Shown: piece after piece, positions 1 through 64,000 of the stretch | How the letters are laid out: every line of letters starts with the position of its first letter | Numbering within the stretch: position 1 is the stretch's first letter | Assembly (NCBI GenBank): GCA_025359905.1 | Contig: JANYDF010000135.1 | Coordinates: forward strand, 1 to 64,000 | Direction of reading: 5' to 3' | From: Rhodospirillales bacterium | GTDB lineage: Bacteria; Pseudomonadota; Alphaproteobacteria; Acetobacterales; Acetobacteraceae | Length of the DNA: 64,000 bases | Translations under genes and position numbers: made by a program | Notes under the pieces: generated by a model | Seen by the model: only the letters and a program-made list of their open reading frames with translations | Told to the model about the DNA's origin: nothing | Database searches by the model: none

Positions 1-1
1 C

Positions 2-1183
2 CCCCCCCCCCCCCGGCCCTGCGGCGCGCTTGCGGTTGCGCTCGCGGCGGCCATCCTCGTAGCCGTTCCGGCCAGCGCTGCGCCATTCGTGCCAGTCGAT
101 GACAGCGAAGTTCTCGAACAACTGCCGCAAGCCGGTAACAGCGCCGCGCGCGCGCTGCGCCATCTACATCAGCAGTTGGCACATGATCCGTCCAATCTCG
201 AACTGGCGCTGCGCATCGCCAAACTCGACCTCGACGAAGGCCGCACGCTGGCCGATCCGCGCTATCTGGGCCGCGCCGAAGCGGCACTGGCAGCCTGGCC
301 AGACGCGGCGGACGCACCCGCCAGCGTGCTGCTGCTGCGCGCCGTGCTGCGCCAAAGCACCCACGACTTCGCCGCCGCCCGCGCCGGTTTGGCGCGCGTG
401 CTGCAGCAGGAGCCGCGTAACGCCCAGGCTTGGCTGACCCGCGCGACGATCGAGACGGTGGAAGCCAACTACCAAGCCGCCCTGGCCGATTGCGGCAAAC
501 TGGCGCTGCTGGATATGGGCTTGTCGCCCATTGTTTGCACCGCCTCGGTCATCAGCCTCACCGGCCATGCCGTTGTAGCGCTGGCGGCGTTGCAGGTGGC
601 CGTGCGGCAAAATGCCGCTGAACCGGACGCCGTCCGGCTGTGGGCCGCCACCGTGACTGCCGAATTGGCGGCACGGCTTGGGCAAACCGCGCTGGCTGAG
701 GCCCGCTTCGCCGATGCGCGGCGGCTCGGCCCGGCAGATGCCTATCTGCTCGGTGCCTACGCCGACTTCCTGCTCGACCAGCAGCGCCCGGCCGAAGTGG
801 TGGCGTTGTTGCACGCACAGACCCGCGCCGACCCACTGCTGCTGCGCCTGGCACTGGCCGAGACCGCGTTGCAGCAGCCGGACGCCGCCGCCCATATCGC
901 CGATTTACAGTCCCGCTTCGATACCGCGCGGCTGCGCGGGGAGACCATCCATCGCCGCGAGGAAGCTCGCTTCACGCTGTTCTTGCTGCACAATCCAGCC
1001 GAAGCGCTGCGGCTGGCGCAGGCCAACTGGCAGGTGCAGCGCGAACCGGCAGACGCCCGCATTCTGCTGGAAGCGGCCAGCGCCGCCGGGCAGCCCGCGC
1101 AAGCGGCGGCGGTGGCCGATTGGGTGCGGACCAACCGCGTCGAAGACATCGCACTTCACCGCCTGCTGCCCCCCACTCTCTGA
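2..1183 (+). CDS. Exported TPR-repeat protein, 5' truncated
   Basis: The frame is open to the left window edge. No ATG, GTG or TTG occurs before the GTG at 89, yet the codons from about 29 to 88 encode an Ala/Leu/Val-rich hydrophobic stretch ending PASAAPF. This looks like the core and cleavage site of a Sec signal peptide, so the true start lies off the window and GTG 89 is probably not the start. The mature part (over 360 residues) is Ala/Leu-rich helical repeats of TPR type. The HupE/UreJ-like gene starts 12 bases after the stop and is probably co-transcribed. Its role is probably protein-protein interaction in the periplasm; the partner is unknown. Confidence 0.7.
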   Translation, partial: PPPPRPCGALAVALAAAILVAVPASAAPFVPVDDSEVLEQLPQAGNSAARALRHLHQQLAHDPSNLELALRIAKLDLDEGRTLADPRYLGRAEAALAAWPDAADAPASVLLLRAVLRQSTHDFAAARAGLARVLQQEPRNAQAWLTRATIETVEANYQAALADCGKLALLDMGLSPIVCTASVISLTGHAVVALAALQVAVRQNAAEPDAVRLWAATVTAELAARLGQTALAEARFADARRLGPADAYLLGAYADFLLDQQRPAEVVALLHAQTRADPLLLRLALAETALQQPDAAAHIADLQSRFDTARLRGETIHRREEARFTLFLLHNPAEALRLAQANWQVQREPADARILLEAASAAGQPAQAAAVADWVRTNRVEDIALHRLLPPTL

Positions 1184-1195
1184 CAGGTGCACGCC

Positions 1196-2353
1196 ATGAT
1201 CCGCCGATTCCGGCTGCGGATGCTGCTTATCGCCACGCTGCTCGGACTGCTGAGCAGCGGCGCGTGGGCGCATAGTTCCAGCAACAGCTATTTGACCATC
1301 GATGCGCGGGGCTCGGTGCTGACCGTGCAATGGTCCGTCGCCTTGCGCGATCTGGACTACGCGGTCGGCATCGATACCGGCGGCGCCGGTGCGATCACGT
1401 GGGGTATGCTGCGCGAGCACGAAGCGGCAATCGACGCCTACGCGCTGGCGCGGCTTCGGCTGAGCGCGGACGGCGCGAACTGCCCGCCCGGCCCGGTCAC
1501 GCATCTTGCCGACCGGCTGAGCGATGGTGCCTATGCGGTGCTGCGATTTCAGGCCCTCTGCCCGGCCGCCCCGCGCCAGCTTGGCGTGGGCTATTCGCTG
1601 CTGTTCGACCTCGACCCGCAGCATCGCGGGCTGCTGCGCCTGACCTTCGACGGCACCGTGCACGCGCTGGCGCTGTCGCCCGCCCAGCCAACGGCGGAGT
1701 TCGACCAGCGTCCCGGCCTCAGCGCCACGTTTAGCGGGTTCTTCCTTGCGGGTATGGAGCACCTGCTGACCGGCGCCGACCACATGCTGTTCGTCGGGTT
1801 GCTGCTGGTGCCAGCCATGCTGCGGCGCCGCCCGGCGGCCACCGGCGCCTTCTCGCGCTGGGATGCCGCCCCCAGTTTTGCCCCGGCATTCTGGGAAGCG
1901 GTGCGGGTGCTCAGCGCCTTCACCGTGTCGCACGCCCTCACGCTCAGCAGCGCGGTGCTGGGGTACGTGCATGCGCCAGCGCAGATGATCGAGGCGGGCA
2001 TAGCCTTGACCATCCTGATCACTGCCATCGACAACATCTGGCACGTGCTGCCGGGGCCGCGCTTGTGGCTTGGCTTCGGCTTCGGGCTGATCCATGGCTT
2101 CGGCTTCGCCAATGCGCTCGGGCCGCTCGATCTGCCGCCCGGCCAATTGGCGGTGGCGCTGCTGGCGTTCAATCTGGGGCTGGAGGCCGCACAGGTCGGG
2201 CTGGCGGCGCTGGTGCTGCCCGCCGGATTTCTCGCCCGCCATACCGCCGCCTACCGGCAGCGCGTGCTGCCCGGCGTGTCGTGCGCGGCGGGGCTGCTCG
2301 CCCTGGCATGGTTCGCCGACCGGGCGGGCGGCTGGCAAATCATGCCGTTTTGA
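1196..2353 (+). CDS. HupE/UreJ-family membrane protein
   Basis: About 385 residues. An N-terminal signal/anchor ([19 protein letters not shown]) precedes a soluble region of about 150 residues. The C-terminal half has six or so hydrophobic segments with family-like features: [26 protein letters not shown] and [11 protein letters not shown], carrying paired His/Asp residues suited to a metal. HupE/UreJ proteins are linked to nickel or other metal uptake, but this long exported-domain subtype has no proven substrate. ATG 1196 is preferred over GTG 1187 because ACAGG lies just ahead of it. The gene follows the TPR gene directly. The family call is firm and the function is open. Confidence 0.75.
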
Positions 2354-2451
2354 ACGCGCTGCGGGTACGCCACGAAGCCTTAAGGAATTGGCCGTATTCC
2401 ATTGGCCGCAACGCCAGACAGCGGCGTTCGGTCAACGGGGCAGATCCGGCA

Positions 2452-4695
2452 ATGAAACTCTTCAATCGACTCTCGCTGCGCGTTGGCCCCCGGCTGGGCC
2501 TGGCCGCATTGTGGTTCTTGTTCCCTGCCGGGTATCTGATATGGTTGCTCACGGCGGCGCAGAATGCCGGTATCGACTTCGCCAGCAAGGAACTCGATGG
2601 CGCGCGGCTTCTGCGCGGCCTGATCGCGGTGCAGTCCGCCACCGAGCAGGCCGTGCTGGACAACACGGCGTTGCCCGCCGCGCAATTGGACCGTTTGCGT
2701 CAGGTCCAGTCCGATGCGGCCGAGCGTTTGGGCCTGGATGCCGCCGCCGCCGCGACCGCGCGCGCGCTGGCAGGCGCCGACAGACCCGCCGCCCAGGCAA
2801 AGCTGCGCGACCTGATCGCCATGCTGGGCAACAATTCCAACCAGATTCTCGATAATGTGCTGGATAGCTATTACCTGACCGATGTGGTGCTGAACCGGCT
2901 GCCCGACCTGCTCGACCGCATCACCGGGGTGGCGGCTGGCGCGCCGGCGGCGGGCAGCGACATGGCGGCGCAGGCGAAATTCCTGGAAAGCGCCGGCGGA
3001 CTGGCCAGCGTGCTGGACGGCCTGAACGGGTCGATTGGCTCGGCGATGGAACACAATACCGACGCGTCGCTGAAAGCCGCGCTGGACGCTGCGTCCACCA
3101 ATTTGCGCGCTGCCGCCGCCACATTCAGCGCTTCGCTGCAAGCACCGGGCGGCAAACCGGATGCGCGCGGCCTGATAGCGCAAGCCAGCAAGTTCGCCGA
3201 TCTTGCCGCCGCCGAACTCGACCGCTTGCTCAGCGAGCGGGTCGCAGCTCTGGAATTCGCCGAGTTGCGCTACTTCGTGGTGACCGGGGCGCTGTTCCTG
3301 CTCGCGGCTGGCGCTGTGCTGCTGGTGGCGTGGCGCAGCGTGATCCGCCCACTTGCGGCGCTGACGCAAACCACCACCAAACTGGCGGCCGGGCAACTGG
3401 ATGCCGAAGTGCCGGACAGCACGGGGCGGGACGAACTCGGCGACCTCGCGCGGGCGCTCACGGTGTTCAAGGCCGCTTTGCAGGAAAACCAAGCGCGGCA
3501 AGCGGCGGTGGCGCGTGATGCCGACGGCCGCAAGGAGCGGCAGGAGACGATGGAAACGCTGGCGCGCGACTTTAAGCAGGCCATGAGCGGCCAGTTGAAA
3601 ATGGTCGCCGAGGAAGCCTTGGCGCTGCGCCAGACGGCGGGCGAACTGGCCGCACGGGCCGAGCGCACCACCGCCAATTCCGGCGTGGTGGAAAACAGCG
3701 CCACGGTGGCAACCCAAAACGCTGAAACCGTCGCCGCCGCTACCGAGGAACTTGCCGCCTCCAGCCGCGAAATTGCCTCGCAGATCGCCACCGCCGCGCG
3801 CGCCACGCAAGGCGTGGTGGAGCAGGCGGAACTGGCCCGATCCTTGGTGGACGAACTCACCAAGGTGATGGCGGGCACATCGCAAGTGGTCGACTTCATC
3901 GGTGGCATCGCCCGGCAGACCAATCTGCTGGCGCTGAACGCCACCATTGAGGCGGCGCGGGCCGGTGAGGCGGGCAAAGGTTTCGCCGTGGTGGCGCAGG
4001 AAGTGAAAACACTGGCCACGCAAACCGCGAATGCCACCAGCGACATCGGCGGCCGGTTGGGTGCTGTCGGCAAGTCGGCCACCGATGCCGCGCGGATCAT
4101 TCGCGGAATGGCCGATCTGGTGCGCGATGTGGAGGCCAGCAGCGGCGCCATCGCGGCGGCGGTGAGCCAACAGAACGCCGCCACCAACGAAATCAGCCGC
4201 AGCGTGCATGAATCGGCGCGTTGCACCAGCGCCGTGTCCGAAGGCATCGCCACCGTGCGGAGCGACGCCGGCGACACCGGCACGTCGGCGACGCTGCTGC
4301 TGGAATCAGCCACCGAGATGTCCGGGCAGGCGCAGCGGTTGCGCGAGGAGGTGGAAAATTTCCTCGACGCCATGACCCGCAACAACGAGCGCCGCCACTA
4401 TCCGCGTTTCGATCTGGCACGCGCGGTGACGCTCACGCAGCGCGGCGGCGCCGCTCTGCCGGGCAAGCTCGTCAACATCTCCAGCAATGGCGTGGCAATC
4501 ATCAGTGAGGCCGAGTGGCGGGTCGGCCAGGAAGTGACTGTCAGCGGCCTGACGCGCGAGCCGCTACCGGGACGCACGGTGAATGCGCGCGACGGCATGG
4601 TGCACATCCAGTTTCGCAATGATCGGACAACCCAGGCCGCCCTCGATGTGTTCCTGGAGGAACATGTCAACGCCACTACACGGCTGGCGGCCTAA
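2452..4695 (+). CDS. Methyl-accepting chemotaxis protein with C-terminal PilZ domain
   Basis: 747 residues from ATG 2452 ([12 protein letters not shown]). One TM helix near residues 15-35 is followed by a helical periplasmic sensor region to about 265, a second TM at about 270-295, a HAMP domain to about 350, and the signalling coiled coil. The hairpin tip contains the receptor signature ([20 protein letters not shown]). After residue 645 comes a PilZ domain with both c-di-GMP motifs: the arginine motif RRHYPR and NISSNG, which fits D/NxSxxG. It therefore probably couples a periplasmic signal and cytoplasmic c-di-GMP to CheA. No che genes are near. The stop shares CTAA with the convergent exporter gene. 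Confidence 0.9.
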
Positions 4696-5792
4696 CTCAC
4701 CACGCGGCGCACCGCCACCCAGGCGGCGGCGAAGCAGGCCAAACCGATCACCGCCATGGGCCAAGCAGCGTGCAGGGCGATGCTGGCGGGCATCTCCTGC
4801 AAGAATATCCCGCGCGTTATCACCATCATCCAGCGCACCGGATCGGCGCGGCCCAGCAACTCAACAATGGCGGGCATGTTTTCGACCGGCGCTGCATAAC
4901 CGGACAGCACCACCATCGGCGAGGCCAGCACGAACACGCCCAGCATCGCCTGTTGCTGGGTGTGCGCGATGGAGGAAATCACCAATCCGATCCCAACGCC
5001 CGCCAGCATGTAGATGGCCAGCAATGCTTCCAGCAGCGGCAGGTTCCCGAGCAATGGCACGCGAAACCACACGCAAGTAACGATGATCACGATATTGGCG
5101 TTGATCAGCCCGACCACGGCACCCGGCAGCGCCTTGCCGATCAGGATTTCCGCCGGGCGCAGCGGCGTGACCAGCAGTTGCTCGAACGTGCCCAGTTCCC
5201 GCTCACGCGCCAGCGAAAGGGCGCTGACCAGCATCGCCATCAGCACCGACAGCACCGCGACCAAGCCGGGCAGGATGAACCACTGGCTGGACAAATTCGG
5301 ATTGAACCAATCGCGCACCAGCAGCGCAGCGGGCGCCGCCCGGCTCTTGGACATCTCAGCCGCGAACGTAGCGACGATGCTGGTGGCGTAGCCGTTGGCC
5401 AGCAGCGCGGTGTTGGACCGCCGCGCGTCGAGAAGCAATTGCGGATGCGCGGTGCGCCCGGCCAGCACATCGGCGGAGAAATTCTGCGGCACATGCAGTA
5501 CCGCTGCCGCGTCCTTGGCGTCGATGGCGGCTGCCGCTTGCGCCGGATTGTCGATGCTGAGCGCCACGCGAAACGCCGGGGAGCCGGCAAAGCGGCGCAC
5601 CAGTTCGGCGGATTGCGCGCCGTTATCCTCGTTCCAGATGCCAAGCGGCAAGTTGGTGACGTCGTAGCTGGCGGCGTGGGCGAACAGCACTACCTGGATC
5701 AGCGGCGGGATCAGGACAACAAAGCGCGTCTTGCGGTCCTTCCACAGCCCGGCAAGCTCTTTCCACATCAGCGCCGCGATGCGTCCGAACAT
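4692..5792 (-). CDS. ABC-2 type exporter permease (YbhR-like)
   Basis: 366 residues. The layout is that of ABC-2 permeases with a large extracytoplasmic loop: an N-terminal TM around residues 23-40, a periplasmic domain of about 140 residues, then five or six TM helices with [16 protein letters not shown] before the third, typical of the YbhS/YbhR/YhhJ group. It is the last gene of a four-gene operon (HlyD, double ATPase, permease, permease), and one base separates it from the upstream permease. The two permeases probably form a heterodimer. Substrates of such systems are drugs, cations or toxic organics; none can be assigned here. Confidence 0.88.
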
Positions 5793-5793
5793 C

Positions 5794-6918
5794 TCAGTCG
5801 AGCCTGCGGCGGGTCACCGCCAGCGTGGCCACCATCGCCAGCGCCGCTGCGGCCGCGAGGCCGGCCAGATTGGGCAGCAGCACCGGCCATACGTCGCCCG
5901 CCAGGAACTGGGTTTGCAGAATGGACACCAGATAACGGGCGGGCACCGCGTAGGTCAGCCATTGCAGCCACCACGGCATCGAGGCGATGTCGAACAACAT
6001 GCCGGACAGCATCATCGCCGGCATCATGGTGGTGAGAAACGCCACCTGCGAGGCAACGAACTGGTTGCGCGCCACGGTGGAAATCAGCAGCCCGAGGCCC
6101 AGCGCGAAGATCATGAACAGCGATGCCGCCGGGGCCAGCGCCAGCAGGCTGCCGCGAAACGGCAATTGAAACAGCGTCACCGCCATCGCCACTGACAGCG
6201 CCATGCTGCCGATGCCCAGCACGAAATAGCAACCTAGCTTGGCCAATATCAGTTCGCCCATCTTGGCAGGCGATGCCAGCATGCTTTCCATCGTGCCGCG
6301 CTCCCACTCGCGCGCCACGATCAGCGCGGTCAGCAGTGTGCCGCTCATGGTCATCACCAGCGCGATCACGCCGGGCACGATGGCGTCGGCGGAGCGCAGT
6401 TCCGGGTTGAACCAATAGCGGTGTTGCAGATCGACGCCGCCGGGCTGCGGCAACCGCCGCTCGCGCACCTCGCCGCCCATCCACGCGGCCAGCGCACCGG
6501 AGGTGTAGCCTTCCAGCAGGCGGGCGGTGTTGGGATCGGTGGCGTTGATGTCCAGCGCCAAACCCGCCGGAGCCCCGCCGCGCCGATGCAGATGCGGGGC
6601 GAAATCCTCGCGCGCCACCAGGATGCCGCGCACCGCGCCGCGCGCCAGCGCCGCCTCGGCGGCCGGCATGTTCGGCAACAGCAATGGGTCGAGATACGGC
6701 GAGGCCTGCAACGCTTGCAGCATGCCGCGCACGGTCTCGTCCGGTGCGGTAGCAACCACCGCGAGGCTGACTTGCCGGGCGTCGAACGAGATGCCGAAGC
6801 CGTTGACCAGCATCAGCACGATAGGCAGCAGAAAGGCGATCAGAATGGCGGACGGGTCGCGCAGGATCTGCTTGATCTCCTTGCGCGCCAGCCCGCGCAG
6901 CCGTTGCGCGGCGCTCAT
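5794..6918 (-). CDS. ABC-2 type exporter permease (YbhS-like)
   Basis: 374 residues with the same architecture as its neighbour: TM1 near residues 24-42 (AILIAFLLPIVLMLVNG), a periplasmic domain to about 180, then TM helices with REWERGTMESMLASP and a C-terminal membrane block ending RRRLD. The start ATG overlaps the stop of the double ATPase (ATGA), implying translational coupling. With the downstream permease it should form the membrane channel of a tripartite exporter whose periplasmic adaptor is the HlyD protein of this operon. Confidence 0.88.
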   Translation of the reverse strand: MSAAQRLRGLARKEIKQILRDPSAILIAFLLPIVLMLVNGFGISFDARQVSLAVVATAPDETVRGMLQALQASPYLDPLLLPNMPAAEAALARGAVRGILVAREDFAPHLHRRGGAPAGLALDINATDPNTARLLEGYTSGALAAWMGGEVRERRLPQPGGVDLQHRYWFNPELRSADAIVPGVIALVMTMSGTLLTALIVAREWERGTMESMLASPAKMGELILAKLGCYFVLGIGSMALSVAMAVTLFQLPFRGSLLALAPAASLFMIFALGLGLLISTVARNQFVASQVAFLTTMMPAMMLSGMLFDIASMPWWLQWLTYAVPARYLVSILQTQFLAGDVWPVLLPNLAGLAAAAALAMVATLAVTRRRLD

Positions 6919-8645
6919 GCGGCCAGCCTTTCCGGCGGCACTTGGCCGACCAGTGCGATGAACGCGTCCTCCAGCGTTGGGTCCGGCAATTCGGCTGAGC
7001 GGGCGCGCTCGCGCAGTTCAGCCGGAGTGCCGGTGGCAATCAGCCGCCCTGCGTTCACGATGGCGAGGCGGTCGCAGTATTCCGCCTCGTCCATGAAATG
7101 GCTGGTCACCAGCACCGCGACCCCGGCATCGGCCAGTGCCCCGATGCGCCGCCAGAAGGCGCGCCTAGCCAACGGATCGACGCCCGAGGTCGGCTCATCG
7201 AGGAACAGAATGTCCGGGCCGTGCAGCAGCGCCGCCGCCAAGGCAAGACGTTGCTTCACGCCGAGCGGCAGGTCGCCGGACACGGTATCGGCCACCTCAC
7301 GCAATTCGAAGCGGTCGAATGCCTGCGCGATGGCCAGCTCGCGCTGGGCGCGGTCCAAGCCATAGACCCGGGCGAAGAAGCGCAAGTTTTCGCGGGCGGA
7401 GAGCTCGGCATACAGCGAAAAGCGTTGCGCCATGTAGCCGATGCGGGCGCGTGCCTCGGCGGGGGCTTGCAACAAATCCTGCCCGGCCACCCGCGCGCTG
7501 CCGGCGCTGGGGCGCAGCAGACCGCACAACATGCGAAACGTGGTGGACTTGCCGGCACCATTGGGGCCGAGCAGCCCGAAAATCTCGCCTGGCGCGACAG
7601 TGAAACTCACATGGTCCACGGCGGTAAAATCGCCGAAGCGGCGCACCAGCCCAGCGACTTCGATGGCCGGTTGCGCGCTGGCCGGGCGGGCGGGCGGTGC
7701 CAGAAACGGGGCGTTGGTTTGCGGTTCCTTGGCGGCGATGGCGTCGAGAAACCCGTCCTCGAAACGCGGTGCCGCTGGGCGCAACGCCGTGCCGCCGAGT
7801 GCTGCCGCATCCGGGACGGCTGCATCACGTTGCAAAACGATGCGAATGGCAGCGCCTTCCACCACCGCATCCAGTACTGCCTTGTCGGCCCCGGCCCGCT
7901 GGGCGGCGGCACGGCGGGTCGCGGCCTGCGCATCAAGCCGGAACACGCGGCCTTGCAGCGGTGCCAAGAAGGTTTCCGGTGGCGCATCCGCCAGCAACGC
8001 GCCCTGGTGCAGCAGCAGCACCCGGCCGCAGCGCGCCGCTTCGTCCTGATAGGCGGTCGCCCACACCACGCCCATGCCATCGGCGCGGCCTTCGTCCAGC
8101 ATCGCCGCGACAATGGCCCACAACTCTCGGCGCGACGCCGGATCGACGCCGACCGACGGCTCGTCCAGCAGCAGCAAGCGCGGCCTAGCCAGCAACGCGC
8201 AGGCTAGGCCGAGCTTCTGCTTCATGCCGCCGGACAATTGCCCGGCGAGCCGCGCGGTAAAGCGAGTCAGCCCGGTAAAATGCAGCAGCCGCTCGGTGCG
8301 CACCGCCCGCGTGTCACGATCCAGGCCATGCAGATCGGCGAACAAATCCAGGTTTTCCGCCACGCTGAGGTCTTCGTACAGGCCGAAACGCTGTGGCATG
8401 TAGCCGATGAACGGATGGGCAGCGGCGGCATTGCGCAGCATGTCGAAGCCCATCACCTCGACCTGCCCGGCCTCGGGCCGCAGCAGCCCGGCCAGCAGCC
8501 GCAGCAGCGTGGTTTTGCCCGCGCCATCCGGCCCGACCAGACCGGTGATGATGCCGGGTTGGATTTCGGCCGAGATACCAAGCAGCGCCTTACGGCCCTT
8601 GAAGCTGTGCCGCAGGCCGGTGAACCGGGCGAGCGGGCGGCTCAT
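6915..8645 (-). CDS. Double-domain ABC exporter ATPase (YbhF-like)
   Basis: 576 residues containing two nucleotide-binding domains in one chain. NBD1 has Walker A GPDGAGKTT, signature LSGGMKQK and LLLLDEPS. NBD2, from about residue 330, has Walker A GPNGAGKST and ILFLDEPT, but its signature reads LPLGVKQR instead of LSGGQ. That loss is also usual in YbhF-type ATPases, so one of the two composite sites is probably degenerate. The ATG overlaps the HlyD stop and the gene's own stop overlaps the next ATG, so the operon is tightly coupled. Confidence 0.92.
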   Translation of the reverse strand: MSRPLARFTGLRHSFKGRKALLGISAEIQPGIITGLVGPDGAGKTTLLRLLAGLLRPEAGQVEVMGFDMLRNAAAAHPFIGYMPQRFGLYEDLSVAENLDLFADLHGLDRDTRAVRTERLLHFTGLTRFTARLAGQLSGGMKQKLGLACALLARPRLLLLDEPSVGVDPASRRELWAIVAAMLDEGRADGMGVVWATAYQDEAARCGRVLLLHQGALLADAPPETFLAPLQGRVFRLDAQAATRRAAAQRAGADKAVLDAVVEGAAIRIVLQRDAAVPDAAALGGTALRPAAPRFEDGFLDAIAAKEPQTNAPFLAPPARPASAQPAIEVAGLVRRFGDFTAVDHVSFTVAPGEIFGLLGPNGAGKSTTFRMLCGLLRPSAGSARVAGQDLLQAPAEARARIGYMAQRFSLYAELSARENLRFFARVYGLDRAQRELAIAQAFDRFELREVADTVSGDLPLGVKQRLALAAALLHGPDILFLDEPTSGVDPLARRAFWRRIGALADAGVAVLVTSHFMDEAEYCDRLAIVNAGRLIATGTPAELRERARSAELPDPTLEDAFIALVGQVPPERLAA

Positions 8646-9631
8646 TGCTTCGCGCCGCCACCCAAATCGATGCTGACCGGCTGGCCCTGGCGGATGCCGC
8701 TGTCAGGATTGGTCAGCCGGATACGCAGCCGGTACACCAGTTGCGTGCGCAGGTCCGGCGTTTCGACGGTTTTCGGGGTGAACTCGGCGCTGGGCGACAC
8801 GTAGCCGATGCGGCCCTCGTATGGCTGGCCGGGCCGCCCATCGGTCATCACCCGCACCGCAGCCCCCGGCACCGCGCGGGCCAACAGCGGTTCGGGCACA
8901 AAAGCGCGCACCCAGACCTCGTTGGTCAACGCCACCGAATAGACCGCAGCCCCTGGCAACACCACGGTGCCCGGCTCGATCACCCGCGTCATCACCACGC
9001 CGTCGCTGGTGGCGGTCAGCACGGTCCGCAACACCTGGGTTTGCGCCAGGGCCACCGACGCATCGGCCTCGCGCAACTGGGCGCGGGCGATGTCGATATC
9101 TTCGGCGCGCGGCCCGCTGACCGCTTCGGCCAGCGCCGCCTCGGCCAGCGCGACCTGCGCACTGGCGGTATCCAGGCCCCGGCGGGCATCATCCACCGCC
9201 TGCTTCGGGACGGCGTTGGTTTGCACCAGCGTTTGCTGACGGTCGAAGGTAATTTGCGCGTTGGCCTGCACCGCGCGGGCATTGGCCACCGTGGCGCGCG
9301 CCTGCGCCAAATCCTCAGCCCTTGTGCCGTTCAGCGCCTTGGTCAGCGCCGCCTTGGCGGCATCGCGCCGCGCCTCGGTCAGTGCCAGCGCGTTGCGGTA
9401 GGTGGCAGGGTCGAGTGTTGCGATCGCCTCGCCCGCCTGCACCGGATCGCCTTCGCGCTTGGCCAGCGTCAGCACGGTGCCCTGGCTGTTGAACGCAAGA
9501 TCGACCTGGCGGATTTCGACGTTGCCGTACAGCCGGTCAGCCGGAGCACTGGCGGACAGCCGCTGCCAGCCGGTCCAGCCCAGGCCACCGAGCACGACCA
9601 AGACGGCCACGGCGATAGCGACACGTTTCAT
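8642..9631 (-). CDS. HlyD-family periplasmic adaptor (YbhG-like)
   Basis: 329 residues. An N-terminal membrane anchor (VAIAVAVLVVLGGLGWTGW) is followed by a biotinyl-lipoyl half motif, a long Ala-rich alpha-helical hairpin (about residues 75-185), the second lipoyl half and a beta-barrel domain. This is the membrane fusion protein of the ABC exporter encoded by the three genes downstream and would link the inner-membrane pump to an outer-membrane channel. AGGTAG precedes the ATG. It is the first gene of the transporter operon; the enolase gene lies 72 bases upstream on the same strand. Confidence 0.9.
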   Translation of the reverse strand: MKRVAIAVAVLVVLGGLGWTGWQRLSASAPADRLYGNVEIRQVDLAFNSQGTVLTLAKREGDPVQAGEAIATLDPATYRNALALTEARRDAAKAALTKALNGTRAEDLAQARATVANARAVQANAQITFDRQQTLVQTNAVPKQAVDDARRGLDTASAQVALAEAALAEAVSGPRAEDIDIARAQLREADASVALAQTQVLRTVLTATSDGVVMTRVIEPGTVVLPGAAVYSVALTNEVWVRAFVPEPLLARAVPGAAVRVMTDGRPGQPYEGRIGYVSPSAEFTPKTVETPDLRTQLVYRLRIRLTNPDSGIRQGQPVSIDLGGGAKQ

Positions 9632-9703
9632 TGCAATCTACCTACGAACATCTCAGCCGAGAGGCGGGTTAGGCCGACCGGAGGCGAGCGTCGTTGATAC
9701 ACG

Positions 9704-10942
9704 TCAAGCGGGCGGCGGTGCTGCCGGATCGGCCCAATCGGTATTGGGCAGCAAGGGGAACCAGCCCGGGCGGCCAGGGTCGCGGTCGTACGCGTAGCCG
9801 CCGAGTTCCTTATACAATTCCGCGTATTGCGCTAGCTTGCCCCGGTCCAGAGTCACACCCAGACCCGGCCCCGTCGGCACCGCGATGGCGCCGTTCACGT
9901 AGGGCAGCTTGCCGCCCACGATAATGTCATCGGCCAGATGGTGGTAATGCGCGTCCGCCGCGAAGGCCAGATTGGGCACCACGGCACCCAGATGCAGCAT
10001 GCTGGCCAGTTGAATGCCCAGTTCGCCCGACGAATGCACCGCGATGCCGAGCTGGAAGGTTTCGCACACCCCAGCCGCCTTCACGCAGGCGCGGATGCCG
10101 CCCCAGAACGTGGTGTCGAGCAGGATCACATCCACCGCCGGGTCGAGGATGTTGGCGGCCAGTTGCTCGAAATTGACCACCACGGTGTTGGTCGCCAGCG
10201 GGATTCGCACCGATTTGCGCAGGCGGCGCATGCCGTTCAGGCCCCAGGTGGGGTCTTCGTAATAGTCGTTGTTGAGGTCCTCGATGGCGTGGCCGAAGCG
10301 GATGGCTTCCTCCACGCCCAGCGCCGCGTTGGGGTCGTAGCGCAGCTTGTCCTTGGGGAAGGCGGTGCCGAGGGCGCGGAAGGCTTCCAGTTCGTAATCG
10401 GGCGGGAACACGCCGCCCTTCAGTTTGTGGACGGTGAAGCCGTAGCGTTGCTTCAGGTCCGCCGCGTGCGCCACCAATTGCTCGGCGGTGCGCACCTCGT
10501 GGCGGCCATGCGCGTCCGGGTAGCGGAAGAACAGGTAGCTGGCGAACGGCACCGTTTCCCGCACTTTGCCGCCGAGCAGATCGTGCACCGGCACACCGAG
10601 CGTGTGGCCGCAAATGTCCAGGCAGGCGAACTCCAGCGCCGCATGCATCTGGGTGCGGTTGTTGTACAGGCTGGCGGTCGGGTTGCAGATTTTGTAGCGC
10701 ATGGCTTCGAGCTCGAACGGGTCGTGCCCGATCAGATAACTGCGCAACCCGCGAAACGCTGCCTCGGCGCTTTCGCCGCCGCCGCCCATCTCGCCCAGGC
10801 CGACCAGCCCGGTGTCGGTTTCCACCTCGACCACGGTGCGCACAAAGCGGCCCCAATGCGCGCCGTTGGCGTGGCGCAACGGCGCTTCCAGCGGCATGGT
10901 GACCGTGGTGGCGCGCAGATCGGTGATTTTCGGGCGCCGCAT
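9704..10942 (-). CDS. Enolase-superfamily dehydratase, glucarate dehydratase-like
   Basis: 412 residues with the two-domain enolase fold. Residues matching the glucarate dehydratase subgroup are visible: the KxK base motif in [10 protein letters not shown], metal ligands in YDPNAA and YYEDPT, ATNTVV, and the HSSGE segment that supplies the second base. Members dehydrate hexarate-type acid sugars to keto-deoxy acids using Mg2+. GAGGAG lies seven bases before the ATG. It is divergent from an SDR gene (68-base gap) that may act on the same sugar acid. Substrate assignment from sequence alone is unsafe in this superfamily. Confidence 0.82.
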
Positions 10943-11010
10943 GGCACGCTCCTCGATTTTGAGCGGCAGACTGGCATGGTAGACTGCGGGCGGGAAAGAG
11001 TGGGGAAACG

Positions 11011-11787
11011 ATGAGCGAATTTGCGGGCAAAGCCGCCTTGATCTCCGGCACGTCGGGCATTGCCCGCGCCACCGCGCTACGGCTGGCGCAGACCGGGGCG
11101 CAGGTGCTGGCCTGCGGCATCGACGCCACAGCCAACGCCGAAATGGCAGCCCTTGGGGTTCCCGGCATCGTCGTGCGGATGGCCGACATGGCAGACCCGG
11201 ACGCGGTACAAACCGCAGTGGCCGCCGCTGTGGCGGCGTTCGGCGGCCTGGACATCATCGTCAACTCGGCTGCGGTGCATCCGTACGGCAGCGTCACCGA
11301 AACCGATCCGCAAACCTGGGCGCGGACCATGGCGGTCAATATCGGCTCGATCTACCTCACCGGACATTTCGGCGTGCCGGAACTGGCGCGGCGCGGCGGC
11401 GGGTCGATCGTCAACGTCGCCTCGGTGCAGGGCCATGCCTGCCAGCAGGGCGTGGCGGCCTATGTGGCGACCAAGGGCGCCATCCATGCGCTGACCCGTG
11501 CGATGGCGCTGGACCATGCCGATCAGCAAATCCGGGTGAATTCGGTCAGCCCCGGTTCGGTGCGCACGCCGATTCTGGAGCGGGCGGCGCGGCATGCCGA
11601 TGGGCCGGATGCGGATATTGCGGCGGTGTTCCGCCGCTTCGGCGCCGCGCATCCGCTCGGGCGGATCGGCGAGCCGGAGGAGGTGGCGGAACTGATCGCC
11701 TTCCTGGCCGGACCGCGCGGCAGCTTTTGCACCGGCGGCGATTATCTGGTCGATGGTGGATTGACCGCAGGCCTCGGCGTGCGGTGA
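11011..11787 (+). CDS. SDR-family oxidoreductase
   Basis: 258 residues, classical short-chain dehydrogenase. The cofactor loop reads SGTSGIARA instead of the usual TGxxxGIG, so the last glycine is replaced. The NNAG motif appears as NSAA. The catalytic Ser lies in VASVQG and the YxxxK pair in YVATK. The end is [12 protein letters not shown]. The ATG follows GGGGAAACG. It is probably an NAD(P)-dependent dehydrogenase for a sugar or sugar acid, judged by the divergent enolase-family dehydratase; this functional link is inference. Confidence 0.82.
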
Positions 11788-11794
11788 GGCAGCC

Positions 11795-11992
11795 CTAGCG
11801 CCCGAGAGCCTTAAGCCGCAGCCGTTCGACGGCTTCTTCGGTCACTTCGTCGGAAATCTGCGCCAGTGTCGATTCCATCGCCAGCGAAGAACCGCCACAC
11901 GCCGCCAGTGCGGCTTGGCGGGCTGCGGCGCGCAGCTGCTGATAGTGCGTCATCGCCGCGCCGCTCAGCTCAGGCTTCATCTTGTCAGTCAT
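11795..11992 (-). CDS. Small hypothetical protein
   Basis: 65 residues if translation starts at ATG 11992, which is preceded by a G-rich stretch; an in-frame extension to 12025 is possible. The product is predicted soluble and helical, with Ala-rich ARQAALAACGG in the middle and an acidic segment (SDEVTEEAVERL). I recognise no family. It lies on the same strand as groEL and downstream of a perfect hairpin that follows groEL, so it may be expressed by read-through or from its own promoter. It ends 7 bases from the convergent SDR stop. Confidence 0.45.
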   Translation of the reverse strand: MTDKMKPELSGAAMTHYQQLRAAARQAALAACGGSSLAMESTLAQISDEVTEEAVERLRLKALGR

Positions 11993-12013
11993 GGTGACGC
12001 CCCCGGCCCTTGA

Positions 12014-12040
12014 CCCGCCCGGCATATAGTGCCGGGCGGG
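12014..12040 (-). terminator. Hairpin downstream of groEL
   Basis: A perfect 11-bp stem (CCCGCCCGGCA / TGCCGGGCGGG) with a 5-base loop starts 28 bases after the groEL stop. No T-run follows on either strand, so it could be a weak terminator, an attenuator before the small downstream gene, or a 3'-end stabiliser. Confidence 0.55.
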
Positions 12041-12068
12041 CTGTCGCAGACCAGCTAAATTTGCCGGA

Positions 12069-14001
<1,933 letters not shown>

Positions 14002-14032
14002 GCTTCAAGCTTTCGTAAGAGGTGCAGGCAAG

Positions 14033-14173
14033 TCACTTCGGATTCTTCAGCGCGATCGACTTCACAGCCTGTGTGTTGCGCGCTTCGGCGGCCGCGACGG
14101 TCGCGGCCGGCTTCTTGACGCCGCCCTTCGGCTTCTTGGCTTCGCGATTGCTGCGAACTTGTCCCTTGGCCAT
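14033..14173 (-). CDS. Small basic hypothetical protein upstream of groES
   Basis: 46 residues: MAKGQVRSNREAKKPKGG..., Lys/Arg/Ala-rich and probably disordered. AAAAGGA sits eight bases before the ATG, which supports translation. I recall short proteins beginning MAKGQ-RSN-E-KKPK as widespread in Proteobacteria, without a known function. A nucleic-acid-binding role is only suggested by composition. The 31-base gap to groES makes co-transcription likely, with the promoter upstream of 14173. Confidence 0.6.
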   Translation of the reverse strand: MAKGQVRSNREAKKPKGGVKKPAATVAAAEARNTQAVKSIALKNPK

Positions 14174-14429
14174 GGCGGCGTCCTTTTCCCGTTGGCGCCC
14201 CAACACGGGCGCGTTCGCCGGGACACGCCCCGGCCTGATCGACACGGCAAGCACCGAGGCGCTTTGCGACCCGGGTGGCGGCTCGGAAAATTTTGGGCTG
14301 TTATCGAGCGGCGCTGTCCGGCAGCGGTCTCGCCCAACGTCCGCGCGATGCTGAATTGCCCGGCATGACGCGCTCAAGCTCGCTAAATGGCAGCCATGAC
14401 GGGCAGATACAAGGCGGTCCGCCGACAAA

Positions 14430-15482
14430 TTACACGGCGCGCAAATCGGCGAAGCGCACCAGACAGGCTTTGTCCTCGTCCCACAATGCGTAGCCCGGCG
14501 CCCGCCAGGCTTGCAGCAGCGACATCGCCGGCAGCGCCGGCACCAATGCCGCGCAGGCGCGATGGCACGCTTCCAGCCGGTAGTTCGGCACCCGCGGCAC
14601 CAGGTGGTGCATGTGATGAAAACCGATATTGCCGCTGAACCACTGCAACACGCGCGGCATCCGCAAATACGAACTGCCAAGCAGCGACGCGCCGGTGGCG
14701 TTCCACTCGGCTTGGCGGGCCCACAGCGAGGCCTCGAAGCGATGCTGCACCGAAAATAGCGCCACGCCGAGAATTGCCGCCAGCGCCATCGCCGGCAATT
14801 GCACCAGCGCCACCGGCCCGGCGCCGAGCAGCAGCACCAATCCGGTGAACAGGCCGAGCAGCCCCAGATCGGTCAGCACCACGCTGGCCCGCTCCCGCCG
14901 CCAGGCCGCCGGCGTGTCGAACGGAAAGCGGAACAGCAGCATGAACACCACCGGCGGCAGCACCAGTTGCGCCATGACCGGGTGGCGCAACAAGCGGTGG
15001 CCGAACCGCTGCCAGCCGGACAGCGCGCGGTATTCCGCCACGGTCAGGCAGGTGGAGTAGATGTCCGCGCCACGGTCGCGGCGGTCCAGATTGTTCCAGT
15101 CGGCATGATGGTTGGCGTGCTGGCGCCGCCAATGCGCATACGGCGTCATGGTGAACAGGCTGCAAAACCGGCCCAGCCATTCATTGGCCGCCCGGTTGCG
15201 GAAAAACGCGCCATGGCCGCAATCGTGCTGAATGATGAAGATGCGCACGATCAGCCCGGCGGTTGGCACGGCGAGCGCCAGCGTCAGCCACACCGAGACG
15301 CCGCGCAGCAGATACATCGCCGCCACCAGGGCAAAGAACGGGCCGAACGTCGAGGCGATTTGCAGCAGGCTGCGGCGCAGCACCGGCGCTTGATGCGGGG
15401 CCAGGGCTTCCAGCAGCGCGCGCTTGTCGAGCAACGCCGAGGCAGCCGCAAGCTTGGCAGCGACAATTGGCTGATTGGTCAT
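14430..15482 (-). CDS. Membrane fatty acid desaturase
   Basis: 350 residues from ATG 15482 (MTNQPIVAAKL). The three histidine boxes of di-iron acyl desaturases are intact: HDCGH, HANHH and HHMHH, with hydrophobic stretches between the first and second and between the second and third boxes. It resembles the delta-12/omega-type branch of the FA_desaturase family and would introduce a double bond into membrane acyl chains using O2 and an electron donor not encoded here. The 225 bases upstream, shared with the divergent monooxygenase gene, must hold both promoters. Confidence 0.9.
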   Translation of the reverse strand: MTNQPIVAAKLAAASALLDKRALLEALAPHQAPVLRRSLLQIASTFGPFFALVAAMYLLRGVSVWLTLALAVPTAGLIVRIFIIQHDCGHGAFFRNRAANEWLGRFCSLFTMTPYAHWRRQHANHHADWNNLDRRDRGADIYSTCLTVAEYRALSGWQRFGHRLLRHPVMAQLVLPPVVFMLLFRFPFDTPAAWRRERASVVLTDLGLLGLFTGLVLLLGAGPVALVQLPAMALAAILGVALFSVQHRFEASLWARQAEWNATGASLLGSSYLRMPRVLQWFSGNIGFHHMHHLVPRVPNYRLEACHRACAALVPALPAMSLLQAWRAPGYALWDEDKACLVRFADLRAV

Positions 15483-15707
15483 GGCAGTCTCCGCCAGGGT
15501 CTTCGCCGGAGACTCGCGCCGCAAAACCACGGGACGATCCGGCACAGGATTGAAAAAACCGCAATCCCAGTTGGCTGCGCCAACGCCCTGTGACCCGAGC
15601 GATATGGGCGCGCGCCGCCGCCGCCACAAGACAAATCGGTGGCGGCGAGTTGTGCGGCGCGCGGCATAGCGGCAAGCTCCGCCGGAAAAATGGGGGAGCC
15701 GCCGACA

Positions 15708-17510
15708 ATGACGCCATCCGCAGCAACGCAGCAGGCCATGCGCTGGCTGGATCAATTCGGCGCGATGCTGGGCGTCTGCAACGTGGCCGGCGCGGCGGCG
15801 TTGTTTGGCCCGGATTGCTACTGGCGCGATCTGGTCGCCTTCACCTGGAACATCAAAACCCTAGAAGGGCGCGGCGAAATCGCTGCCATGCTGAGCGCGA
15901 CGTTGAAGCCCACCGCGCCGCACGGCTGGCAGATCGACGGCCCGGCCAGCGAGGCTGATGGCGCGATACAGGCTTGGTTCACCTTCGAAACCGCCGTGGC
16001 GCGCGGGCGCGGGCTGGTGCGGCTGAAGGACGGACTGGCCTGGACCCTGCTGACCACCATGCAGGAACTGAAGCGGCATGAGGAGCACAAGGGCGCCAAG
16101 CGCGACCTTGGCGTGCAGCACGGCGCCTTTCGCGGCCGCAAGAATTGGCTTGAGCGCAAGACCGCGTTCGAGGCGGCGCTCGGCGATACCGTGCAGCCCT
16201 ATTGCCTGATCATTGGCGGCGGACAGGGCGGCATCGCGCTCGCCGCCCGGCTGCGGCGGCTCGGCGTGCCGGCCATCGTGGCCGAACGCAATCCGTGCGC
16301 CGGTGACTCATGGCGAAATCGCTACAAATCGCTCGTGCTGCACGACCCGGTTTGGTACGACCACCTGCCGTATCTGCCGTTCCCGGACGACTGGCCGGTG
16401 TTCGCGCCCAAGGACAAGATCGGCGATTGGCTGGAAGCCTACGTCAAGATCATGGAGATCGATTACTGGGGCAGCACCGAGGTCACCGCCGCGCACTGGG
16501 ACGCCGAGGCCGGGGAATGGCACGTCGAGCTGACCAAGGACGGCGAGGCGCGGACGGTGCGGCCCAAGCAATTGGTGTTCGCCACCGGGGCCTATGGTCC
16601 GCCGAACGAGGTTTCGCCCCCGGGGGCCGCAAGCTTCGCGGGCGAGCAGTTCCATTCCAGCCGCTACCAGAGCGGCGCCGCCTATGCCAGTAAAACTTGC
16701 GTGGTGGTTGGTTCCAATAGCTCGGCGCACGATATCTGCGCTGATTTGTGGGAGAACGGCGCGAACGTCACCATGCTGCAACGCTCGCCGACGCTGGTGG
16801 TGAAGTCCGAGACACTGATGGAGTTCGGCTTCAAGTCGCTGTACTCGGAGGAGGCGCTGGCGCGCGGCATTTCCACCGACACCGCCGATTTGCTGTTCGC
16901 CTCGATGCCGTTCCGGCTGATGCCGGACAGCCAGCGAGTGCTGTACGAGCGCATCGCCGAACACGACGCGGCGTTCTACGACGGGCTGCGCCGGGCCGGG
17001 TTCCTGCTGGACTGGGGCGAGGACGGCTCTGGCCTGATGATGAAGGCGCTGCGCACTGGCAGCGGCTACTACATCGATGTCGGCGCGTCGGACCTGATTG
17101 TCCGTGGCGACGTGGCGGTGCGCAGCGGCGTGTCGATCGACCATCTGGAGCCGGACGGGCTGGTGCTCAGCGACGCCAGCCGGTTGCCCGCCGACCTGAT
17201 CGTATATGCCACCGGCTACCGGTCGATGCATGAAACCGCCGCCAAACTGATCTCCCGCGAGGTGGCCGACGCGGTCGGGCCGTGCTGGGGTATCGGTTCG
17301 GGCGTGTATCGCGACCCCGGCCCATGGCAGGGCGAATTGCGAAATTTGTGGAAGCCGACCGCGCAGCCCAACCTGTGGTTCCACGGCGGCAATCTGCACC
17401 TGTCGCGGCACTATTCGCAGTTTCTGGCGCTGCAATTGAAGGCGCGCATGGAGGGCATACCGGCCCCGGTTTATGCCGCCCCTGCTCCGCTCGGCGCAGG
17501 GCGCCCTTGA
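15708..17510 (+). CDS. NTF2/SnoaL-like domain fused to flavin-containing monooxygenase
   Basis: 600 residues from ATG 15708, which has GGGGGAG upstream. Residues 1-130 resemble an NTF2/SnoaL-like cone (GAAALFGPDCYWRDLVAFTW). Residues from about 165 form a class B flavoprotein monooxygenase: FAD loop IGGGQGG, fingerprint FAGEQFHSSRY (FxGxxxHxxxY), NADPH loop VVGSNSSAHD and the late YATGY motif. It uses FAD and NADPH to oxygenate a soft nucleophile or carbonyl; the substrate is unknown. It stands alone, between the desaturase and tRNA-Trp. Confidence 0.85.
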   Translation: MTPSAATQQAMRWLDQFGAMLGVCNVAGAAALFGPDCYWRDLVAFTWNIKTLEGRGEIAAMLSATLKPTAPHGWQIDGPASEADGAIQAWFTFETAVARGRGLVRLKDGLAWTLLTTMQELKRHEEHKGAKRDLGVQHGAFRGRKNWLERKTAFEAALGDTVQPYCLIIGGGQGGIALAARLRRLGVPAIVAERNPCAGDSWRNRYKSLVLHDPVWYDHLPYLPFPDDWPVFAPKDKIGDWLEAYVKIMEIDYWGSTEVTAAHWDAEAGEWHVELTKDGEARTVRPKQLVFATGAYGPPNEVSPPGAASFAGEQFHSSRYQSGAAYASKTCVVVGSNSSAHDICADLWENGANVTMLQRSPTLVVKSETLMEFGFKSLYSEEALARGISTDTADLLFASMPFRLMPDSQRVLYERIAEHDAAFYDGLRRAGFLLDWGEDGSGLMMKALRTGSGYYIDVGASDLIVRGDVAVRSGVSIDHLEPDGLVLSDASRLPADLIVYATGYRSMHETAAKLISREVADAVGPCWGIGSGVYRDPGPWQGELRNLWKPTAQPNLWFHGGNLHLSRHYSQFLALQLKARMEGIPAPVYAAPAPLGAGRP

Positions 17511-17585
17511 CTTTCCGCTCCGGCCATTCTTTGTAGCGCGCCTCGGCCCAGCCGTTCCGTCAGCTACGATGGACGGCGCGCCGGT

Positions 17586-17662
17586 AGGGGTGTAGCTCAA
17601 TTGGCTAGAGCGCCGGTCTCCAAAACCGGAGGTTGGGGGTTCGAGACCCTCCACCCCTGCCA
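17586..17662 (+). tRNA. trnW: tRNA-Trp (CCA)
   Basis: 77 bases including an encoded 3' CCA. The acceptor stem AGGGGTG pairs with CACCCCT, the discriminator is G, the D arm is GCTC/GAGC, the anticodon stem CCGGT/ACCGG encloses CTCCAAA with anticodon CCA at 17620-17622, and the T arm contains GGTTCGAGACC. It lies just upstream of secE and nusG, a common bacterial order. Confidence 0.97.
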
Positions 17663-17725
17663 AGCCGGACCGGAATGTCTGCCGGCGCGGCATTCCCCTG
17701 GATTGCGAAAGGCTTTGTACGGAGC

Positions 17726-17929
17726 ATGAGCGGCGTGGCGTGGAACCCGGCGAAATTTTTCCGCGAAGTGCGGAGCGAGGTGGCAAAGGTGACTTGGCCG
17801 TCGCGCAAGGAGACGCTGGTGACAACCGGTTTGGTGTTCGCCATGGCGGCTCTGGCCACTGTGTTCTTCTTCGTGGCCGATCAGGTGATCGGAATTGGCG
17901 TGCGCGCGCTGTTCAGCGCCGGCGTCTGA
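17726..17929 (+). CDS. secE: Preprotein translocase subunit SecE
   Basis: 67 residues from ATG 17726 (MSGVAWNPAKFFREV), the normal short single-TM form. The conserved amphipathic motif EVAKVTWPSRKET precedes one TM helix (FAMAALATVFFFVADQVIGIG). It clamps SecY in the Sec translocon of the inner membrane. In-frame ATGs further upstream (17675) would give an unusual extension overlapping the zone next to the tRNA and are less likely. nusG follows after 11 bases. Confidence 0.95.
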   Translation: MSGVAWNPAKFFREVRSEVAKVTWPSRKETLVTTGLVFAMAALATVFFFVADQVIGIGVRALFSAGV

Positions 17930-17940
17930 CGGAGAGCATC

Positions 17941-18471
17941 ATGGCCAAACGCTGGTACGTCGTTCACGTCTATTCCGGTTTTGAGAAAAAGATCGCGCAG
18001 CAGATCAAGGAGCAGGCCACACAAAAGGGCCTTGCCGACCAGTTCGACGAAGTGCTGGTGCCGTCCGAAGAAATCGTCGAGCTGCGGCGCGGCCAGAAGG
18101 TCACCGCCGAGCGCAAGTTCTTCCCCGGCTATGTGCTGGTGAAGATGGAGCTCACCGACGACGCTTGGCACTTGGTGAAGGATACCCCCAAGGTCACCGG
18201 CTTCCTTGGCACCAAGCTGCGCCCGACCCCGATCACCGACGCCGAGGCGGACCGTATTCTCAAGCAGAGCCAGGAAGGCGTGGAGCGTCCGCGCCCCGCG
18301 ATCCTGTTCGAAATCGGCGAGCAGGTGCGCGTTGCCGACGGCCCGTTCACCAGCTTCAACGGCACCATCGAGGACGTGGACGAGGAACGCGGCCGCGTGA
18401 AGGTCAGCGTGTCGATCTTCGGCCGCTCGACCCCGGTCGAGCTGGAATACAGTCAGGTCGAAAAGGTCTGA
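17941..18471 (+). CDS. nusG: Transcription antitermination/termination factor NusG
   Basis: 176 residues, full length: NGN domain starting AKRWYVVHVYSGFEKK, with FFPGYVLVKM, then a C-terminal KOW domain (GEQVRVADGPFTSFNGTIEDV). It binds the RNA polymerase clamp and couples to Rho or S10. GGAGAG lies ahead of the ATG. In most bacteria rplK-rplA-rplJ-rplL-rpoBC follow; here a strong terminator follows instead, and then an unrelated minus-strand gene. Confidence 0.97.
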   Translation: MAKRWYVVHVYSGFEKKIAQQIKEQATQKGLADQFDEVLVPSEEIVELRRGQKVTAERKFFPGYVLVKMELTDDAWHLVKDTPKVTGFLGTKLRPTPITDAEADRILKQSQEGVERPRPAILFEIGEQVRVADGPFTSFNGTIEDVDEERGRVKVSVSIFGRSTPVELEYSQVEKV

Positions 18472-18479
18472 TGCGATCA

Positions 18480-18506
18480 GGGCCGGGGCAGCACCCCGGC
18501 CCTTTT
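18480..18506 (+). terminator. Rho-independent terminator after nusG
   Basis: A perfect 9-bp GC stem (GGGCCGGGG / CCCCGGCCC) with loop CAGCA, directly followed by TTTT. It begins nine bases after the nusG stop and ends the tRNA-Trp/secE/nusG unit. Confidence 0.92.
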
Positions 18507-18522
18507 GCTGTGTGGTGTCCGG

Positions 18523-19281
18523 CTAGATCGCCGTGACGTTGTTGCCTTCGTAGCGGTCCATTACCGCACCTACCGGGCCGTCATCGCGGATGCGGCCCTG
18601 GTCCATCCAAATCACCCGGGTGCACCATTGCCGCACCACCGGGGCTGCGTGCGACGACAGCACCATGATCTCGGCGCCGCGCACCATGTCCTCCAGCCGT
18701 CCGCGCGCCTTGTCCATGAACGCCGCGTCGCCGGCCAGGAACCATTCGTCCATCAGCAGCACTTGCGGGCGGATCGAGGTGGCCAGGGCAAAGCCCAGCC
18801 GCACCATCATGCCCGAGCTATAAATGCGCACCGGCAGATCGATGAAGTGGCCCAGCTCTGCGAACGTCGCCACGTCTTCTTCCAAGCGGGCGATCTCGGG
18901 GCGCGACATGCCGTTGAACAGGCCGCGCAGGCCGATATTTTCCCGCCCGGTCATATCCATGTTCAAGCCAAGCTTGGGATCGAGCAGCGCGCTGATATTG
19001 CCGCGCACCAGCAGCCGGCCGACAACCGGCTCGAAAATCCCGGCCAACGTGCGCAGCAGCGTGGTCTTGCCCGCCCCGTTGGTGCCAACCAGCCCGAGCC
19101 GGTCGCCGCGCTTGAGGTTGAAGCTGATGTCGCGCAGCGCGTGCACCACCACGCGGTGCTTTTCGTCGTTGGCCATTCGCCCCGTCATGCCGGTCAGCAC
19201 CGTGCGCTTCAGGCTACGGGCGTTGCCGTGGTACAGCGGGAAATCCAGGCTGACGCCCTGCAGGTCGATTTCGGTAACCAT
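18523..19281 (-). CDS. Polysaccharide ABC exporter ATPase (KpsT/Wzt-like)
   Basis: 252 residues. Walker A GTNGAGKTT, short signature YSSGMMVRL, Walker B VLLMDEW, and switch His in SSHAAP. The DEW motif and YSSGM signature are typical of the capsule/O-antigen exporter ATPases. The C-terminal carbohydrate-binding extension of some Wzt proteins is absent, so recognition of a polymer cap is not expected. Its ATG lies just after the stop of the permease gene, so the two are coupled. It exports a surface polysaccharide or lipid-linked glycan. Confidence 0.9.
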   Translation of the reverse strand: MVTEIDLQGVSLDFPLYHGNARSLKRTVLTGMTGRMANDEKHRVVVHALRDISFNLKRGDRLGLVGTNGAGKTTLLRTLAGIFEPVVGRLLVRGNISALLDPKLGLNMDMTGRENIGLRGLFNGMSRPEIARLEEDVATFAELGHFIDLPVRIYSSGMMVRLGFALATSIRPQVLLMDEWFLAGDAAFMDKARGRLEDMVRGAEIMVLSSHAAPVVRQWCTRVIWMDQGRIRDDGPVGAVMDRYEGNNVTAI

Positions 19282-19284
19282 CGG

Positions 19285-20145
19285 CTAAATCCAAAACGCG
19301 ATGCGCCCGCGCACCCGCGCGAAGAATACCCAGGTGAGGCCGCACAGCAGCACCGAATAGAACAGCGCCGAGCCGTAGTCGGCCAGCGTGGGCACAGCGC
19401 CGAGCAACGGGGCCCGCACAATTTGCAGTAAGGCGAAAAACGGGTTGAACGGCAGCAGCCATGTCCGGCTCGGGCCGACCAGTTCGGGCCGCCAGATCAC
19501 CGGCGTGACGAAAAATGCCATTTGTAACAGGCTGTTGACGATAGGCGGAATATCGCGAAACCGCGTGCACAGACCGCCGAGCAGGATGGCCACCGCGATC
19601 CCGTCGACCAGCCAAACCAGCATCGCGGGCAGCGCCAGCAACGCCTCCCAGCCGGGCCACGTGTTCAGCAGTGCGAACACCGCCACGATGACGACGAGAT
19701 TATGCGCCAATATCAACAGATTGCGCAGCACAATGCGTACCGCGTGGATGGTGAACGGCATCCGTTCCGACCGGATGGTGCCCTCGGCGGCCAAGAATGC
19801 GTTTGACCCATCGTTGACCAGCGCGCCGATGAAGCCCCACAGGACCAGCGACAGTGTGAGGAACGGCAGGTAGTCGTGCAGGTCCATGTGAAACAGCGTG
19901 GCATAGATGCTGCCCATGGCACCGACCATCACCGCTGTGGATAGCGTCAGCCAGAACGGGCCGAGCAGCGAACCGCGATAGCGCAGCTTGATGTCGAGCC
20001 AACTGAGAATGCAGCACAGCCGCCATAGCCGGGCCGCTTCGGCCACATCCCGCCGCGCGAAACGGAACCGCGCTGCCCAGGTCACATCCGGGTGGAGATC
20101 GAGAACAGCGACCGCACGGGCCGCGCTGTGCAAATTGCCGCTCAT
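19285..20145 (-). CDS. Polysaccharide ABC exporter permease (KpsM/Wzm-like)
   Basis: 286 residues from ATG 20145; a TTG start at 20184 is possible because GAGGAAGG abuts it. The product has the ABC-2 polysaccharide pattern: IKLRYRGSLLGPFW before TM1, then six TM helices, with LRNLLILAHN and GLCTRFRDIPPIVNSLLQ between them. It pairs with the ATPase downstream to move a glycan across the inner membrane. The small exported protein encoded upstream ends 21 bases before the TTG and may be co-transcribed. Confidence 0.87.
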   Translation of the reverse strand: MSGNLHSAARAVAVLDLHPDVTWAARFRFARRDVAEAARLWRLCCILSWLDIKLRYRGSLLGPFWLTLSTAVMVGAMGSIYATLFHMDLHDYLPFLTLSLVLWGFIGALVNDGSNAFLAAEGTIRSERMPFTIHAVRIVLRNLLILAHNLVVIVAVFALLNTWPGWEALLALPAMLVWLVDGIAVAILLGGLCTRFRDIPPIVNSLLQMAFFVTPVIWRPELVGPSRTWLLPFNPFFALLQIVRAPLLGAVPTLADYGSALFYSVLLCGLTWVFFARVRGRIAFWI

Positions 20146-20205
20146 CTGGGACAGGGCGATACAGGATCGCCACCGCCGCCGCAACCTTCCTCAGATCCAA
20201 CGGCG

Positions 20206-20586
20206 CTACGCTGCAGGGCGTGGACGCAACAGCCGGGTCCGCCCAGCGAATGCCAGCAACACCCGTTCGCCAAGTCGCAATTGATCGGGATTGGCCTGCA
20301 CCACCGACACGGTACGGCCCGCATCGTCGCGCAAAATAAATTCGCTCGCCACGCCCGCGTCGCCAGCGCTGGCACCCAGGACAGCCAGAACTGCGGCCCG
20401 TGAATTCGGCCCAATGCCGGGCCGACCAATGCCGGGCCGAATGGCGACGATGGTGGCGAATTGATCCGCCATCGGTGCTGGCCCGCGCTCCGCCGCCAAA
20501 TGCTGCGGCGTGCATGCGGCGCATGCCAATCCTGCCAGCACAGCCACACGCGCGGCAAATCCGGCCTGGCCTTGCGTGTTCCACAT
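20206..20586 (-). CDS. Small exported (possibly lipo-) protein
   Basis: 126 residues. The N-terminus is a signal peptide (VAVLAGLACAAC); Cys22 or Cys25 could be lipidated, but neither sits in a textbook lipobox. The C-terminal half (EFILRDDAGRTVSVVQ..., LRLGERVLLAFAGRTRLLRP) is a small beta-rich module that I have seen in short envelope lipoproteins of alphaproteobacteria; its function is not known. It lies upstream of the KpsM/KpsT-like pair on the same strand and probably forms one unit with it. The promoter should be in the 235-base gap shared with the divergent lytic transglycosylase gene. Confidence 0.65.
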   Translation of the reverse strand: MWNTQGQAGFAARVAVLAGLACAACTPQHLAAERGPAPMADQFATIVAIRPGIGRPGIGPNSRAAVLAVLGASAGDAGVASEFILRDDAGRTVSVVQANPDQLRLGERVLLAFAGRTRLLRPRPAA

Positions 20587-20821
20587 TTCTCCGCCCCCGC
20601 TTCGGTCAGACGCGGAACTTTATCCGAACCGCCGCGACATGCCACGCCATCGCCACAACAACCTGCAATACGAGTCGCACCGGGTAAAGACTTGCAGCGA
20701 AGCAGTCATTCGGATAAGGGTTTAGCAGAGTTTTCTATCTGTCGCGTTCAACGACACCCGGCAAGGTCATTGTCCTGCTGATTTGGACAGCGCCGAGCCT
20801 CAGTTCGGAGCGGTGCCTAAT

Positions 20822-21970
20822 ATGAGCAAGCCAAGTGTGCTGCGGCGGGCAAAGCGGTCCGTCGACTCGCTCGCGGGGCTCGCTTTGCTGGCGCTGCTGG
20901 CAGGTTGCTCCGGCCACCACGGCACCATCAGCTCCAATCAAGAAGCCGCGCAGTACGCAGCCAAGGCGCGCCGCGACTACCACCCGCCGGGACCGCCAAG
21001 CGACCCGTGGGGCCCGTACATTGTTGAGGCTGCCTCCAAGTATGACCTGCCGGATCAGTGGATCCGGCAGGTCATGCGCCAGGAATCGGGCGGTCGGCTG
21101 TATGAGAACGGCGAGCTTATCACCTCCAACGCCGGTGCGATGGGGCTGATGCAGGTCATGCCCGCCACCTATGACGAATTGCGCGCCCGGTACACGCTCG
21201 GCGACGATCCGTACGACCCGCACGACAACATCAAGGCTGGCACCGCATATTTGCGGGAGCTGTACGATCTGTACGGCAATCCCGGGTTTCTGGCGGCCTA
21301 CAATGCCGGACCGAAGCGGCTGGACGACTATCTGAGTCACGGCCGCCCGCTGCCTGACGAGACGCGCAACTACGTCGCCCGGATCGGGCCGCATCTTGCG
21401 GGTGCGCTGCCGCAGCGTGTGTCGCCCGCCTCGCAATACGCGATGAACCAATTGCCGCTGAATATTCCGCCCGGCCCGCGCTATCCGAAGAACCGTGGCC
21501 CGGCGCCGGTGGCGCTGGCCAGCAATGCGCGCGGTTCCGCCGGCTGGAAGCGCGGCGATGTGCAAATGGCGGCACTGCCCGAGCCGCCGCGCCAGGCTCC
21601 GCCGCCATCGCAGGCGCAGTTGGCTGGGTACGAACCGGCCCCGAAGCCCGCCAGCGGCGGCTTCCACATCATTCCGCGTGCCATGGCCGATACCTTGCCC
21701 GCGCGCACCGGCGGCCCGTCTACCGGCAATTGGGCCATTCAGGTCGGCGCGTTCAACAGCGAAAGCCTTGCCCGCAGCGCGGCGGAAACCGCCAAGACGC
21801 ACGCCCAGCTGGCCAGCGCTCAGCCGTTCGTCGGCACGGTGAAACAGGCCAAGGCGACGCTGTATCGGGCCCGCCTGGTTGGTTTGTCGCGCGAGAAGGC
21901 CGTGCAGGCCTGCGAAAAGCTGAGCCAGCACGGCAACTGCATGGTCGTCTCGCCTGACGCCCAGTCGTAG
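20822..21970 (+). CDS. Lipoprotein lytic transglycosylase with SPOR domain
   Basis: 382 residues from ATG 20822. Signal peptide with a clear lipobox LLAGC (Cys29). SLT domain at about residues 60-200 with catalytic Glu in RQESGG, then GAMGLMQVMPAT and AYNAGPKRL. A Pro/Ala-rich linker follows, and a C-terminal SPOR domain (NWAIQVGAFNSESLA ... LYRARLVGL) that binds denuded glycan at division sites. It cleaves peptidoglycan between MurNAc and GlcNAc to form anhydro ends, acting in the periplasm from a membrane anchor. The fusion places the enzyme at the septum. Confidence 0.92.
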   Translation: MSKPSVLRRAKRSVDSLAGLALLALLAGCSGHHGTISSNQEAAQYAAKARRDYHPPGPPSDPWGPYIVEAASKYDLPDQWIRQVMRQESGGRLYENGELITSNAGAMGLMQVMPATYDELRARYTLGDDPYDPHDNIKAGTAYLRELYDLYGNPGFLAAYNAGPKRLDDYLSHGRPLPDETRNYVARIGPHLAGALPQRVSPASQYAMNQLPLNIPPGPRYPKNRGPAPVALASNARGSAGWKRGDVQMAALPEPPRQAPPPSQAQLAGYEPAPKPASGGFHIIPRAMADTLPARTGGPSTGNWAIQVGAFNSESLARSAAETAKTHAQLASAQPFVGTVKQAKATLYRARLVGLSREKAVQACEKLSQHGNCMVVSPDAQS

Positions 21971-21985
21971 TCTGGGCGCCAGGCG
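21951..21985. terminator. Bidirectional hairpin between convergent genes
   Basis: CGCCTG-A-CGCCCAG pairs with CTGGGCG-C-CAGGCG (13 bp with one mismatch); the loop TCGTAGT contains the stop codon of the lytic transglycosylase gene. It lies between this gene and the convergent flippase gene. No T-run, so terminator activity is inferred from position and stem. Confidence 0.6.
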
Positions 21986-22006
21986 GCAACCTTAGGCGGC
22001 AACCTT
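21981..22006. repeat. 13-bp tandem duplication at flippase 3' end
   Basis: AGGCGGCAACCTT occurs twice back to back (21981-21993, 21994-22006) and is followed by a third partial copy, AGGCGGCAgCC. Each copy junction carries a TTA, read as TAA on the minus strand, so the flippase stop codon is duplicated. Confidence 0.85.
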
Positions 22007-23483
22007 AGGCGGCAGCCAGCGCCGCCGTGTGGCGGCGTGCGAGCGGCGAGGGCAATGCCCCGCCGAGCACCGCGAACGCCGCCCCGGCAGCCAGCGCCGC
22101 GATAGCGGCAGCGTAGCCAACCAATCCCAAGCCCGGCACCTGCGGCAGCGCAGCGGCGGCAAGCGACGCGGCAACCGGCAGCAGCAGCGGCTTCACGGTC
22201 AGCGGCAGCCGCACTTGGCGTTGCGACAGCACCAGGAACAGGACGAAGCGCGCGGCTTGCGCCAGCACCGTGGCGGCAATCGCCCCGGCCACGCCGTAGC
22301 CAGGAATGAAGGCCGCGTAGCCAGCCAGCGCCACGACGGCGGCCATCGAGTTGATTGCCATCGGCATCGTGCCGGTGCGCCGGGCGTAGCAACCCACGTT
22401 CACCAAGCTGCCCAGGCTTTGCAGCGCCATCGCAGCGGCCAGCCACGGCACCATCGCAGCAGCGGCGTGATACGCGGGCGGGGTCAGCGCATGGATCAGG
22501 ATCGGGCCAACCACCCCGGTCGCCGCCGCCGCAAGCACGGTCAGCGTGGCGCCAGAGGTCACGGTGCGGGCGCTCTGCGCAATCCCGTCCGGGGCCGACA
22601 GCAGGCCGACGCGGCGCGGGTACCACCACAGTTCGAACGGCTGGGTCAGCAGGGCGGCGATCATCGCGATCTTGGCGGCCAGGGCGTACTGCCCGAGGCT
22701 GCTGGCGGGCACCGTGCCGGCCAGGATCCAGCGGTCGGCGGTGCCGAGCGCGAAGCTGGCCAACCCGCCGCCAACCAACGGCAGACCATAGGCCAGGAAG
22801 CGGCCGGAATGCTGCGGCGCAATCACCAAGCCGGTCTCACGCGCTTGCCGTGCCGCAAGCAGGGCACCGGCGGCCACCGCTGCCACCATGCCGCCCGCCA
22901 GCACGCCTTCCACGCCCCAGCCCATCGCCACGCAGCCAGCCACCAGCGACGCTTGAAAGGTGGATCGCAGAGCCGTTGCAGCCGAATAGGTGCTAGCCTT
23001 GCCACGCATACGCATGAAAGCCAGCGGCACCGCGATCAACGCTTCCAGCGCCACTGCCGAGCCAAGCAGCACAATCTCGGCCGGCTTCGTCGCCAGCGGC
23101 ATCATCGCCGCAAGTTGCGAGGCGAACGCCATGGTCACCCCGATCCCAGCCAGCGCGATCAGCGTGCCGAGGCCGAGAATTTCCGCCGCCGCCCGCCGCC
23201 CAGATGCATCGTCGCCGCTGGCAAAGCGATAAGCGGTATCGACCAGCCCGGCGCCGGCGAACAGCGCGCCGATTTCGGCGGCGCTCGATAGCAACTCCAA
23301 CCGGGCGAAGTCCGCCGGGGCCAGCATCGCGGTCAGCAGCGGCAGCGTCAGCATGGCCAGCGCCTTGGTCCAGCCCAGGCTGACACCATAGAAGACCGTG
23401 TCGCGCAGCCCCTTCGATAGACCGGGCCATATAGCCAATACGCGCAGCAGCCCTGCGGGAAGCTTCAAACGGGCGGCTTGCAT
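22005..23483 (-). CDS. Polysaccharide/lipid-linked oligosaccharide flippase (Wzx/MOP superfamily)
   Basis: 492 residues, about 12-14 hydrophobic helices, with the MOP-superfamily look (GVSLGWTKALAMLTLPLLTAML at the start, ADRWILAGTVPASSLGQYALAAKI in the middle, PFELWWYPRR). Such proteins turn undecaprenyl-linked sugar units to the periplasmic face. CAGGAG lies eight bases before the ATG. The Wzx-like flippase and the ABC exporter pair nearby are normally alternative routes, so they may serve two different glycans. No glycosyltransferases are in the window. Confidence 0.85.
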   Translation of the reverse strand: MQAARLKLPAGLLRVLAIWPGLSKGLRDTVFYGVSLGWTKALAMLTLPLLTAMLAPADFARLELLSSAAEIGALFAGAGLVDTAYRFASGDDASGRRAAAEILGLGTLIALAGIGVTMAFASQLAAMMPLATKPAEIVLLGSAVALEALIAVPLAFMRMRGKASTYSAATALRSTFQASLVAGCVAMGWGVEGVLAGGMVAAVAAGALLAARQARETGLVIAPQHSGRFLAYGLPLVGGGLASFALGTADRWILAGTVPASSLGQYALAAKIAMIAALLTQPFELWWYPRRVGLLSAPDGIAQSARTVTSGATLTVLAAAATGVVGPILIHALTPPAYHAAAAMVPWLAAAMALQSLGSLVNVGCYARRTGTMPMAINSMAAVVALAGYAAFIPGYGVAGAIAATVLAQAARFVLFLVLSQRQVRLPLTVKPLLLPVAASLAAAALPQVPGLGLVGYAAAIAALAAGAAFAVLGGALPSPLARRHTAALAAA

Positions 23484-23767
23484 GGGGCGGCTCCTGCAAT
23501 CTGGTATCTTGGCAGGTCAACTGCATTTCGTGTGCCACCCGCTTCCGCTTACGCTGCCTCGCAATCTGCGAATCATCCCTTAAAGCCCCGCCCGCCGCCA
23601 GCTTGCGGACGATCGGTGGCCGGCGGCGGCATCGCGCCGCCACCGTGGCATCGCCCGATTCGCAAATTGCAGCGCGCCACCGCCCTGCCGCGGCCAGAAA
23701 GTGGCCTGCAAACGTGGCACGCCGATTGCTGACGTGTTGGCAACCTCTCGACACCAGGACACGTGAC

Positions 23768-24154
23768 ATGACCGCAATCGCCATCAGCACCAAAATCTCC
23801 AACGGCCAAAACGAGGTCCGTCTGCAGGTGACCGGCGCGATGAATGCCGCCAGCATCGAAGATTGGCGCGCTGCATTCGAAACTGCCGCTGCTTCCAATG
23901 CCCGCCGCGTGGTGTTGGACTTGGCTGGCGTGCAGGCCATCGACGGCTCTGGCATCGGCGCGATTTCTTATCTGTTCAAGCGGCTGATGTCGCGTGGCCG
24001 CAAGCTCGTGGTCAGCAGCGTCGCCGGCCAGCCGCTGAAGCTGCTCACCGAACTTGGGCTGGACAGCATCCTGGGCGTCGAAACCGTCCCGGCGATGGGC
24101 ATGCCCGGCCGCCGCAGCTGGTTCGGCGGCTTCGCTGCCGCCCACAGCGTCTAA
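23768..24154 (+). CDS. STAS-domain protein (anti-sigma-factor-antagonist-like)
   Basis: 128 residues from ATG 23768, with AGGA nine bases upstream. A single STAS domain: VRLQVTGAMNAASIEDWRAAF, VVLDLAGVQAIDGSGIGAISYL. Ser61 in DGSGIG aligns with the regulatory phosphoserine of SpoIIAA/RsbV. It has a C-terminal tail GRRSWFGGFAAAHSV. No anti-sigma kinase or sigma factor is adjacent. The next gene, 51 bases on, is a CpsD-like P-loop protein, so a role in switching polysaccharide production is plausible but inferred. The 284-base gap upstream, shared with the flippase gene, is GC-rich and holds an 8-bp inverted repeat (TGCGAATC 23567 / GATTCGCA 23657) of unknown meaning. Confidence 0.85.
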   Translation: MTAIAISTKISNGQNEVRLQVTGAMNAASIEDWRAAFETAAASNARRVVLDLAGVQAIDGSGIGAISYLFKRLMSRGRKLVVSSVAGQPLKLLTELGLDSILGVETVPAMGMPGRRSWFGGFAAAHSV

Positions 24155-24205
24155 CCCGCGTTCGCTACGTCCACTTCGGCTCGCATGTTGCTGAAAGGCT
24201 CTGCC

Positions 24206-24958
24206 ATGACCACCCTGTCCCCCTACGATCCGGAGATCGGTACGCTGTGGCGCGCCATCGCTGCCTCTGGCGCACGGAGCGTAGCAGTGGTGTCCGGCGG
24301 GCATGGCGAAGGTTCTACGATGATCGCCAGCGCACTGGCCCGCCGCGCCGGCATCGAAGGCGTCGCGACATTGCTGGCCGATCTGAATACGTCCCGCCCG
24401 GCGGTCGCCCGTCTCCTCGGCCTGCGGCCCCGCCACGGTGAAGTGGTGAAACTGACCAGCCTCGGCATGAGCGTGCTGGCGGCCCCTGACCGCGAAGACC
24501 TGGAGGCTTGGCGCGATTGCAGCGTGCTGGCCAACGATGTTCATCGCTGGCAGGCGGAATACGGCTTGATCGTATTCGACGCCGCACCGGTACTCGCCGA
24601 TCCGTCCGCCCCGGTGCGCGGCGTTACGGCTGCCGCCGCAGCGGATGCGACCGTCATCGTCATGCAGAACGGCCAGAACAATGCACAGGCCGTGCTCGAC
24701 CTGCGTAGCCGCTTGGTGGTGGCCGGAGCCCGTCTGCTGGCCACGGTGACCACCGAACGCGACAAGGTTTCGTTGTTGACCAAGCTAGAGCCGGGCACAG
24801 CGCGCGCACCGGCCAAACCGGCGCGTCCGTCCGGCCTCGCGGCCCGGATCAGCGCATCGATGGTCGCCGCAGCGCAGCGTGCCCCGGCCGCGGCCTTCGC
24901 GCGGGTCGGCCACCTGCTGCCGGCGCAAATGCGCTTGGCGCTCCGTCTGGCCGGCTAA
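24206..24958 (+). CDS. CpsD/BY-kinase-like P-loop protein with degenerate Walker A
   Basis: 250 residues from ATG 24206; GAAAGG lies seven bases upstream. The fold resembles bacterial tyrosine kinase/ParA-like proteins of polysaccharide export: P-loop segment SGGHGEGST (residues 30-38), Walker A'-like VATLLADLNTSRPAV, and Walker B-like LIVFDAAPVLADPSA. In active CpsD/Wzc the P-loop reads GEGKST; here the invariant lysine is absent. No Tyr cluster is seen at the C-terminus. It may be a pseudokinase or a non-catalytic partner of a Wzc-like polymerase co-activator. It overlaps the convergent permease by four bases. Confidence 0.75.
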   Translation: MTTLSPYDPEIGTLWRAIAASGARSVAVVSGGHGEGSTMIASALARRAGIEGVATLLADLNTSRPAVARLLGLRPRHGEVVKLTSLGMSVLAAPDREDLEAWRDCSVLANDVHRWQAEYGLIVFDAAPVLADPSAPVRGVTAAAAADATVIVMQNGQNNAQAVLDLRSRLVVAGARLLATVTTERDKVSLLTKLEPGTARAPAKPARPSGLAARISASMVAAAQRAPAAAFARVGHLLPAQMRLALRLAG

Positions 24959-26388
24959 AGCACCAGGGTTAGCAACGCGCCGGCCACGCCCCAGCCAATA
25001 TCGATCCCGACGCCCAGCAGTCCGTCGGTGCTCGCCTGCAAGCGGCCTTGCAGGCCTGCCCGGCGCAACTGCGGCGCGCGGCGCACCGCCAGCCAGACGC
25101 GGGCACCGGCGGCGGCGGCACTGGCAACGCTGGCCGCCGCGAACGCCGCCGCCAGCTTCAAGCCGATGGCCACCACCGGCAAACCGGCAATCAGCAGCAA
25201 AGCGACAATCGTAACCAGAACCTTGGCGCGCAGCACGTGCGCCGGATGGGTGGGCGAGGTTACCGCCAGCGCTTCCGCCTGATCGCCCTCAAACGGCCCG
25301 GCGGCGACGATCTTGGCGATGCGCCCGGTCATCATCGCGGTCAGGAACACCACGCCCGCCACCGACTGCTTGCCGTTCGGGCCGATATTGGTCAGCGCGA
25401 TGGTACCTGGCACCAGGAACACCATCTGGTAGAACATCTGGGCGATCAGCCCTGGATGGCGGATCAGTAACCGGCGTTCCTTACGGCGCAGGGCGTCGAG
25501 CGGGCTGTCGCGGAAGTGCCGCGCCACGCCGTCCATGTGCGCCGCGCGCGGCAACGCCAGATTGCCCATCACGCCGCTGCCGTAGGCGCGGCCAAGCGCC
25601 GCACTCACGCCGAGCACGGCAAGCAGTGCTGCGGCCATCAGCGCCAGTACCGGCATGGTATCGCCCAGCGCCGCGCGCGCCGGCCACCAAAGCGGGCCAG
25701 ACGGCGTGCTGCCCGGGGCGGGCATCAGCGCTTGCCAAACCGCCAGACGAAATTCGGCCGGGATCAGCACTTTAAGCTGAATGGTGATGAACGCCACCGC
25801 ACCAAGCAACGTTGCAATCGTGCGGGCGATCAACTTGGTCCAGCGCGGCCCCGCCCAGGCGAGCAAACCAAAGGTAACCGCCGAGCCGAGCGATGCCGCC
25901 AGCAGGCTGAGGCTGACCAGCACAACATATGCGCCTGCCCAGGCGAATTCACCGCGCAGCATCATGCCGTTGAGCAGCGGCACCAACAGCAACATCGGCA
26001 TGAACCCGGCATTCAGCGCGATGGCGGCGAGCCGCGAAATCAGCACCCGGCGCATCGGCAGCGGCGAGGACATGAGCAAGTCCAGATCGCCACGCTGAAA
26101 CAGCGACTCGGTCGATTCGCTGATCGCCTTCGATAGGAACAGCGCAAACGCCCCGGCGATGGCGAACGACGCCACCAGCAACGCCGGGGCCCGCGCAGTG
26201 TCGTGCAAGTGCGCCAGTTCCGGGGCGTACAGCAGGCCGCCCAGATGCAGCAGCACCACAACGCTGATCACCACATAGCGCAGCACGAAGCGCTTGCGCT
26301 TGCTGGCCGACCGCAACTCGCGGCCCATCAGCCGCAGATCGTGACGCAGCAGCCAGAGCGCCGAGCCCGGACCAAAGACCGCGCTCAT
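24955..26388 (-). CDS. ABC-2 family exporter permease
   Basis: 477 residues from ATG 26388, which overlaps the ATPase stop (ATGA). About ten to twelve TM helices: a first block with FVLRYVVISVVVLLHLGG, a cytoplasmic RGDLDLLMSSPLPMRRVLISR coupling motif, and a second block after residue 300 (RRKERRLLIRHPGLIAQMFYQ). The duplicated organisation and the RxxDLDLLMSSPxP motif are typical of large single-chain ABC-2 permeases. It works with the ATPase upstream; the substrate is unknown. A longer in-frame extension upstream lies inside the ATPase gene and is not real. Confidence 0.85.
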   Translation of the reverse strand: MSAVFGPGSALWLLRHDLRLMGRELRSASKRKRFVLRYVVISVVVLLHLGGLLYAPELAHLHDTARAPALLVASFAIAGAFALFLSKAISESTESLFQRGDLDLLMSSPLPMRRVLISRLAAIALNAGFMPMLLLVPLLNGMMLRGEFAWAGAYVVLVSLSLLAASLGSAVTFGLLAWAGPRWTKLIARTIATLLGAVAFITIQLKVLIPAEFRLAVWQALMPAPGSTPSGPLWWPARAALGDTMPVLALMAAALLAVLGVSAALGRAYGSGVMGNLALPRAAHMDGVARHFRDSPLDALRRKERRLLIRHPGLIAQMFYQMVFLVPGTIALTNIGPNGKQSVAGVVFLTAMMTGRIAKIVAAGPFEGDQAEALAVTSPTHPAHVLRAKVLVTIVALLLIAGLPVVAIGLKLAAAFAAASVASAAAAGARVWLAVRRAPQLRRAGLQGRLQASTDGLLGVGIDIGWGVAGALLTLVL

Positions 26389-27113
26389 GCCAGCGGGCCA
26401 GCCGTGACATGCAGAAACACGTCTTCCAAGGTTTCCTGGCCCGGCCCGGCGCCGCGCCGCAGTTCCTCGAAACTGCCCTGCGCCACCATCCGTCCGGTAA
26501 CAATGATGCCAATCCGGTCCGCCAGCCGTTCGGCGACCTCCAACACATGCGTGGTCAGGACCACGGTACGCCCGGTCTTCACCCGGGCGCGCAACAGGTC
26601 TTTGACCTGCCGCGACGCCGCTGCATCCAGCCCGCTCAGCGGTTCGTCCATCACCAGCAATTTCGGATCGTGCAACAGTGCCCCGGCCAGCGCGGTCTTT
26701 TGCCGCATCCCGCGGGAAAATCCCTCGCAGTGCTCGCCCCGGTGCGGCCACAACCCAAGCTCGGTCAACAGCGCTTCGGCAAGCGGGCGCGCCGTGGCGG
26801 CGGGTACCTGCCAAAGTCCGGCGACGAATTCCAGATACTCCAGCGGCGTCAGCCGATCATACAGCAGCGGCTCATCGGCCAGCCACGCGGTGACCTGCTT
26901 GGCCTGCGCCGGGTGCGCCAGCGCGTCGACCCCGGCAATGGCGATGCTGCCCGCGTCCGGCGCCAGCAGCCCGCACACCATGCGCAGCGTCGTGGTCTTC
27001 CCCGCGCCATTCGGGCCCAGCAGCGCGTAGATCTCACCCTCGGCAATGCTCAAATCGAGGTGGTCGACCGCCGGCCGGCCGAACGACTTGCAAAGCCCGC
27101 GTACCTGCAACAT
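26385..27113 (-). CDS. ABC exporter ATPase
   Basis: 242 residues from ATG 27113 (MLQVRGLCKSFG), with CAGGAG nine bases before it; an in-frame start at 27188 is less likely. Walker A GPNGAGKTT, signature FSRGMRQK (Ser-Arg-Gly replacing SGG, common in this subfamily), Walker B LLVMDEPLSGLD, switch His in TTHVLE. It is partner of the permease directly downstream and forms a two-gene exporter operon. Confidence 0.9.
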   Translation of the reverse strand: MLQVRGLCKSFGRPAVDHLDLSIAEGEIYALLGPNGAGKTTTLRMVCGLLAPDAGSIAIAGVDALAHPAQAKQVTAWLADEPLLYDRLTPLEYLEFVAGLWQVPAATARPLAEALLTELGLWPHRGEHCEGFSRGMRQKTALAGALLHDPKLLVMDEPLSGLDAAASRQVKDLLRARVKTGRTVVLTTHVLEVAERLADRIGIIVTGRMVAQGSFEELRRGAGPGQETLEDVFLHVTAGPLA

Positions 27114-27249
27114 GCGGGATATGCTCCTGAAATAATCGGTGGCGCGCCCAACGAACCAACGCGTCATGTTAGGCCAGAATAGTCCCATGCAACCACCGGG
27201 CGCCCGATTTCACCCGCTTATCGCCGCCGCCAACCGTGGCTCCGCGTCC

Positions 27250-28362
27250 TTACCCAACCAGCCGCAATGCGCGATCCAAACTGGTCAACGAGACAGCGCC
27301 ACCTTCGGTGATCAGCACATCGTCCTCCACCCGCACACCGACCTCGCCGTTGCGATACAGACCCGGCTCAATGGTGATCACCATGCCCGGCTCCAGCACC
27401 TGCTGATTGCCGATCATCACCTGCGGCGCTTCATGCACTTCCAGCCCCAGGCCATGCCCAGTCTTGTGCACCACCAACTCCGGGAAGCCGCCGGCGCGCA
27501 ATGTGGCGGTCACTTCGCGGTCGAGCGTATCCAGCGTCATGCCTGGCTTGGCAATCGCGCGGCCGAGCGCATTGGCAGCGGCAACGGCATCGTAAATCGC
27601 GCGATGTTCGTCCGACACCGCTTCGACAAACACCGTGCGGGTGATGTCGGCGTTGTAGCCGCCCCAGGCGGCGCCATAGTCGATCAGCAATGCATCGCCC
27701 CGGCGCAGCAACCGGTCAGGGCTTGGCGCGCCATGCGGGTCGGCGGCCGCTGCCCCGGACAACACGATCGGCTCGAAGGCCATGCCCTCGGCGCCCTCGG
27801 CGATCATGGCGCTGACCAGATCTTGCCGCACCGCCGCTTCGCTCATGCCCGCGCGCACCCGGCCCATCACTGCCAGCCATGCGCGCTCGCTGATGGCGAT
27901 GGCTTGCCGCATCGCAGCGATCTCGGCGGCGTCCTTGTGCAGCCGCATGGCCGATACCGCGTCGTGCGCATCGCTCACCAGCGTGTTGCCGAAGCTGCGG
28001 CGCAGCACCTCGGCCTCGAAGAAGCGCATCCGCTGACCTTCTACGCCCAGGCGGCCCGGCGTGAAGCGGCGCGCCAGCATTGCAAACGCCGCTGCGAAGC
28101 CATCAGCGTCTTGCCAATACACGGTCTCGACATCCGGCATCGCCGCCTGCCAGCGCGCCCGCTCCAGCACTGGGATGATGGCGTGCCGTGCGCCAGTGGC
28201 CGCAACAAACAAGACTGTGGGGCGTTCCATCAAATGGAAATGCACCCCTGTGAGGAAATAGAAATTGGCCCCCGGCACGACCGCCACGGCGTCCAGCCCG
28301 GCACGGCCGATCGACGCGACCAGCCGGCCGAGGCGAGCGTCGAGCAGATCGGAGGATGTCAT
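27250..28362 (-). CDS. M24-family Xaa-Pro peptidase-like metalloprotein
   Basis: 370 residues from ATG 28362, with AAAGGAG eight bases upstream. N-terminal creatinase-type domain ([17 protein letters not shown]) and C-terminal pita-bread domain with all five metal ligands: Asp in LIDYGA, Asp in NADITRT, His in [10 protein letters not shown], Glu in TIEPGLY and Glu in VRVEDDV. It probably cleaves Xaa-Pro dipeptides or imidopeptides in the cytoplasm with Mn/Co. It is divergent from the DUF2339 gene, with a 216-base intergenic region. Confidence 0.9.
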
Positions 28363-28578
28363 AGAATCGGCTCCTTTGCCCGTATCCGCGCGCCGTCCAT
28401 CATCGCAACCGTCAGAATTTCCATACTCAGCTCCAGCCAGCGCCCGCGCACCATGCCCCGCCAGCTTATCCACAGAGCTCGGCGCGCGCCAAATCGCAGC
28501 CGGCTGCAGCGCCGATAAGTTCGCGGCGCGATCCCGTGATAGCCTCGCTTCGCCCCCATGGGGTGAGGAGACCGAGCG

Positions 28579-31416
28579 ATGGAACCCGTTGGCATAATCG
28601 CGGGGCTTGCGGTCCTGCTTTATTTCATCGCCGGTCCTGGGCTTGGCATCGCCGGCTACCGCCGGGCCAAGCGCAACGACGACTTGCTGCTGACGCTGGC
28701 GGCACGGCTTGAGTCGGCGCGCCATGACATTCAGGCGCTGACCCGTGCGGTGCACGAATTGCAGGAGCATCATGCCGTGGCACCGCCCCCGGCTGCAGCG
28801 CCCCCGGCTACAACGCCCGCAGCGGCGCGGGCAGTGCAAATTGCCGCCGCGCCAGCGGCCCTTCCATCGGAGACACGCACGCCCAGCCCTTGGGCCGCGC
28901 TGGCCGCTGCGCCGGAAGACGTCGAACCAGCATTCGATGGCGCGATCTTCCAGGCGGCGCTGCCGCAAACGCCACGTCTGCCAGCACCCGCGCCGGAATC
29001 GCTGGAACAGGCGCTCACTTCGCGCTGGATGCTGTGGCTCGGCGCGGTCACGCTGGCGCTGGCGGGCGCATTCCTGGTCAAATACGCCATCGACGAAGGC
29101 TGGCTCGGTCCCGCAGCCCGGGTGAGCATCGGTTTCCTGGCCGGTTGCGGATTGACCGCCTGGGGCGAATGGCTGCGACGGCGGCCGATGCAGCGCGCCA
29201 TCGCGACGATACGGCCAAACTATCTGCCGCCCTCGCTGAGTGCGGCGGGCGTCTGGATTGCCTTCGCCAGCGTGTATGCCGCGTCGGAACTCTATAATCT
29301 GCTGCCGCCGCTGGCGGGCTTCGGCCTGCTGGGCGCGATCTCCGCCGGGGCGGTGTTGCTGGCGTTGCCGCAAGGCCCGTTTCTGGCGCTGCTCGGCATT
29401 ATCGGCGGCTACGCGACGCCGTTGCTCGTCCCGTCCGACCAACCGCTGGCCTGGGGCTTGTTCAGCTACTTGCTGTTCATCGCCGCAACCGCCTTCGTTG
29501 TGGTGCGCTTCACCGCAGCGTGGTGGCTCGCGCAGTTGGCGCTGGCCGGCGCCGCCGCCTGGGCGCTGCTGTGGTTCGCGGCGTTCTGGCACCCGGCCGA
29601 TGCCGCGCCGCTGGGCATATTCATGCTGGCGCTCACCGTGCTGACCCTGCTGGTGCCGCGCCGGGAGCCGTTTGCCGCAATGCCATCCACGCTTGAGACC
29701 GTGCTCGCAGGCTTCCCGGATGCCCGCTCGACCATCTGGATCGTCTCGGCGGCCTGCGCCGTGATGGTCTACGTGCTGGTCCGCATGGACAATTTCGATG
29801 TGACGTCGCTCGCCACATTCGCCTTGTTTGCCCTGTTGTGCCTCGGGGCAGGTTTTCGCTGGCCACCCCTCGACGGCCTGCCGGTGCTGGCGGCCGGGCT
29901 GACGGTGTTCACCTTCGCCACGTGGTCCGTTCCAGACATCGCCGACCCTGGCGCCGGTTGGCCATTTCGCGCGCCGCCGCAAAGCGAAGCGTTGCCCGGC
30001 AGCTACGCCCCGATTCCACTGGCTTCGCCGGGCGCGCTGTACTTCCTGATGGCGGCAGCCGGTCTTGCTGTGTTGCTCGGCGGCGGCTGCTTCGCCGCAC
30101 TTTGGCGCGCCCGCCGGCCGGCGCTGTGGGCCAGCGCCTCTGCGGCCACCCCGGTGCTGCTGCTGGTGCTGGCTTATTGGCAAACGGAGGACTTCCACGT
30201 CAGCTTCAGTTGGGCCGCCGTGGCGCTGGCGATTGCCGCACTCGGCGTGGCCGCCGCTGCCGCCGCCGAGCGCCGGCGGGCCGATCCCGGCTTCACCCTT
30301 GCATTGGCCGCGTATGCGGCGGCGGCCACGACCGCGCTCAGCCTGGGTGCGGCAATGGCGCTGCAACAAGCCTGGCTGACCGTGGCGCTGTCGGTCGAAC
30401 TGCCGGTGCTGGCCTGGATCGGCTTGCGGCTGAAAATCAATGAACTGCGGCCAGTGGTGTGCGCGGTGGCCGCCGTGGTGCTGGTCCGGCTGCTCGCCAA
30501 CGCCAGCATCGTTGACTATCCGCTTGGCACGCTGCCGGTGTTGAACTGGGTGCTGTACGGCTATGGCGTACCGGCGGCGGCATTCTTGCTCGCGGCGCGC
30601 TGGCTGCGGCGCACCGCAGACGGCCGTGCGGTCATGCTGCTGGAGGCTGGCGCGTTGCTGTTCGCAGCACTGCTGCTGACGCTTGAGATCCACACTCTAT
30701 TCGGCCAACCGCTTTACCAAGCGCAACGCGGACTGCTGGAACAAAGCCTGCACGCGAATGTGTGGTTGGCCATAGCGATTGGGCTGGCCACCACCCCGCG
30801 CTGGGCAGCGCGGTCAGTCGCCATTTGGGGCGGCCGGCTTCTCGCAGGCACCGCCACGCTACAAGTGTTGTTCGGCCATGTGCTCGCCAACAGCCCTTTG
30901 CTCGTCCGCGAGCCGGTGGGCGATGTGCCGCTGTTGAACCTGCTACTGCTGGCCTATGGCCTGCCCGCTGCGCTTTTGCTGGTCTACGCACGCGTTGCCT
31001 TGCGCGGCACCGGGTTCCGGCGGGCCGCGCAAGCGATCGCTGCCGCTTTGTTACTGCTCGATGTGTCGCTTGAAGTGCGCCATGCCTTCCAAGGGGCCTA
31101 CCTGGAGATCGGCCGCACATCCGCTGCCGAATGGTATGCCTATTCAGCAATTTGGCTCGGCTACGCTGGCGTGTTGCTGGCCGGCGGCATCAGCACAGGC
31201 AGCAATGGGCTGCGCTACGGCTCGCTGGCCGTGCTGCTGCTGACGGTGGCGAAGGTGTTTCTGTCGGATATGTCATCGCTGACCGGTCTGCTACGGGCAG
31301 CATCTTTTGCCGGGCTGGGGCTTTGCCTGCTTGGTGTCGGCTATCTGTACCAGCGCTTCGTGTTTCCGGCGGTGGCGCGCCCTGTGACCGGTGCTGGGCC
31401 GCAAAGCCGCAAGTAG
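28579..31416 (+). CDS. DUF2339 polytopic membrane protein
   Basis: 945 residues. One N-terminal TM (IIAGLAVLLYFIAGPG) is followed by a coiled-coil-like segment with a Pro/Ala linker (about residues 35-140). Then come more than twenty closely spaced hydrophobic helices, starting SRWMLWLGAVTLALAGAFLVKYAIDEGWLGPAARV, shortened here as the key family entry motif WMLWLGAV. Length and layout match the DUF2339 family, which has no established function. GAGGAG precedes the ATG. It stands as a single gene between a divergent and a convergent neighbour. Confidence 0.85.
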   Translation: MEPVGIIAGLAVLLYFIAGPGLGIAGYRRAKRNDDLLLTLAARLESARHDIQALTRAVHELQEHHAVAPPPAAAPPATTPAAARAVQIAAAPAALPSETRTPSPWAALAAAPEDVEPAFDGAIFQAALPQTPRLPAPAPESLEQALTSRWMLWLGAVTLALAGAFLVKYAIDEGWLGPAARVSIGFLAGCGLTAWGEWLRRRPMQRAIATIRPNYLPPSLSAAGVWIAFASVYAASELYNLLPPLAGFGLLGAISAGAVLLALPQGPFLALLGIIGGYATPLLVPSDQPLAWGLFSYLLFIAATAFVVVRFTAAWWLAQLALAGAAAWALLWFAAFWHPADAAPLGIFMLALTVLTLLVPRREPFAAMPSTLETVLAGFPDARSTIWIVSAACAVMVYVLVRMDNFDVTSLATFALFALLCLGAGFRWPPLDGLPVLAAGLTVFTFATWSVPDIADPGAGWPFRAPPQSEALPGSYAPIPLASPGALYFLMAAAGLAVLLGGGCFAALWRARRPALWASASAATPVLLLVLAYWQTEDFHVSFSWAAVALAIAALGVAAAAAAERRRADPGFTLALAAYAAAATTALSLGAAMALQQAWLTVALSVELPVLAWIGLRLKINELRPVVCAVAAVVLVRLLANASIVDYPLGTLPVLNWVLYGYGVPAAAFLLAARWLRRTADGRAVMLLEAGALLFAALLLTLEIHTLFGQPLYQAQRGLLEQSLHANVWLAIAIGLATTPRWAARSVAIWGGRLLAGTATLQVLFGHVLANSPLLVREPVGDVPLLNLLLLAYGLPAALLLVYARVALRGTGFRRAAQAIAAALLLLDVSLEVRHAFQGAYLEIGRTSAAEWYAYSAIWLGYAGVLLAGGISTGSNGLRYGSLAVLLLTVAKVFLSDMSSLTGLLRAASFAGLGLCLLGVGYLYQRFVFPAVARPVTGAGPQSRK

Positions 31417-31419
31417 CAT

Positions 31420-31450
31420 CTTGCCGGCAGGCGCAGCACCTGCCGGCAAG
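31420..31450. terminator. Bidirectional hairpin between convergent genes
   Basis: A perfect 12-bp stem (CTTGCCGGCAGG / CCTGCCGGCAAG) with a 7-base loop in the 44-base gap between the DUF2339 gene and the convergent binding-protein gene. The stem can serve both strands. There is no strong T-run (ACTTAA follows on plus). Confidence 0.7.
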
Positions 31451-31460
31451 ACTTAACGCA

Positions 31461-32585
31461 TTACTCCGGCGTGCCGGCGAGAGCGGCCTGGAAGCCAACT
31501 TCCGGCAGGTCCGGATGATAGACCGAGGCGAACCAGCCCGGATTCGATACCAGCGACGGCGGGAAGGCGTTGCAGCCCGCCTTCATTTCAGCGTACGACC
31601 CAGTGTCGCACACCTTTACGGTATCGTTGGTCACGGGGCCCGGCGACAGCAGAACGGTCTTTTCGACCTTCTTGCCGTCCAGAACGTCCATGGCCATCTT
31701 CAACGCGTAAGCGCCCGGCGTGATTTGCGAGCTAGCCGAGATGCTCGGCGCGCCCATCGGGCGATAGGTGCCATTGGCGCCCGTCACCTTGGTCGATGCC
31801 GGCAGCATCTGGATACGGTGGCCGTTGGAGCCTTCGCCAGCGCAGGGCTTCAGATCCTTGTCGGCGATGCCCGACTCGCTCTGCATCGAAAACGCAGTGT
31901 AGCAACCGGCCTGCATCCAAATGCCGTCGATGCTGCTCCACGGGTGCGTGGCCAGGATCTTCGTCAGTTCGGTGCGAGCGACCGCTTGGCTCCACATGCC
32001 GTTCGCCTCGGCGACGACCTTGATGCCAGGGTACTTGGCGAACACTTCGCCCGCCGCCTTGTTGCGCAGCGTATCGACCGAAACGCCAGCGACGCCGGTG
32101 ATCTGCACCACGTTGCCCTTGCCGCCCAGCTTGTCGACCAGCCACTGCGCGGTCAGCTTGCCCCACTCGTACTGGTCAACGTGCACGTTGTACGCGCAAG
32201 GCTCTTCGATCACGCCGTCGTAGGCGACAATCACGACGCCCTTGCCGCACGCCGCCTTGACGGCTTCGTTCAGCGCGGTCGGCGAGATCGGGTAGACCAC
32301 GATCGCCTTGGCACCAGCCTGCACCATCGCGTTGATCTGCTGAATCTGCTTCTGCGCGTTCGGGCCGGCGACCTGCACGCTCAGATCGACCTTGTCCTTA
32401 TAGTGAGCGGACGCTGCAATCGCCTTGACGTCGTTGGCGGCTTCGGCCTGCCAATCGTTGCCAATGTAGCTCATGCTGAGATAGACTTTATACTTCTCGG
32501 CAGCCTGGGCGGCGCCCGGCGCCGAGACGGCGGCGGCGATGCCGGCAGCCGCGGTGGCGGCGCACAGCAGATTCTTGAGCTTCAT
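31461..32585 (-). CDS. Periplasmic substrate-binding protein (type 1, sugar/autoinducer-like)
   Basis: 374 residues from ATG 32585, with GGAGG six bases upstream. Signal peptide cleaved near AAQA|AEK. The mature protein has the type-1 periplasmic-binding fold (KVYLSMSYIGNDWQAE, INAMVQAGAKAIVVYPISPTALN, GVVIVAYDG, LGGKGNVVQITGVAGVSVD). Such proteins deliver sugars or other small ligands to RbsC-type importers. No permease or ATPase gene is adjacent: it is the last gene of an operon with an acyl-CoA synthetase and a cyclase-family enzyme, which suggests a carboxylic-acid or aromatic ligand. Confidence 0.88.
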   Translation of the reverse strand: MKLKNLLCAATAAAGIAAAVSAPGAAQAAEKYKVYLSMSYIGNDWQAEAANDVKAIAASAHYKDKVDLSVQVAGPNAQKQIQQINAMVQAGAKAIVVYPISPTALNEAVKAACGKGVVIVAYDGVIEEPCAYNVHVDQYEWGKLTAQWLVDKLGGKGNVVQITGVAGVSVDTLRNKAAGEVFAKYPGIKVVAEANGMWSQAVARTELTKILATHPWSSIDGIWMQAGCYTAFSMQSESGIADKDLKPCAGEGSNGHRIQMLPASTKVTGANGTYRPMGAPSISASSQITPGAYALKMAMDVLDGKKVEKTVLLSPGPVTNDTVKVCDTGSYAEMKAGCNAFPPSLVSNPGWFASVYHPDLPEVGFQAALAGTPE

Positions 32586-32643
32586 ACTTTCCTCCCGAAA
32601 CGGAGCCATGAGCGGCCCCGGGTTAGCGTTATTGATTTCGCGT

Positions 32644-32680
32644 CCATCTGCTGCCCGCACCGTGCGGGATCTGCAGATGG
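32644..32680 (-). other. Intercistronic hairpin before the binding-protein gene
   Basis: CCATCTGC and GCAGATGG form an 8-bp outer stem enclosing CCCGC/GCGGG as an inner stem. It sits between the cyclase stop and the binding-protein start. No T-run. It is a likely mRNA-stabilising or partial-termination element that sets the ratio of binding protein to enzymes. Confidence 0.6.
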
Positions 32681-32707
32681 CCGTTTGGCATCCTGCGCGG
32701 GCGGCGC

Positions 32708-33688
32708 TTACTTAATTGCCACCACGTTAACCGGCGAACCGGTGGCGCCCGCCACCTTAAGCGGTGCGGCGACATACAGGAAATCCCACTGCCCGTCCTT
32801 GTGACAATCGGCGGCGAGTTCCTCGAAGTTACAAATTTCGTTGAACGCAATGCCAAGATTGCGCATCAACGAGCAGTGCAGCGGAATTTGCACGCCGACT
32901 TCCGGGTCCAGCTCGCATTCGTTGCTGATGGTGTCGGTGGCGAACGCCGGAATCTCCATCTGGTGGAACCAATCGACCAGCTCGGGGCTGTAGGTCAGGC
33001 CCGGCTCGTTGAAGTTCTTGTAAAACTCTTCCTGAGTCTGCTTCAGGCGCAGTTGCAAGAAGCCGATGCGCAGACAAAGAATGTCGTGCTTCTCGATCTT
33101 CACGCCCTGCTTCTCGGCGCAATCCAGCAGATCGGGCAGGCCGATCAGATCGCCCTTATCGAGCGCGAACTTGCCCTTGTAAGCTGCCATGTCGAGCAGC
33201 ACGCCACGCCCGACCACGCCACGCTCGGCGATTGGCAGCACCGAGGCCTTCTGCATTTCGCCCACGCTCTCAGACGCCGAGTAGCCGTTCCACAGCTTGT
33301 CGTCGTACCAGACATGGCCCAGTGCGTCGTATTGCGTCGAGCCTTGCAGAAACATCGTGATCTGGTCGTCGGCATATTCCACGCCGCCAGGAAACGCCGT
33401 CACGCGGCCATCGTCGTAGTAGCTTTTGTCGCGCACGTTGTGGCGCGTGGCGGGCACGCGGCCCGGCCAAATCGGATCGCCGGCCGGGTTGCCGATCAAC
33501 TCGCCGCAGGTAAACACTTTACCCTGACGGACAGCGCGCACACCGCGCAGAATCTCAGCGTTGGTGAGGAAGTTCAACGACCCAATTTGATCGTCAGCGC
33601 CCCAGCGGCCCCAATTGCTCGGCGAACCCGCCAGCAACTGACCGGCACGAAGCTGCTGTTCCTTAGACAATCCGGCACTGTTTGCCAC
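32708..33688 (-). CDS. Cyclase-family hydrolase (kynurenine formamidase/isatin hydrolase superfamily)
   Basis: 326 residues with a GTG start at 33688, supported by GGGGAGAG six bases upstream. The family metal motif (HxGTHxDxPxH) appears as QGSTQYDALGHVWYD, with the first His replaced by Gln; I believe this variant is usual in the long subgroup containing RWGADDQIGSLN near the N-terminus. Members hydrolyse amides, lactams or act on cyclic intermediates, often in aromatic degradation. It lies between the acyl-CoA synthetase and the binding-protein gene, all minus strand. Confidence 0.82.
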   Translation of the reverse strand: MANSAGLSKEQQLRAGQLLAGSPSNWGRWGADDQIGSLNFLTNAEILRGVRAVRQGKVFTCGELIGNPAGDPIWPGRVPATRHNVRDKSYYDDGRVTAFPGGVEYADDQITMFLQGSTQYDALGHVWYDDKLWNGYSASESVGEMQKASVLPIAERGVVGRGVLLDMAAYKGKFALDKGDLIGLPDLLDCAEKQGVKIEKHDILCLRIGFLQLRLKQTQEEFYKNFNEPGLTYSPELVDWFHQMEIPAFATDTISNECELDPEVGVQIPLHCSLMRNLGIAFNEICNFEELAADCHKDGQWDFLYVAAPLKVAGATGSPVNVVAIK

Positions 33689-33736
33689 GTTATCTCTCCC
33701 CTCGGTGCGATACGGGTATGCCCGCCGCGTCCATGC

Positions 33737-35335
33737 TTATTGAGTCAAAGTCAGGCGCAATTCCCGCTTCAGCATCTTGCCGTTAGCGTTGCGCGGCAAG
33801 GCATTTTCCACCCGATGGAATTCTTCGGGTACCTTATAATCGGACAGTTCACGCGCGCAGTGCGCCGCAAGCTCAGCGTCCGCCACGTCATCGCGCACCA
33901 CCACGAACGCATGCACCCGCTCGCCCAGCACCGGGCAAGGCTTGGCTACCACGGCGACTTCCACCACCGCCGGATGATCGAGCAGTACGTTCTCAACCTC
34001 GGAGGCAAAAATCTTGTAGCCGCCGCGATTGATGACGTCCTTGATCCGGTCGATCACCCGCAGATAGCCGCGTTCGTCCATCATGCCCAGGTCGCCGGAT
34101 TTCCAGTACCCGGCTTTGAACTCGCGTTCGGTGGCTTCCGGATTGCCCCAGTAGCCCGGCACCACCATCGGCCCGCCGATATAGATTTCGCCGGGCGTGT
34201 TCGGCGGCACTTCGACACCGTCGAAGTCCAGCACGGTAATATGTCCGCACGGCACTTGCAGGCCGACGTATTCCTTGCGCGCCACGGCTTGATCCGGCGG
34301 CATGAACACGGCGGGCGATGTGGTTTCGGTGGACCCGTACGTGTTGATCAGCTTGAGGTTCGGCAGCTTGGCCGCAATCCGCTCCAGCGTCACTTCCGGC
34401 ATGATCGCGCCGCCGTAGCCGGAAATCCGCCACGACGACAAATCCGCACCCTCGAAATTCGGTGCCATCAGGCACAGCGCGAACATTGCCGGCACAATCA
34501 GCGTGAATGTCATGCGGTGCTTCACCGCCAGGTCGATAAACTCAGCCGCCTTGAACGACGGCATGATGATCAGCGTGCCAGCGCAATGCGCCATGGTGTC
34601 GATCATGGCGATCACGCCGGTCACATGGCTCATCGGCACGGCGATGATGCAGCGATCCTCCTCGGTCAGTTGCATCACCGTGGTGTAGTGGATCGCCGAG
34701 TGCACCATGCTGAAATTGGTCAGCATCGCGCCCTTCGGCCGCCCGGTGGTGCCCGACGTGTACAGAATGGTCGCGGTGGCTTCCTCGGTCACCGCCGTCA
34801 CCTCGGTGCGAATCCCCGACGACAGCAGATCGGCCAGCGGCACCGCATCGCCGCGCCGCACGGCAATGGCGTGCTCCAGCGCCGGCACCGCATCGCGGCC
34901 CGGAATCTTGTCGGCCAGCGAGTCCTCGTAGACCACCGCCTTGGTGCCGCAATCGGCCAGAATATGCCGGTTTTCGGCCTCCTGGTGCCGAATGCTCAGC
35001 GGCACCGAGATCGCGCCAAGCCGGGCCAGCGCGAACATAACCACGACGAATTCAATGCTGTTGCCCAGCACGAGCGCCACGCGGTCGCCGCTGACAATAC
35101 CGCGCGCCGCGAATCCGGCGGCGGCGCGGCCAGTCAATTCGTCCAATTCGCGGTAGCTAACCGATTGCACGCCACAAATCAGCGCAATGCCATCCGGGCG
35201 GCGGGCAACAGCGTTGGCAAGAATTTGATGCACGCTGGCCGGCCGGTCCACGAAGCAACGCAGCATCCGGGTACCGTTATAGTGCAGCTCGAATCTGGTA
35301 GCTGGAACCTGAATACGGTCAAACCAACTATCCAT
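33737..35335 (-). CDS. Acyl-CoA synthetase (AMP-forming)
   Basis: 532 residues from ATG 35335 (MDSWFDRIQVPATRF), with AGAGGA upstream. Adenylate-forming motifs in order: YTSGTTGRPKGA (P-loop), a GYGGA segment, NTYGSTETT, YWKSGDLG, and the C-terminal lysine in PRNANGKMLKR. It activates a carboxylic acid to its CoA thioester in the cytoplasm. It is the first gene of a minus-strand operon with the cyclase-family hydrolase and binding protein. It probably feeds the beta-oxidation operon on the other side of the GntR gene. Confidence 0.92.
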   Translation of the reverse strand: MDSWFDRIQVPATRFELHYNGTRMLRCFVDRPASVHQILANAVARRPDGIALICGVQSVSYRELDELTGRAAAGFAARGIVSGDRVALVLGNSIEFVVVMFALARLGAISVPLSIRHQEAENRHILADCGTKAVVYEDSLADKIPGRDAVPALEHAIAVRRGDAVPLADLLSSGIRTEVTAVTEEATATILYTSGTTGRPKGAMLTNFSMVHSAIHYTTVMQLTEEDRCIIAVPMSHVTGVIAMIDTMAHCAGTLIIMPSFKAAEFIDLAVKHRMTFTLIVPAMFALCLMAPNFEGADLSSWRISGYGGAIMPEVTLERIAAKLPNLKLINTYGSTETTSPAVFMPPDQAVARKEYVGLQVPCGHITVLDFDGVEVPPNTPGEIYIGGPMVVPGYWGNPEATEREFKAGYWKSGDLGMMDERGYLRVIDRIKDVINRGGYKIFASEVENVLLDHPAVVEVAVVAKPCPVLGERVHAFVVVRDDVADAELAAHCARELSDYKVPEEFHRVENALPRNANGKMLKRELRLTLTQ

Positions 35336-35462
35336 CGGCGTTTCCTCTGCCCCGCGTTGGTTAAGGCTGGACACGGTTTCTATGAACCATTTCCCTGTCG
35401 CGCCAGTACTATCGACGCCGCTTCGGACCCACCCGCCAGCGGTATCGCCCGCTTTGCTGGAA

Positions 35463-35472
35463 TGTCCGACAA
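35463..35472. promoter_or_regulatory. Candidate GntR operator, site 1
   Basis: TGTCCGACAA, 10 of 11 bases of the palindrome TTGTCnGACAA, lies 128 bases upstream of the acyl-CoA synthetase start. The same 10-mer recurs at 37369. That it is an operator is inferred from the match, the symmetry and the GntR gene between the two sites. Confidence 0.45.
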
Positions 35473-35526
35473 CCCGACTGTAGGGCTGTAGCGCCGAACG
35501 TGTCAACTACCCAGGCGCGCGGTGCC

Positions 35527-36276
35527 TCAGTCCTCCGAAATCGCGCCAGGCAGCGTCACCGGCACATCCAGGCTCAAATTCGCCATCTCCCAGCCGCGCC
35601 GGAAATCGACGATGTGCTTGCGCATCCACAGTTCGGCCTCGCCCGCGTCGCCTGCGGCAATGGCGGTGGCAATCTTGTCATGCGCCGCCAGCATCCGGCC
35701 CAGCGCCTGCGGCAATAGCGGGTGCAGCATCTCGAACGCCGGATACAGCAACAGGCCAACCGGCTCACGCGACAGCAGCAGCGCCGAGTTGCGGGCACCC
35801 TCGGCGATCAGCGAATGGAACTGGGTATCCAGTTCGGTTGACCACATTGCGTTGGCCAGCATGTGGCGGGTGTGGACGATATTCTCCTGTATCGCATCGC
35901 CCTGCGCCGCCGAGCGATTGGTGGCGCACAACGCCGCACAGGCCGGTTCCAGCACGCGCGCCACTTCCCACAATTCCTTGAACGTCACCTGATGCATGAT
36001 CAGCGCGCGGCTGGCGCGCGGCGCCAGATCGCTGCTGGTGGGCACCGACACGTACAGCCGCTTGCGGCCTTCGCGGCGCACGAAGCCGTCGTTCTCCAAC
36101 TGCCGTATGCCTTCGCGCACCGTCGAGCGGTTGACGCCGAACTGCTCGGCCAGTTCCGCCTCGCTCGGCAAATGGTCGCCGGGCTTCAGTTCGCCCGACA
36201 CGATGATGCGGCGAATTTCACGCGACACCACTTGGTAGGCGGCCGGCACGTTCAGCTTCTCGAATGTCAGGCCCAT
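35527..36276 (-). CDS. GntR/FadR-type transcriptional regulator
   Basis: 249 residues from ATG 36276. Winged HTH at residues 12-75 (LPSEAELAEQFGVNRSTVREGIRQLENDGFV) shown here by its core GVNRSTVREGIRQL, then an all-helical FCD-like effector domain (LWEVARVLEPACAAL ... DTQFHSLIAEGARN ... AHDKIATAIAAGD). FCD regulators usually bind short-chain organic acids or acyl-CoAs. It starts 19 bases after the quinone-oxidoreductase-like gene, so the two are probably one transcript. It sits centrally between two operons that share a near-palindromic motif. Confidence 0.9.
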   Translation of the reverse strand: MGLTFEKLNVPAAYQVVSREIRRIIVSGELKPGDHLPSEAELAEQFGVNRSTVREGIRQLENDGFVRREGRKRLYVSVPTSSDLAPRASRALIMHQVTFKELWEVARVLEPACAALCATNRSAAQGDAIQENIVHTRHMLANAMWSTELDTQFHSLIAEGARNSALLLSREPVGLLLYPAFEMLHPLLPQALGRMLAAHDKIATAIAAGDAGEAELWMRKHIVDFRRGWEMANLSLDVPVTLPGAISED

Positions 36277-36295
36277 GCAGTTTCGCCCCTTTCTC

Positions 36296-37282
36296 TCATC
36301 CTTGCGCGGCATCCGGCAACAGCACCACCTTACCCACCGTGTCGCGGGACGCGATGGCTTGCAGCGCCCGCTCGGCCTGATCGAGCGGGAACACATCACG
36401 CACCAGCGGCCGCACCACGCCGACCTTATGCAACGCAAAAATGTCACGGAACAATTGCGCGACGATCTCCGGGTGGTGGGCGCGATATTCGCCCCAATAA
36501 ACGCCCAGCGCCGCCGCATTCTTCAGCAGCAGCCGGTTGGCCGGCAGTTCGGCGATGCTGCCACCGGCGAAGCCCACGATCACCAGCCGCCCGCCCCAGG
36601 CGAGGCAGCGCAGACTCTCCTTGGTAACGTCGCCGCCCACCGGATCGATCACCACATCCACGCCGCGCCCGCCGGTCTCCCGGCGCACGGCAGCCGCAAT
36701 CGGCTCGGCGCGGTAGTCGATCACCGCATCGGCGCCCAGTTGCAGGCACAGCGCGATCTTGTCCGCCCCGCCTGCGGTGGCAATCACGCGGGCGCCCCAA
36801 TGTTTTGCCAACTGAATGGCCGCCGACCCCACGCCGCCCGCGCCGGCATGCACCAGCACGGTCTCGCCCGGCTGCACATTGGCGCGCTGGCGCAACGCCA
36901 GGAATGCGGTCGGATAGACAATCGGCAGCCCGGCGGCTTCCAGCGCGGTCATTTCGCCCGGCACCGGCTCAGACCCATTGCGCGGCACCACGACATATTC
37001 CGCATAGCCGCCCAGATCGAGCATCGCGCAAATCCGATCGCCGGCCTTGTACGGGCTGTCAGGCCCCGGCTGTTCGACGATGCCGACCACTTCGATGCCC
37101 GGCGTGAACGGCACCGGCGGCTTCACCTGATATTGGCCGCGGATCATCAGCGTATCGAGAAAGTTGGCCCCGGCCGCTTCCACCCGAACCAAGCTGCTAT
37201 CGCCGCGCGCTTGCGGCGTGGGGATGTCCCGCCAGTGCATCCGGCCCTCGGCCGATACACTCTCGACCACCCATGCCCGCAT
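36296..37282 (-). CDS. NADPH:quinone oxidoreductase-like MDR protein
   Basis: 328 residues of the medium-chain dehydrogenase family, zinc-free quinone-oxidoreductase branch. GroES-like N-terminal half (GANFLDTLMIRGQYQ, PFTPGIEVVGIVE), Rossmann loop HAGAGGVGSAAIQLAK, and the family segment DVVIDPVGGD. No structural-zinc Cys cluster is visible. It probably reduces an enone or enoyl-CoA. It is encoded upstream of the GntR gene and divergent from the kinase/dehydrogenase operon. Confidence 0.87.
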   Translation of the reverse strand: MRAWVVESVSAEGRMHWRDIPTPQARGDSSLVRVEAAGANFLDTLMIRGQYQVKPPVPFTPGIEVVGIVEQPGPDSPYKAGDRICAMLDLGGYAEYVVVPRNGSEPVPGEMTALEAAGLPIVYPTAFLALRQRANVQPGETVLVHAGAGGVGSAAIQLAKHWGARVIATAGGADKIALCLQLGADAVIDYRAEPIAAAVRRETGGRGVDVVIDPVGGDVTKESLRCLAWGGRLVIVGFAGGSIAELPANRLLLKNAAALGVYWGEYRAHHPEIVAQLFRDIFALHKVGVVRPLVRDVFPLDQAERALQAIASRDTVGKVVLLPDAAQG

Positions 37283-37368
37283 TCCCGTTCCCCCTGGTGC
37301 CGCCCTGGTTGGGGCGCGCTGCCGCTGACCGGCATTGACGTTCCGGGGAGACTATTCGATAGTGGGTC

Positions 37369-37378
37369 TGTCCGACAA
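37369..37378. promoter_or_regulatory. Candidate GntR operator, site 2
   Basis: TGTCCGACAA lies in the 186-base divergent region, 86 bases from the quinone-oxidoreductase start and 90 bases from the phosphotransferase start. It is identical to the 10-mer at 35463. It could control both directions. Confidence 0.45.
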
Positions 37379-37468
37379 TCGGATATCTTGCCGAAGCGCG
37401 GCGTCGGTCCCCTTTCAGCAAGCCCGGGCAGTCGGCGATGCGTGTCGAGGCGGAGCGTCCCAACCAAA

Positions 37469-38551
37469 ATGACCGTAGAATCGCCTCCGTCCACACCAGC
37501 GGACGGCAGCACACACCACGCCAGCGGCTTTGAGTTCGACCCAGAAGTGCTGGAGCGCTTCTTGCGCGCGCAGCTTCCAGGCGAATCCGGTGTGTTTTCA
37601 CTTGAGCGCATCGCAGGCGGCCAGTCCAACCCGACGTTCTTCGCCAGCCTCGGCAACCGCCAGATGGTGGTCCGCAAGAAGCCCGCTGGCGACGTGCTGC
37701 CCTCCGCCCATGCCGTTGACCGCGAGTACCGCGCCATCACCGCACTCGCCGCCACCAATGTGCCAGTGCCGCGCGCCCTGCTGTTCTGCGACGACACCTC
37801 AGTGGTGGGCACGCCGTTCTATGTCATGGAGCGGCTGGAAGGCCGGGTGTTCCACGACGCTGTGCTGCCGGGCGTGCCGCCAGCCGAACGCACGGCGATG
37901 TATTACGCCATGGCGGAAACCCTGGCGAAATTGCACGACGTCGATCCGGCGGTCATCGGGCTCGGCGATTTCGGCCGCGCGGGCAACTACTTCGAACGGC
38001 AAATCCGCCGCTGGACCACGCAGTACCAACTGGCGCGCTGGCGCGATCTGCCCGACCTCGACCTGATCACCGCGTGGCTGCCCGAGAACCTGCCGCCGGA
38101 AGAACCGGCGCGTATCTGCCACGGCGATTTCCGCATCGGCAATCTGATGTTCCACGCCAGCGAGCCGCGCGTGATCGGGGTGCTGGACTGGGAACTCAGC
38201 ACGCTGGGCCAACCACTGGCCGACGTCGCGTTCAGCGCGCTCGGCTGGGAAACCTACCCTGAAGAATACGGTGGTCTGCGCGGGCTGGATCATGCGGCGC
38301 TTGGAATCCCAAAGCGCGAGGACTATCTGGCGCGTTACGACGCCAGCCGCACCACCCCAGTGCCGCACAAGGTCGAAGCGTTTCACACCATCTTCGCGAT
38401 GTTCCGCTTCGCCGTGATCTTCGAAGGCATCGCCGCCCGCGCCAGGGCAGGCAGCGCTGCCGCCGACAACGCCGCCGCCGTGGGCGAACTTGCGCCGATT
38501 TTCGCGCGCCGGGCGGTTCAAACCATGCAGGCCGCGTCGAGCGCCGCCTGA
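37469..38551 (+). CDS. APH-fold phosphotransferase, ACAD10/11- and LvaA-like
   Basis: 360 residues from ATG 37469. Aminoglycoside-phosphotransferase/choline-kinase fold: glycine-rich ERIAGGQSNPTFF, Lys pair in VVRKKP, catalytic HGDFRIGN and metal-binding LDWELSTLG. The VLDWELSTLGQPLADVA block and the partner acyl-CoA dehydrogenase gene (19 bases downstream) match the kinase/dehydrogenase pairs fused in human ACAD10/11. Similar proteins (LvaA in Pseudomonas levulinate degradation) phosphorylate 4-hydroxyacyl-CoA. That substrate is inference here. Confidence 0.85.
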   Translation: MTVESPPSTPADGSTHHASGFEFDPEVLERFLRAQLPGESGVFSLERIAGGQSNPTFFASLGNRQMVVRKKPAGDVLPSAHAVDREYRAITALAATNVPVPRALLFCDDTSVVGTPFYVMERLEGRVFHDAVLPGVPPAERTAMYYAMAETLAKLHDVDPAVIGLGDFGRAGNYFERQIRRWTTQYQLARWRDLPDLDLITAWLPENLPPEEPARICHGDFRIGNLMFHASEPRVIGVLDWELSTLGQPLADVAFSALGWETYPEEYGGLRGLDHAALGIPKREDYLARYDASRTTPVPHKVEAFHTIFAMFRFAVIFEGIAARARAGSAAADNAAAVGELAPIFARRAVQTMQAASSAA

Positions 38552-38570
38552 ACCAAGCGGAGCCGCTCCC

Positions 38571-39794
38571 ATGAATTTCGAATTCCCCACCGAAACCGCC
38601 GCGTTGCAAGCGCGCGTCAGCCGCTTCGTCGGACAACATGTCGCCCCCGCCGACGCCGCGTGGCAGGCCGAAGCCAAAGCCGGGCGCGTGCCGCTGGCGG
38701 TGATGGAGCCGATCAAGCAAGCCGCTCGCGCCGAAGGCTTGTGGAACCTGTTTCTGCCCAGCCTGCGCGACGACCAGCCCGGCACACGGCTGACCAATCT
38801 GCAATACGCTCCGCTGGCCGAAATTATGGGCCGCTTTCCCTGGGCGGCCGAGGTGTTCAACTGCAACTCGCCCGACAGCGGCAACATGGAGGTCTTGCAG
38901 TTATGCGCCTCGCCCGAGCAGCGCGCGGAGTGGCTCAACCCGCTGCTCGACGGCACCATCCGCTCGTGCTTCTCAATGACCGAGCCGGGCACTGCGTCGT
39001 CCGACCCAACCACGTTGCAAACCACAATAACACGTGAGGGCAATGGCTACCGCGTGCGCGGCCGTAAGTGGTTTTCCACCGGCGCGCTGCACCCGAACTG
39101 CAAATTCGCCATCGTGATGGGCCGCTCGGATATCGAGGAAAAGCTGCCGCCGCATCAGCGCTATTCGATGATTCTGGTGCCGTACGGCACGCCCGGCCTG
39201 CAAATCATCCGCAGCGTGCCAATCATGAATCATCATTCGCCGGAAGGCCACTGCGAGATCGACTACGACGTGCTGGTACCGGCTTCGAACCTGCTCGGCG
39301 AGGAAGGCGACGGCTTCACCATCGCGCAAGCGCGGCTTGGGCCGGGACGCATTCATCACTGCATGCGCACTATTGGCCAGTGTGAACTGGCGCTGGAATT
39401 GATGGTGGCGCGGGCGAAAAGCCGCAGCGCGTTCGGCGGCAAGCTGTCCAGCTTTGCCAATATTCAAGACTGGATTGCCGAATCGCGCATCGAGATCGAT
39501 CAGGCGCGGCTGCTGATTCTGCGTGCGGCCTGGACGATGGATAAGTCCGGCAACAAGGCAGCGCGCACCGACGTGTCGGCGATCAAGATCGTCGCCGCAC
39601 GGCTGCAAACCCGCGTGCTGGATCGCGCGATCCAGGTATTCGGCGCAGCAGGCCTGACCGACGACACGCCGCTGGCCTATTTGTGGACTTGGGGCCGCGC
39701 ACTGCGCTTCATCGACGGGCCGGACGAAGTGCATCTGCGCACGGTCGCCAAGGCGGAAATGCGCAAGACCGACGCGCCGTCCAAGCACCACTGA
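38571..39794 (+). CDS. Acyl-CoA dehydrogenase, ACAD10/11-type
   Basis: 407 residues. FAD-binding segments CFSMTEPGTASSDPT and KWFSTGALHP, with the subgroup marker FNCNSPDSGNMEVL that is typical of ACAD10/11-type enzymes, and the C-terminal domain with RIEIDQARLLILRAA and QVFGAAGLTDDTPLA. In the 4-hydroxy acid pathway an enzyme of this type eliminates phosphate from the 4-phosphoacyl-CoA made by the partner kinase and gives an acyl-CoA that enters beta-oxidation. Simple dehydrogenation is the alternative. Confidence 0.9.
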   Translation: MNFEFPTETAALQARVSRFVGQHVAPADAAWQAEAKAGRVPLAVMEPIKQAARAEGLWNLFLPSLRDDQPGTRLTNLQYAPLAEIMGRFPWAAEVFNCNSPDSGNMEVLQLCASPEQRAEWLNPLLDGTIRSCFSMTEPGTASSDPTTLQTTITREGNGYRVRGRKWFSTGALHPNCKFAIVMGRSDIEEKLPPHQRYSMILVPYGTPGLQIIRSVPIMNHHSPEGHCEIDYDVLVPASNLLGEEGDGFTIAQARLGPGRIHHCMRTIGQCELALELMVARAKSRSAFGGKLSSFANIQDWIAESRIEIDQARLLILRAAWTMDKSGNKAARTDVSAIKIVAARLQTRVLDRAIQVFGAAGLTDDTPLAYLWTWGRALRFIDGPDEVHLRTVAKAEMRKTDAPSKHH

Positions 39795-39831
39795 ACGACA
39801 CTCCCACATCCCCCGACTGGCAGGATTCTCC

Positions 39832-40968
39832 ATGACCGCCTCGGCTTTCATCGCGGGCTATGTTCGCACCCCGTTCACCCCGGCCCGCAAAGGCGCACTG
39901 GCCGGGATGCGCCCCGACGATCTTGGCGCCTTCGCGGTGCGTGCGCTGCTGGAACGCACCGGCGTTCCGGGCGGTGACATTGAAGACGTACTGTGGGGTT
40001 GCGCCTTCCCAGAGGGCGAGCAGGGCTTGAATATCGGCCGCATCGTCGGCTTGCTCGCCGGACTGCCGGTGACGTCATCTGGTGCGACTATCAACCGTTG
40101 GTGTGGATCGGCGGTGCAGGCGATTCAGATAGCTGGTGGTATGATCGCGATGAACGCCGGTGAGGCGTTTGTCGCCGGCGGCACCGAATGCATGTCGCGC
40201 GTGCCAATGATGGGCTTCAACGCGCTGCCCAATCCGAAGTGGTCCGAGCAGGAAGTGCTCGACTGGGTCAATGTCGGCCTGACGGCCGAACGCGTGGCCG
40301 CGCAATACGGTCTGACCCGTGAGGATCAGGACCGCTTCGCGCTGCACAGCCACACCAAAGCGCTGGCCGCGCAACAGGAAGGCCGTCTGGCGGCCGAAAT
40401 CGTCCCGATCCCGGCCGGCAACGCGTTGGTGAGCGACGACGGTTGCGTGCGGCAAACCTCGTTGTCCAAGCTGGCGGATTTGAAACCGGCGTTCAAAATC
40501 GATGGCACCGTGACGGCGGGCAGTTCCTCGCCGATGACCGACGGCGCCACCGCCGTGCTTGTGTGCAGCGAGGCTTACCTAAACCGAACCGGCCTCGCAC
40601 CGCTGGCGCGCATCCGCAGCTTCGCGGTGTCCGGCTGCGAACCCGGCGTGATGGGCCTCGGCCCGATTGCCTCCACCCGCAAAGCGCTGGCACGCGCTGG
40701 GCTGACCATCGGCGACATCGACATCATCGAAATGAACGAGGCATTCGCCGCGCAAGCCGAGGCCTGCCGCCGTGATCTCAACATCCCCGCTGAAAAGCTG
40801 AATATCGATGGCGGCGCCATTGCCATCGGCCACCCGCTCGGCGCCACCGGCGCACGGCTGGTCGGCAAGGCGGCGCAACTGCTGCAACGCGAAAAGGGCC
40901 GCTATGCGCTGGCCACCCAGTGCATCGGCGGCGGCATGGGCATCGCGATGATCCTGGAAGCGGCTTGA
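39832..40968 (+). CDS. Acetyl-CoA acyltransferase (thiolase)
   Basis: 378 residues. Nucleophilic Cys in INRWCGSAVQAI, the His motif GHPLGATGARL, and the second Cys in ATQCIGGGMGIA. NEAFAAQAE is also present. It cleaves 3-ketoacyl-CoA to acetyl-CoA plus a shortened acyl-CoA (or the reverse). It is third in the plus-strand operon after the kinase and acyl-CoA dehydrogenase, and is followed 10 bases later by the bifunctional beta-oxidation gene, so degradation is the likely direction. Confidence 0.93.
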   Translation: MTASAFIAGYVRTPFTPARKGALAGMRPDDLGAFAVRALLERTGVPGGDIEDVLWGCAFPEGEQGLNIGRIVGLLAGLPVTSSGATINRWCGSAVQAIQIAGGMIAMNAGEAFVAGGTECMSRVPMMGFNALPNPKWSEQEVLDWVNVGLTAERVAAQYGLTREDQDRFALHSHTKALAAQQEGRLAAEIVPIPAGNALVSDDGCVRQTSLSKLADLKPAFKIDGTVTAGSSSPMTDGATAVLVCSEAYLNRTGLAPLARIRSFAVSGCEPGVMGLGPIASTRKALARAGLTIGDIDIIEMNEAFAAQAEACRRDLNIPAEKLNIDGGAIAIGHPLGATGARLVGKAAQLLQREKGRYALATQCIGGGMGIAMILEAA

Positions 40969-40978
40969 GGCACATCCG

Positions 40979-43237
40979 ATGACAACCACCGTCACAGCCG
41001 CCGCCGTGATCGGCGCGGGATCCATGGGCGCGGGCATCGCCGCGCAATTCGCCAATGCCGGTGTGCCGGTGCTGCTAATGGATGTTTCCACCGCAGCAGC
41101 CGAAGCAGGCATCGCTCGGCAGTTGAAGTCGGGCGGCTTCATGCATCCTGGCCGGGCGGCGCTGGTCACGCCGTGCAACACCACGGACGATCTCGCCAAG
41201 CTGGCGGACGTGGATTGGATCGTCGAAGCGGTGGTCGAGAACCTTGCGATCAAACGCGAACTATTCGCCCGCGTCGATGCGGTGCGCGCGCCGCATTCGG
41301 TGATTTCGTCGAACACGTCCACCATCCCGCTAGCCAAACTCATCGAAGGCCAAAGCGAACGGTTCGCCCACGACTGCCTGATCACGCATTTCTTCAACCC
41401 GCCGCGCGTGATGCAGTTGCTGGAAGTGGTGACAGGGCCCGCAACATCGCCCGATGCAGCCGCCTGGGTGACGGCGGCCGGCACCGATGTGCTCGGAAAG
41501 ACCGCGCTGGCCTGCCGCGACACGCCCGGCTTCATTGCCAACCGCATCGGTTGCTTCTGGATCGCCCTGGCGATCATCGAAGCCATCAACGCCGGACTGA
41601 GCGTCGAAGAAGCTGACGCCATCGTTGGCGCGCCGTTCCGGATTCCGCCCATCGGCGCATTCGGTGTGCTCGACTTGATCGGCGTCGATTTGGTTGAGCA
41701 TGTCTGGGGCAGCTTGCAATCGCTGCTGCCGAAATCCGACCTGCTGTGGTCGTACGACCTCGGCGCGCAACCGCTGATCCAGCAAATGATCGCGCAGAAA
41801 CTGCTCGGCCGGAAATCCGGCAGCGGCTTCTATCGGGTCAACCGCGACGGCGCCAAGCGCACCCGCGACATTCTGGATTTCGCCACCTGCACCTATCGCC
41901 CGGAACGCAAAGTCGCGTTGGCGGCACTCACCGCTGCCGGGCGCGACCTGCGGAAATTATGCGAGCAAGACGACACCGTTGGCCGCTTCGCCTGGCGCGT
42001 GCTGTCGCAACTGGTGGTCTATGCGGCCACCGTCGGGCCGGACATCGCGGGCAGCGTGGCCGATGTCGATCTCGGCATGCGCCTCGGCTACGGCTGGGCG
42101 GAGGGACCGTTCCAGATCGCCGACCGCGCAGGTGCGGCCTGGATCGCCGGACGCCTGCGCGCGGCGGGCGAAACCGTGCCGCCGCTGCTCGCCAAAGCAG
42201 CCGAGGCGGGCGGTTTCTACGCTGCCAGCACAGCGCCTTTGCCAAGCACGCCGCTGGTGCGGCTCAGCCGCAGCATCGTGTTCGACAACCCCAGCGCTGC
42301 GCTGCATGACATTGGTGACGGTGTGGCGTGCCTCGAACATCGCACCAAGATGAACATCTTCGACAATCAGGTGTTCGACGCCATCGGCGTTGCCTTGGCG
42401 GACGTGCCGAAGCATTTCCGCGCTTTGGTGATCGGCAGCGACCATGCGCGCGCGTTCTCGGCTGGGGCGGATCTTGGCTGGTATCTCGCGCAAGTGAAGA
42501 ACAGCGATTGGGCGGCGCTGGAGGCCTTCCAGATTGCCGGGCAGGAGCGGTTTCTGGCGCTGAAATACGCGCCGTTCCCCGTCGTGGCGGCGGCGTTCGG
42601 CTTGGCGCTGGGCGGTGGATGCGAGGTGCTGCTGCATTGCCATGAGATCGTGGCGCATGCCGAGTTGAACGTGGGCCTCCCGGAATCCAGCGTCGGCCTG
42701 ATCCCTGGTTGGGGCGGCTGTACGCAAATGCTATTGCGCTGGACTCGTCAGCCCGGCGGCAAACGTGGCCCGCTGGCACCGGCCAGCGAGGCGTTTTCGC
42801 AAATCCTGCGCGCGAAAGTCTCCAGTTCAGCACTGGAAGCGCGCGACATGGCGATCCTGCGCGCGCAAGATCCTATCGTGATGAACCGGCAAAACCTGCT
42901 CGCCGCCGCCAAAGCCCGTGCGCTGGCGTTGGCCGATGCCGGTGTCGCTGCGAAGCAGCCTGATCTGCTGTATCTGCCCGGCCCGTCCGGCCGCGCCGCG
43001 ATGATGGTAGCAGCGCAAACCGAACACGCCGCCGGTCGCTTGTCGGCCAACGACCTCGCTATCGCTGAGGGCTTGGCCACTGTGATGAGCGGCGGCGACA
43101 CCGATTCGCTGACGCCGCTGACCGAGCGGCAAGTGTGTGCGCTGGAACGCGAGGCGGTGCTGACGGTGGCGCGCCGCCCGGCCACCATCGCGCGTATCGA
43201 GCACATGCTGGCCACGGGCAAGCCGTTGCGCAATTAG
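40979..43237 (+). CDS. Bifunctional 3-hydroxyacyl-CoA dehydrogenase / enoyl-CoA hydratase (FadN-order)
   Basis: 752 residues. The N-terminal 3-hydroxyacyl-CoA dehydrogenase has AVIGAGSMGAGIAAQ and the catalytic region ITHFFNPPRVMQLLEVV. The C-terminal crotonase domain (from about residue 430) has an oxyanion-hole segment and a catalytic Glu in VGLPESSVGLIPGWGG. The order is the reverse of E. coli FadB and like FadN-type proteins. It performs hydration and NAD-dependent oxidation in beta-oxidation. GAGG lies before the ATG; the amidohydrolase gene follows after six bases. Confidence 0.93.
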   Translation: MTTTVTAAAVIGAGSMGAGIAAQFANAGVPVLLMDVSTAAAEAGIARQLKSGGFMHPGRAALVTPCNTTDDLAKLADVDWIVEAVVENLAIKRELFARVDAVRAPHSVISSNTSTIPLAKLIEGQSERFAHDCLITHFFNPPRVMQLLEVVTGPATSPDAAAWVTAAGTDVLGKTALACRDTPGFIANRIGCFWIALAIIEAINAGLSVEEADAIVGAPFRIPPIGAFGVLDLIGVDLVEHVWGSLQSLLPKSDLLWSYDLGAQPLIQQMIAQKLLGRKSGSGFYRVNRDGAKRTRDILDFATCTYRPERKVALAALTAAGRDLRKLCEQDDTVGRFAWRVLSQLVVYAATVGPDIAGSVADVDLGMRLGYGWAEGPFQIADRAGAAWIAGRLRAAGETVPPLLAKAAEAGGFYAASTAPLPSTPLVRLSRSIVFDNPSAALHDIGDGVACLEHRTKMNIFDNQVFDAIGVALADVPKHFRALVIGSDHARAFSAGADLGWYLAQVKNSDWAALEAFQIAGQERFLALKYAPFPVVAAAFGLALGGGCEVLLHCHEIVAHAELNVGLPESSVGLIPGWGGCTQMLLRWTRQPGGKRGPLAPASEAFSQILRAKVSSSALEARDMAILRAQDPIVMNRQNLLAAAKARALALADAGVAAKQPDLLYLPGPSGRAAMMVAAQTEHAAGRLSANDLAIAEGLATVMSGGDTDSLTPLTERQVCALEREAVLTVARRPATIARIEHMLATGKPLRN

Positions 43238-43243
43238 TTTACC

Positions 43244-44665
43244 ATGTGCATCGTCTGCGGCTCCGGCTCGGAACATCTGCTGCGCGCCATCGTTAACCGG
43301 CACGCCGCCCCGCGCCGGGCCAGCCGGCTGACCGCGCGGGCGGTTGCACCCGAGGTGCAACCCACCCTCGACCCCGGTACAACCGAAGGGCTGACCGGCT
43401 CCGCCGACGTGATCCTGCGCGGCGGTCCGATCATCACCATGGCGGGCACGCCAGATGCCGAGGCCATCGCGGTGCGCGCCGGGCGCATCCAGGCGGTGGG
43501 GACGGCAGACATTGTTATGCCGCATCGCGGACGGCTGACGCGGGTGATCGACCTGCAAGGCCGCGCATTATTGCCGGGCTTCATCAACGCGCATTGGCAC
43601 CTGCCGTTCACGCTGCTGTGCGATTGGGTGGACGCGTCGTCTGGATCGAACGCGTTGGCCGAGGCCGTTGCCAAGGCTGCGCCGGGCGAGTGGATTGTAC
43701 TGAGCGGCGCATCGGCGGAGCTGGAAATTTCGGCGCCAGACAATCCGGTAATCGTCACAGACCAGAACAGCAACATTTTGGCGGGCAACAGTCTGGCCGC
43801 CGGAGATGAAGGCCTGCCCGGCCATGTTTCGGCGCTGCTCGACCGCTTTGCCGCGCGGCTGGCTGTGTCCACCGAGCCGATGCAGGCGCGGCTACTGCGG
43901 CTGTTCGCGCAATCCGCAGCCGGGGGCGTGACGTGCCTGCGTGTGTGCGGCATCGGCACGCTGTCCGGTGCGGGCGACCTGGATTTGCTGCACGCGGCCA
44001 TGGCCGAAGCGCCGCGCTTGCGGCTGCGCGGCACGCTGGATTGCAGCCTGCTGAGTGAGTGGAACGACCTGCAATTGCGGCCGGGGTTCGGCAACGACGT
44101 GTTTCGCGTGGATACCGTGTCGGCCTGGCTTTCCGGTGCCGCTGCGTTGCGCGACGCCAAACATGCAGGCTGGCACGTCACGTTGCACGCCAGCGATGCG
44201 GCGCAGGTGGATCAGGCATTGGCCTGCTTCGATGATTTCACCGCGCGCGATGCAGGCGACGGCATCGAGTGCCGCAGCGCGCCACCGGCAGACTCGCAGC
44301 GCCGCGCTGCGAACTTGGGCTTGTCGCTGGGGCTGACTGTCAGCGAGGGCGAATCGTACGGACAGGTTGCCACGGCAGCGCCGCTCTCGCTCGGCCTGGA
44401 TGCCGCCGTGGGTGCGTCGCTGCCGCTGGCGATGCTGGCGCAGGCTGCGGCCGATGGCATGGACATGGCGCAGGCGCTAGCCGCGCTGACCATCGGCGCG
44501 GCAAGGCGCTGCGGCATGGATGCCATCACCGGCAGTCTGCAACGCGGCAAATACGCCGACTTCGTGTTTCTCGACCGCGACCCACGCAGTGTGGCAGCGC
44601 ATGACGTGGCGGCACTGCGCTGCACCGCCACGTGGTTGAACGGCCTGGATGTGTTCAGGGCGTAG
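43244..44665 (+). CDS. Amidohydrolase-family (YtcJ-like) protein with a missing metal His
   Basis: 473 residues, shorter than most YtcJ-like proteins (roughly 530-560). ILRGGPIITMAG and LLPGFINAHWHL give the start and the HxH pair; HVTLHASDAAQ fits the strand-5 His and LSLGLDAA the strand-8 Asp. The strand-6 motif, usually RIEHAQ, reads GIECRSA, so that His is lost. It carries an unusual N-terminal MCIVCGSG Cys pair. It closes the beta-oxidation operon. It may be inactive, metal-poor or changed in function; the substrate is unknown. The stop overlaps mmsB by 11 bases. Confidence 0.75.
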   Translation: MCIVCGSGSEHLLRAIVNRHAAPRRASRLTARAVAPEVQPTLDPGTTEGLTGSADVILRGGPIITMAGTPDAEAIAVRAGRIQAVGTADIVMPHRGRLTRVIDLQGRALLPGFINAHWHLPFTLLCDWVDASSGSNALAEAVAKAAPGEWIVLSGASAELEISAPDNPVIVTDQNSNILAGNSLAAGDEGLPGHVSALLDRFAARLAVSTEPMQARLLRLFAQSAAGGVTCLRVCGIGTLSGAGDLDLLHAAMAEAPRLRLRGTLDCSLLSEWNDLQLRPGFGNDVFRVDTVSAWLSGAAALRDAKHAGWHVTLHASDAAQVDQALACFDDFTARDAGDGIECRSAPPADSQRRAANLGLSLGLTVSEGESYGQVATAAPLSLGLDAAVGASLPLAMLAQAAADGMDMAQALAALTIGAARRCGMDAITGSLQRGKYADFVFLDRDPRSVAAHDVAALRCTATWLNGLDVFRA

Positions 44666-45548
44666 CGGCAACACCGCGCAACATGCGGATGATGGCAGAG
44701 AAATCCTCGCCGCCATGCCCGAGCTTTTCAAACAGCGAGTACAATTGCGCCGCCTGCGCGCCCATCGGTGTTGAAGCGCCGCTGGCCAACGCGGCTTCCT
44801 GCGACAGCTTCAAATCCTTCAGCATCAGCGCCGCCGCAAAGCCCGGCTGATAGTCGCGGTTGGCCGGTGATGCAGGCACCGGGCCGGGCACCGGGCAATA
44901 GCTGGTCAGCGACCAGCACTGGCCCGACGACGTGGACGCCACGTCGAACAGCGCCTGATGCGACAGGCCGAGCCGTTCGGCCAGCACGAAGGCTTCGCAC
45001 ACCCCGGCCATCGAAATGCCGAGGATCATGTTGTTGCAAATCTTCGCCGCCTGACCGGCGCCGGCACCGCCGCAATGCACGATGCGCTTGCCCATCTTCT
45101 GCAACACCGGCTCGCCGCGCGCGAACGCGTTCGCCGCACCGCCCACCATGAAAGTGAGCGTGCCAGCGGCAGCCCCGCCGGTGCCGCCGGACACCGGGGC
45201 ATCCAGCGTCAGACAGCCTTTGTCCGCCAGCAACGCGTGCGCCTTGCGGGCGCTGTCCACATCAATTGTCGATGAGTCGATCAGCAATGTTCCGGCTGGC
45301 ACAACCGCCGCGAGTTCACTCCACACCGACAGCACATGCCGCCCGGCTGGCAGCATGGTGACGATAACATCCGCACCAGCCGCCGCCTCGGCGACCGAGG
45401 CGGCAATGATCACACCGCGCGCTTGCGCTGCGTCACAGGACGCTGGCACCAGATCGAAGCCGGTCACCCGATAGCCCGCCGCCACCAGATTGGCCGCCAT
45501 CGGGCCGCCCATGTTGCCCAGGCCGATGAAGCCGATTGTCCCTGCCAT
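44655..45548 (-). CDS. mmsB: 3-hydroxyisobutyrate dehydrogenase
   Basis: 297 residues. NAD loop GFIGLGNMGGPMA, substrate segment DAPVSGGTGGA, active-site Lys in GQAAKICNNM, and KDLKLSQEAA near the end. It oxidises 3-hydroxyisobutyrate to methylmalonate semialdehyde in valine breakdown. It is last in a three-gene minus-strand set with an isobutyryl-CoA dehydrogenase-like enzyme (19 bases upstream) and mmsA, which together support the assignment. Confidence 0.93.
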   Translation of the reverse strand: MAGTIGFIGLGNMGGPMAANLVAAGYRVTGFDLVPASCDAAQARGVIIAASVAEAAAGADVIVTMLPAGRHVLSVWSELAAVVPAGTLLIDSSTIDVDSARKAHALLADKGCLTLDAPVSGGTGGAAAGTLTFMVGGAANAFARGEPVLQKMGKRIVHCGGAGAGQAAKICNNMILGISMAGVCEAFVLAERLGLSHQALFDVASTSSGQCWSLTSYCPVPGPVPASPANRDYQPGFAAALMLKDLKLSQEAALASGASTPMGAQAAQLYSLFEKLGHGGEDFSAIIRMLRGVAATP

Positions 45549-45567
45549 GTTGGTTCCCGCCGTTCGA

Positions 45568-46713
45568 TTATTGGTCTTTGCCGATCACGGCGCGCGCCAC
45601 GATCAGGCGCATGATTTCGTTGGTGCCTTCGAGGATTTGATGCACCCGCAGATCGCGCACGATTTTTTCGATGCCGTAGTCGGCCAGATAGCCGTAGCCG
45701 CCATGCATCTGCAACGCGCCGTTGGCAACCTCGAAGCCCACGTCTGTGACAAACCGCTTGGCCATCGCGCATAGCTTGGTGGCCTCGGTGGCCTTCGCAT
45801 CGAGTGCCGTCGCCGCGCGCCACAGAAACGTGCGGGCCACTTCCAATTCGGTGGCGTAGTCGGCAATACGGAAGCGCAACGCCTGAAAATCGCTCAACGC
45901 CGAACCGAACGCGCGGCGCTGGCGTGCATACGCAATGGCGCGGTCGAGAGCGGCTTGCGCGCCGCCCAGTGAGCAGGCCGCGATGTTGATGCGCCCGCCG
46001 TCCAGTCCGCTCATGGCGATCGAGAAGCCCTTGCCCTCCGGCCCCAGCACATTGGCGGCGGGCACGCGCGCGCCGTCGAAGATCACCGCGCGAGTCGGCT
46101 GAGCATTCCAGCCCATCTTCTTTTCATTGGCGCCGAACGACACGCCGGGCGTGTCCTTTTCGACGATGAAGCAGGAAATGCCGCTCGCCCCTTCGGCCCC
46201 GGTACGCGCCATCACCAAGTAAACGTCGCTAACCCCAGCGCCGGAGATGAACTGCTTTTCACCGGTCAGCACATAATGCGCGCCATCGCGCACTGCGCGG
46301 GTGCGCAACGCCGCCGCATCGGAGCCGGCCGAGGCTTCTGTCAGACAGTAGCTGGAAAGTTGGTCCATGGTCAGCAGACCGGGCAGCCAGTGCTGGCGCT
46401 GCGCTTCGGTGCCGTAGCGGTCGATCATCCAGGCGCACATATTATGGATCGACAGATACGCAGCGACGGTCGGGCAACCTTGCGACAACGCCTCGAAAAT
46501 CAGCGCCGCATCGAGCCGCGTCAGCCCGGTGCCGCCGATGTCGTCGCGCACATAGATGCCCGCGAGTCCGAGCGCTGCGGCCTTGCGCAGCGTGGGCACC
46601 GGAAAGTGCTTGGTCTGATCCCACTCGACCGCGTGCGGGGCGAGTTCCTCGGCGGCAAAATTGGCGGCCATGTCACGGATGGCGGCCTGCTCTTCGGTCA
46701 GACTGAAATCCAT
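45568..46713 (-). CDS. Acyl-CoA dehydrogenase, probable isobutyryl-CoA dehydrogenase (ACAD8-like)
   Basis: 381 residues from ATG 46713 (MDFSLTEEQAAIRDMA). CLTEASAGSDAAAL and KQFISGAGVSDVYLVM at the FAD site, and catalytic Glu in QILEGTNEIMRLI near the C-terminus. The sequence pattern resembles ACAD8. It removes two hydrogens from isobutyryl-CoA to give methacrylyl-CoA and passes electrons to ETF. Neighbours mmsA and mmsB fix the pathway as valine degradation; a dedicated hydratase and thioesterase are not in this set. Confidence 0.9.
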   Translation of the reverse strand: MDFSLTEEQAAIRDMAANFAAEELAPHAVEWDQTKHFPVPTLRKAAALGLAGIYVRDDIGGTGLTRLDAALIFEALSQGCPTVAAYLSIHNMCAWMIDRYGTEAQRQHWLPGLLTMDQLSSYCLTEASAGSDAAALRTRAVRDGAHYVLTGEKQFISGAGVSDVYLVMARTGAEGASGISCFIVEKDTPGVSFGANEKKMGWNAQPTRAVIFDGARVPAANVLGPEGKGFSIAMSGLDGGRINIAACSLGGAQAALDRAIAYARQRRAFGSALSDFQALRFRIADYATELEVARTFLWRAATALDAKATEATKLCAMAKRFVTDVGFEVANGALQMHGGYGYLADYGIEKIVRDLRVHQILEGTNEIMRLIVARAVIGKDQ

Positions 46714-46785
46714 GCTGATCCCACTAAGTTGGTCCGTTGGCACGGCACCGTGGCCGGATCAGGTCCGGCCACGGCGTGAGGTGTG

Positions 46786-48282
46786 TTAGCGCATCGTCGG
46801 AATAACAAACTCGGCACCGTCCTTAACGCCGGACGGCCAGCGCGCGGTGACGGTTTTGGTTTTCGTATAAAAGCGGATCGAGTCCGGCCCATGCTGGTTC
46901 AAATCGCCGAAGCCCGAACGCTTCCAGCCGCCGAAGGTATGGTAGGCGATGGGCACCGGGATTGGCACGTTGATACCAACCATGCCGACTTCGACGCGTG
47001 AGGCGAAGTCGCGGGCAGCATCGCCATCGCGGGTGAAGATGGCAACGCCATTGCCGTATTCATGATCGGTCGCCAGCGCCAGCGCCTGCTCGTACTGCCC
47101 GGCGCGCACCACCGACAGCACCGGGCCGAAGATTTCTTCCTTGTAGATCCGCATGTCGGGCGTGACGTGGTCGAACAGACTGCCGCCGATGTAAAACCCG
47201 TCCTCGTAGCCTTGCAGCTTGAAGCCGCGGCCATCGACCGACAGCGTGGCGCCTTCATCGACGCCAATGCCGATGTAGTCGCGCACCCGCTCCAGCGCCT
47301 GCTTGGTGACCAGCGGGCCGTAATCGGCGGTGGCGTCGTTCGATGGGCCGATCTTCAGCGCTTCGACGCGCGGAATCAGCTTGCTCATCAGCCGCTCGGC
47401 GGTGTCGTGGCCAACCGGCACGGCGACCGATATCGCCATGCAACGCTCGCCAGCCGAACCGTAGCCGGCGCCGATCAGCGCATCGACGGTCTGGTCCATG
47501 TCGGCGTCCGGCATGATGATGGCGTGGTTCTTGGCGCCGCCGAAGCACTGGCAACGCTTACCGGCCGCTGCCGCGCGGCTGTAGATGTAATGCGCAATCG
47601 GGGTGGAGCCGACGAAGCCGACCGCCTTGATGTCCGGATGATCCAGGATCGCGTCGACCGCTTCCTTGTCGCCGTTCACCACGTTGAACACGCCAGCCGG
47701 CAGCCCGGCTTCCAGCAGCAATTCGCCGATGCGCATCGGCACCGACGGGTCGCGTTCGGACGGCTTGAGGATGAAGGCGTTACCGCAAGCCAGCGCCGGG
47801 GCGGCCTTCCACAGCGGAATCATCGCCGGGAAATTGAACGGGGTGATACCCGCGACCACGCCGAGCGGCTGGCGCATGGAATACACGTCGATGCCGGTGC
47901 CGGCTGAGTCGGAGAACTCGCCTTTCAGCAGATGCGGAATGCCGAGGGCGAATTCAACCACTTCCAGGCCGCGCTGGATATCGCCGCGCGCATCCGGCAC
48001 GGTCTTACCATGCTCGCTGGACAGCAATTCGGCGAGCGATTGGTATTCCTTCTGGATCAGCTCAAGGAACTTCATCAGCACGCGCGCACGGCGCTGCGGG
48101 TTGGTGGCGGCCCAGCCCCGCTGGGCTTCCTTCGCATTGGCCACCGCTTCGTTCAATTCCAGCGTGCTGGCCAGCGCCACATGCGACTGCACAGCACCGG
48201 TCGACGGATTGAACACCTCGGCGGTGCGGCCGCTGCGGCCTGCCACGCGTTTGCCGCCGATGAAGTGACCGATCTGATGCAT
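46786..48282 (-). CDS. mmsA: CoA-acylating methylmalonate-semialdehyde dehydrogenase
   Basis: 498 residues, the normal length. ALDH fold with FVGSTPIAHYIY, the family-specific FGGAKNHAIIMPDADM and catalytic Cys in GSAGERCMAISVAV. It converts methylmalonate semialdehyde to propionyl-CoA and CO2 with NAD and CoA. It is the first gene of the valine operon. A LysR regulator is divergent, with only 91 bases between the starts, and is the likely activator. Confidence 0.95.
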   Translation of the reverse strand: MHQIGHFIGGKRVAGRSGRTAEVFNPSTGAVQSHVALASTLELNEAVANAKEAQRGWAATNPQRRARVLMKFLELIQKEYQSLAELLSSEHGKTVPDARGDIQRGLEVVEFALGIPHLLKGEFSDSAGTGIDVYSMRQPLGVVAGITPFNFPAMIPLWKAAPALACGNAFILKPSERDPSVPMRIGELLLEAGLPAGVFNVVNGDKEAVDAILDHPDIKAVGFVGSTPIAHYIYSRAAAAGKRCQCFGGAKNHAIIMPDADMDQTVDALIGAGYGSAGERCMAISVAVPVGHDTAERLMSKLIPRVEALKIGPSNDATADYGPLVTKQALERVRDYIGIGVDEGATLSVDGRGFKLQGYEDGFYIGGSLFDHVTPDMRIYKEEIFGPVLSVVRAGQYEQALALATDHEYGNGVAIFTRDGDAARDFASRVEVGMVGINVPIPVPIAYHTFGGWKRSGFGDLNQHGPDSIRFYTKTKTVTARWPSGVKDGAEFVIPTMR

Positions 48283-48332
48283 GCGCGTTGCTCTCCCGTT
48301 TCGTGCTGCTGCTTACCCGGATTGGCGCACAG

Positions 48333-48357
48333 TGGTAGACCCGATTTTCCACTACCA
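48333..48357. promoter_or_regulatory. Candidate LysR-type operator
   Basis: TGGTAG (48333-48338) and CTACCA (48352-48357) form an inverted repeat with a 13-base spacer in the 91-base region between mmsA and the divergent LysR gene, 17 bases before the lysR ATG. Position and symmetry fit an autoregulatory LysR site. Confidence 0.5.
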
Positions 48358-48373
48358 TCGTGCAAAAATTCAC

Positions 48374-49306
48374 ATGAGCCTGCCGTTCGACTGGGACCTG
48401 CTGCAATCCTTCCTCGCGGTGGCGCGCACCGGCAAGCTGACCGTGGCGGCCAAGCGGCTGCGCATCGACCATTCCACGCTGAGCCGCCGGATCACCGCGC
48501 TGGAATCGGCCCTCGGCACCAAATTGTTCGAGCGGCAATTGTCCGGCTATACGCTGACAGCGCAGGGCGACCGGCTGTTGCAGCGCAGCGAGACGCTGGA
48601 AAGCACCGTGCTGGCGATCCAGTCCGACGTGGGCCAGAGCAGCACGCGGATTTCCGGCGCGGTGCGGATCGGGGCACCGGATGGGTTTGGAACAGCGTTT
48701 CTGGCCCCGGCGATCGGGCGGTTGCTGGCGCTGCATCCCGACCTGGATATCGATCTGGTGGCGACGCCGCGCAGCTTCAGCCTATCGCGGCGCGAGGCGG
48801 ATATTGCCATCGGGCTGGCGCCGCCCGCGCATGGCCGCCTGCACACCCGCAAGCTGACCGACTACGCGCTGGGCATCTATGCCGCCAAGGCGCATCCGGC
48901 GCTGTGGCAAGGGGTCGCCAGCATCGATGACGTCGCGGCACGGCCGTTCATCAGCTACATCGACGACCTGATCTTCACGCCCGAGCTCGACTACGTGCCC
49001 GCCGTGTCGAAGGCCATCGTGCCGCGCCTGCGCAGTTCGAACCTGATCGCGCAATGGCAGGCGGCAGCGGCGGGCGCCGGGCTGTGCATCCTGCCGTGCT
49101 TCATGGCAGACCCAGACGCCCGGCTGGTGCGGGTGCTGCCGGATAGCGTGACGCTAATCCGCACGTTCTGGATGATCGTGCATTCCGATCTGCGCGATCT
49201 GGCGCGCATTCAGGTGACGCTGGACTTCATCGCCGGGGAAGTGCGCCGCCACGCAGCGCACTTCCTGCCGGCAGAGACGCCTCAGGTGGTCATCGGCGCG
49301 CGGTAG
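48374..49306 (+). CDS. LysR-family transcriptional regulator
   Basis: 310 residues from ATG 48374 (MSLPFDWDLLQSFLAV). N-terminal winged HTH with TVAAKRLRIDHSTLSRRITALE, shown by its core RIDHSTLSRRI, then a LysR substrate-binding domain (GAVRIGAPDGFGTAFLAP). It is divergent from mmsA and is probably its regulator, responding to a valine-pathway intermediate. The last 25 bases overlap the 3' end of the convergent SDR gene. Confidence 0.92.
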   Translation: MSLPFDWDLLQSFLAVARTGKLTVAAKRLRIDHSTLSRRITALESALGTKLFERQLSGYTLTAQGDRLLQRSETLESTVLAIQSDVGQSSTRISGAVRIGAPDGFGTAFLAPAIGRLLALHPDLDIDLVATPRSFSLSRREADIAIGLAPPAHGRLHTRKLTDYALGIYAAKAHPALWQGVASIDDVAARPFISYIDDLIFTPELDYVPAVSKAIVPRLRSSNLIAQWQAAAAGAGLCILPCFMADPDARLVRVLPDSVTLIRTFWMIVHSDLRDLARIQVTLDFIAGEVRRHAAHFLPAETPQVVIGAR

Positions 49307-50073
49307 GTTTCGAAATTGGCGTCCACGCCAATGGATTGGCCGGTGATGTGCTTGGCCTGATCCGAGGCCAGGAAGACCGCGACCGCCGCGATCTCGTCCA
49401 TCTCGATCATGCTGTGCATCGAGATATTGTGCAGCACGAATGGCAGGTATTGCTCCAGCGTCATGCCGCGCGCCTTGGCCTGCTCGTCCATCACCCGCCG
49501 CCCGCGCGGGCCGTTGACGAGGCCGGGCAGGATGGCGTTGACACGCACGTTCAAGCCACCGAGCTCGACAGCCAGCACATCGGTGAAGCCGCGCACGGCA
49601 TATTTCGACGCCGAATACGGTGAGCGCATCGGCATCCCGATCCGCCCGGCCACCGAGGACATGTTGATGATGACGCCGCCGCCCTGGGCGCGGAACAGCG
49701 GCACCGCCGCGCGCACCGCGTAGAACTGGCCGGTGACGTTGACCGCCATGGTGCGGTTCCACTCGTCGTCGGTGATGTCCTCGACCGCCTTGGTCGGGCC
49801 GGAAATGCCGGCGTTGTTGACCAGCACATCGAGGCCGCCAAAACTTGCCTTTAGTTCGTCGAACACCCGCGCCACGTCGGCTGAGTCCGACACATCGGCG
49901 CGCACCGCCAGCATCTGCGGCGCTTGCTGCGCGCAATCGGCTAACGCCGCCTCATCGACATCGCACACCGCGACGCGCGCACCTTCGGCGAGGAAGCGAT
50001 CCGCCATCACGCGGCCGATGCCGCCAGCGCCTGCGGTGATCAGAACGCGCTTGCCGTTGAGGCCGAGATCCAT
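49282..50073 (-). CDS. SDR-family oxidoreductase
   Basis: 263 residues with complete classical motifs: TAGAGGIGR cofactor loop, Asp in CDVDEA indicating NAD preference, NNAG, Ser in INMSSVAG, YSASK, and the end DQAKHITGQSIGVDANFE. It is intact, but lies on the same strand just downstream of the broken diol dehydratase locus and the dehydrogenase stub, so it may be a survivor of the same catabolic cluster. The substrate is unknown. Confidence 0.88.
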   Translation of the reverse strand: MDLGLNGKRVLITAGAGGIGRVMADRFLAEGARVAVCDVDEAALADCAQQAPQMLAVRADVSDSADVARVFDELKASFGGLDVLVNNAGISGPTKAVEDITDDEWNRTMAVNVTGQFYAVRAAVPLFRAQGGGVIINMSSVAGRIGMPMRSPYSASKYAVRGFTDVLAVELGGLNVRVNAILPGLVNGPRGRRVMDEQAKARGMTLEQYLPFVLHNISMHSMIEMDEIAAVAVFLASDQAKHITGQSIGVDANFETYRAPMTT

Positions 50074-50168
50074 CTTGAAGCTCCCCGATACTTGGTCGAA
50101 CGCCGCAGTGCCTTACGCTGGCGTGGTGCCATGCCGGCAAACAACGCGTCAATGCGCCGCACTGCAAC

Positions 50169-50402
50169 TCAGCCGCCAGCGTAACCCGCGACATCGACCG
50201 CCCGCCCCATGCGCGCCGATTGCAACGCTGCACCCAGAACCTGCATTTCCTTGACCCCATCGGCGAAGTTCGCCGTGATCGAGCAACCGGTGCCGATAGC
50301 ATGGCGAAAGTCGGCCATCGCGTTCACGAAGCTATGCTCATAGCCGATGATATGCCCCGGCGGCCACCAGGCTTTCAGGTACGGGTGCTCGGATTCCGTC
50401 AG
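50169..50402 (-). pseudogene. C-terminal remnant of a Gfo/Idh/MocA-family dehydrogenase
   Basis: The minus-strand frame ending at TGA 50169-50171 encodes 77 residues beginning LTESEHPYLKAWWPPGHIIG and continuing YEHSF, ANFADGVKEMQVL, the hallmark C-terminus of Gfo/Idh/MocA oxidoreductases (HPY..WWPPGH.IGYEH). The N-terminal Rossmann domain and most of the protein (usually 350 or more residues) are missing: immediately upstream is the 3' end of the diol dehydratase small-subunit gene, whose stop codon overlaps the remnant. No start codon or RBS suggests expression. It is a deletion relic. Confidence 0.82.
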
Positions 50403-50734
50403 TCTGGATCTTGCTTCAACAACCCCTTGGCGCTGAGGGCTTCTGCGGCCTCGCGGATATAGGCGCCGGTTTCCGGGGCGTCGTAGCGCGCCGCAATCTC
50501 CTGCGCTGCGGCGAGCAATTGGTGATAAGTCGCCCGATACGGCCGCAGCTTTTCGTAAGTCTCCAGCAGCACCGGATTGGGAATCGAGGTCAATTCGGCG
50601 GCGCGGCGGAAATTGCGCGCCAGCTGTGCGTAGCCGTTGTTGGCGGCAACCTCGGCCTGATGCTGCAACGTGGTGCGCCGGATCGCCAGATCGGCCATGC
50701 TGACCTCACCGGCCAGCACCGCCGCCAGCGTCAT
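50399..50734 (-). CDS. Diol/glycerol dehydratase small subunit (PduE-like)
   Basis: 111 residues, in the same frame as the fused large/medium gene and 30 bases after its stop. TLAAVLAGEVSMADLAIRR, QAEVAANNGYAQLARNFRRAAEL and GAYIREAAEALSAKGL match the small subunit of adenosylcobalamin-dependent diol dehydratases, though residues are shortened compared with 140-170 in many homologues. The frame is open, but the catalytic subunit upstream is broken, so a functional enzyme is not expected. The stop overlaps the dehydrogenase remnant. Confidence 0.78.
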   Translation of the reverse strand: MTLAAVLAGEVSMADLAIRRTTLQHQAEVAANNGYAQLARNFRRAAELTSIPNPVLLETYEKLRPYRATYHQLLAAAQEIAARYDAPETGAYIREAAEALSAKGLLKQDPD

Positions 50735-50764
50735 TGCCTCGGGCGGCGCGGGTCGCCGGCGGCA

Positions 50765-52456
50765 TCAGACATCGAATTGCGGCTCCATCTCGGACGGCGG
50801 CAACGCGCTGTCCATCGCGGCGATTTCGCGTTTGTGTAGCAGCATCGCCTGCACGGTCAGCCGCAGGCGGGCCATGTTGTCCACCTTCACCGGCACCGGC
50901 GACTGGCGCTTGGCGTGGCAGGCGGCATTGGCGCCGATTTGCCGGTACGCGCTGGCCGACAGCAGCGGTGCTTGCGAGAACAGTTCGAGGTTATTGAGCG
51001 GCGCCAAGCCCCGGCGTTGAATCACGGCAGTGCCTTTGGATTGCAAACCGATGGCAATGCCGGACCCGGACAGCTTGGCCCCTTCAAAACCGATCTGGCC
51101 GCAATCCGCACTGTGATGCACCTTCACCACGCGGGCGCACAGGCCTTCGCTGGCAATACCGCCGATCAGCGCCCGCAACGTCTCGCCATGGGTCAGGCCG
51201 CACAACACGGTATCGAGCGCGGTGGCGAAGGCGGGGCCGACGGCAATCACCACTTCGCCCGCCGCCCCTTCCGCCGCAGCGCCCCGCGCTTGCAACCGCA
51301 CACCGGCCGCACCGCGCATCACCGGCGCCATCTCGGTCGGATCGCGTGCCTGCGGGATGGCGGCGATGCGCGCCCATTCCTCGCCCTCCAGACGGAACCC
51401 GGTGCCAGGACCGCGATAGTCGTTCGGATCGGTAAAGGCGCTCTCGGCGCGGAATTGTTTGTCCAGCACAGCGGCCGGTTGCAGATAGTCCCCGGCGACG
51501 CGGGCCTTCTGCATACCCAGCACGTTGCCTGCGATATCGTCGAACCCGGCGCGCGCGAGGGCTGCGATGACGTCAACCGCCGTCAGCGGACCGTCGAGCA
51601 AGCGGTCTGCCGCGGCGAGGTCGGCCACCAGATCACGCTCCGGCATGTCGCCCGACGCATACGCGGTGGCGGCAGCCTCGATTTCCGCAGCACTAATTGC
51701 GGGAAAATCGAAAGCAGCAAACACCGCCTGCATAGCCTGCGCCGCTTTGCGCCGCACTCCCAGCACCGCGTCCTCGGTGACCGGCACCATACCGGCATCG
51801 ACGCGCATGTCGCGCTGCATCACCAGCCAATCGTCCATGTCATCGGCGTCGAAGTTGCCGCCGCCAAACATGTTGTCCTGGAGCGGCATGGAACTGTAGC
51901 CGGAGGTGATGAAGTCACTGCCGGGCAGAAATTGCAGCATCAACTTCGCGGTCTTGCGCATCTGCGAATGCGACGACATGGCGTCGTTGCCGGTCGCCAC
52001 TTCCAATCCGAGAGCCGCAGCCAGCAGGTTTTCCGCTAGCACGGCGCGCACGCCGCCGGGCAAGGCCGAAGGCAGCGCGATGCAACTGATCGAGCCGTTC
52101 TGCACGCCCTGCGCGCCGGCGGCTTTTACCAGCAGCAGGCAGCGCACTTCAAGATACAGCATCGAACGCCCGGCGTCGTAGCCCATCAGGGTCTCCGCGC
52201 CGCTGCCCGACGTGAAACGAATCTTGATGCCGCGCGATGCATAGGCGGAAGCGAGAAAGCCCTTCGACCACGGCGTGTCGTCGCCATCGCGCAACGCCGC
52301 GTCGGTGCCGTACACCGACAGCGTCTCGGCGTACGAGGTCAATCCCTTCAAGCCGAGCCGCAGATTGAGCCCTTCCTCAACCGCGCATTGCGTCAGCACG
52401 CCGCCATGCGGCGTTTGCGAGCCGACCAGAATGGCCAGCGCATTGATCGGCGGCAT
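50765..52456 (-). pseudogene. Diol dehydratase large subunit C-terminal part fused to medium subunit
   Basis: 563 codons. The first 370 or so match PduC from the INALAILVGSQ block onward (DGDDTPWSKGFLASAYASRG, RFTSGSGAETLMGY, NGSISCIALPSALPGG, QFLPGSDFITSGYSS, YLQPAAV). After RIAAIPQARDPTEMAP it continues without a stop into the medium subunit (EVVIAVGPAF, LSGSGIAIGLQSKGTAVI, LNNLELFSQAPLL). Large-medium fusions occur in some homologues. The 5' portion is in another reading frame (next entry), so this is a broken gene, not an independent one. Confidence 0.85.
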
Positions 52457-52928
52457 CAGCCGCCATCAGCGCAGGGTTCTCGCGCCAGTTGGTGACATGC
52501 GCCTGATTGCCGGGGCGGCGGCGGGCGCGCATTTTCTGCAACGCCATCATCATCGCAACCACGTTGAGGTGGCTGACGATCTCGCATAATTTGGCCGGAG
52601 TGCAGCCGCCGAGCAACCGGACGATTTGGGCGCGCGGCACAGCGATATCGACCAGCATTCGCGCGATGTCGAGCGACGGCGTCGCCATCGCCACGTCCGC
52701 CACTGCAAGGTCGATGGCGTAGCGGGCAATATAGCGGTCGATCACGTCGAACGCGGCCTCGCCGCAGCCGTCGATTTCCACCACACAGCCATTCGCCAAG
52801 ACCAGGCTCGGCTTCGGGTCGTTCGGGCTGTCCATCACGCACAGTCCAAGCGCGGCTGCCTCGGCGACAAAGCTGTCCTGGTTTACCGGGCGCTCTGCCC
52901 GCCGCTCAAAGCGTTTGGACCGCGTCAT
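52449..52928 (-). pseudogene. Diol dehydratase large subunit, N-terminal fragment
   Basis: The start MTRSKRFERRAERPVNQDSF and 160 residues match the PduC N-terminus up to QAHVTNWRENPALMAADAA, including the Gln and His that contact substrate. Then the frame continues into nonsense and ends at 52377, while the following PduC sequence resumes in another frame at about 52450. The segment of about 22 residues that normally links AADAA to APxNA (EGAWRGFDEQE... in Klebsiella) is absent, so an out-of-frame deletion of roughly 64-65 bases is inferred. By my recollection it removes catalytic Glu170. Confidence 0.85.
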
Positions 52929-53068
52929 CGCCTCCTCCGCCGGGCAGGAACATTGCTGCCACGACTGTTGAAACGCTAAAATGTCAAATATTACAAGTCA
53001 ATCGATGAGCAGCCCACGAACGCGCGCCCAATGCCAGGCCAGCAGCCAGCGGCAACGAGTTCGAGCGA

Positions 53069-53625
53069 GTGCAGCGCGCCGATCTGACGGCGCAGACCTA
53101 CGAGGCAATCCGCCAGCGGATTCTTCTGCGTGACCTGCGCACCGGCGAGCAGATCGCGGTCGATGCGGTGGCCGAGGGGCTAGGGGTCAGCCGCACCCCG
53201 GTGATCGACGCGCTCAAGCGGTTGTCAGCATTCGTCTCGCCATCCGCGAGCACCGCCATGCGGCTCTGGCCGATGCGTTGGAAGCGATCATTCAGCCTAT
53301 GGAGGCACACACCGCTGGTGAGGCGTTCACTGACGACACGCGCTGCACCGAATGGGACCGCGCGTTTCATAGCGCCATTGTAAGCGCCAGCGGCAATGCG
53401 CGGATGCAGGAGATTTACTGCAACCTGCATGTGCGTCTGCACATCATGCGGGTGCATTACTTCAGACAACTGGAATCGGCGTCGCGGGTCAACGCCGGCC
53501 ACGCCGCAATCGCCGCTGCATTCCGCGCGGGCGATCTGGCGCGGGCCGAACAGGCCGTATCAGGCCATTTGGCGGCAATCCGCAATCGGGCCATCGCCAA
53601 CCTGCGCGACGGCGGCAGCCTCTGA
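53069..53625 (+). pseudogene. Frameshifted GntR/FCD regulator
   Basis: From GTG 53069 one frame encodes a winged HTH start (TAQTYEAIRQRILLRDLRTG, VAEGLGVSRTPVIDALKRL). After that it turns to nonsense, while the +1-shifted frame from about 53222 encodes an FCD domain (SIRLAIREH, CTEWDRAFHSAIVSASGNARMQ, NAGHAAIAAAFRAGDLARAE) ending at 53625. The wing and linker (about 25 residues) are missing at the junction. A deletion plus frameshift has probably killed the gene. It is divergent from the broken diol dehydratase, its likely former target, across a 140-base AT-richer gap. Confidence 0.8.
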
Positions 53626-53662
53626 CTGCGATGGCGCCTGCAAGCGCGGCCGTTTGTGCCGT

Positions 53663-53881
53663 ATCGTTTCGTTCGGCATCCACCAGGGCGCGACGATCTA
53701 CGCCACGCACCTCATGGAACACGAGACCGTTGCGCTGCCACTGCCCCCCGCGCGCCGGGGCTGGGTGCAGACCGTGCGCGGCAACGCCAGCGTGAACGGT
53801 ATCCCGGTCGCGGCAGGCGACGGCACCGCGATCACCGGCGGTACGGCGGAAGCGGAACTGCTGCTGTTCGACCTGCTGTAG
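53663..53881 (+). pseudogene. C-terminal remnant of a pirin-family (YhaK-like) cupin
   Basis: The last 72 codons before TAG 53881 read GIHQGATIYATHLMEHETVA, then RRGWVQTVRGNASVNGIPVAAGDG and AEAELLLFDLL, which matches the C-terminal cupin half of pirin-like quercetin dioxygenase proteins (Q...IYA..L..GE, WVQV.RG...VNG..L.AGDG). The N-terminal metal-binding cupin, about 150 residues, is missing. An internal ATG exists but would give only a fragment. Confidence 0.65.
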
Positions 53882-53888
53882 CGCGCCG

Positions 53889-56537
53889 CTATGCCAGCGC
53901 CTTGGACGCTTTTTCGAACGTGCCACGGCTGAGCTTCGGAGCAGTCAAAATCCGCTCCAGTTCGGCGCGCATCAATGCTTGCCGCGCCGGGTTCTGCCGC
54001 CGCCACGCGCCGAGCGGGTTGGTCATCCGCGCCGCCGTTTGGCTGTTGCTGGGGTCGAGCGCGATGATCGCGCCGGCCAGGAAGCGATAGCCGCCGCCCG
54101 AGGCATCGTGAAACCGCACCTGATTACCGGCCGAAAACGCGCCGGCCAGCGAGCGGAACCGGTTCGGGTTGCGCATGTCGAAATCCGGATGCGCCCACAG
54201 CGCCCGCACCGCGTCCAGCGTCTGCGGGCGGGACGACATCGCCTGAATGGCGAACCACTTGTCTAGCACGAGGTCGTCGCGGTGCCACTTGGCATGGAAG
54301 GCCGCCAGCGCCGCAGCACGGTCCGGCGTATCGGTGCCCGCCAGCACGTCCAGCGCCGCCAGCACGTCGGTCATATTGGCCTGCGCATCGAACTGCGCGC
54401 GGGCCAGCGCCACGCCATCGCCGCCCGCCGCAAGATAAGACAAGCAAACATTGCGCAGCGCCCGCCGCCCGATGCCCTGCCCGTCCGGGCGATAGGGTCC
54501 GGTATCGGTCAGCCGGTCATACGTTGCTCGCAAAGCGCCGCCCAACTGCGCGCCGATTTGCGCCCGCATCGCTTGCCGCACCGCATGAATGCCGTCCGGG
54601 TCGGACACCGCCATCTGATCGGCCACATAGGCTTCCGACGGCAACGCCATCGCCTCGGCAGCGAAAGCCGGATCGGCATCGGCGTTGGCCAGCGTGGCGG
54701 CCAGCGTGGCCGCCAGCGCCTCGGCCAGCCCGGCATCCAGTTTACCTGCTTCGCCGTGCGCCACTTGGTCGAGCATCAAGCCGGTGGCGTAGCTTTGCAA
54801 CGAGTCCCAGCGCACGAATGGGTCGCTGTCATGCGCGGCCAGAAACCGAAGCCGCTCGCGCGACACACCGTGCAGCTTCACCGGGGCAGAGTAGCCGCGT
54901 AGCAGCGATGGCACCGGCGGGGCCGCCACATCCTCGAACACAAAATCCTGTTCGGCGTCGCGCAACAGCAGCACCCGCGTGCCCTCCTGCGCCTCCGCCT
55001 CACCGGCCATTTTGGTGGGCAGTTCGCCACCGTTCGGGCCGAGCAGACCCATCGCCACCGGCACCGGCACCGGCCGCTTCACCGGCTGCCCCGGCGTCGG
55101 GCGCAGCGCTTGGCGCAGCGTCAGCGTGTAGCGCCGCGCGTCTGCGTCATAATTATCCGACAACGTAATATCTGGCGTGCCCGCCTGGCCGTACCACTCC
55201 TTGAACGCCGACAAATCCACCCCGGAACCGTCCTGTAGGGCCGCGACGTAATCCTCGATGGTGACCGCCTGGTTGTCGTGGCGGGCGAAATACAAATCCA
55301 TGCCGCGCCGGAATCCGTCGGCGCCGATCAGCGTGTGCATCATCCGCACCACCTCGGCACCCTTTTGGTACACGGTCGCGGTGTAGAAATTATCGATGGC
55401 GATGTAGCTGTCCGGCCGCACCGGGTGGGCCAGCGGCCCGTCATCCTCGGGGAACTGCGCGGCGCGCAGGCGGCGCACGTCGATCAGGCGCTTCACCGCC
55501 CGGCTGCCCTGGTCGGCGGTGAATTCCTGATCGCGGAACACGGTCAGGCCTTCCTTCAACGACAACTGGAACCAGTCGCGGCAAGTGACGCGGTTGCCGG
55601 TCCAGTTATGGAAATACTCGTGCGCGACGACGGTCTCGATGCCCTGATAATCGGTGTCCGTAGCGGTATCCGGCCGCGCCAGCACGTATTTGGTATTGAA
55701 AACGTTCAGTCCTTTGTTCTCCATCGCCCCCATGTTGAAATCCGACACGGCGGCGATATTGAACACGTCCAGATCGTATTCCAGGCCGAACACCTCCTCG
55801 TCCCAGGTCATCGAGGTTTTCAGCGCCAGCATGGCATGGCCGCAGCGATCCTCGTCGCCGCGCCGCACCCAGATCGCCAGATCGACCGGCTTGCCGGATT
55901 TCGTGGTGAAATGGTCGCGCACCGCCATCAAATCGCCCGCCACCAGCGCGAACAAGTAGCTCGGCTTGGGGTGCGGATCGTCCCAACGCGCCCAATGCCG
56001 GCCATCGCCGCTGTCGCCGTGTCCGGCCGGATTGCCGTTGGACAGCAGCACCGGGCAGCGTTCGCGGTCGGCCACCAGTGTCACGGAGAACCGCGCCATC
56101 ACGTCCGGCCGGTCGGGGAAGTAGGTGATGCGGCGGAAGCCCTCCGCCTCGCACTGGGTGAAGAAATTGCCGCCCGAGACATACAGGCCGGAAAATTCGC
56201 TGTTGGCGTCTGGCGCGATGCGGGTTTCCAGTTCCAGCGCGCACGCTTCCGGCAGTCCGCCGACGATCAGCGCGCCGTCGGCGGCGATATGAAACCGGTC
56301 CTCGGCCAGCGCCACCCCATCGAGCCGCGCCGCCACCAGCGTCAGCGCCTCGCCGTCCAGCCGCAACGGCGCCGCCGCGTCGCCATGCGCCGGATTGCGC
56401 CGCAGCGTCAGGCGCGAGCGGACCAGGGTCGCCGAGGGATGCAGGTCGAAATGCAGATCGACGCTGTCCACCAGGAACGCCGGCGGAAGGTAATCCGCGC
56501 GCCGCACGGTCACTGGGGCGGCGGGGCTATCCTGCAT
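53889..56537 (-). CDS. pepN: Aminopeptidase N
   Basis: 882 residues from ATG 56537, with GGAG eight bases upstream. M1 family: exopeptidase motif GAMEN (270-274), zinc site HEYFH (306-310) with third ligand Glu329 in LKEGLT, catalytic Tyr expected around ATVYQKGAEVVRMM. The long C-terminal helical domain (ARATYDRL..., FNPLGAWRR-type end GAWRRQNPARQ) is complete. It removes N-terminal residues from peptides in the cytoplasm. It is monocistronic and convergent with the pirin remnant, with a 179-base gap to the divergent small gene. Confidence 0.97.
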   Translation of the reverse strand: MQDSPAAPVTVRRADYLPPAFLVDSVDLHFDLHPSATLVRSRLTLRRNPAHGDAAAPLRLDGEALTLVAARLDGVALAEDRFHIAADGALIVGGLPEACALELETRIAPDANSEFSGLYVSGGNFFTQCEAEGFRRITYFPDRPDVMARFSVTLVADRERCPVLLSNGNPAGHGDSGDGRHWARWDDPHPKPSYLFALVAGDLMAVRDHFTTKSGKPVDLAIWVRRGDEDRCGHAMLALKTSMTWDEEVFGLEYDLDVFNIAAVSDFNMGAMENKGLNVFNTKYVLARPDTATDTDYQGIETVVAHEYFHNWTGNRVTCRDWFQLSLKEGLTVFRDQEFTADQGSRAVKRLIDVRRLRAAQFPEDDGPLAHPVRPDSYIAIDNFYTATVYQKGAEVVRMMHTLIGADGFRRGMDLYFARHDNQAVTIEDYVAALQDGSGVDLSAFKEWYGQAGTPDITLSDNYDADARRYTLTLRQALRPTPGQPVKRPVPVPVAMGLLGPNGGELPTKMAGEAEAQEGTRVLLLRDAEQDFVFEDVAAPPVPSLLRGYSAPVKLHGVSRERLRFLAAHDSDPFVRWDSLQSYATGLMLDQVAHGEAGKLDAGLAEALAATLAATLANADADPAFAAEAMALPSEAYVADQMAVSDPDGIHAVRQAMRAQIGAQLGGALRATYDRLTDTGPYRPDGQGIGRRALRNVCLSYLAAGGDGVALARAQFDAQANMTDVLAALDVLAGTDTPDRAAALAAFHAKWHRDDLVLDKWFAIQAMSSRPQTLDAVRALWAHPDFDMRNPNRFRSLAGAFSAGNQVRFHDASGGGYRFLAGAIIALDPSNSQTAARMTNPLGAWRRQNPARQALMRAELERILTAPKLSRGTFEKASKALA

Positions 56538-56716
56538 GATGCGTCTCTCCGGCGTTGCTCGCACGCCAGTATGCCCCGTGGCGTGCGGCGGCGGCAATGT
56601 TGGGGGCTTGGCATGCGCGCCCGGTATGGGCCCGCCGGTCTACGCGCCAAGCAAGCCCTTGCCTCCGGTCAAGCGAGGTGGTCAGAAAGCGCCCGCATCA
56701 ACACGGATAACCGACC

Positions 56717-57019
56717 ATGACCGACACGACGAAACTTGGCCTCTCCGAAGCCGCCAGCCGCCTGGGCGTTCCGGTGCGCGTGCTGCGCCGCGCCATCCGC
56801 GCCGGTAAGATCCCCGGCCCGGCGAAGCTGACCGCCGTGTCCAGCCTGTCCGCCGACTGGCTCGCCACCGCGCAAGCCACCGCCAAGGCGACGCCGAGCG
56901 TGCTGAGCCGCACGGTGGCCCAGAAGGTTCCGGCGTTCGCGCGCTATGAAGGCACCTCGGCGTGGCGGAAATACACCAAGCGCGTGAAGGAATTCGCGGC
57001 GTTTCAAGCGGCGAATTGA
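56717..57019 (+). CDS. Small hypothetical HTH-like protein
   Basis: 100 residues. The N-terminal 40 (LGLSEAASRLGVPVRVLRRAIRAGKIP) resemble the MerR/excisionase-type helix-turn-helix that reads a single site: SEAASRLGVP...RRAIRAGKI. The C-terminal part is basic (AWRKYTKRVKEF). No named family is recognised. It may be a DNA-binding or ribosome-associated small protein. It is divergent from pepN and convergent with the histidine kinase gene. Confidence 0.65.
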   Translation: MTDTTKLGLSEAASRLGVPVRVLRRAIRAGKIPGPAKLTAVSSLSADWLATAQATAKATPSVLSRTVAQKVPAFARYEGTSAWRKYTKRVKEFAAFQAAN

Positions 57020-57106
57020 AGTAACGGCGCTACGCATACTTATAGGGTTGGATTGCCGCACGGCACGTCCGTTGGTGATCCAGCCCTCCCGGCGCGCGTT
57101 CGATTG

Positions 57107-58486
57107 CTATCGAGAAGCGTCCTTCTCCGCCGCCAGCGGCAGCCACACCGAGAAGCACGAGCCCTTGCCCTCCTCGCTTTCCACCACTAGCTGCCCGCGA
57201 TGGCGGTTGACGATGTGTTTCACGATGGCCAGCCCCAGGCCAGTGCCACCGGCGTTGCGGCTGCGGCCTTTGTCGACGCGGTAGAAGCGCTCGGTCAGTC
57301 GCGGCACGTGTTCCTTGGCGATGCCGTGGCCTTCGTCCTGCACCGCCAACACGATGCCGGGGCGGTTGGGCCAGCGGCCTTCCGGTTTGGCGCGCTTGGC
57401 GATCACCCGCACGGTGCCGCCCTCGCGGCCGTATTTCACCGCGTTGTCGACCAGATTTTGCAGCACTTGCTCCAACTGGTCGGCGTCGGCGATCACGGCG
57501 GGCAGGTCTTCGGCCAGATCGAGTTCCAGGCGCACTTTGCGGGAGGCCACACGCGGCTCGAACGCGGCGGCGATGCGCTGCGCCACACCGGCCACGTCCA
57601 CGCGCTCGCTGGGCGCGCGGTGCTCGGTTAGTTCGATGCGCGACAGGCTTAGCAGGTCGTCGATCAGCCGGTTCATCCGCTCGGCCTGCTCGGCCATGAT
57701 GCCAAGGAAGCGCCGCTGGGCCGGCGGGTCGTCGGCGGCAGGGCCTTGCAGGGTTTCGATGAAGCCCATCAGGCTGGCCAGCGGGGTGCGCAATTCGTGG
57801 CTGGCGTTGGCAACGAAATCGGCGCGGGTCCGTTCCACCGCGCGCTCGCGGGTGCGGTCGGACAGCACCACGATGGCGCGGCCGCCATCGGCCAGCGGCG
57901 GGTCGATCAGCAGCACGGTGGCCTGCACCTCGCGCAGCACCGGCACCGGCACGGCCAGATCGGCGGTTTGCGGGTTGCCGGAGGCGAAGGCCCGGTCGAT
58001 CGCGGCGCGCAGGCCGGGATGGCGCAGCACGGCGGGGATGTCGCCGCCGAACGCCGCCCGCGCCGCCTCGTTGGCCAGCCTCGGCGAGCGGTCGGCGCCG
58101 AGGATCAATAGCGGGTCGGGCAGCCGGTCGACGATGCTCTCGGTGGCGCGCAGTTCGCGCTCGGTTTGGCTGGTGCGGCTGGCCAGCGTGCGCGTCAGCC
58201 GCTCGATGCCCCGGCTGATCGTGCTGACCGAGGGCAGCAGCGGGGCGGCGGCGGCGTCGGACAGCGCCATGCTGTCGCCGAGTGCGGCATGGCGCAGCGT
58301 CTCGGCCAGCCGCCCCATGTCGCGCGCCCACACCAGCGCCAGCCCAACAGTGCTGGCCAGCACAGCGGCCAGCGCCAGCAGTGCGGGGCCGGGCGAGGCG
58401 GCGCCCGTCAAGATCAGCAGCAACAGCCCCAGCGCCGGGATGCTGCCGATGGCGGCGATGGCGACGAACAGCATCCCGAGGCGCAT
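57107..58486 (-). CDS. PhoR-like sensor histidine kinase
   Basis: 459 residues from ATG 58486. Two TM helices within the first 55 residues with almost no periplasmic loop, a linker and a PAS-like region (about 115-210), then HisKA with phosphoacceptor His230 in FVANASHELRTPL, N box QNLVDNAVKYG, G1 box DEGHGIAKEH and G2 GGTGLGLAIVKHI. RLTERFYRVDKGRSR is characteristic of PhoR-type kinases. No phoB, phoU or pst gene is in the window. It starts five bases after the LpoA-like gene stop, so it is probably co-transcribed with it. Confidence 0.88.
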   Translation of the reverse strand: MRLGMLFVAIAAIGSIPALGLLLLILTGAASPGPALLALAAVLASTVGLALVWARDMGRLAETLRHAALGDSMALSDAAAAPLLPSVSTISRGIERLTRTLASRTSQTERELRATESIVDRLPDPLLILGADRSPRLANEAARAAFGGDIPAVLRHPGLRAAIDRAFASGNPQTADLAVPVPVLREVQATVLLIDPPLADGGRAIVVLSDRTRERAVERTRADFVANASHELRTPLASLMGFIETLQGPAADDPPAQRRFLGIMAEQAERMNRLIDDLLSLSRIELTEHRAPSERVDVAGVAQRIAAAFEPRVASRKVRLELDLAEDLPAVIADADQLEQVLQNLVDNAVKYGREGGTVRVIAKRAKPEGRWPNRPGIVLAVQDEGHGIAKEHVPRLTERFYRVDKGRSRNAGGTGLGLAIVKHIVNRHRGQLVVESEEGKGSCFSVWLPLAAEKDASR

Positions 58487-58491
58487 GCGGT

Positions 58492-59877
58492 TCAGATGCC
58501 CGGCGCAGTGATGCTGGCCGGTGCCGCGTCCACCACTTCCGGCCCGCCACGGTGGATTTCGAACACTGCGAGGCCGCGCCGCACCGTGCCATCCGGCTGC
58601 ATGGCCAGCAGCCCATCGGCGCCGGCGAACCCCTCTGGCCGGCAGAGCGCGGCGGGCGCGTAGCCGCCCGACGATGCGAGCACGCGGGCGATGGCAGCCG
58701 CGTCGTAGGCGAAATCGGCCAAACCGGGGGCAGCGCTGCCGTATTTGGATTGGTAGCTCGCAGCAAAGCTGCCGCGCGCCGCCGGGTCCGGGGCAGCATA
58801 CCACGCGCCGGACAGGGGCGCGCCGCCGCGCCCGGCGGGCGTGGCCCACAAGGCCGGGCCGATCAGGCGCACCGCCGGCGGGTCGATGTCGTAATAGTCG
58901 AGGAAGCTCGCCTCCCAGGCCAATTTTTCGCCGGTGTCGGCCAGCAGCAGCGCGTCGAACGGCGGCGGCGGGATGGCGGACTTGGTCAGCTCGGCGGCTT
59001 CCTTGCGCCCGGCAGCGGTGTGCAGCGCGCGCGCCGCCTTGATCCGCGCATCGATCGGGCCGCGCCGCTCGGCGTACCCGGACACGTCGCGCATCAGGGA
59101 GGCGATGTTGGCGTTATTGCCGTCGTGCACATGCATGTCGGGCGTCGCGGCCCCGGCGGCGGCCAGCGCCTGGGTGAGCGCAGTGCCCATCGCCGAGCCG
59201 AATTCGCTCGGCGGCAGCAGGGCGGCGAAGCGGGACTTGCCCTGCGCCTGCAATGCGCCGACCAAGCGGCGCACCTGCTGGGCGGGAGAAATGCCCAGCG
59301 TCCACACGCCGGGCTGGGCTTGCGACGGATCGTTGGTGAAGGCCAGCACCATGACGTTGGCCGCGCGCGCCACCGGGGCAACGGCGGCGGTCTCGGCGGC
59401 GGTCAGCGGGCCGATGATGATTCCGTCGCCCGCCGCGATCGCGGCTTGCGCCGCCGCTTCGGCCCCGGCCGGGGTGCTGCCGGTGTCGCGCACGTCCAGA
59501 TGCGGCGCGCCGGGCGTGTCGAGCGCCAGTTGCGCGGCCTGCGCCAGGATTTGCCCGCGCTCGGCATTGGCCCCGGTGAGTGGCGCCAGCAGCGCGACCG
59601 GCGGGCCCGGCGGTGCGACACCTTCGGGCGCCGAGGTATTGGGGCCCAAGGCCGCAGGGCCGTCGCCCGGCGTCGCGCTGCCGGGCAATGGCGCCGATTC
59701 CACCGGGGCACGACCCGGCTGCGGCAGGGCAGGCAGCAGCCGAGGCGATGCCAAAACGCTTGGCGGCTGATAGTCATAGCTTTCCGGCGCCCCGCCGGTG
59801 CAGGCGGCAAGTGCGACAGTGCCGGCGAGGAGCACGAATGCCCGACCAAACATGCGACCAAACATGCGACCAAACAT
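58492..59877 (-). CDS. LpoA-like penicillin-binding-protein activator (lipoprotein)
   Basis: 461 residues from ATG 59877; GGAG lies nine bases before it. The N-terminus reads MFGR three times, from a 12-bp repeat giving three possible start ATGs, then a signal peptide with lipobox LAAC. A Pro-rich linker leads to a type-1 periplasmic-binding fold (VALLAPLTGANAERGQ, GIIIGPLTAAETAAVAPVA, FAALLPPSEFGSAMG, FDALLLADTG) typical of LpoA/YraM C-terminal domains. It probably activates a class A PBP from the outer membrane. It is divergent from rsmI, the same pairing as yraL/yraM in E. coli; the coding ends overlap. Confidence 0.85.
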   Translation of the reverse strand: MFGRMFGRMFGRAFVLLAGTVALAACTGGAPESYDYQPPSVLASPRLLPALPQPGRAPVESAPLPGSATPGDGPAALGPNTSAPEGVAPPGPPVALLAPLTGANAERGQILAQAAQLALDTPGAPHLDVRDTGSTPAGAEAAAQAAIAAGDGIIIGPLTAAETAAVAPVARAANVMVLAFTNDPSQAQPGVWTLGISPAQQVRRLVGALQAQGKSRFAALLPPSEFGSAMGTALTQALAAAGAATPDMHVHDGNNANIASLMRDVSGYAERRGPIDARIKAARALHTAAGRKEAAELTKSAIPPPPFDALLLADTGEKLAWEASFLDYYDIDPPAVRLIGPALWATPAGRGGAPLSGAWYAAPDPAARGSFAASYQSKYGSAAPGLADFAYDAAAIARVLASSGGYAPAALCRPEGFAGADGLLAMQPDGTVRRGLAVFEIHRGGPEVVDAAPASITAPGI

Positions 59878-60788
59878 GCGATCAATCTCCACTTGAGCCA
59901 GCTGAACCCGGCCCCGATGCCGCCCAACAGATCGGCGCCGCCGTGCCCGATGGACTTGTGCTGGTTCCCACGCCGCTCGGCAACCTGGGAGACATGACAA
60001 GCCGCGCCATCGCCACGTTGCGCGCCGCCGATCTGGCGCTTTGCGAGGATACGCGCGTGACCGCAAGACTGTTTTTTCACCTCGGCATCAGCACCAAGCT
60101 GTCGCCGCTGCACGAGCATAACGAAGACGCGCGGATCGCGGATATTATCGCTCTGCTACAGCAGGGCCGCCGGGTGGCGCTGGTATCGGACGCCGGCACG
60201 CCGCTGGTCTGCGACCCCGGCTACCGGCTGGTGCGCGCGGCCATCGCCGCCGGGCTGCCGGTGAACGCGCTGCCGGGGCCGAATGCGGCGGTGCTGGCGC
60301 TGGTGCTGTCCGGCCTGCCGCCGCAGCCGTTCCTGTTCATGGGCTTCCCGCCGCCGCGCTCCGCCGCGCGCCGCGCCGCCTTCACCCGGCTGCGCGACGC
60401 CGAACGGGCCGGGCTGTCGGCAACCTCGATGTGGTACGAGGCGCCCCACCGGCTGGCGGAAACGCTGGAGGATATGGCCATCGTGTTCGGTGATCGCCCG
60501 GCCGCCGTGGCGCGCGAGCTCACCAAACGCTTCGAGGAGGTGCGCCGCGCCAATCTGCCCGACCTCGCGGCCCACTACGCCAGCCAGGCGGCGCGCGGCG
60601 AGATCACCGTCGTGATCGGCCCCGCCCCCGAAGAAGTGACCGAGGAAGCGGACCTCGACGCGCTGCTGCGCGCCGCCTTGACCACGCATTCGCTGAAGGA
60701 AGCCGTGGCCCGGGTAACGGCAGCCACCGGCCTCGGCCGCAAAGTTGTGTACGCGCGGGCGCTGGCCGTGCAGGGGGAAAGCCCCTGA
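59838..60788 (+). CDS. rsmI: 16S rRNA (cytidine(1402)-2'-O)-methyltransferase
   Basis: 316 residues from ATG 59838, with GAGGAG five bases ahead. The first 35 residues (TCDQ repeated three times) are an extension; the conserved body starts LVLVPTPLGNLGDMTSRAI, with CEDTRVTARLF, ALVSDAGTPLVCDPGYRLV and LPGPNAAVLAL, typical of RsmI. It methylates C1402 in the decoding centre with SAM. An alternative GTG at 59943 would avoid overlap with the divergent lipoprotein gene, but has no comparable RBS. Confidence 0.93.
   Translation: MPDQTCDQTCDQTCDQSPLEPAEPGPDAAQQIGAAVPDGLVLVPTPLGNLGDMTSRAIATLRAADLALCEDTRVTARLFFHLGISTKLSPLHEHNEDARIADIIALLQQGRRVALVSDAGTPLVCDPGYRLVRAAIAAGLPVNALPGPNAAVLALVLSGLPPQPFLFMGFPPPRSAARRAAFTRLRDAERAGLSATSMWYEAPHRLAETLEDMAIVFGDRPAAVARELTKRFEEVRRANLPDLAAHYASQAARGEITVVIGPAPEEVTEEADLDALLRAALTTHSLKEAVARVTAATGLGRKVVYARALAVQGESP
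59843..59878. repeat. Triple 12-bp tandem repeat shared by two divergent gene starts
   Basis: CGACCAAACATG occurs three times in perfect tandem (59843-59854, 59855-59866, 59867-59878). On the minus strand each copy gives a start codon and MFGR; on the plus strand each gives TCDQ within RsmI. Unit length is a multiple of three, so copy-number change keeps both frames. Confidence 0.95.
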
Positions 60789-60804
60789 CGGCCGCACGCC
60801 CGGG

Positions 60805-61203
60805 TTACAGTGGCAGCGGCTGGTTTGGACTATCGAAGAACTCCACCGTGACGAACGATAGAGGCCCGTCGCCGATGTTTTCCAGATCGTGGATCATCGA
60901 CTCGCCAGCACCGAAGGTCAGATGTTTGGTATCGCCCTCGGCGTACTCGACTTCGGCCACCCGCCCATCGCCGTAATGCGAGCGTCCACGCCCGCCCGGC
61001 GAGGTCACGGTCCAGAAATAGTCGAGCACGTGGCGGTGAAAGCCGACCCGCTCGCCGGGTTGCAGGGTCAGCAGCCACACCCGGCCGCGCTTGGTCTCCG
61101 ACGCCAGCTTGGTGCCGACATGCCCGTTTGCGGTGTTGGCCGCCAGTTCGTCGCGCCGCCATTGCGGCCACGCCGCCACAGGATCGTTCAATAAGTTGTC
61201 CAT
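60805..61203 (-). CDS. Cupin-domain protein
   Basis: 132 residues from ATG 61203, which overlaps the RidA stop (ATGA); GGAG is nine bases before it. A single cupin barrel: LQPGERVGFHRHVLDYFWTV supplies two His of motif 1 (GERVGFHRHVLDYF), and GDTKHLTFGAGESMIHDLENIG the motif 2 region. A metal site with two or three His is plausible. It is translationally coupled to a RidA-family protein, so it may act in the same nitrogen or carboxylate pathway. No specific reaction can be assigned. Confidence 0.8.
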   Translation of the reverse strand: MDNLLNDPVAAWPQWRRDELAANTANGHVGTKLASETKRGRVWLLTLQPGERVGFHRHVLDYFWTVTSPGGRGRSHYGDGRVAEVEYAEGDTKHLTFGAGESMIHDLENIGDGPLSFVTVEFFDSPNQPLPL

Positions 61204-61670
61204 CACGCGATCTCCGCCCAGAAGACGATCAGGCATGCCGTGTCGAGCGGCAATTCCGGGAAAGTGTATATCATCCGTGTGTGCCGCCCGCGCTCGCCGA
61301 ACACTGCATTGACCAAATTCGACGCGCCATTCAGCACCAGCGGCGATGCGCCGGTGTGCCCCGGCGCCATGTTCAGCGAGCCTTCGATGCGCACGATCCG
61401 GCGCACCCGCTCCAGATCACCCAAGGCTGCTTGCAATTGCGCGATGCAGTTCAGCGTGGCGAGCTGACACGCGGCGGTGCCCTGCTCGACGGTCAGATCG
61501 CGGCCAATCTGGCCCTTGAACAGCAAGGTCTTGCCGTCGCGCCACGGCAGTTGGCCCGATGTGTAGAGCATATTGCCGGTAATCACCCATGGCTCATAGG
61601 CAGCCACCGCCCCCGGCGCGGGCGGCAGTTCAAAGCCAAGCTCGGCCAGCCGTTGCAGTGCCGTCGCCAT
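61203..61670 (-). CDS. RidA-family (YjgF/YER057c/UK114) protein
   Basis: 155 residues from ATG 61670. LAELGFELPPAPGAVAAYEP starts the long RidA subgroup, with the family core LYTSGQLPWRDGK, ATLNCIAQLQAALGDLERV and a FGERGRHTRM segment near the end. The Arg of canonical enamine deaminases is located in the RGRHTR part, but this subgroup differs at several active-site positions. It is probably a deaminase of reactive enamines or a relative with changed activity. The SD (GGGGGAA) lies in the 3' arm of a small hairpin (CCCCC 61680-61684 / GGGGG 61693-61697). Confidence 0.82.
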   Translation of the reverse strand: MATALQRLAELGFELPPAPGAVAAYEPWVITGNMLYTSGQLPWRDGKTLLFKGQIGRDLTVEQGTAACQLATLNCIAQLQAALGDLERVRRIVRIEGSLNMAPGHTGASPLVLNGASNLVNAVFGERGRHTRMIYTFPELPLDTACLIVFWAEIA

Positions 61671-61737
61671 TGTTGCGTTCCCCCGTCTTATTGGGGGGGA
61701 GTATGACAAGGCGGGCGGCAAGTAGGGAAGTGCGCGA

Positions 61738-63087
61738 TTAGGCTGCGCGCACCCCGGTCAGGAATGCCGCCGCCTCGCCGGTCAATTGTTCGGCTTGGCG
61801 CGACAAATCGGCTGCCGCGTTCAGCACCTGGGCTGCTGAAGCACCGGTGTCGTTGGCGGCCCGGCTGACGCTGGTGATGTTCTGCGTGACGTCCTGCGCC
61901 GCCTGCGCGGTTTGCTGGACGTTGCGGGCGATTTCGGCGGTCGCGGCCCCCTGCTGCTCCACCGCCGCCGCAATGGTGGTGGCGATATGACTCACTTCCT
62001 GAATGGTGCCGGCAATGCCGCGGATCGCCTCGACCGCCTCATGCGTGGCACTTTGGATATGGGTGATTTGCGCGCCGATTTCTTCGGTGGCGCGCGCGGT
62101 TTGGCTGGCGAGGCTTTTCACCTCGCTCGCGACGACCGCAAAGCCCTTGCCCGCGTCACCGGCGCGCGCCGCCTCGATGGTGGCGTTCAGCGCCAGCAGA
62201 TTGGTTTGCCCGGCGATATTGGCAATCAAACCAACGACCGCGCCGATCTTCTGCGCGCCATCGGCCAGCGCTCGCACAATGGCGTCGGTACGCTCGGCAT
62301 CGCCGGCCGCCCGCCCGGCAATGGCGGTGGATTGCGCCACTTGGCGGCTGATTTCACTAATCGAGGCGCTGAGTTGCTCGGCAGCGGCAGACACGGTTTG
62401 AATGCCGGTGCTGGCCTGCTCGGCGGCGGCAGCAACCACGGTGGCCTGCGCGTTCGCTTGGGCGGCCGACCCGCTCATTGCGTTCGCGGTTGCTTCAAGC
62501 GCCGCCGACCCACTCGCCAAGCGGCCGGCCAAATGACCCACCGAGCCCTCGAACGCGGCGGCCAGCCCTTCGACGCGGGCATCGGCGCGCGCCTTGGTCT
62601 CGTCCAAATAAATCGAGATGCCGAGTTCCATATCCAGCGTCACCGCCTGGGTGATCGCCGCCAGCAATGTGGATAGCGCCGCCGCGCCATTGTCGCGCCG
62701 CCAGCGGCTGACGTTCTGGCGCACGGCGGCACCGGTGAGTTGCTGCATGACGTAGGCATAGCCGCCCACATAGTCGCGCGGCGCCAGCCCGATGCGGCTA
62801 TGCACCCGTCCCACGGTTTGCGCCGAGTCGAGATAGGGTTGATCGTAACGTGCCGAAAACAGCAGCATCCAATGCCGCCCCTGCGCATCGGCGGCGCGGC
62901 GCATGCCAGTTTCGCCGCTGAACATGGAGGCAAGCACTGGGTGGCTGCGAATCTTGGCGTAAAACCCGTCGAGAATACCGGGCATCGCAATTTCCAGCGC
63001 CGGGAAGAACGCCCCCAGTGCCGCGCGATGCGCTGGCAGCACACCAAGGAAATCGATACGCTCATTGAGTTCGGTCATTGTGACCAT
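61738..63087 (-). CDS. Globin-coupled methyl-accepting chemotaxis protein (HemAT-like)
   Basis: 449 residues from ATG 63087, with GGAG eight bases upstream. Residues 1-160 form a protoglobin-type sensor: His96 in [18 protein letters not shown] fits the heme-ligating H.RIGL...Y....Y signature. There is no TM helix. The rest is an MCP signalling coiled coil with tip [20 protein letters not shown], shown by [10 protein letters not shown]. It is a soluble oxygen (or redox) chemoreceptor. It lacks the PilZ tail of the receptor at 2.4 kb. No che genes are nearby. Confidence 0.93.
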
Positions 63088-63098
63088 GGCGCCGCTCC

Positions 63099-63134
63099 AT
63101 TGCGATGGCCCTGATCAGGCGGGCCAATCGCAAT
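63099..63134 (-). other. Hairpin abutting the globin-receptor ribosome-binding site
   Basis: ATTGCGATGGCCC pairs with GGGCC-A-ATCGCAAT (13 bp with one bulged base; loop of nine). Its minus-strand 3' edge touches the GGAG of the globin-coupled receptor gene. It follows the ABC importer operon. No T-run. It could terminate that operon or influence ribosome access. Confidence 0.6.
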
Positions 63135-63188
63135 GCTACGGGCCGGAAGTTAAGCAACGCCTAACAATCGGCGTCGACAGAAGCTGCC

Positions 63189-63935
63189 TTAGCCTACCAT
63201 CAGCCGCACCACCTCGTCTGGATTGGTCTCAGCCGTATTGCGCATTCCGGCATTGACCCCGCGCCGCAGCACTGTGATGCGGTCGGCGACGGCGAAAATG
63301 TCTTGCAGATTGTGCGAAATAAAGATGATGCCGACGCCGCGCGCCTTCAGCGACTGGATCAGCGACACCACCTTGCGCTGTTCCGGCACGCCAAGCGCCG
63401 CCGTCGGTTCGTCCATGATCAGCACCTTGGCGTGCCAGTGCAGCGCGCGGCCAATAGCCACGCATTGCCGCTGGCCGCCGGACAGCGCACGCACCGGGCG
63501 GTCGAGCCGGTCGAGGCCGATGTCCAGCGTATCGAGCGTCTTGGCGGCTTCCTCGCGCATACGCCTGCGGTCGATCACCGGCACGATGCCGAACAGCCGC
63601 GTCATCGGCTCGCGGCCGAGAAACACGTTGGCGCCGACATCAAGGTTATCGGCCAGCGCCAAATCCTGATAGATCGTCTCGATGCCGCGATCGCGCGCGT
63701 CGTGCGGGTTGGCGAACGACACACGCTCGCCGCCATAGCGCAGTTCGCCGGAATCGGAAGGAAACACGCCGGAGATGATCTTGATCAGCGTAGACTTGCC
63801 CGCGCCGTTGTCGCCGGCCAGCGCCACCACCTCGCCCGCGTTGACGGAAAAATCCACCCGGTCGAGCGCCAGCACGCCACCGAACTTCTTGGTCATGCCG
63901 CGTGCTTCCAGCAGCGGCTTCGCACGCTCACTCAT
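63189..63935 (-). CDS. Sugar-type ABC importer ATPase (single-NBD, FrcA-like)
   Basis: 248 residues. Walker A LAGDNGAGKSTL, signature ALSGGQRQCVAIGRAL, Walker B VLIMDEPTAALG, switch His in ISHNLQD. EARGMTKKFGGVLALDRVDF and IETIYQDLALADNLDV are typical of carbohydrate importer ATPases of the RbsA/FrcA group, here with one NBD (FrcA-like) instead of two. The start overlaps the end of the permease gene. It energises import of a sugar or related ligand; the matching binding protein is not nearby. Confidence 0.92.
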   Translation of the reverse strand: MSERAKPLLEARGMTKKFGGVLALDRVDFSVNAGEVVALAGDNGAGKSTLIKIISGVFPSDSGELRYGGERVSFANPHDARDRGIETIYQDLALADNLDVGANVFLGREPMTRLFGIVPVIDRRRMREEAAKTLDTLDIGLDRLDRPVRALSGGQRQCVAIGRALHWHAKVLIMDEPTAALGVPEQRKVVSLIQSLKARGVGIIFISHNLQDIFAVADRITVLRRGVNAGMRNTAETNPDEVVRLMVG

Positions 63936-64000
63936 CGACGCGGCCTCCCTTACGCTGCGCCTGATCGACCAGCACGGAAATGATGATCACCACGCCCACC
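63928..64000 (-). CDS. Sugar-type ABC importer permease, C-terminal end (partial)
   Basis: The minus-strand frame ending at TGA 63928-63930 reads GVVIIISVLVDQAQRKGGRVDE from the right window edge. A hydrophobic helix followed by a DQ-R/K basic tail is the usual C-terminus of RbsC/FrcB-type permeases. The end overlaps the ATPase start by eight bases, so the two are translationally coupled. The bulk of the gene lies beyond the window. Confidence 0.75.
   Translation of the reverse strand, partial: VGVVIIISVLVDQAQRKGGRVDE

Follow-up and report, generated by a model that had tools for sequence, protein, structure and literature searches.

A candidate 4-hydroxy acid catabolic regulon around an ACAD10/11-type kinase and dehydrogenase pair in a Rhodospirillales bacterium

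The stretch of DNA analysed (the window) comprises 64,000 nucleotides of a contig from a Rhodospirillales bacterium. The genes, residues, phylogeny, recurring neighbourhoods and palindrome enrichment described below were computed here. The locus is organized as two divergent wings, with the following features:

31461–32660, minus strand: periplasmic binding protein of family PF13407 (Pfam)
32708–33688, minus strand: PF04199 cyclase-family hydrolase, a predicted metal-dependent esterase or lactonase (Pfam; 5ibz; QxxxQxDxxxH motif)
33737–35335, minus strand: AMP-forming acyl-CoA synthetase (Pfam AMP-binding; the open frame extends to 35506)
35462–35472, no strand: operator-like palindrome ATGTCCGACAA, upstream of the acyl-CoA synthetase
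35527–36276, minus strand: GntR/FCD-family regulator with the palindrome as its predicted target (Pfam GntR and FCD; orthologue loci carry the palindrome)
36296–37282, minus strand: PIG3-type NAD(P)H quinone oxidoreductase (TIGR02824, 279 bits, under the cut-off of 296.8)
37368–37378, no strand: operator-like palindrome CTGTCCGACAA, between the divergent PIG3 and kinase genes (promoter region 37283–37468)
37469–38551, plus strand: APH-fold kinase of ACAD10/11 type, predicted 4-hydroxyacyl-CoA 4-kinase (Pfam APH, 5e-56; residues RERDND; tree)
38571–39794, plus strand: ACAD10/11-type acyl-CoA dehydrogenase (ACAD), predicted 4-phosphoacyl-CoA phosphate eliminase (2wbi, E = 6e-107; complete pocket)
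39832–40968, plus strand: thiolase (acetyl-CoA C-acyltransferase; TIGR01930 above cut-off)
40979–43237, plus strand: 3-hydroxyacyl-CoA dehydrogenase/enoyl-CoA hydratase fusion (Pfam 3HCDH_N, 3HCDH and ECH_1)
43244–44665, plus strand: amidohydrolase-superfamily enzyme, the last gene of the wing (Pfam Amidohydro_3 and Amidohydro_1; the true start may lie inside)

The kinase frame runs from the ATG at 37469 to the stop codon ending at 38551, and that of the dehydrogenase from the ATG at 38571 to the stop at 39794. For the counts over loci, open reading frames were called with a crude program used for listing alone. A reading made earlier from the letters and open reading frames (the sequence-only reading) had placed an APH-fold kinase next to an ACAD10/11-type dehydrogenase, and this is borne out to the base by the coordinates, Pfam and the sequence matches to PDB entries. 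The marker to which it pointed, FNCNSPDSGNMEVL, is present in the dehydrogenase, its counterpart in human 2wbi being FNCQAPDTGNMEVL. The first four genes of the plus wing are separated by 19 (kinase to ACAD), 37 and 10 bp, and the two wings diverge across a gap of 186 bp (37283–37468). The synthetase, thiolase, hydroxyacyl-CoA enzymes, cyclase-family hydrolase and binding protein said to lie nearby were all recovered by Pfam or profile search. The fusion gene is spanned along its whole length by NF052272, below cut-off, and its domain order, 3HCDH then ECH, is what we take to be that of FadN. A block resembling valine catabolism genes comes after the plus wing.

The dehydrogenase matches four acyl-CoA dehydrogenase models of Pfam (N-terminal, middle and two C-terminal), and its best PDB matches by sequence are human ACAD11 (2wbi, 6e-107) and mouse ACAD11 (8v3u and 8v3v). 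Its identity to human ACAD11 is 47%, compared with 34% for the ACAD in an lva-like operon, and the likeness to the Pseudomonas levulinate genes proposed earlier is a loose one. In ACAD11, R626, H634 and R637 are described as holding the 4-phosphate in a model, with D753 as the catalytic base, and nonconservative changes of these three pocket residues are reported to affect elimination most severely (Rashan et al., PMC12440821). When aligned with ACAD11 the pocket of the window enzyme is complete, reading RRHRD at positions R626, R631, H634, R637 and D753, with R631 conserved. Within an 80-row alignment that includes redundant loci, the same letters occur in 63 rows (45 distinct sequences), namely the window, human ACAD11 and the rows best matching the window ACAD; they are absent from the remaining 17, which best match an ordinary ACAD of the window. 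Ten other loci of the same genome match the window ACAD, each at 32% identity or less, and none of the nine that were scored (L010 was left out) has the pocket. Elsewhere the pocket is kept in ACADs only 35–38% identical to that of the window and near kinases of the same clade (Sulfitobacter, Chelatococcus and others). It is spelled mainly in two ways, RLGPGRIHHCMRT in the window and ACAD11, and a form ending ARLTHCMRW in the lva-like operon and others. A conventional dehydrogenase was rejected on the strength of the complete pocket and a catalytic Asp in place of Glu.

The closest PDB matches of the kinase by sequence are 3dxp from Ralstonia (2e-95, 46% identity) and mouse ACAD11 (1e-69, 39% identity to its kinase domain), while identity to the kinase of the lva-like operon is 24%. 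Its key residues, RERDND, comprise the catalytic Asp and Asn (D220 and N225) and two arginines described as CoA contacts, and are found in 81 of 89 aligned kinases, mouse ACAD11 among them. R176, D220 and N225 agree with the published numbering; the Arg beside the αC Glu (R86 in the paper) was matched by its description, the number in the PDB chain disagreeing. In a tree of the 89 kinases, built by a quick search with SH-aLRT support and without bootstrap, the window kinase lies in a set of 39 rows (SH-aLRT 99) inside a set of 70 (SH-aLRT 99) that also takes in 3dxp and mouse ACAD11, the latter on a long branch, with the DUF6285-linked kinases far off. The 83 kinases unconnected with DUF6285 had been selected for their similarity to the one in the window, mouse ACAD11 and 3dxp being included by hand, and six of the 25 DUF6285-linked kinases were placed. 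The kinase thus groups with mouse ACAD11 and 3dxp (SH-aLRT 99), and not with a different substrate clade, the placement that the sequence-only reading had named as evidence against itself. This grouping supports the comparison with human ACAD10/11 made in that reading. Kinase and ACAD orthologues from Burkholderia are reported to have replaced each domain of ACAD10 in vitro (Paquay et al., PMC11342911), and the chemistry is therefore already known with separate bacterial proteins. By these matches and residues the pair is assigned to the ACAD10/11 kind of kinase and eliminase; the E-values, and the adjacency of kinase and ACAD in relatives, exclude chance. One relative of the kinase, in a Rhodoferax metagenome-assembled genome, lies beside an ordinary ACAD, with neighbours resembling anaerobic aromatic genes as judged from open reading frames alone.

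The small LvaB-like protein, which the known Pseudomonas route requires, had been thought missing and is indeed so, DUF6285 having no match in the genome of the window, which is 97.6% complete. DUF6285 is here taken to be LvaB from its operon position and its pairing with a kinase. On a Stutzerimonas plasmid the genes run PrpR-type regulator, kinase, DUF6285, histidine phosphatase, ACAD, short-chain dehydrogenase (SDR), acyl-CoA synthetase, DUF485 and symporter, and the published lva gene list matches this order, with DUF6285 where the 12-kDa LvaB stands (PMC6692424). Among 120 relatives, 28 carry DUF6285, and at 25 of the 26 places examined (from a total of 29) a kinase lies 75–559 bp away. 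The Arg before the αC Glu is missing from 24 of these 25 adjacent kinases and is kept in all 83 others, including that of the window. In four genomes a relative of the window kinase and DUF6285 share a contig, at least 268 kb apart. LvaB is thus likely to help kinases that have lost their own CoA contact, and we propose that the window kinase would work without LvaB because it has kept its CoA-contact arginines. The six DUF6285-linked kinases of the tree form one clade, and therefore the arginine pattern may represent a single evolutionary event. The literature search found no papers on DUF6285. From P. citronellolis an LvaA homologue is reported, with no lvaB found in the region (PMC6692424), a case that counts against the pairing of LvaB with the arginine. 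If this proposal is true, the role of LvaB becomes a simple question: does it replace a lost CoA-binding arginine of the kinase?

The PF04199 hydrolase has a sole PDB match, 5ibz (E = 4e-49), with which its sequence QGSTQYDALGH aligns as the motif QxxxQxDxxxH. Both the metal-dependent esterase MGS0169 and trans-dienelactone hydrolase are reported to have the Gln-x-x-x-Gln-x-Asp-x-x-x-His motif (PMC5341072). Since the window enzyme carries it, a lactone precursor opened by the hydrolase is plausible; ring opening of a γ-lactone in this way would yield precisely a 4-hydroxy acid. The suggestion that the hydrolase and binding protein hint at a lactone or cyclic precursor is among the weaker points, drawing on the motif and on a linkage seen within one genus only. 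No lactone route through such a kinase was recognised in a literature search of titles and the starts of abstracts, and we know of no described case of a PF04199 esterase beside a 4-hydroxy-acid module.

In the reading that we consider probable, these genes form a catabolic regulon that degrades a 4-hydroxy carboxylic acid, which the cell may import or produce in the form of a γ-lactone or ester. The hydrolase would open the lactone or ester, and the synthetase would make the 4-hydroxyacyl-CoA, the 4-hydroxyl of which would be phosphorylated by the kinase. The ACAD, using FAD and its catalytic Asp, would then eliminate phosphate to give the 2-enoyl-CoA with no net oxidation. This would be hydrated and then oxidised by the fusion enzyme, after which thiolytic cleavage by the thiolase would yield acetyl-CoA and an acyl-CoA of reduced length. 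Phosphorylation and phosphate elimination are known from the enzyme work of others with homologues; the actual substrate, its chain length, the lactone step, independence from LvaB and binding by the regulator are what we infer. The course from activation through phosphorylation and phosphate elimination to β-oxidation had been put forward in the sequence-only reading, and is supported by the pocket, the kinase tree, a parallel cluster and the palindrome.

The parallel cluster is found in another family of the class (G423), in the order enoyl-CoA hydratase, thiolase (41% identical to that of the window), 3-hydroxyacyl-CoA dehydrogenase, binding protein, kinase (55%), ACAD (67%), PIG3 (65%, parallel cluster L178), synthetase (47%) and GntR/FCD regulator (44%); its binding protein belongs to PF13458, a different family from the PF13407 of the window. 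Shorter runs comprise GntR, kinase, ACAD and synthetase (G060), a branched-chain-type ABC transporter, kinase, ACAD and synthetase (G254), and GntR, kinase, ACAD and PIG3 (a Salipiger plasmid), and in G060, G254 and G423 the synthetase gene belongs to the same run as kinase and ACAD. At 38 kinase-clade loci, with the window left out and several loci cut by contig ends, an ACAD with the pocket lies within 6 kb in 24, a synthetase in 11 (3 at 40% identity or above), and GntR, PIG3 and thiolase in five each. The most credible of the other readings, and an unlikely one, keeps the same chemistry and assigns it to a special 4-hydroxyacyl-CoA, whose side chain would be branched, terpenoid or aromatic and which would be prepared by PIG3 and the amidohydrolase. 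PIG3 and GntR do recur with the pair in some loci, relatives are found near paa genes, TRAP transporters, an esterase and an FMO-like flavoprotein, and there is the valine-like block beyond the plus wing. However, the neighbours vary between loci, which argues for broad use rather than a single substrate.

Next in likelihood, and improbable, is that the pair is a separate 4-hydroxy-acid unit, with the thiolase, fusion and amidohydrolase genes and the hydrolase and binding-protein genes its neighbours by chance. The modules are separate in G028 and perhaps also in G001, from the genus of the window. G028 is the closest relative to carry the pair (77% and 83%); a valine-type ACAD lies downstream of its kinase and ACAD, and the thiolase, fusion and amidohydrolase genes do not. 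One contig of G001 carries the binding protein (78%), followed by an ABC ATPase and permease, with the hydrolase (90%), synthetase (76%) and GntR (82%); another begins or stops within the thiolase, of which it carries the end, and also has the fusion gene (72%) with the amidohydrolase after it, as in the window. The genome of the window has 28 related ATPase matches, the best at 56%. No kinase or ACAD of the window type was found in G001, where both pieces of the cluster stop at contig ends, so that an assembly gap is possible; the job of the pair could be done there by a kinase (45%) and an ACAD with the pocket (52%), both of the common type and encoded on a third contig. The PF04199 hydrolase, the amidohydrolase and the binding protein are within 6 kb of the kinase at none of the 38 clade loci. 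Against a chance assembly stand the tandem genes with gaps of 10–37 bp, the parallel cluster of G423 and a palindrome found at both promoters.

The exact palindrome TTGTCSGACAA is absent from the window, where TGTCCGACAA occurs instead at 35462 and 37368; the identical 11 bases are found at the synthetase in G001. Seven non-window loci with a GntR orthologue hold seven exact copies, distributed over five of them, where 0.03 are expected from first-order simulations; L090, L180 and L184 share a single genus, L140 belongs to that of the window, and because the palindrome was first noticed in the window and several loci counted later, only L184 and the control loci were unseen before the count. 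The controls, 106 loci of at least 5 kb (1.41 Mb) in which tblastn showed no GntR orthologue of 40% or above, have no exact copy and two 10-base near-copies (L096 and L189). Exact copies come from three lineages and 10-base copies from two more. The 9-base core TGTCSGACA occurs 14 times in the 0.19 Mb of eight GntR loci versus 11 times in the 1.41 Mb of controls. G423 has three copies of the palindrome, which precede the enoyl-CoA hydratase gene, the run of binding protein and kinase, and the regulator gene. Over the 64 kb of the window the core is present twice, at the 35462 and 37368 sites, with 0.27 expected; five 11-mers have one mismatch, two at the promoters, two inside plus-wing genes (38626 and 43040) and one at 55153. 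With near-copies at both promoters, the two wings are probably one regulon, and the GntR/FCD protein would govern both through TTGTCSGACAA. The linkage of synthetase, thiolase and hydroxyacyl-CoA enzymes to the pair, as earlier supposed, is thus backed both by the shared palindrome and by the cluster in another family.

Less likely still is a levulinate-type route, in which the substrate is a 4-keto acid and its CoA ester is reduced by a reductase encoded elsewhere before the same pair acts. An SDR lies within 6 kb in 19 of the 38 kinase-clade loci, and the window has one at 49282–50073. That gene is on the opposite strand about 9.5 kb beyond the ACAD, however, and Pfam finds no SDR of LvaD type in either wing; homologues of LvaR, LvaB and LvaFG are absent from the cluster, and the kinase has 24% identity to that of the lva-like operon. 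As the cluster has no LvaD-like reductase, the former of the two substrates originally offered, a 4-hydroxy acid, is favoured over the 4-keto acid. An ordinary dehydrogenase with a kinase acting on something unrelated such as an antibiotic, suggested by the APH fold and weak NCBIfam aminoglycoside-kinase matches, is scarcely credible given a best match of 36 bits against a cut-off of 205, the full ACAD pocket and a catalytic Asp rather than Glu.

Returning to the 4-hydroxy acid regulon, a broader proposal is offered tentatively. The block might be a dedicated route from γ-lactone or 4-hydroxy acid to β-oxidation unlike lva, combining control by the GntR/FCD palindrome, uptake, a PF04199 lactonase, CoA activation, an LvaB-independent kinase, an eliminase and a private β-oxidation set, and bacterial 4-hydroxyacyl-CoA kinases might be of two kinds, one binding CoA through an arginine of its own and the other having lost this arginine and depending on LvaB/DUF6285. 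The chemistry of kinase and eliminase is already known; what would be new is a regulon that includes the palindrome, PIG3 and a possible lactonase. If true, this would be a self-contained, LvaB-free genetic unit for the breakdown of 4-hydroxy acids and perhaps of γ-lactones. It could serve research on compounds derived from biomass as well as on human ACAD10/11, and the palindrome would allow further members and their inducers to be sought.

The Pseudomonas lva operon shares with the window a kinase, an ACAD and an acyl-CoA synthetase, and the ACAD of the lva-like operon has the same five pocket letters. The lva kinase and ACAD are nevertheless of another sub-type, and the window has no LvaB (DUF6285), no adjoining LvaD and no DUF485/symporter (LvaFG), a PF13407 binding protein standing in place of the latter; the regulator is GntR/FCD in the window and the sigma-54 LvaR in Pseudomonas. 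A true lva operon was rejected, LvaB, LvaD, LvaR and LvaFG having been looked for in the cluster and not found. The hydrolase shares its modified motif, Gln-x-x-x-Gln-x-Asp-x-x-x-His, with the PF04199 esterase MGS0169 and trans-dienelactone hydrolase. The Burkholderia orthologues are separate proteins as in the window, and the available text mentions no LvaB in the assay (PMC11342911); for their kinase, 3dxp is the nearest stand-in (46%). Mammalian ACAD10 and ACAD11 have in common with the window the kinase fold and residues, the ACAD pocket, the catalytic Asp and the proposed two-step chemistry, but unite kinase and ACAD in one chain, whereas in the window these are two proteins encoded in a cluster with genes of activation and β-oxidation.

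Kinases of the window's clade (the group around its APH-fold kinase in the kinase tree) are found without a pocket ACAD, i.e. one carrying the residues for phosphate elimination, within 6 kb at L080, L081, L083–L087, L090, L180, L183, L185, L187 and L188; L080 and L183 lie near the end of their own stretches. At a further locus, in a Rhodoferax MAG (L006:8695–11077), an ordinary-type ACAD adjoins the clade kinase; judged by their ORFs alone, the surrounding genes look like those of anaerobic aromatic degradation.

In an lva-like operon, DUF6285 occupies the position of LvaB; the loci concerned with DUF6285 are L216:5911–12951, L168, L171–L174, L195–L211, L213 and L214. A kinase adjoins DUF6285 in 25 of the 26 places examined, and the arginine preceding the αC glutamate (a described CoA contact) is missing from 24 of these 25 kinases. 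No mention of DUF6285 was found in the literature searched.

Directly past the + wing, which runs from the kinase through the amidohydrolase, the window continues with a valine-catabolism-like block (44655–48282), which includes an aldehyde-dehydrogenase-like gene. The features beyond the wing are:

in the same block, 3-hydroxyisobutyrate dehydrogenase gene
in the same block, ordinary ACAD gene
50765–52456, diol/glycerol dehydratase with large and medium subunits fused (Pfam Dehydratase_LU and Dehydratase_MU)

The binding protein of the window (31461–32660) is adjoined by neither an ATPase nor a permease, and the genome has 28 related ATPase matches. Unlike the window, the same-genus genome G001 has the binding protein followed by both ATPase and permease (L140:1024–5878). 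It also has a MaoC/MFE-2-type hydratase (L140:9613–10446) close to the spot where the window has PIG3.
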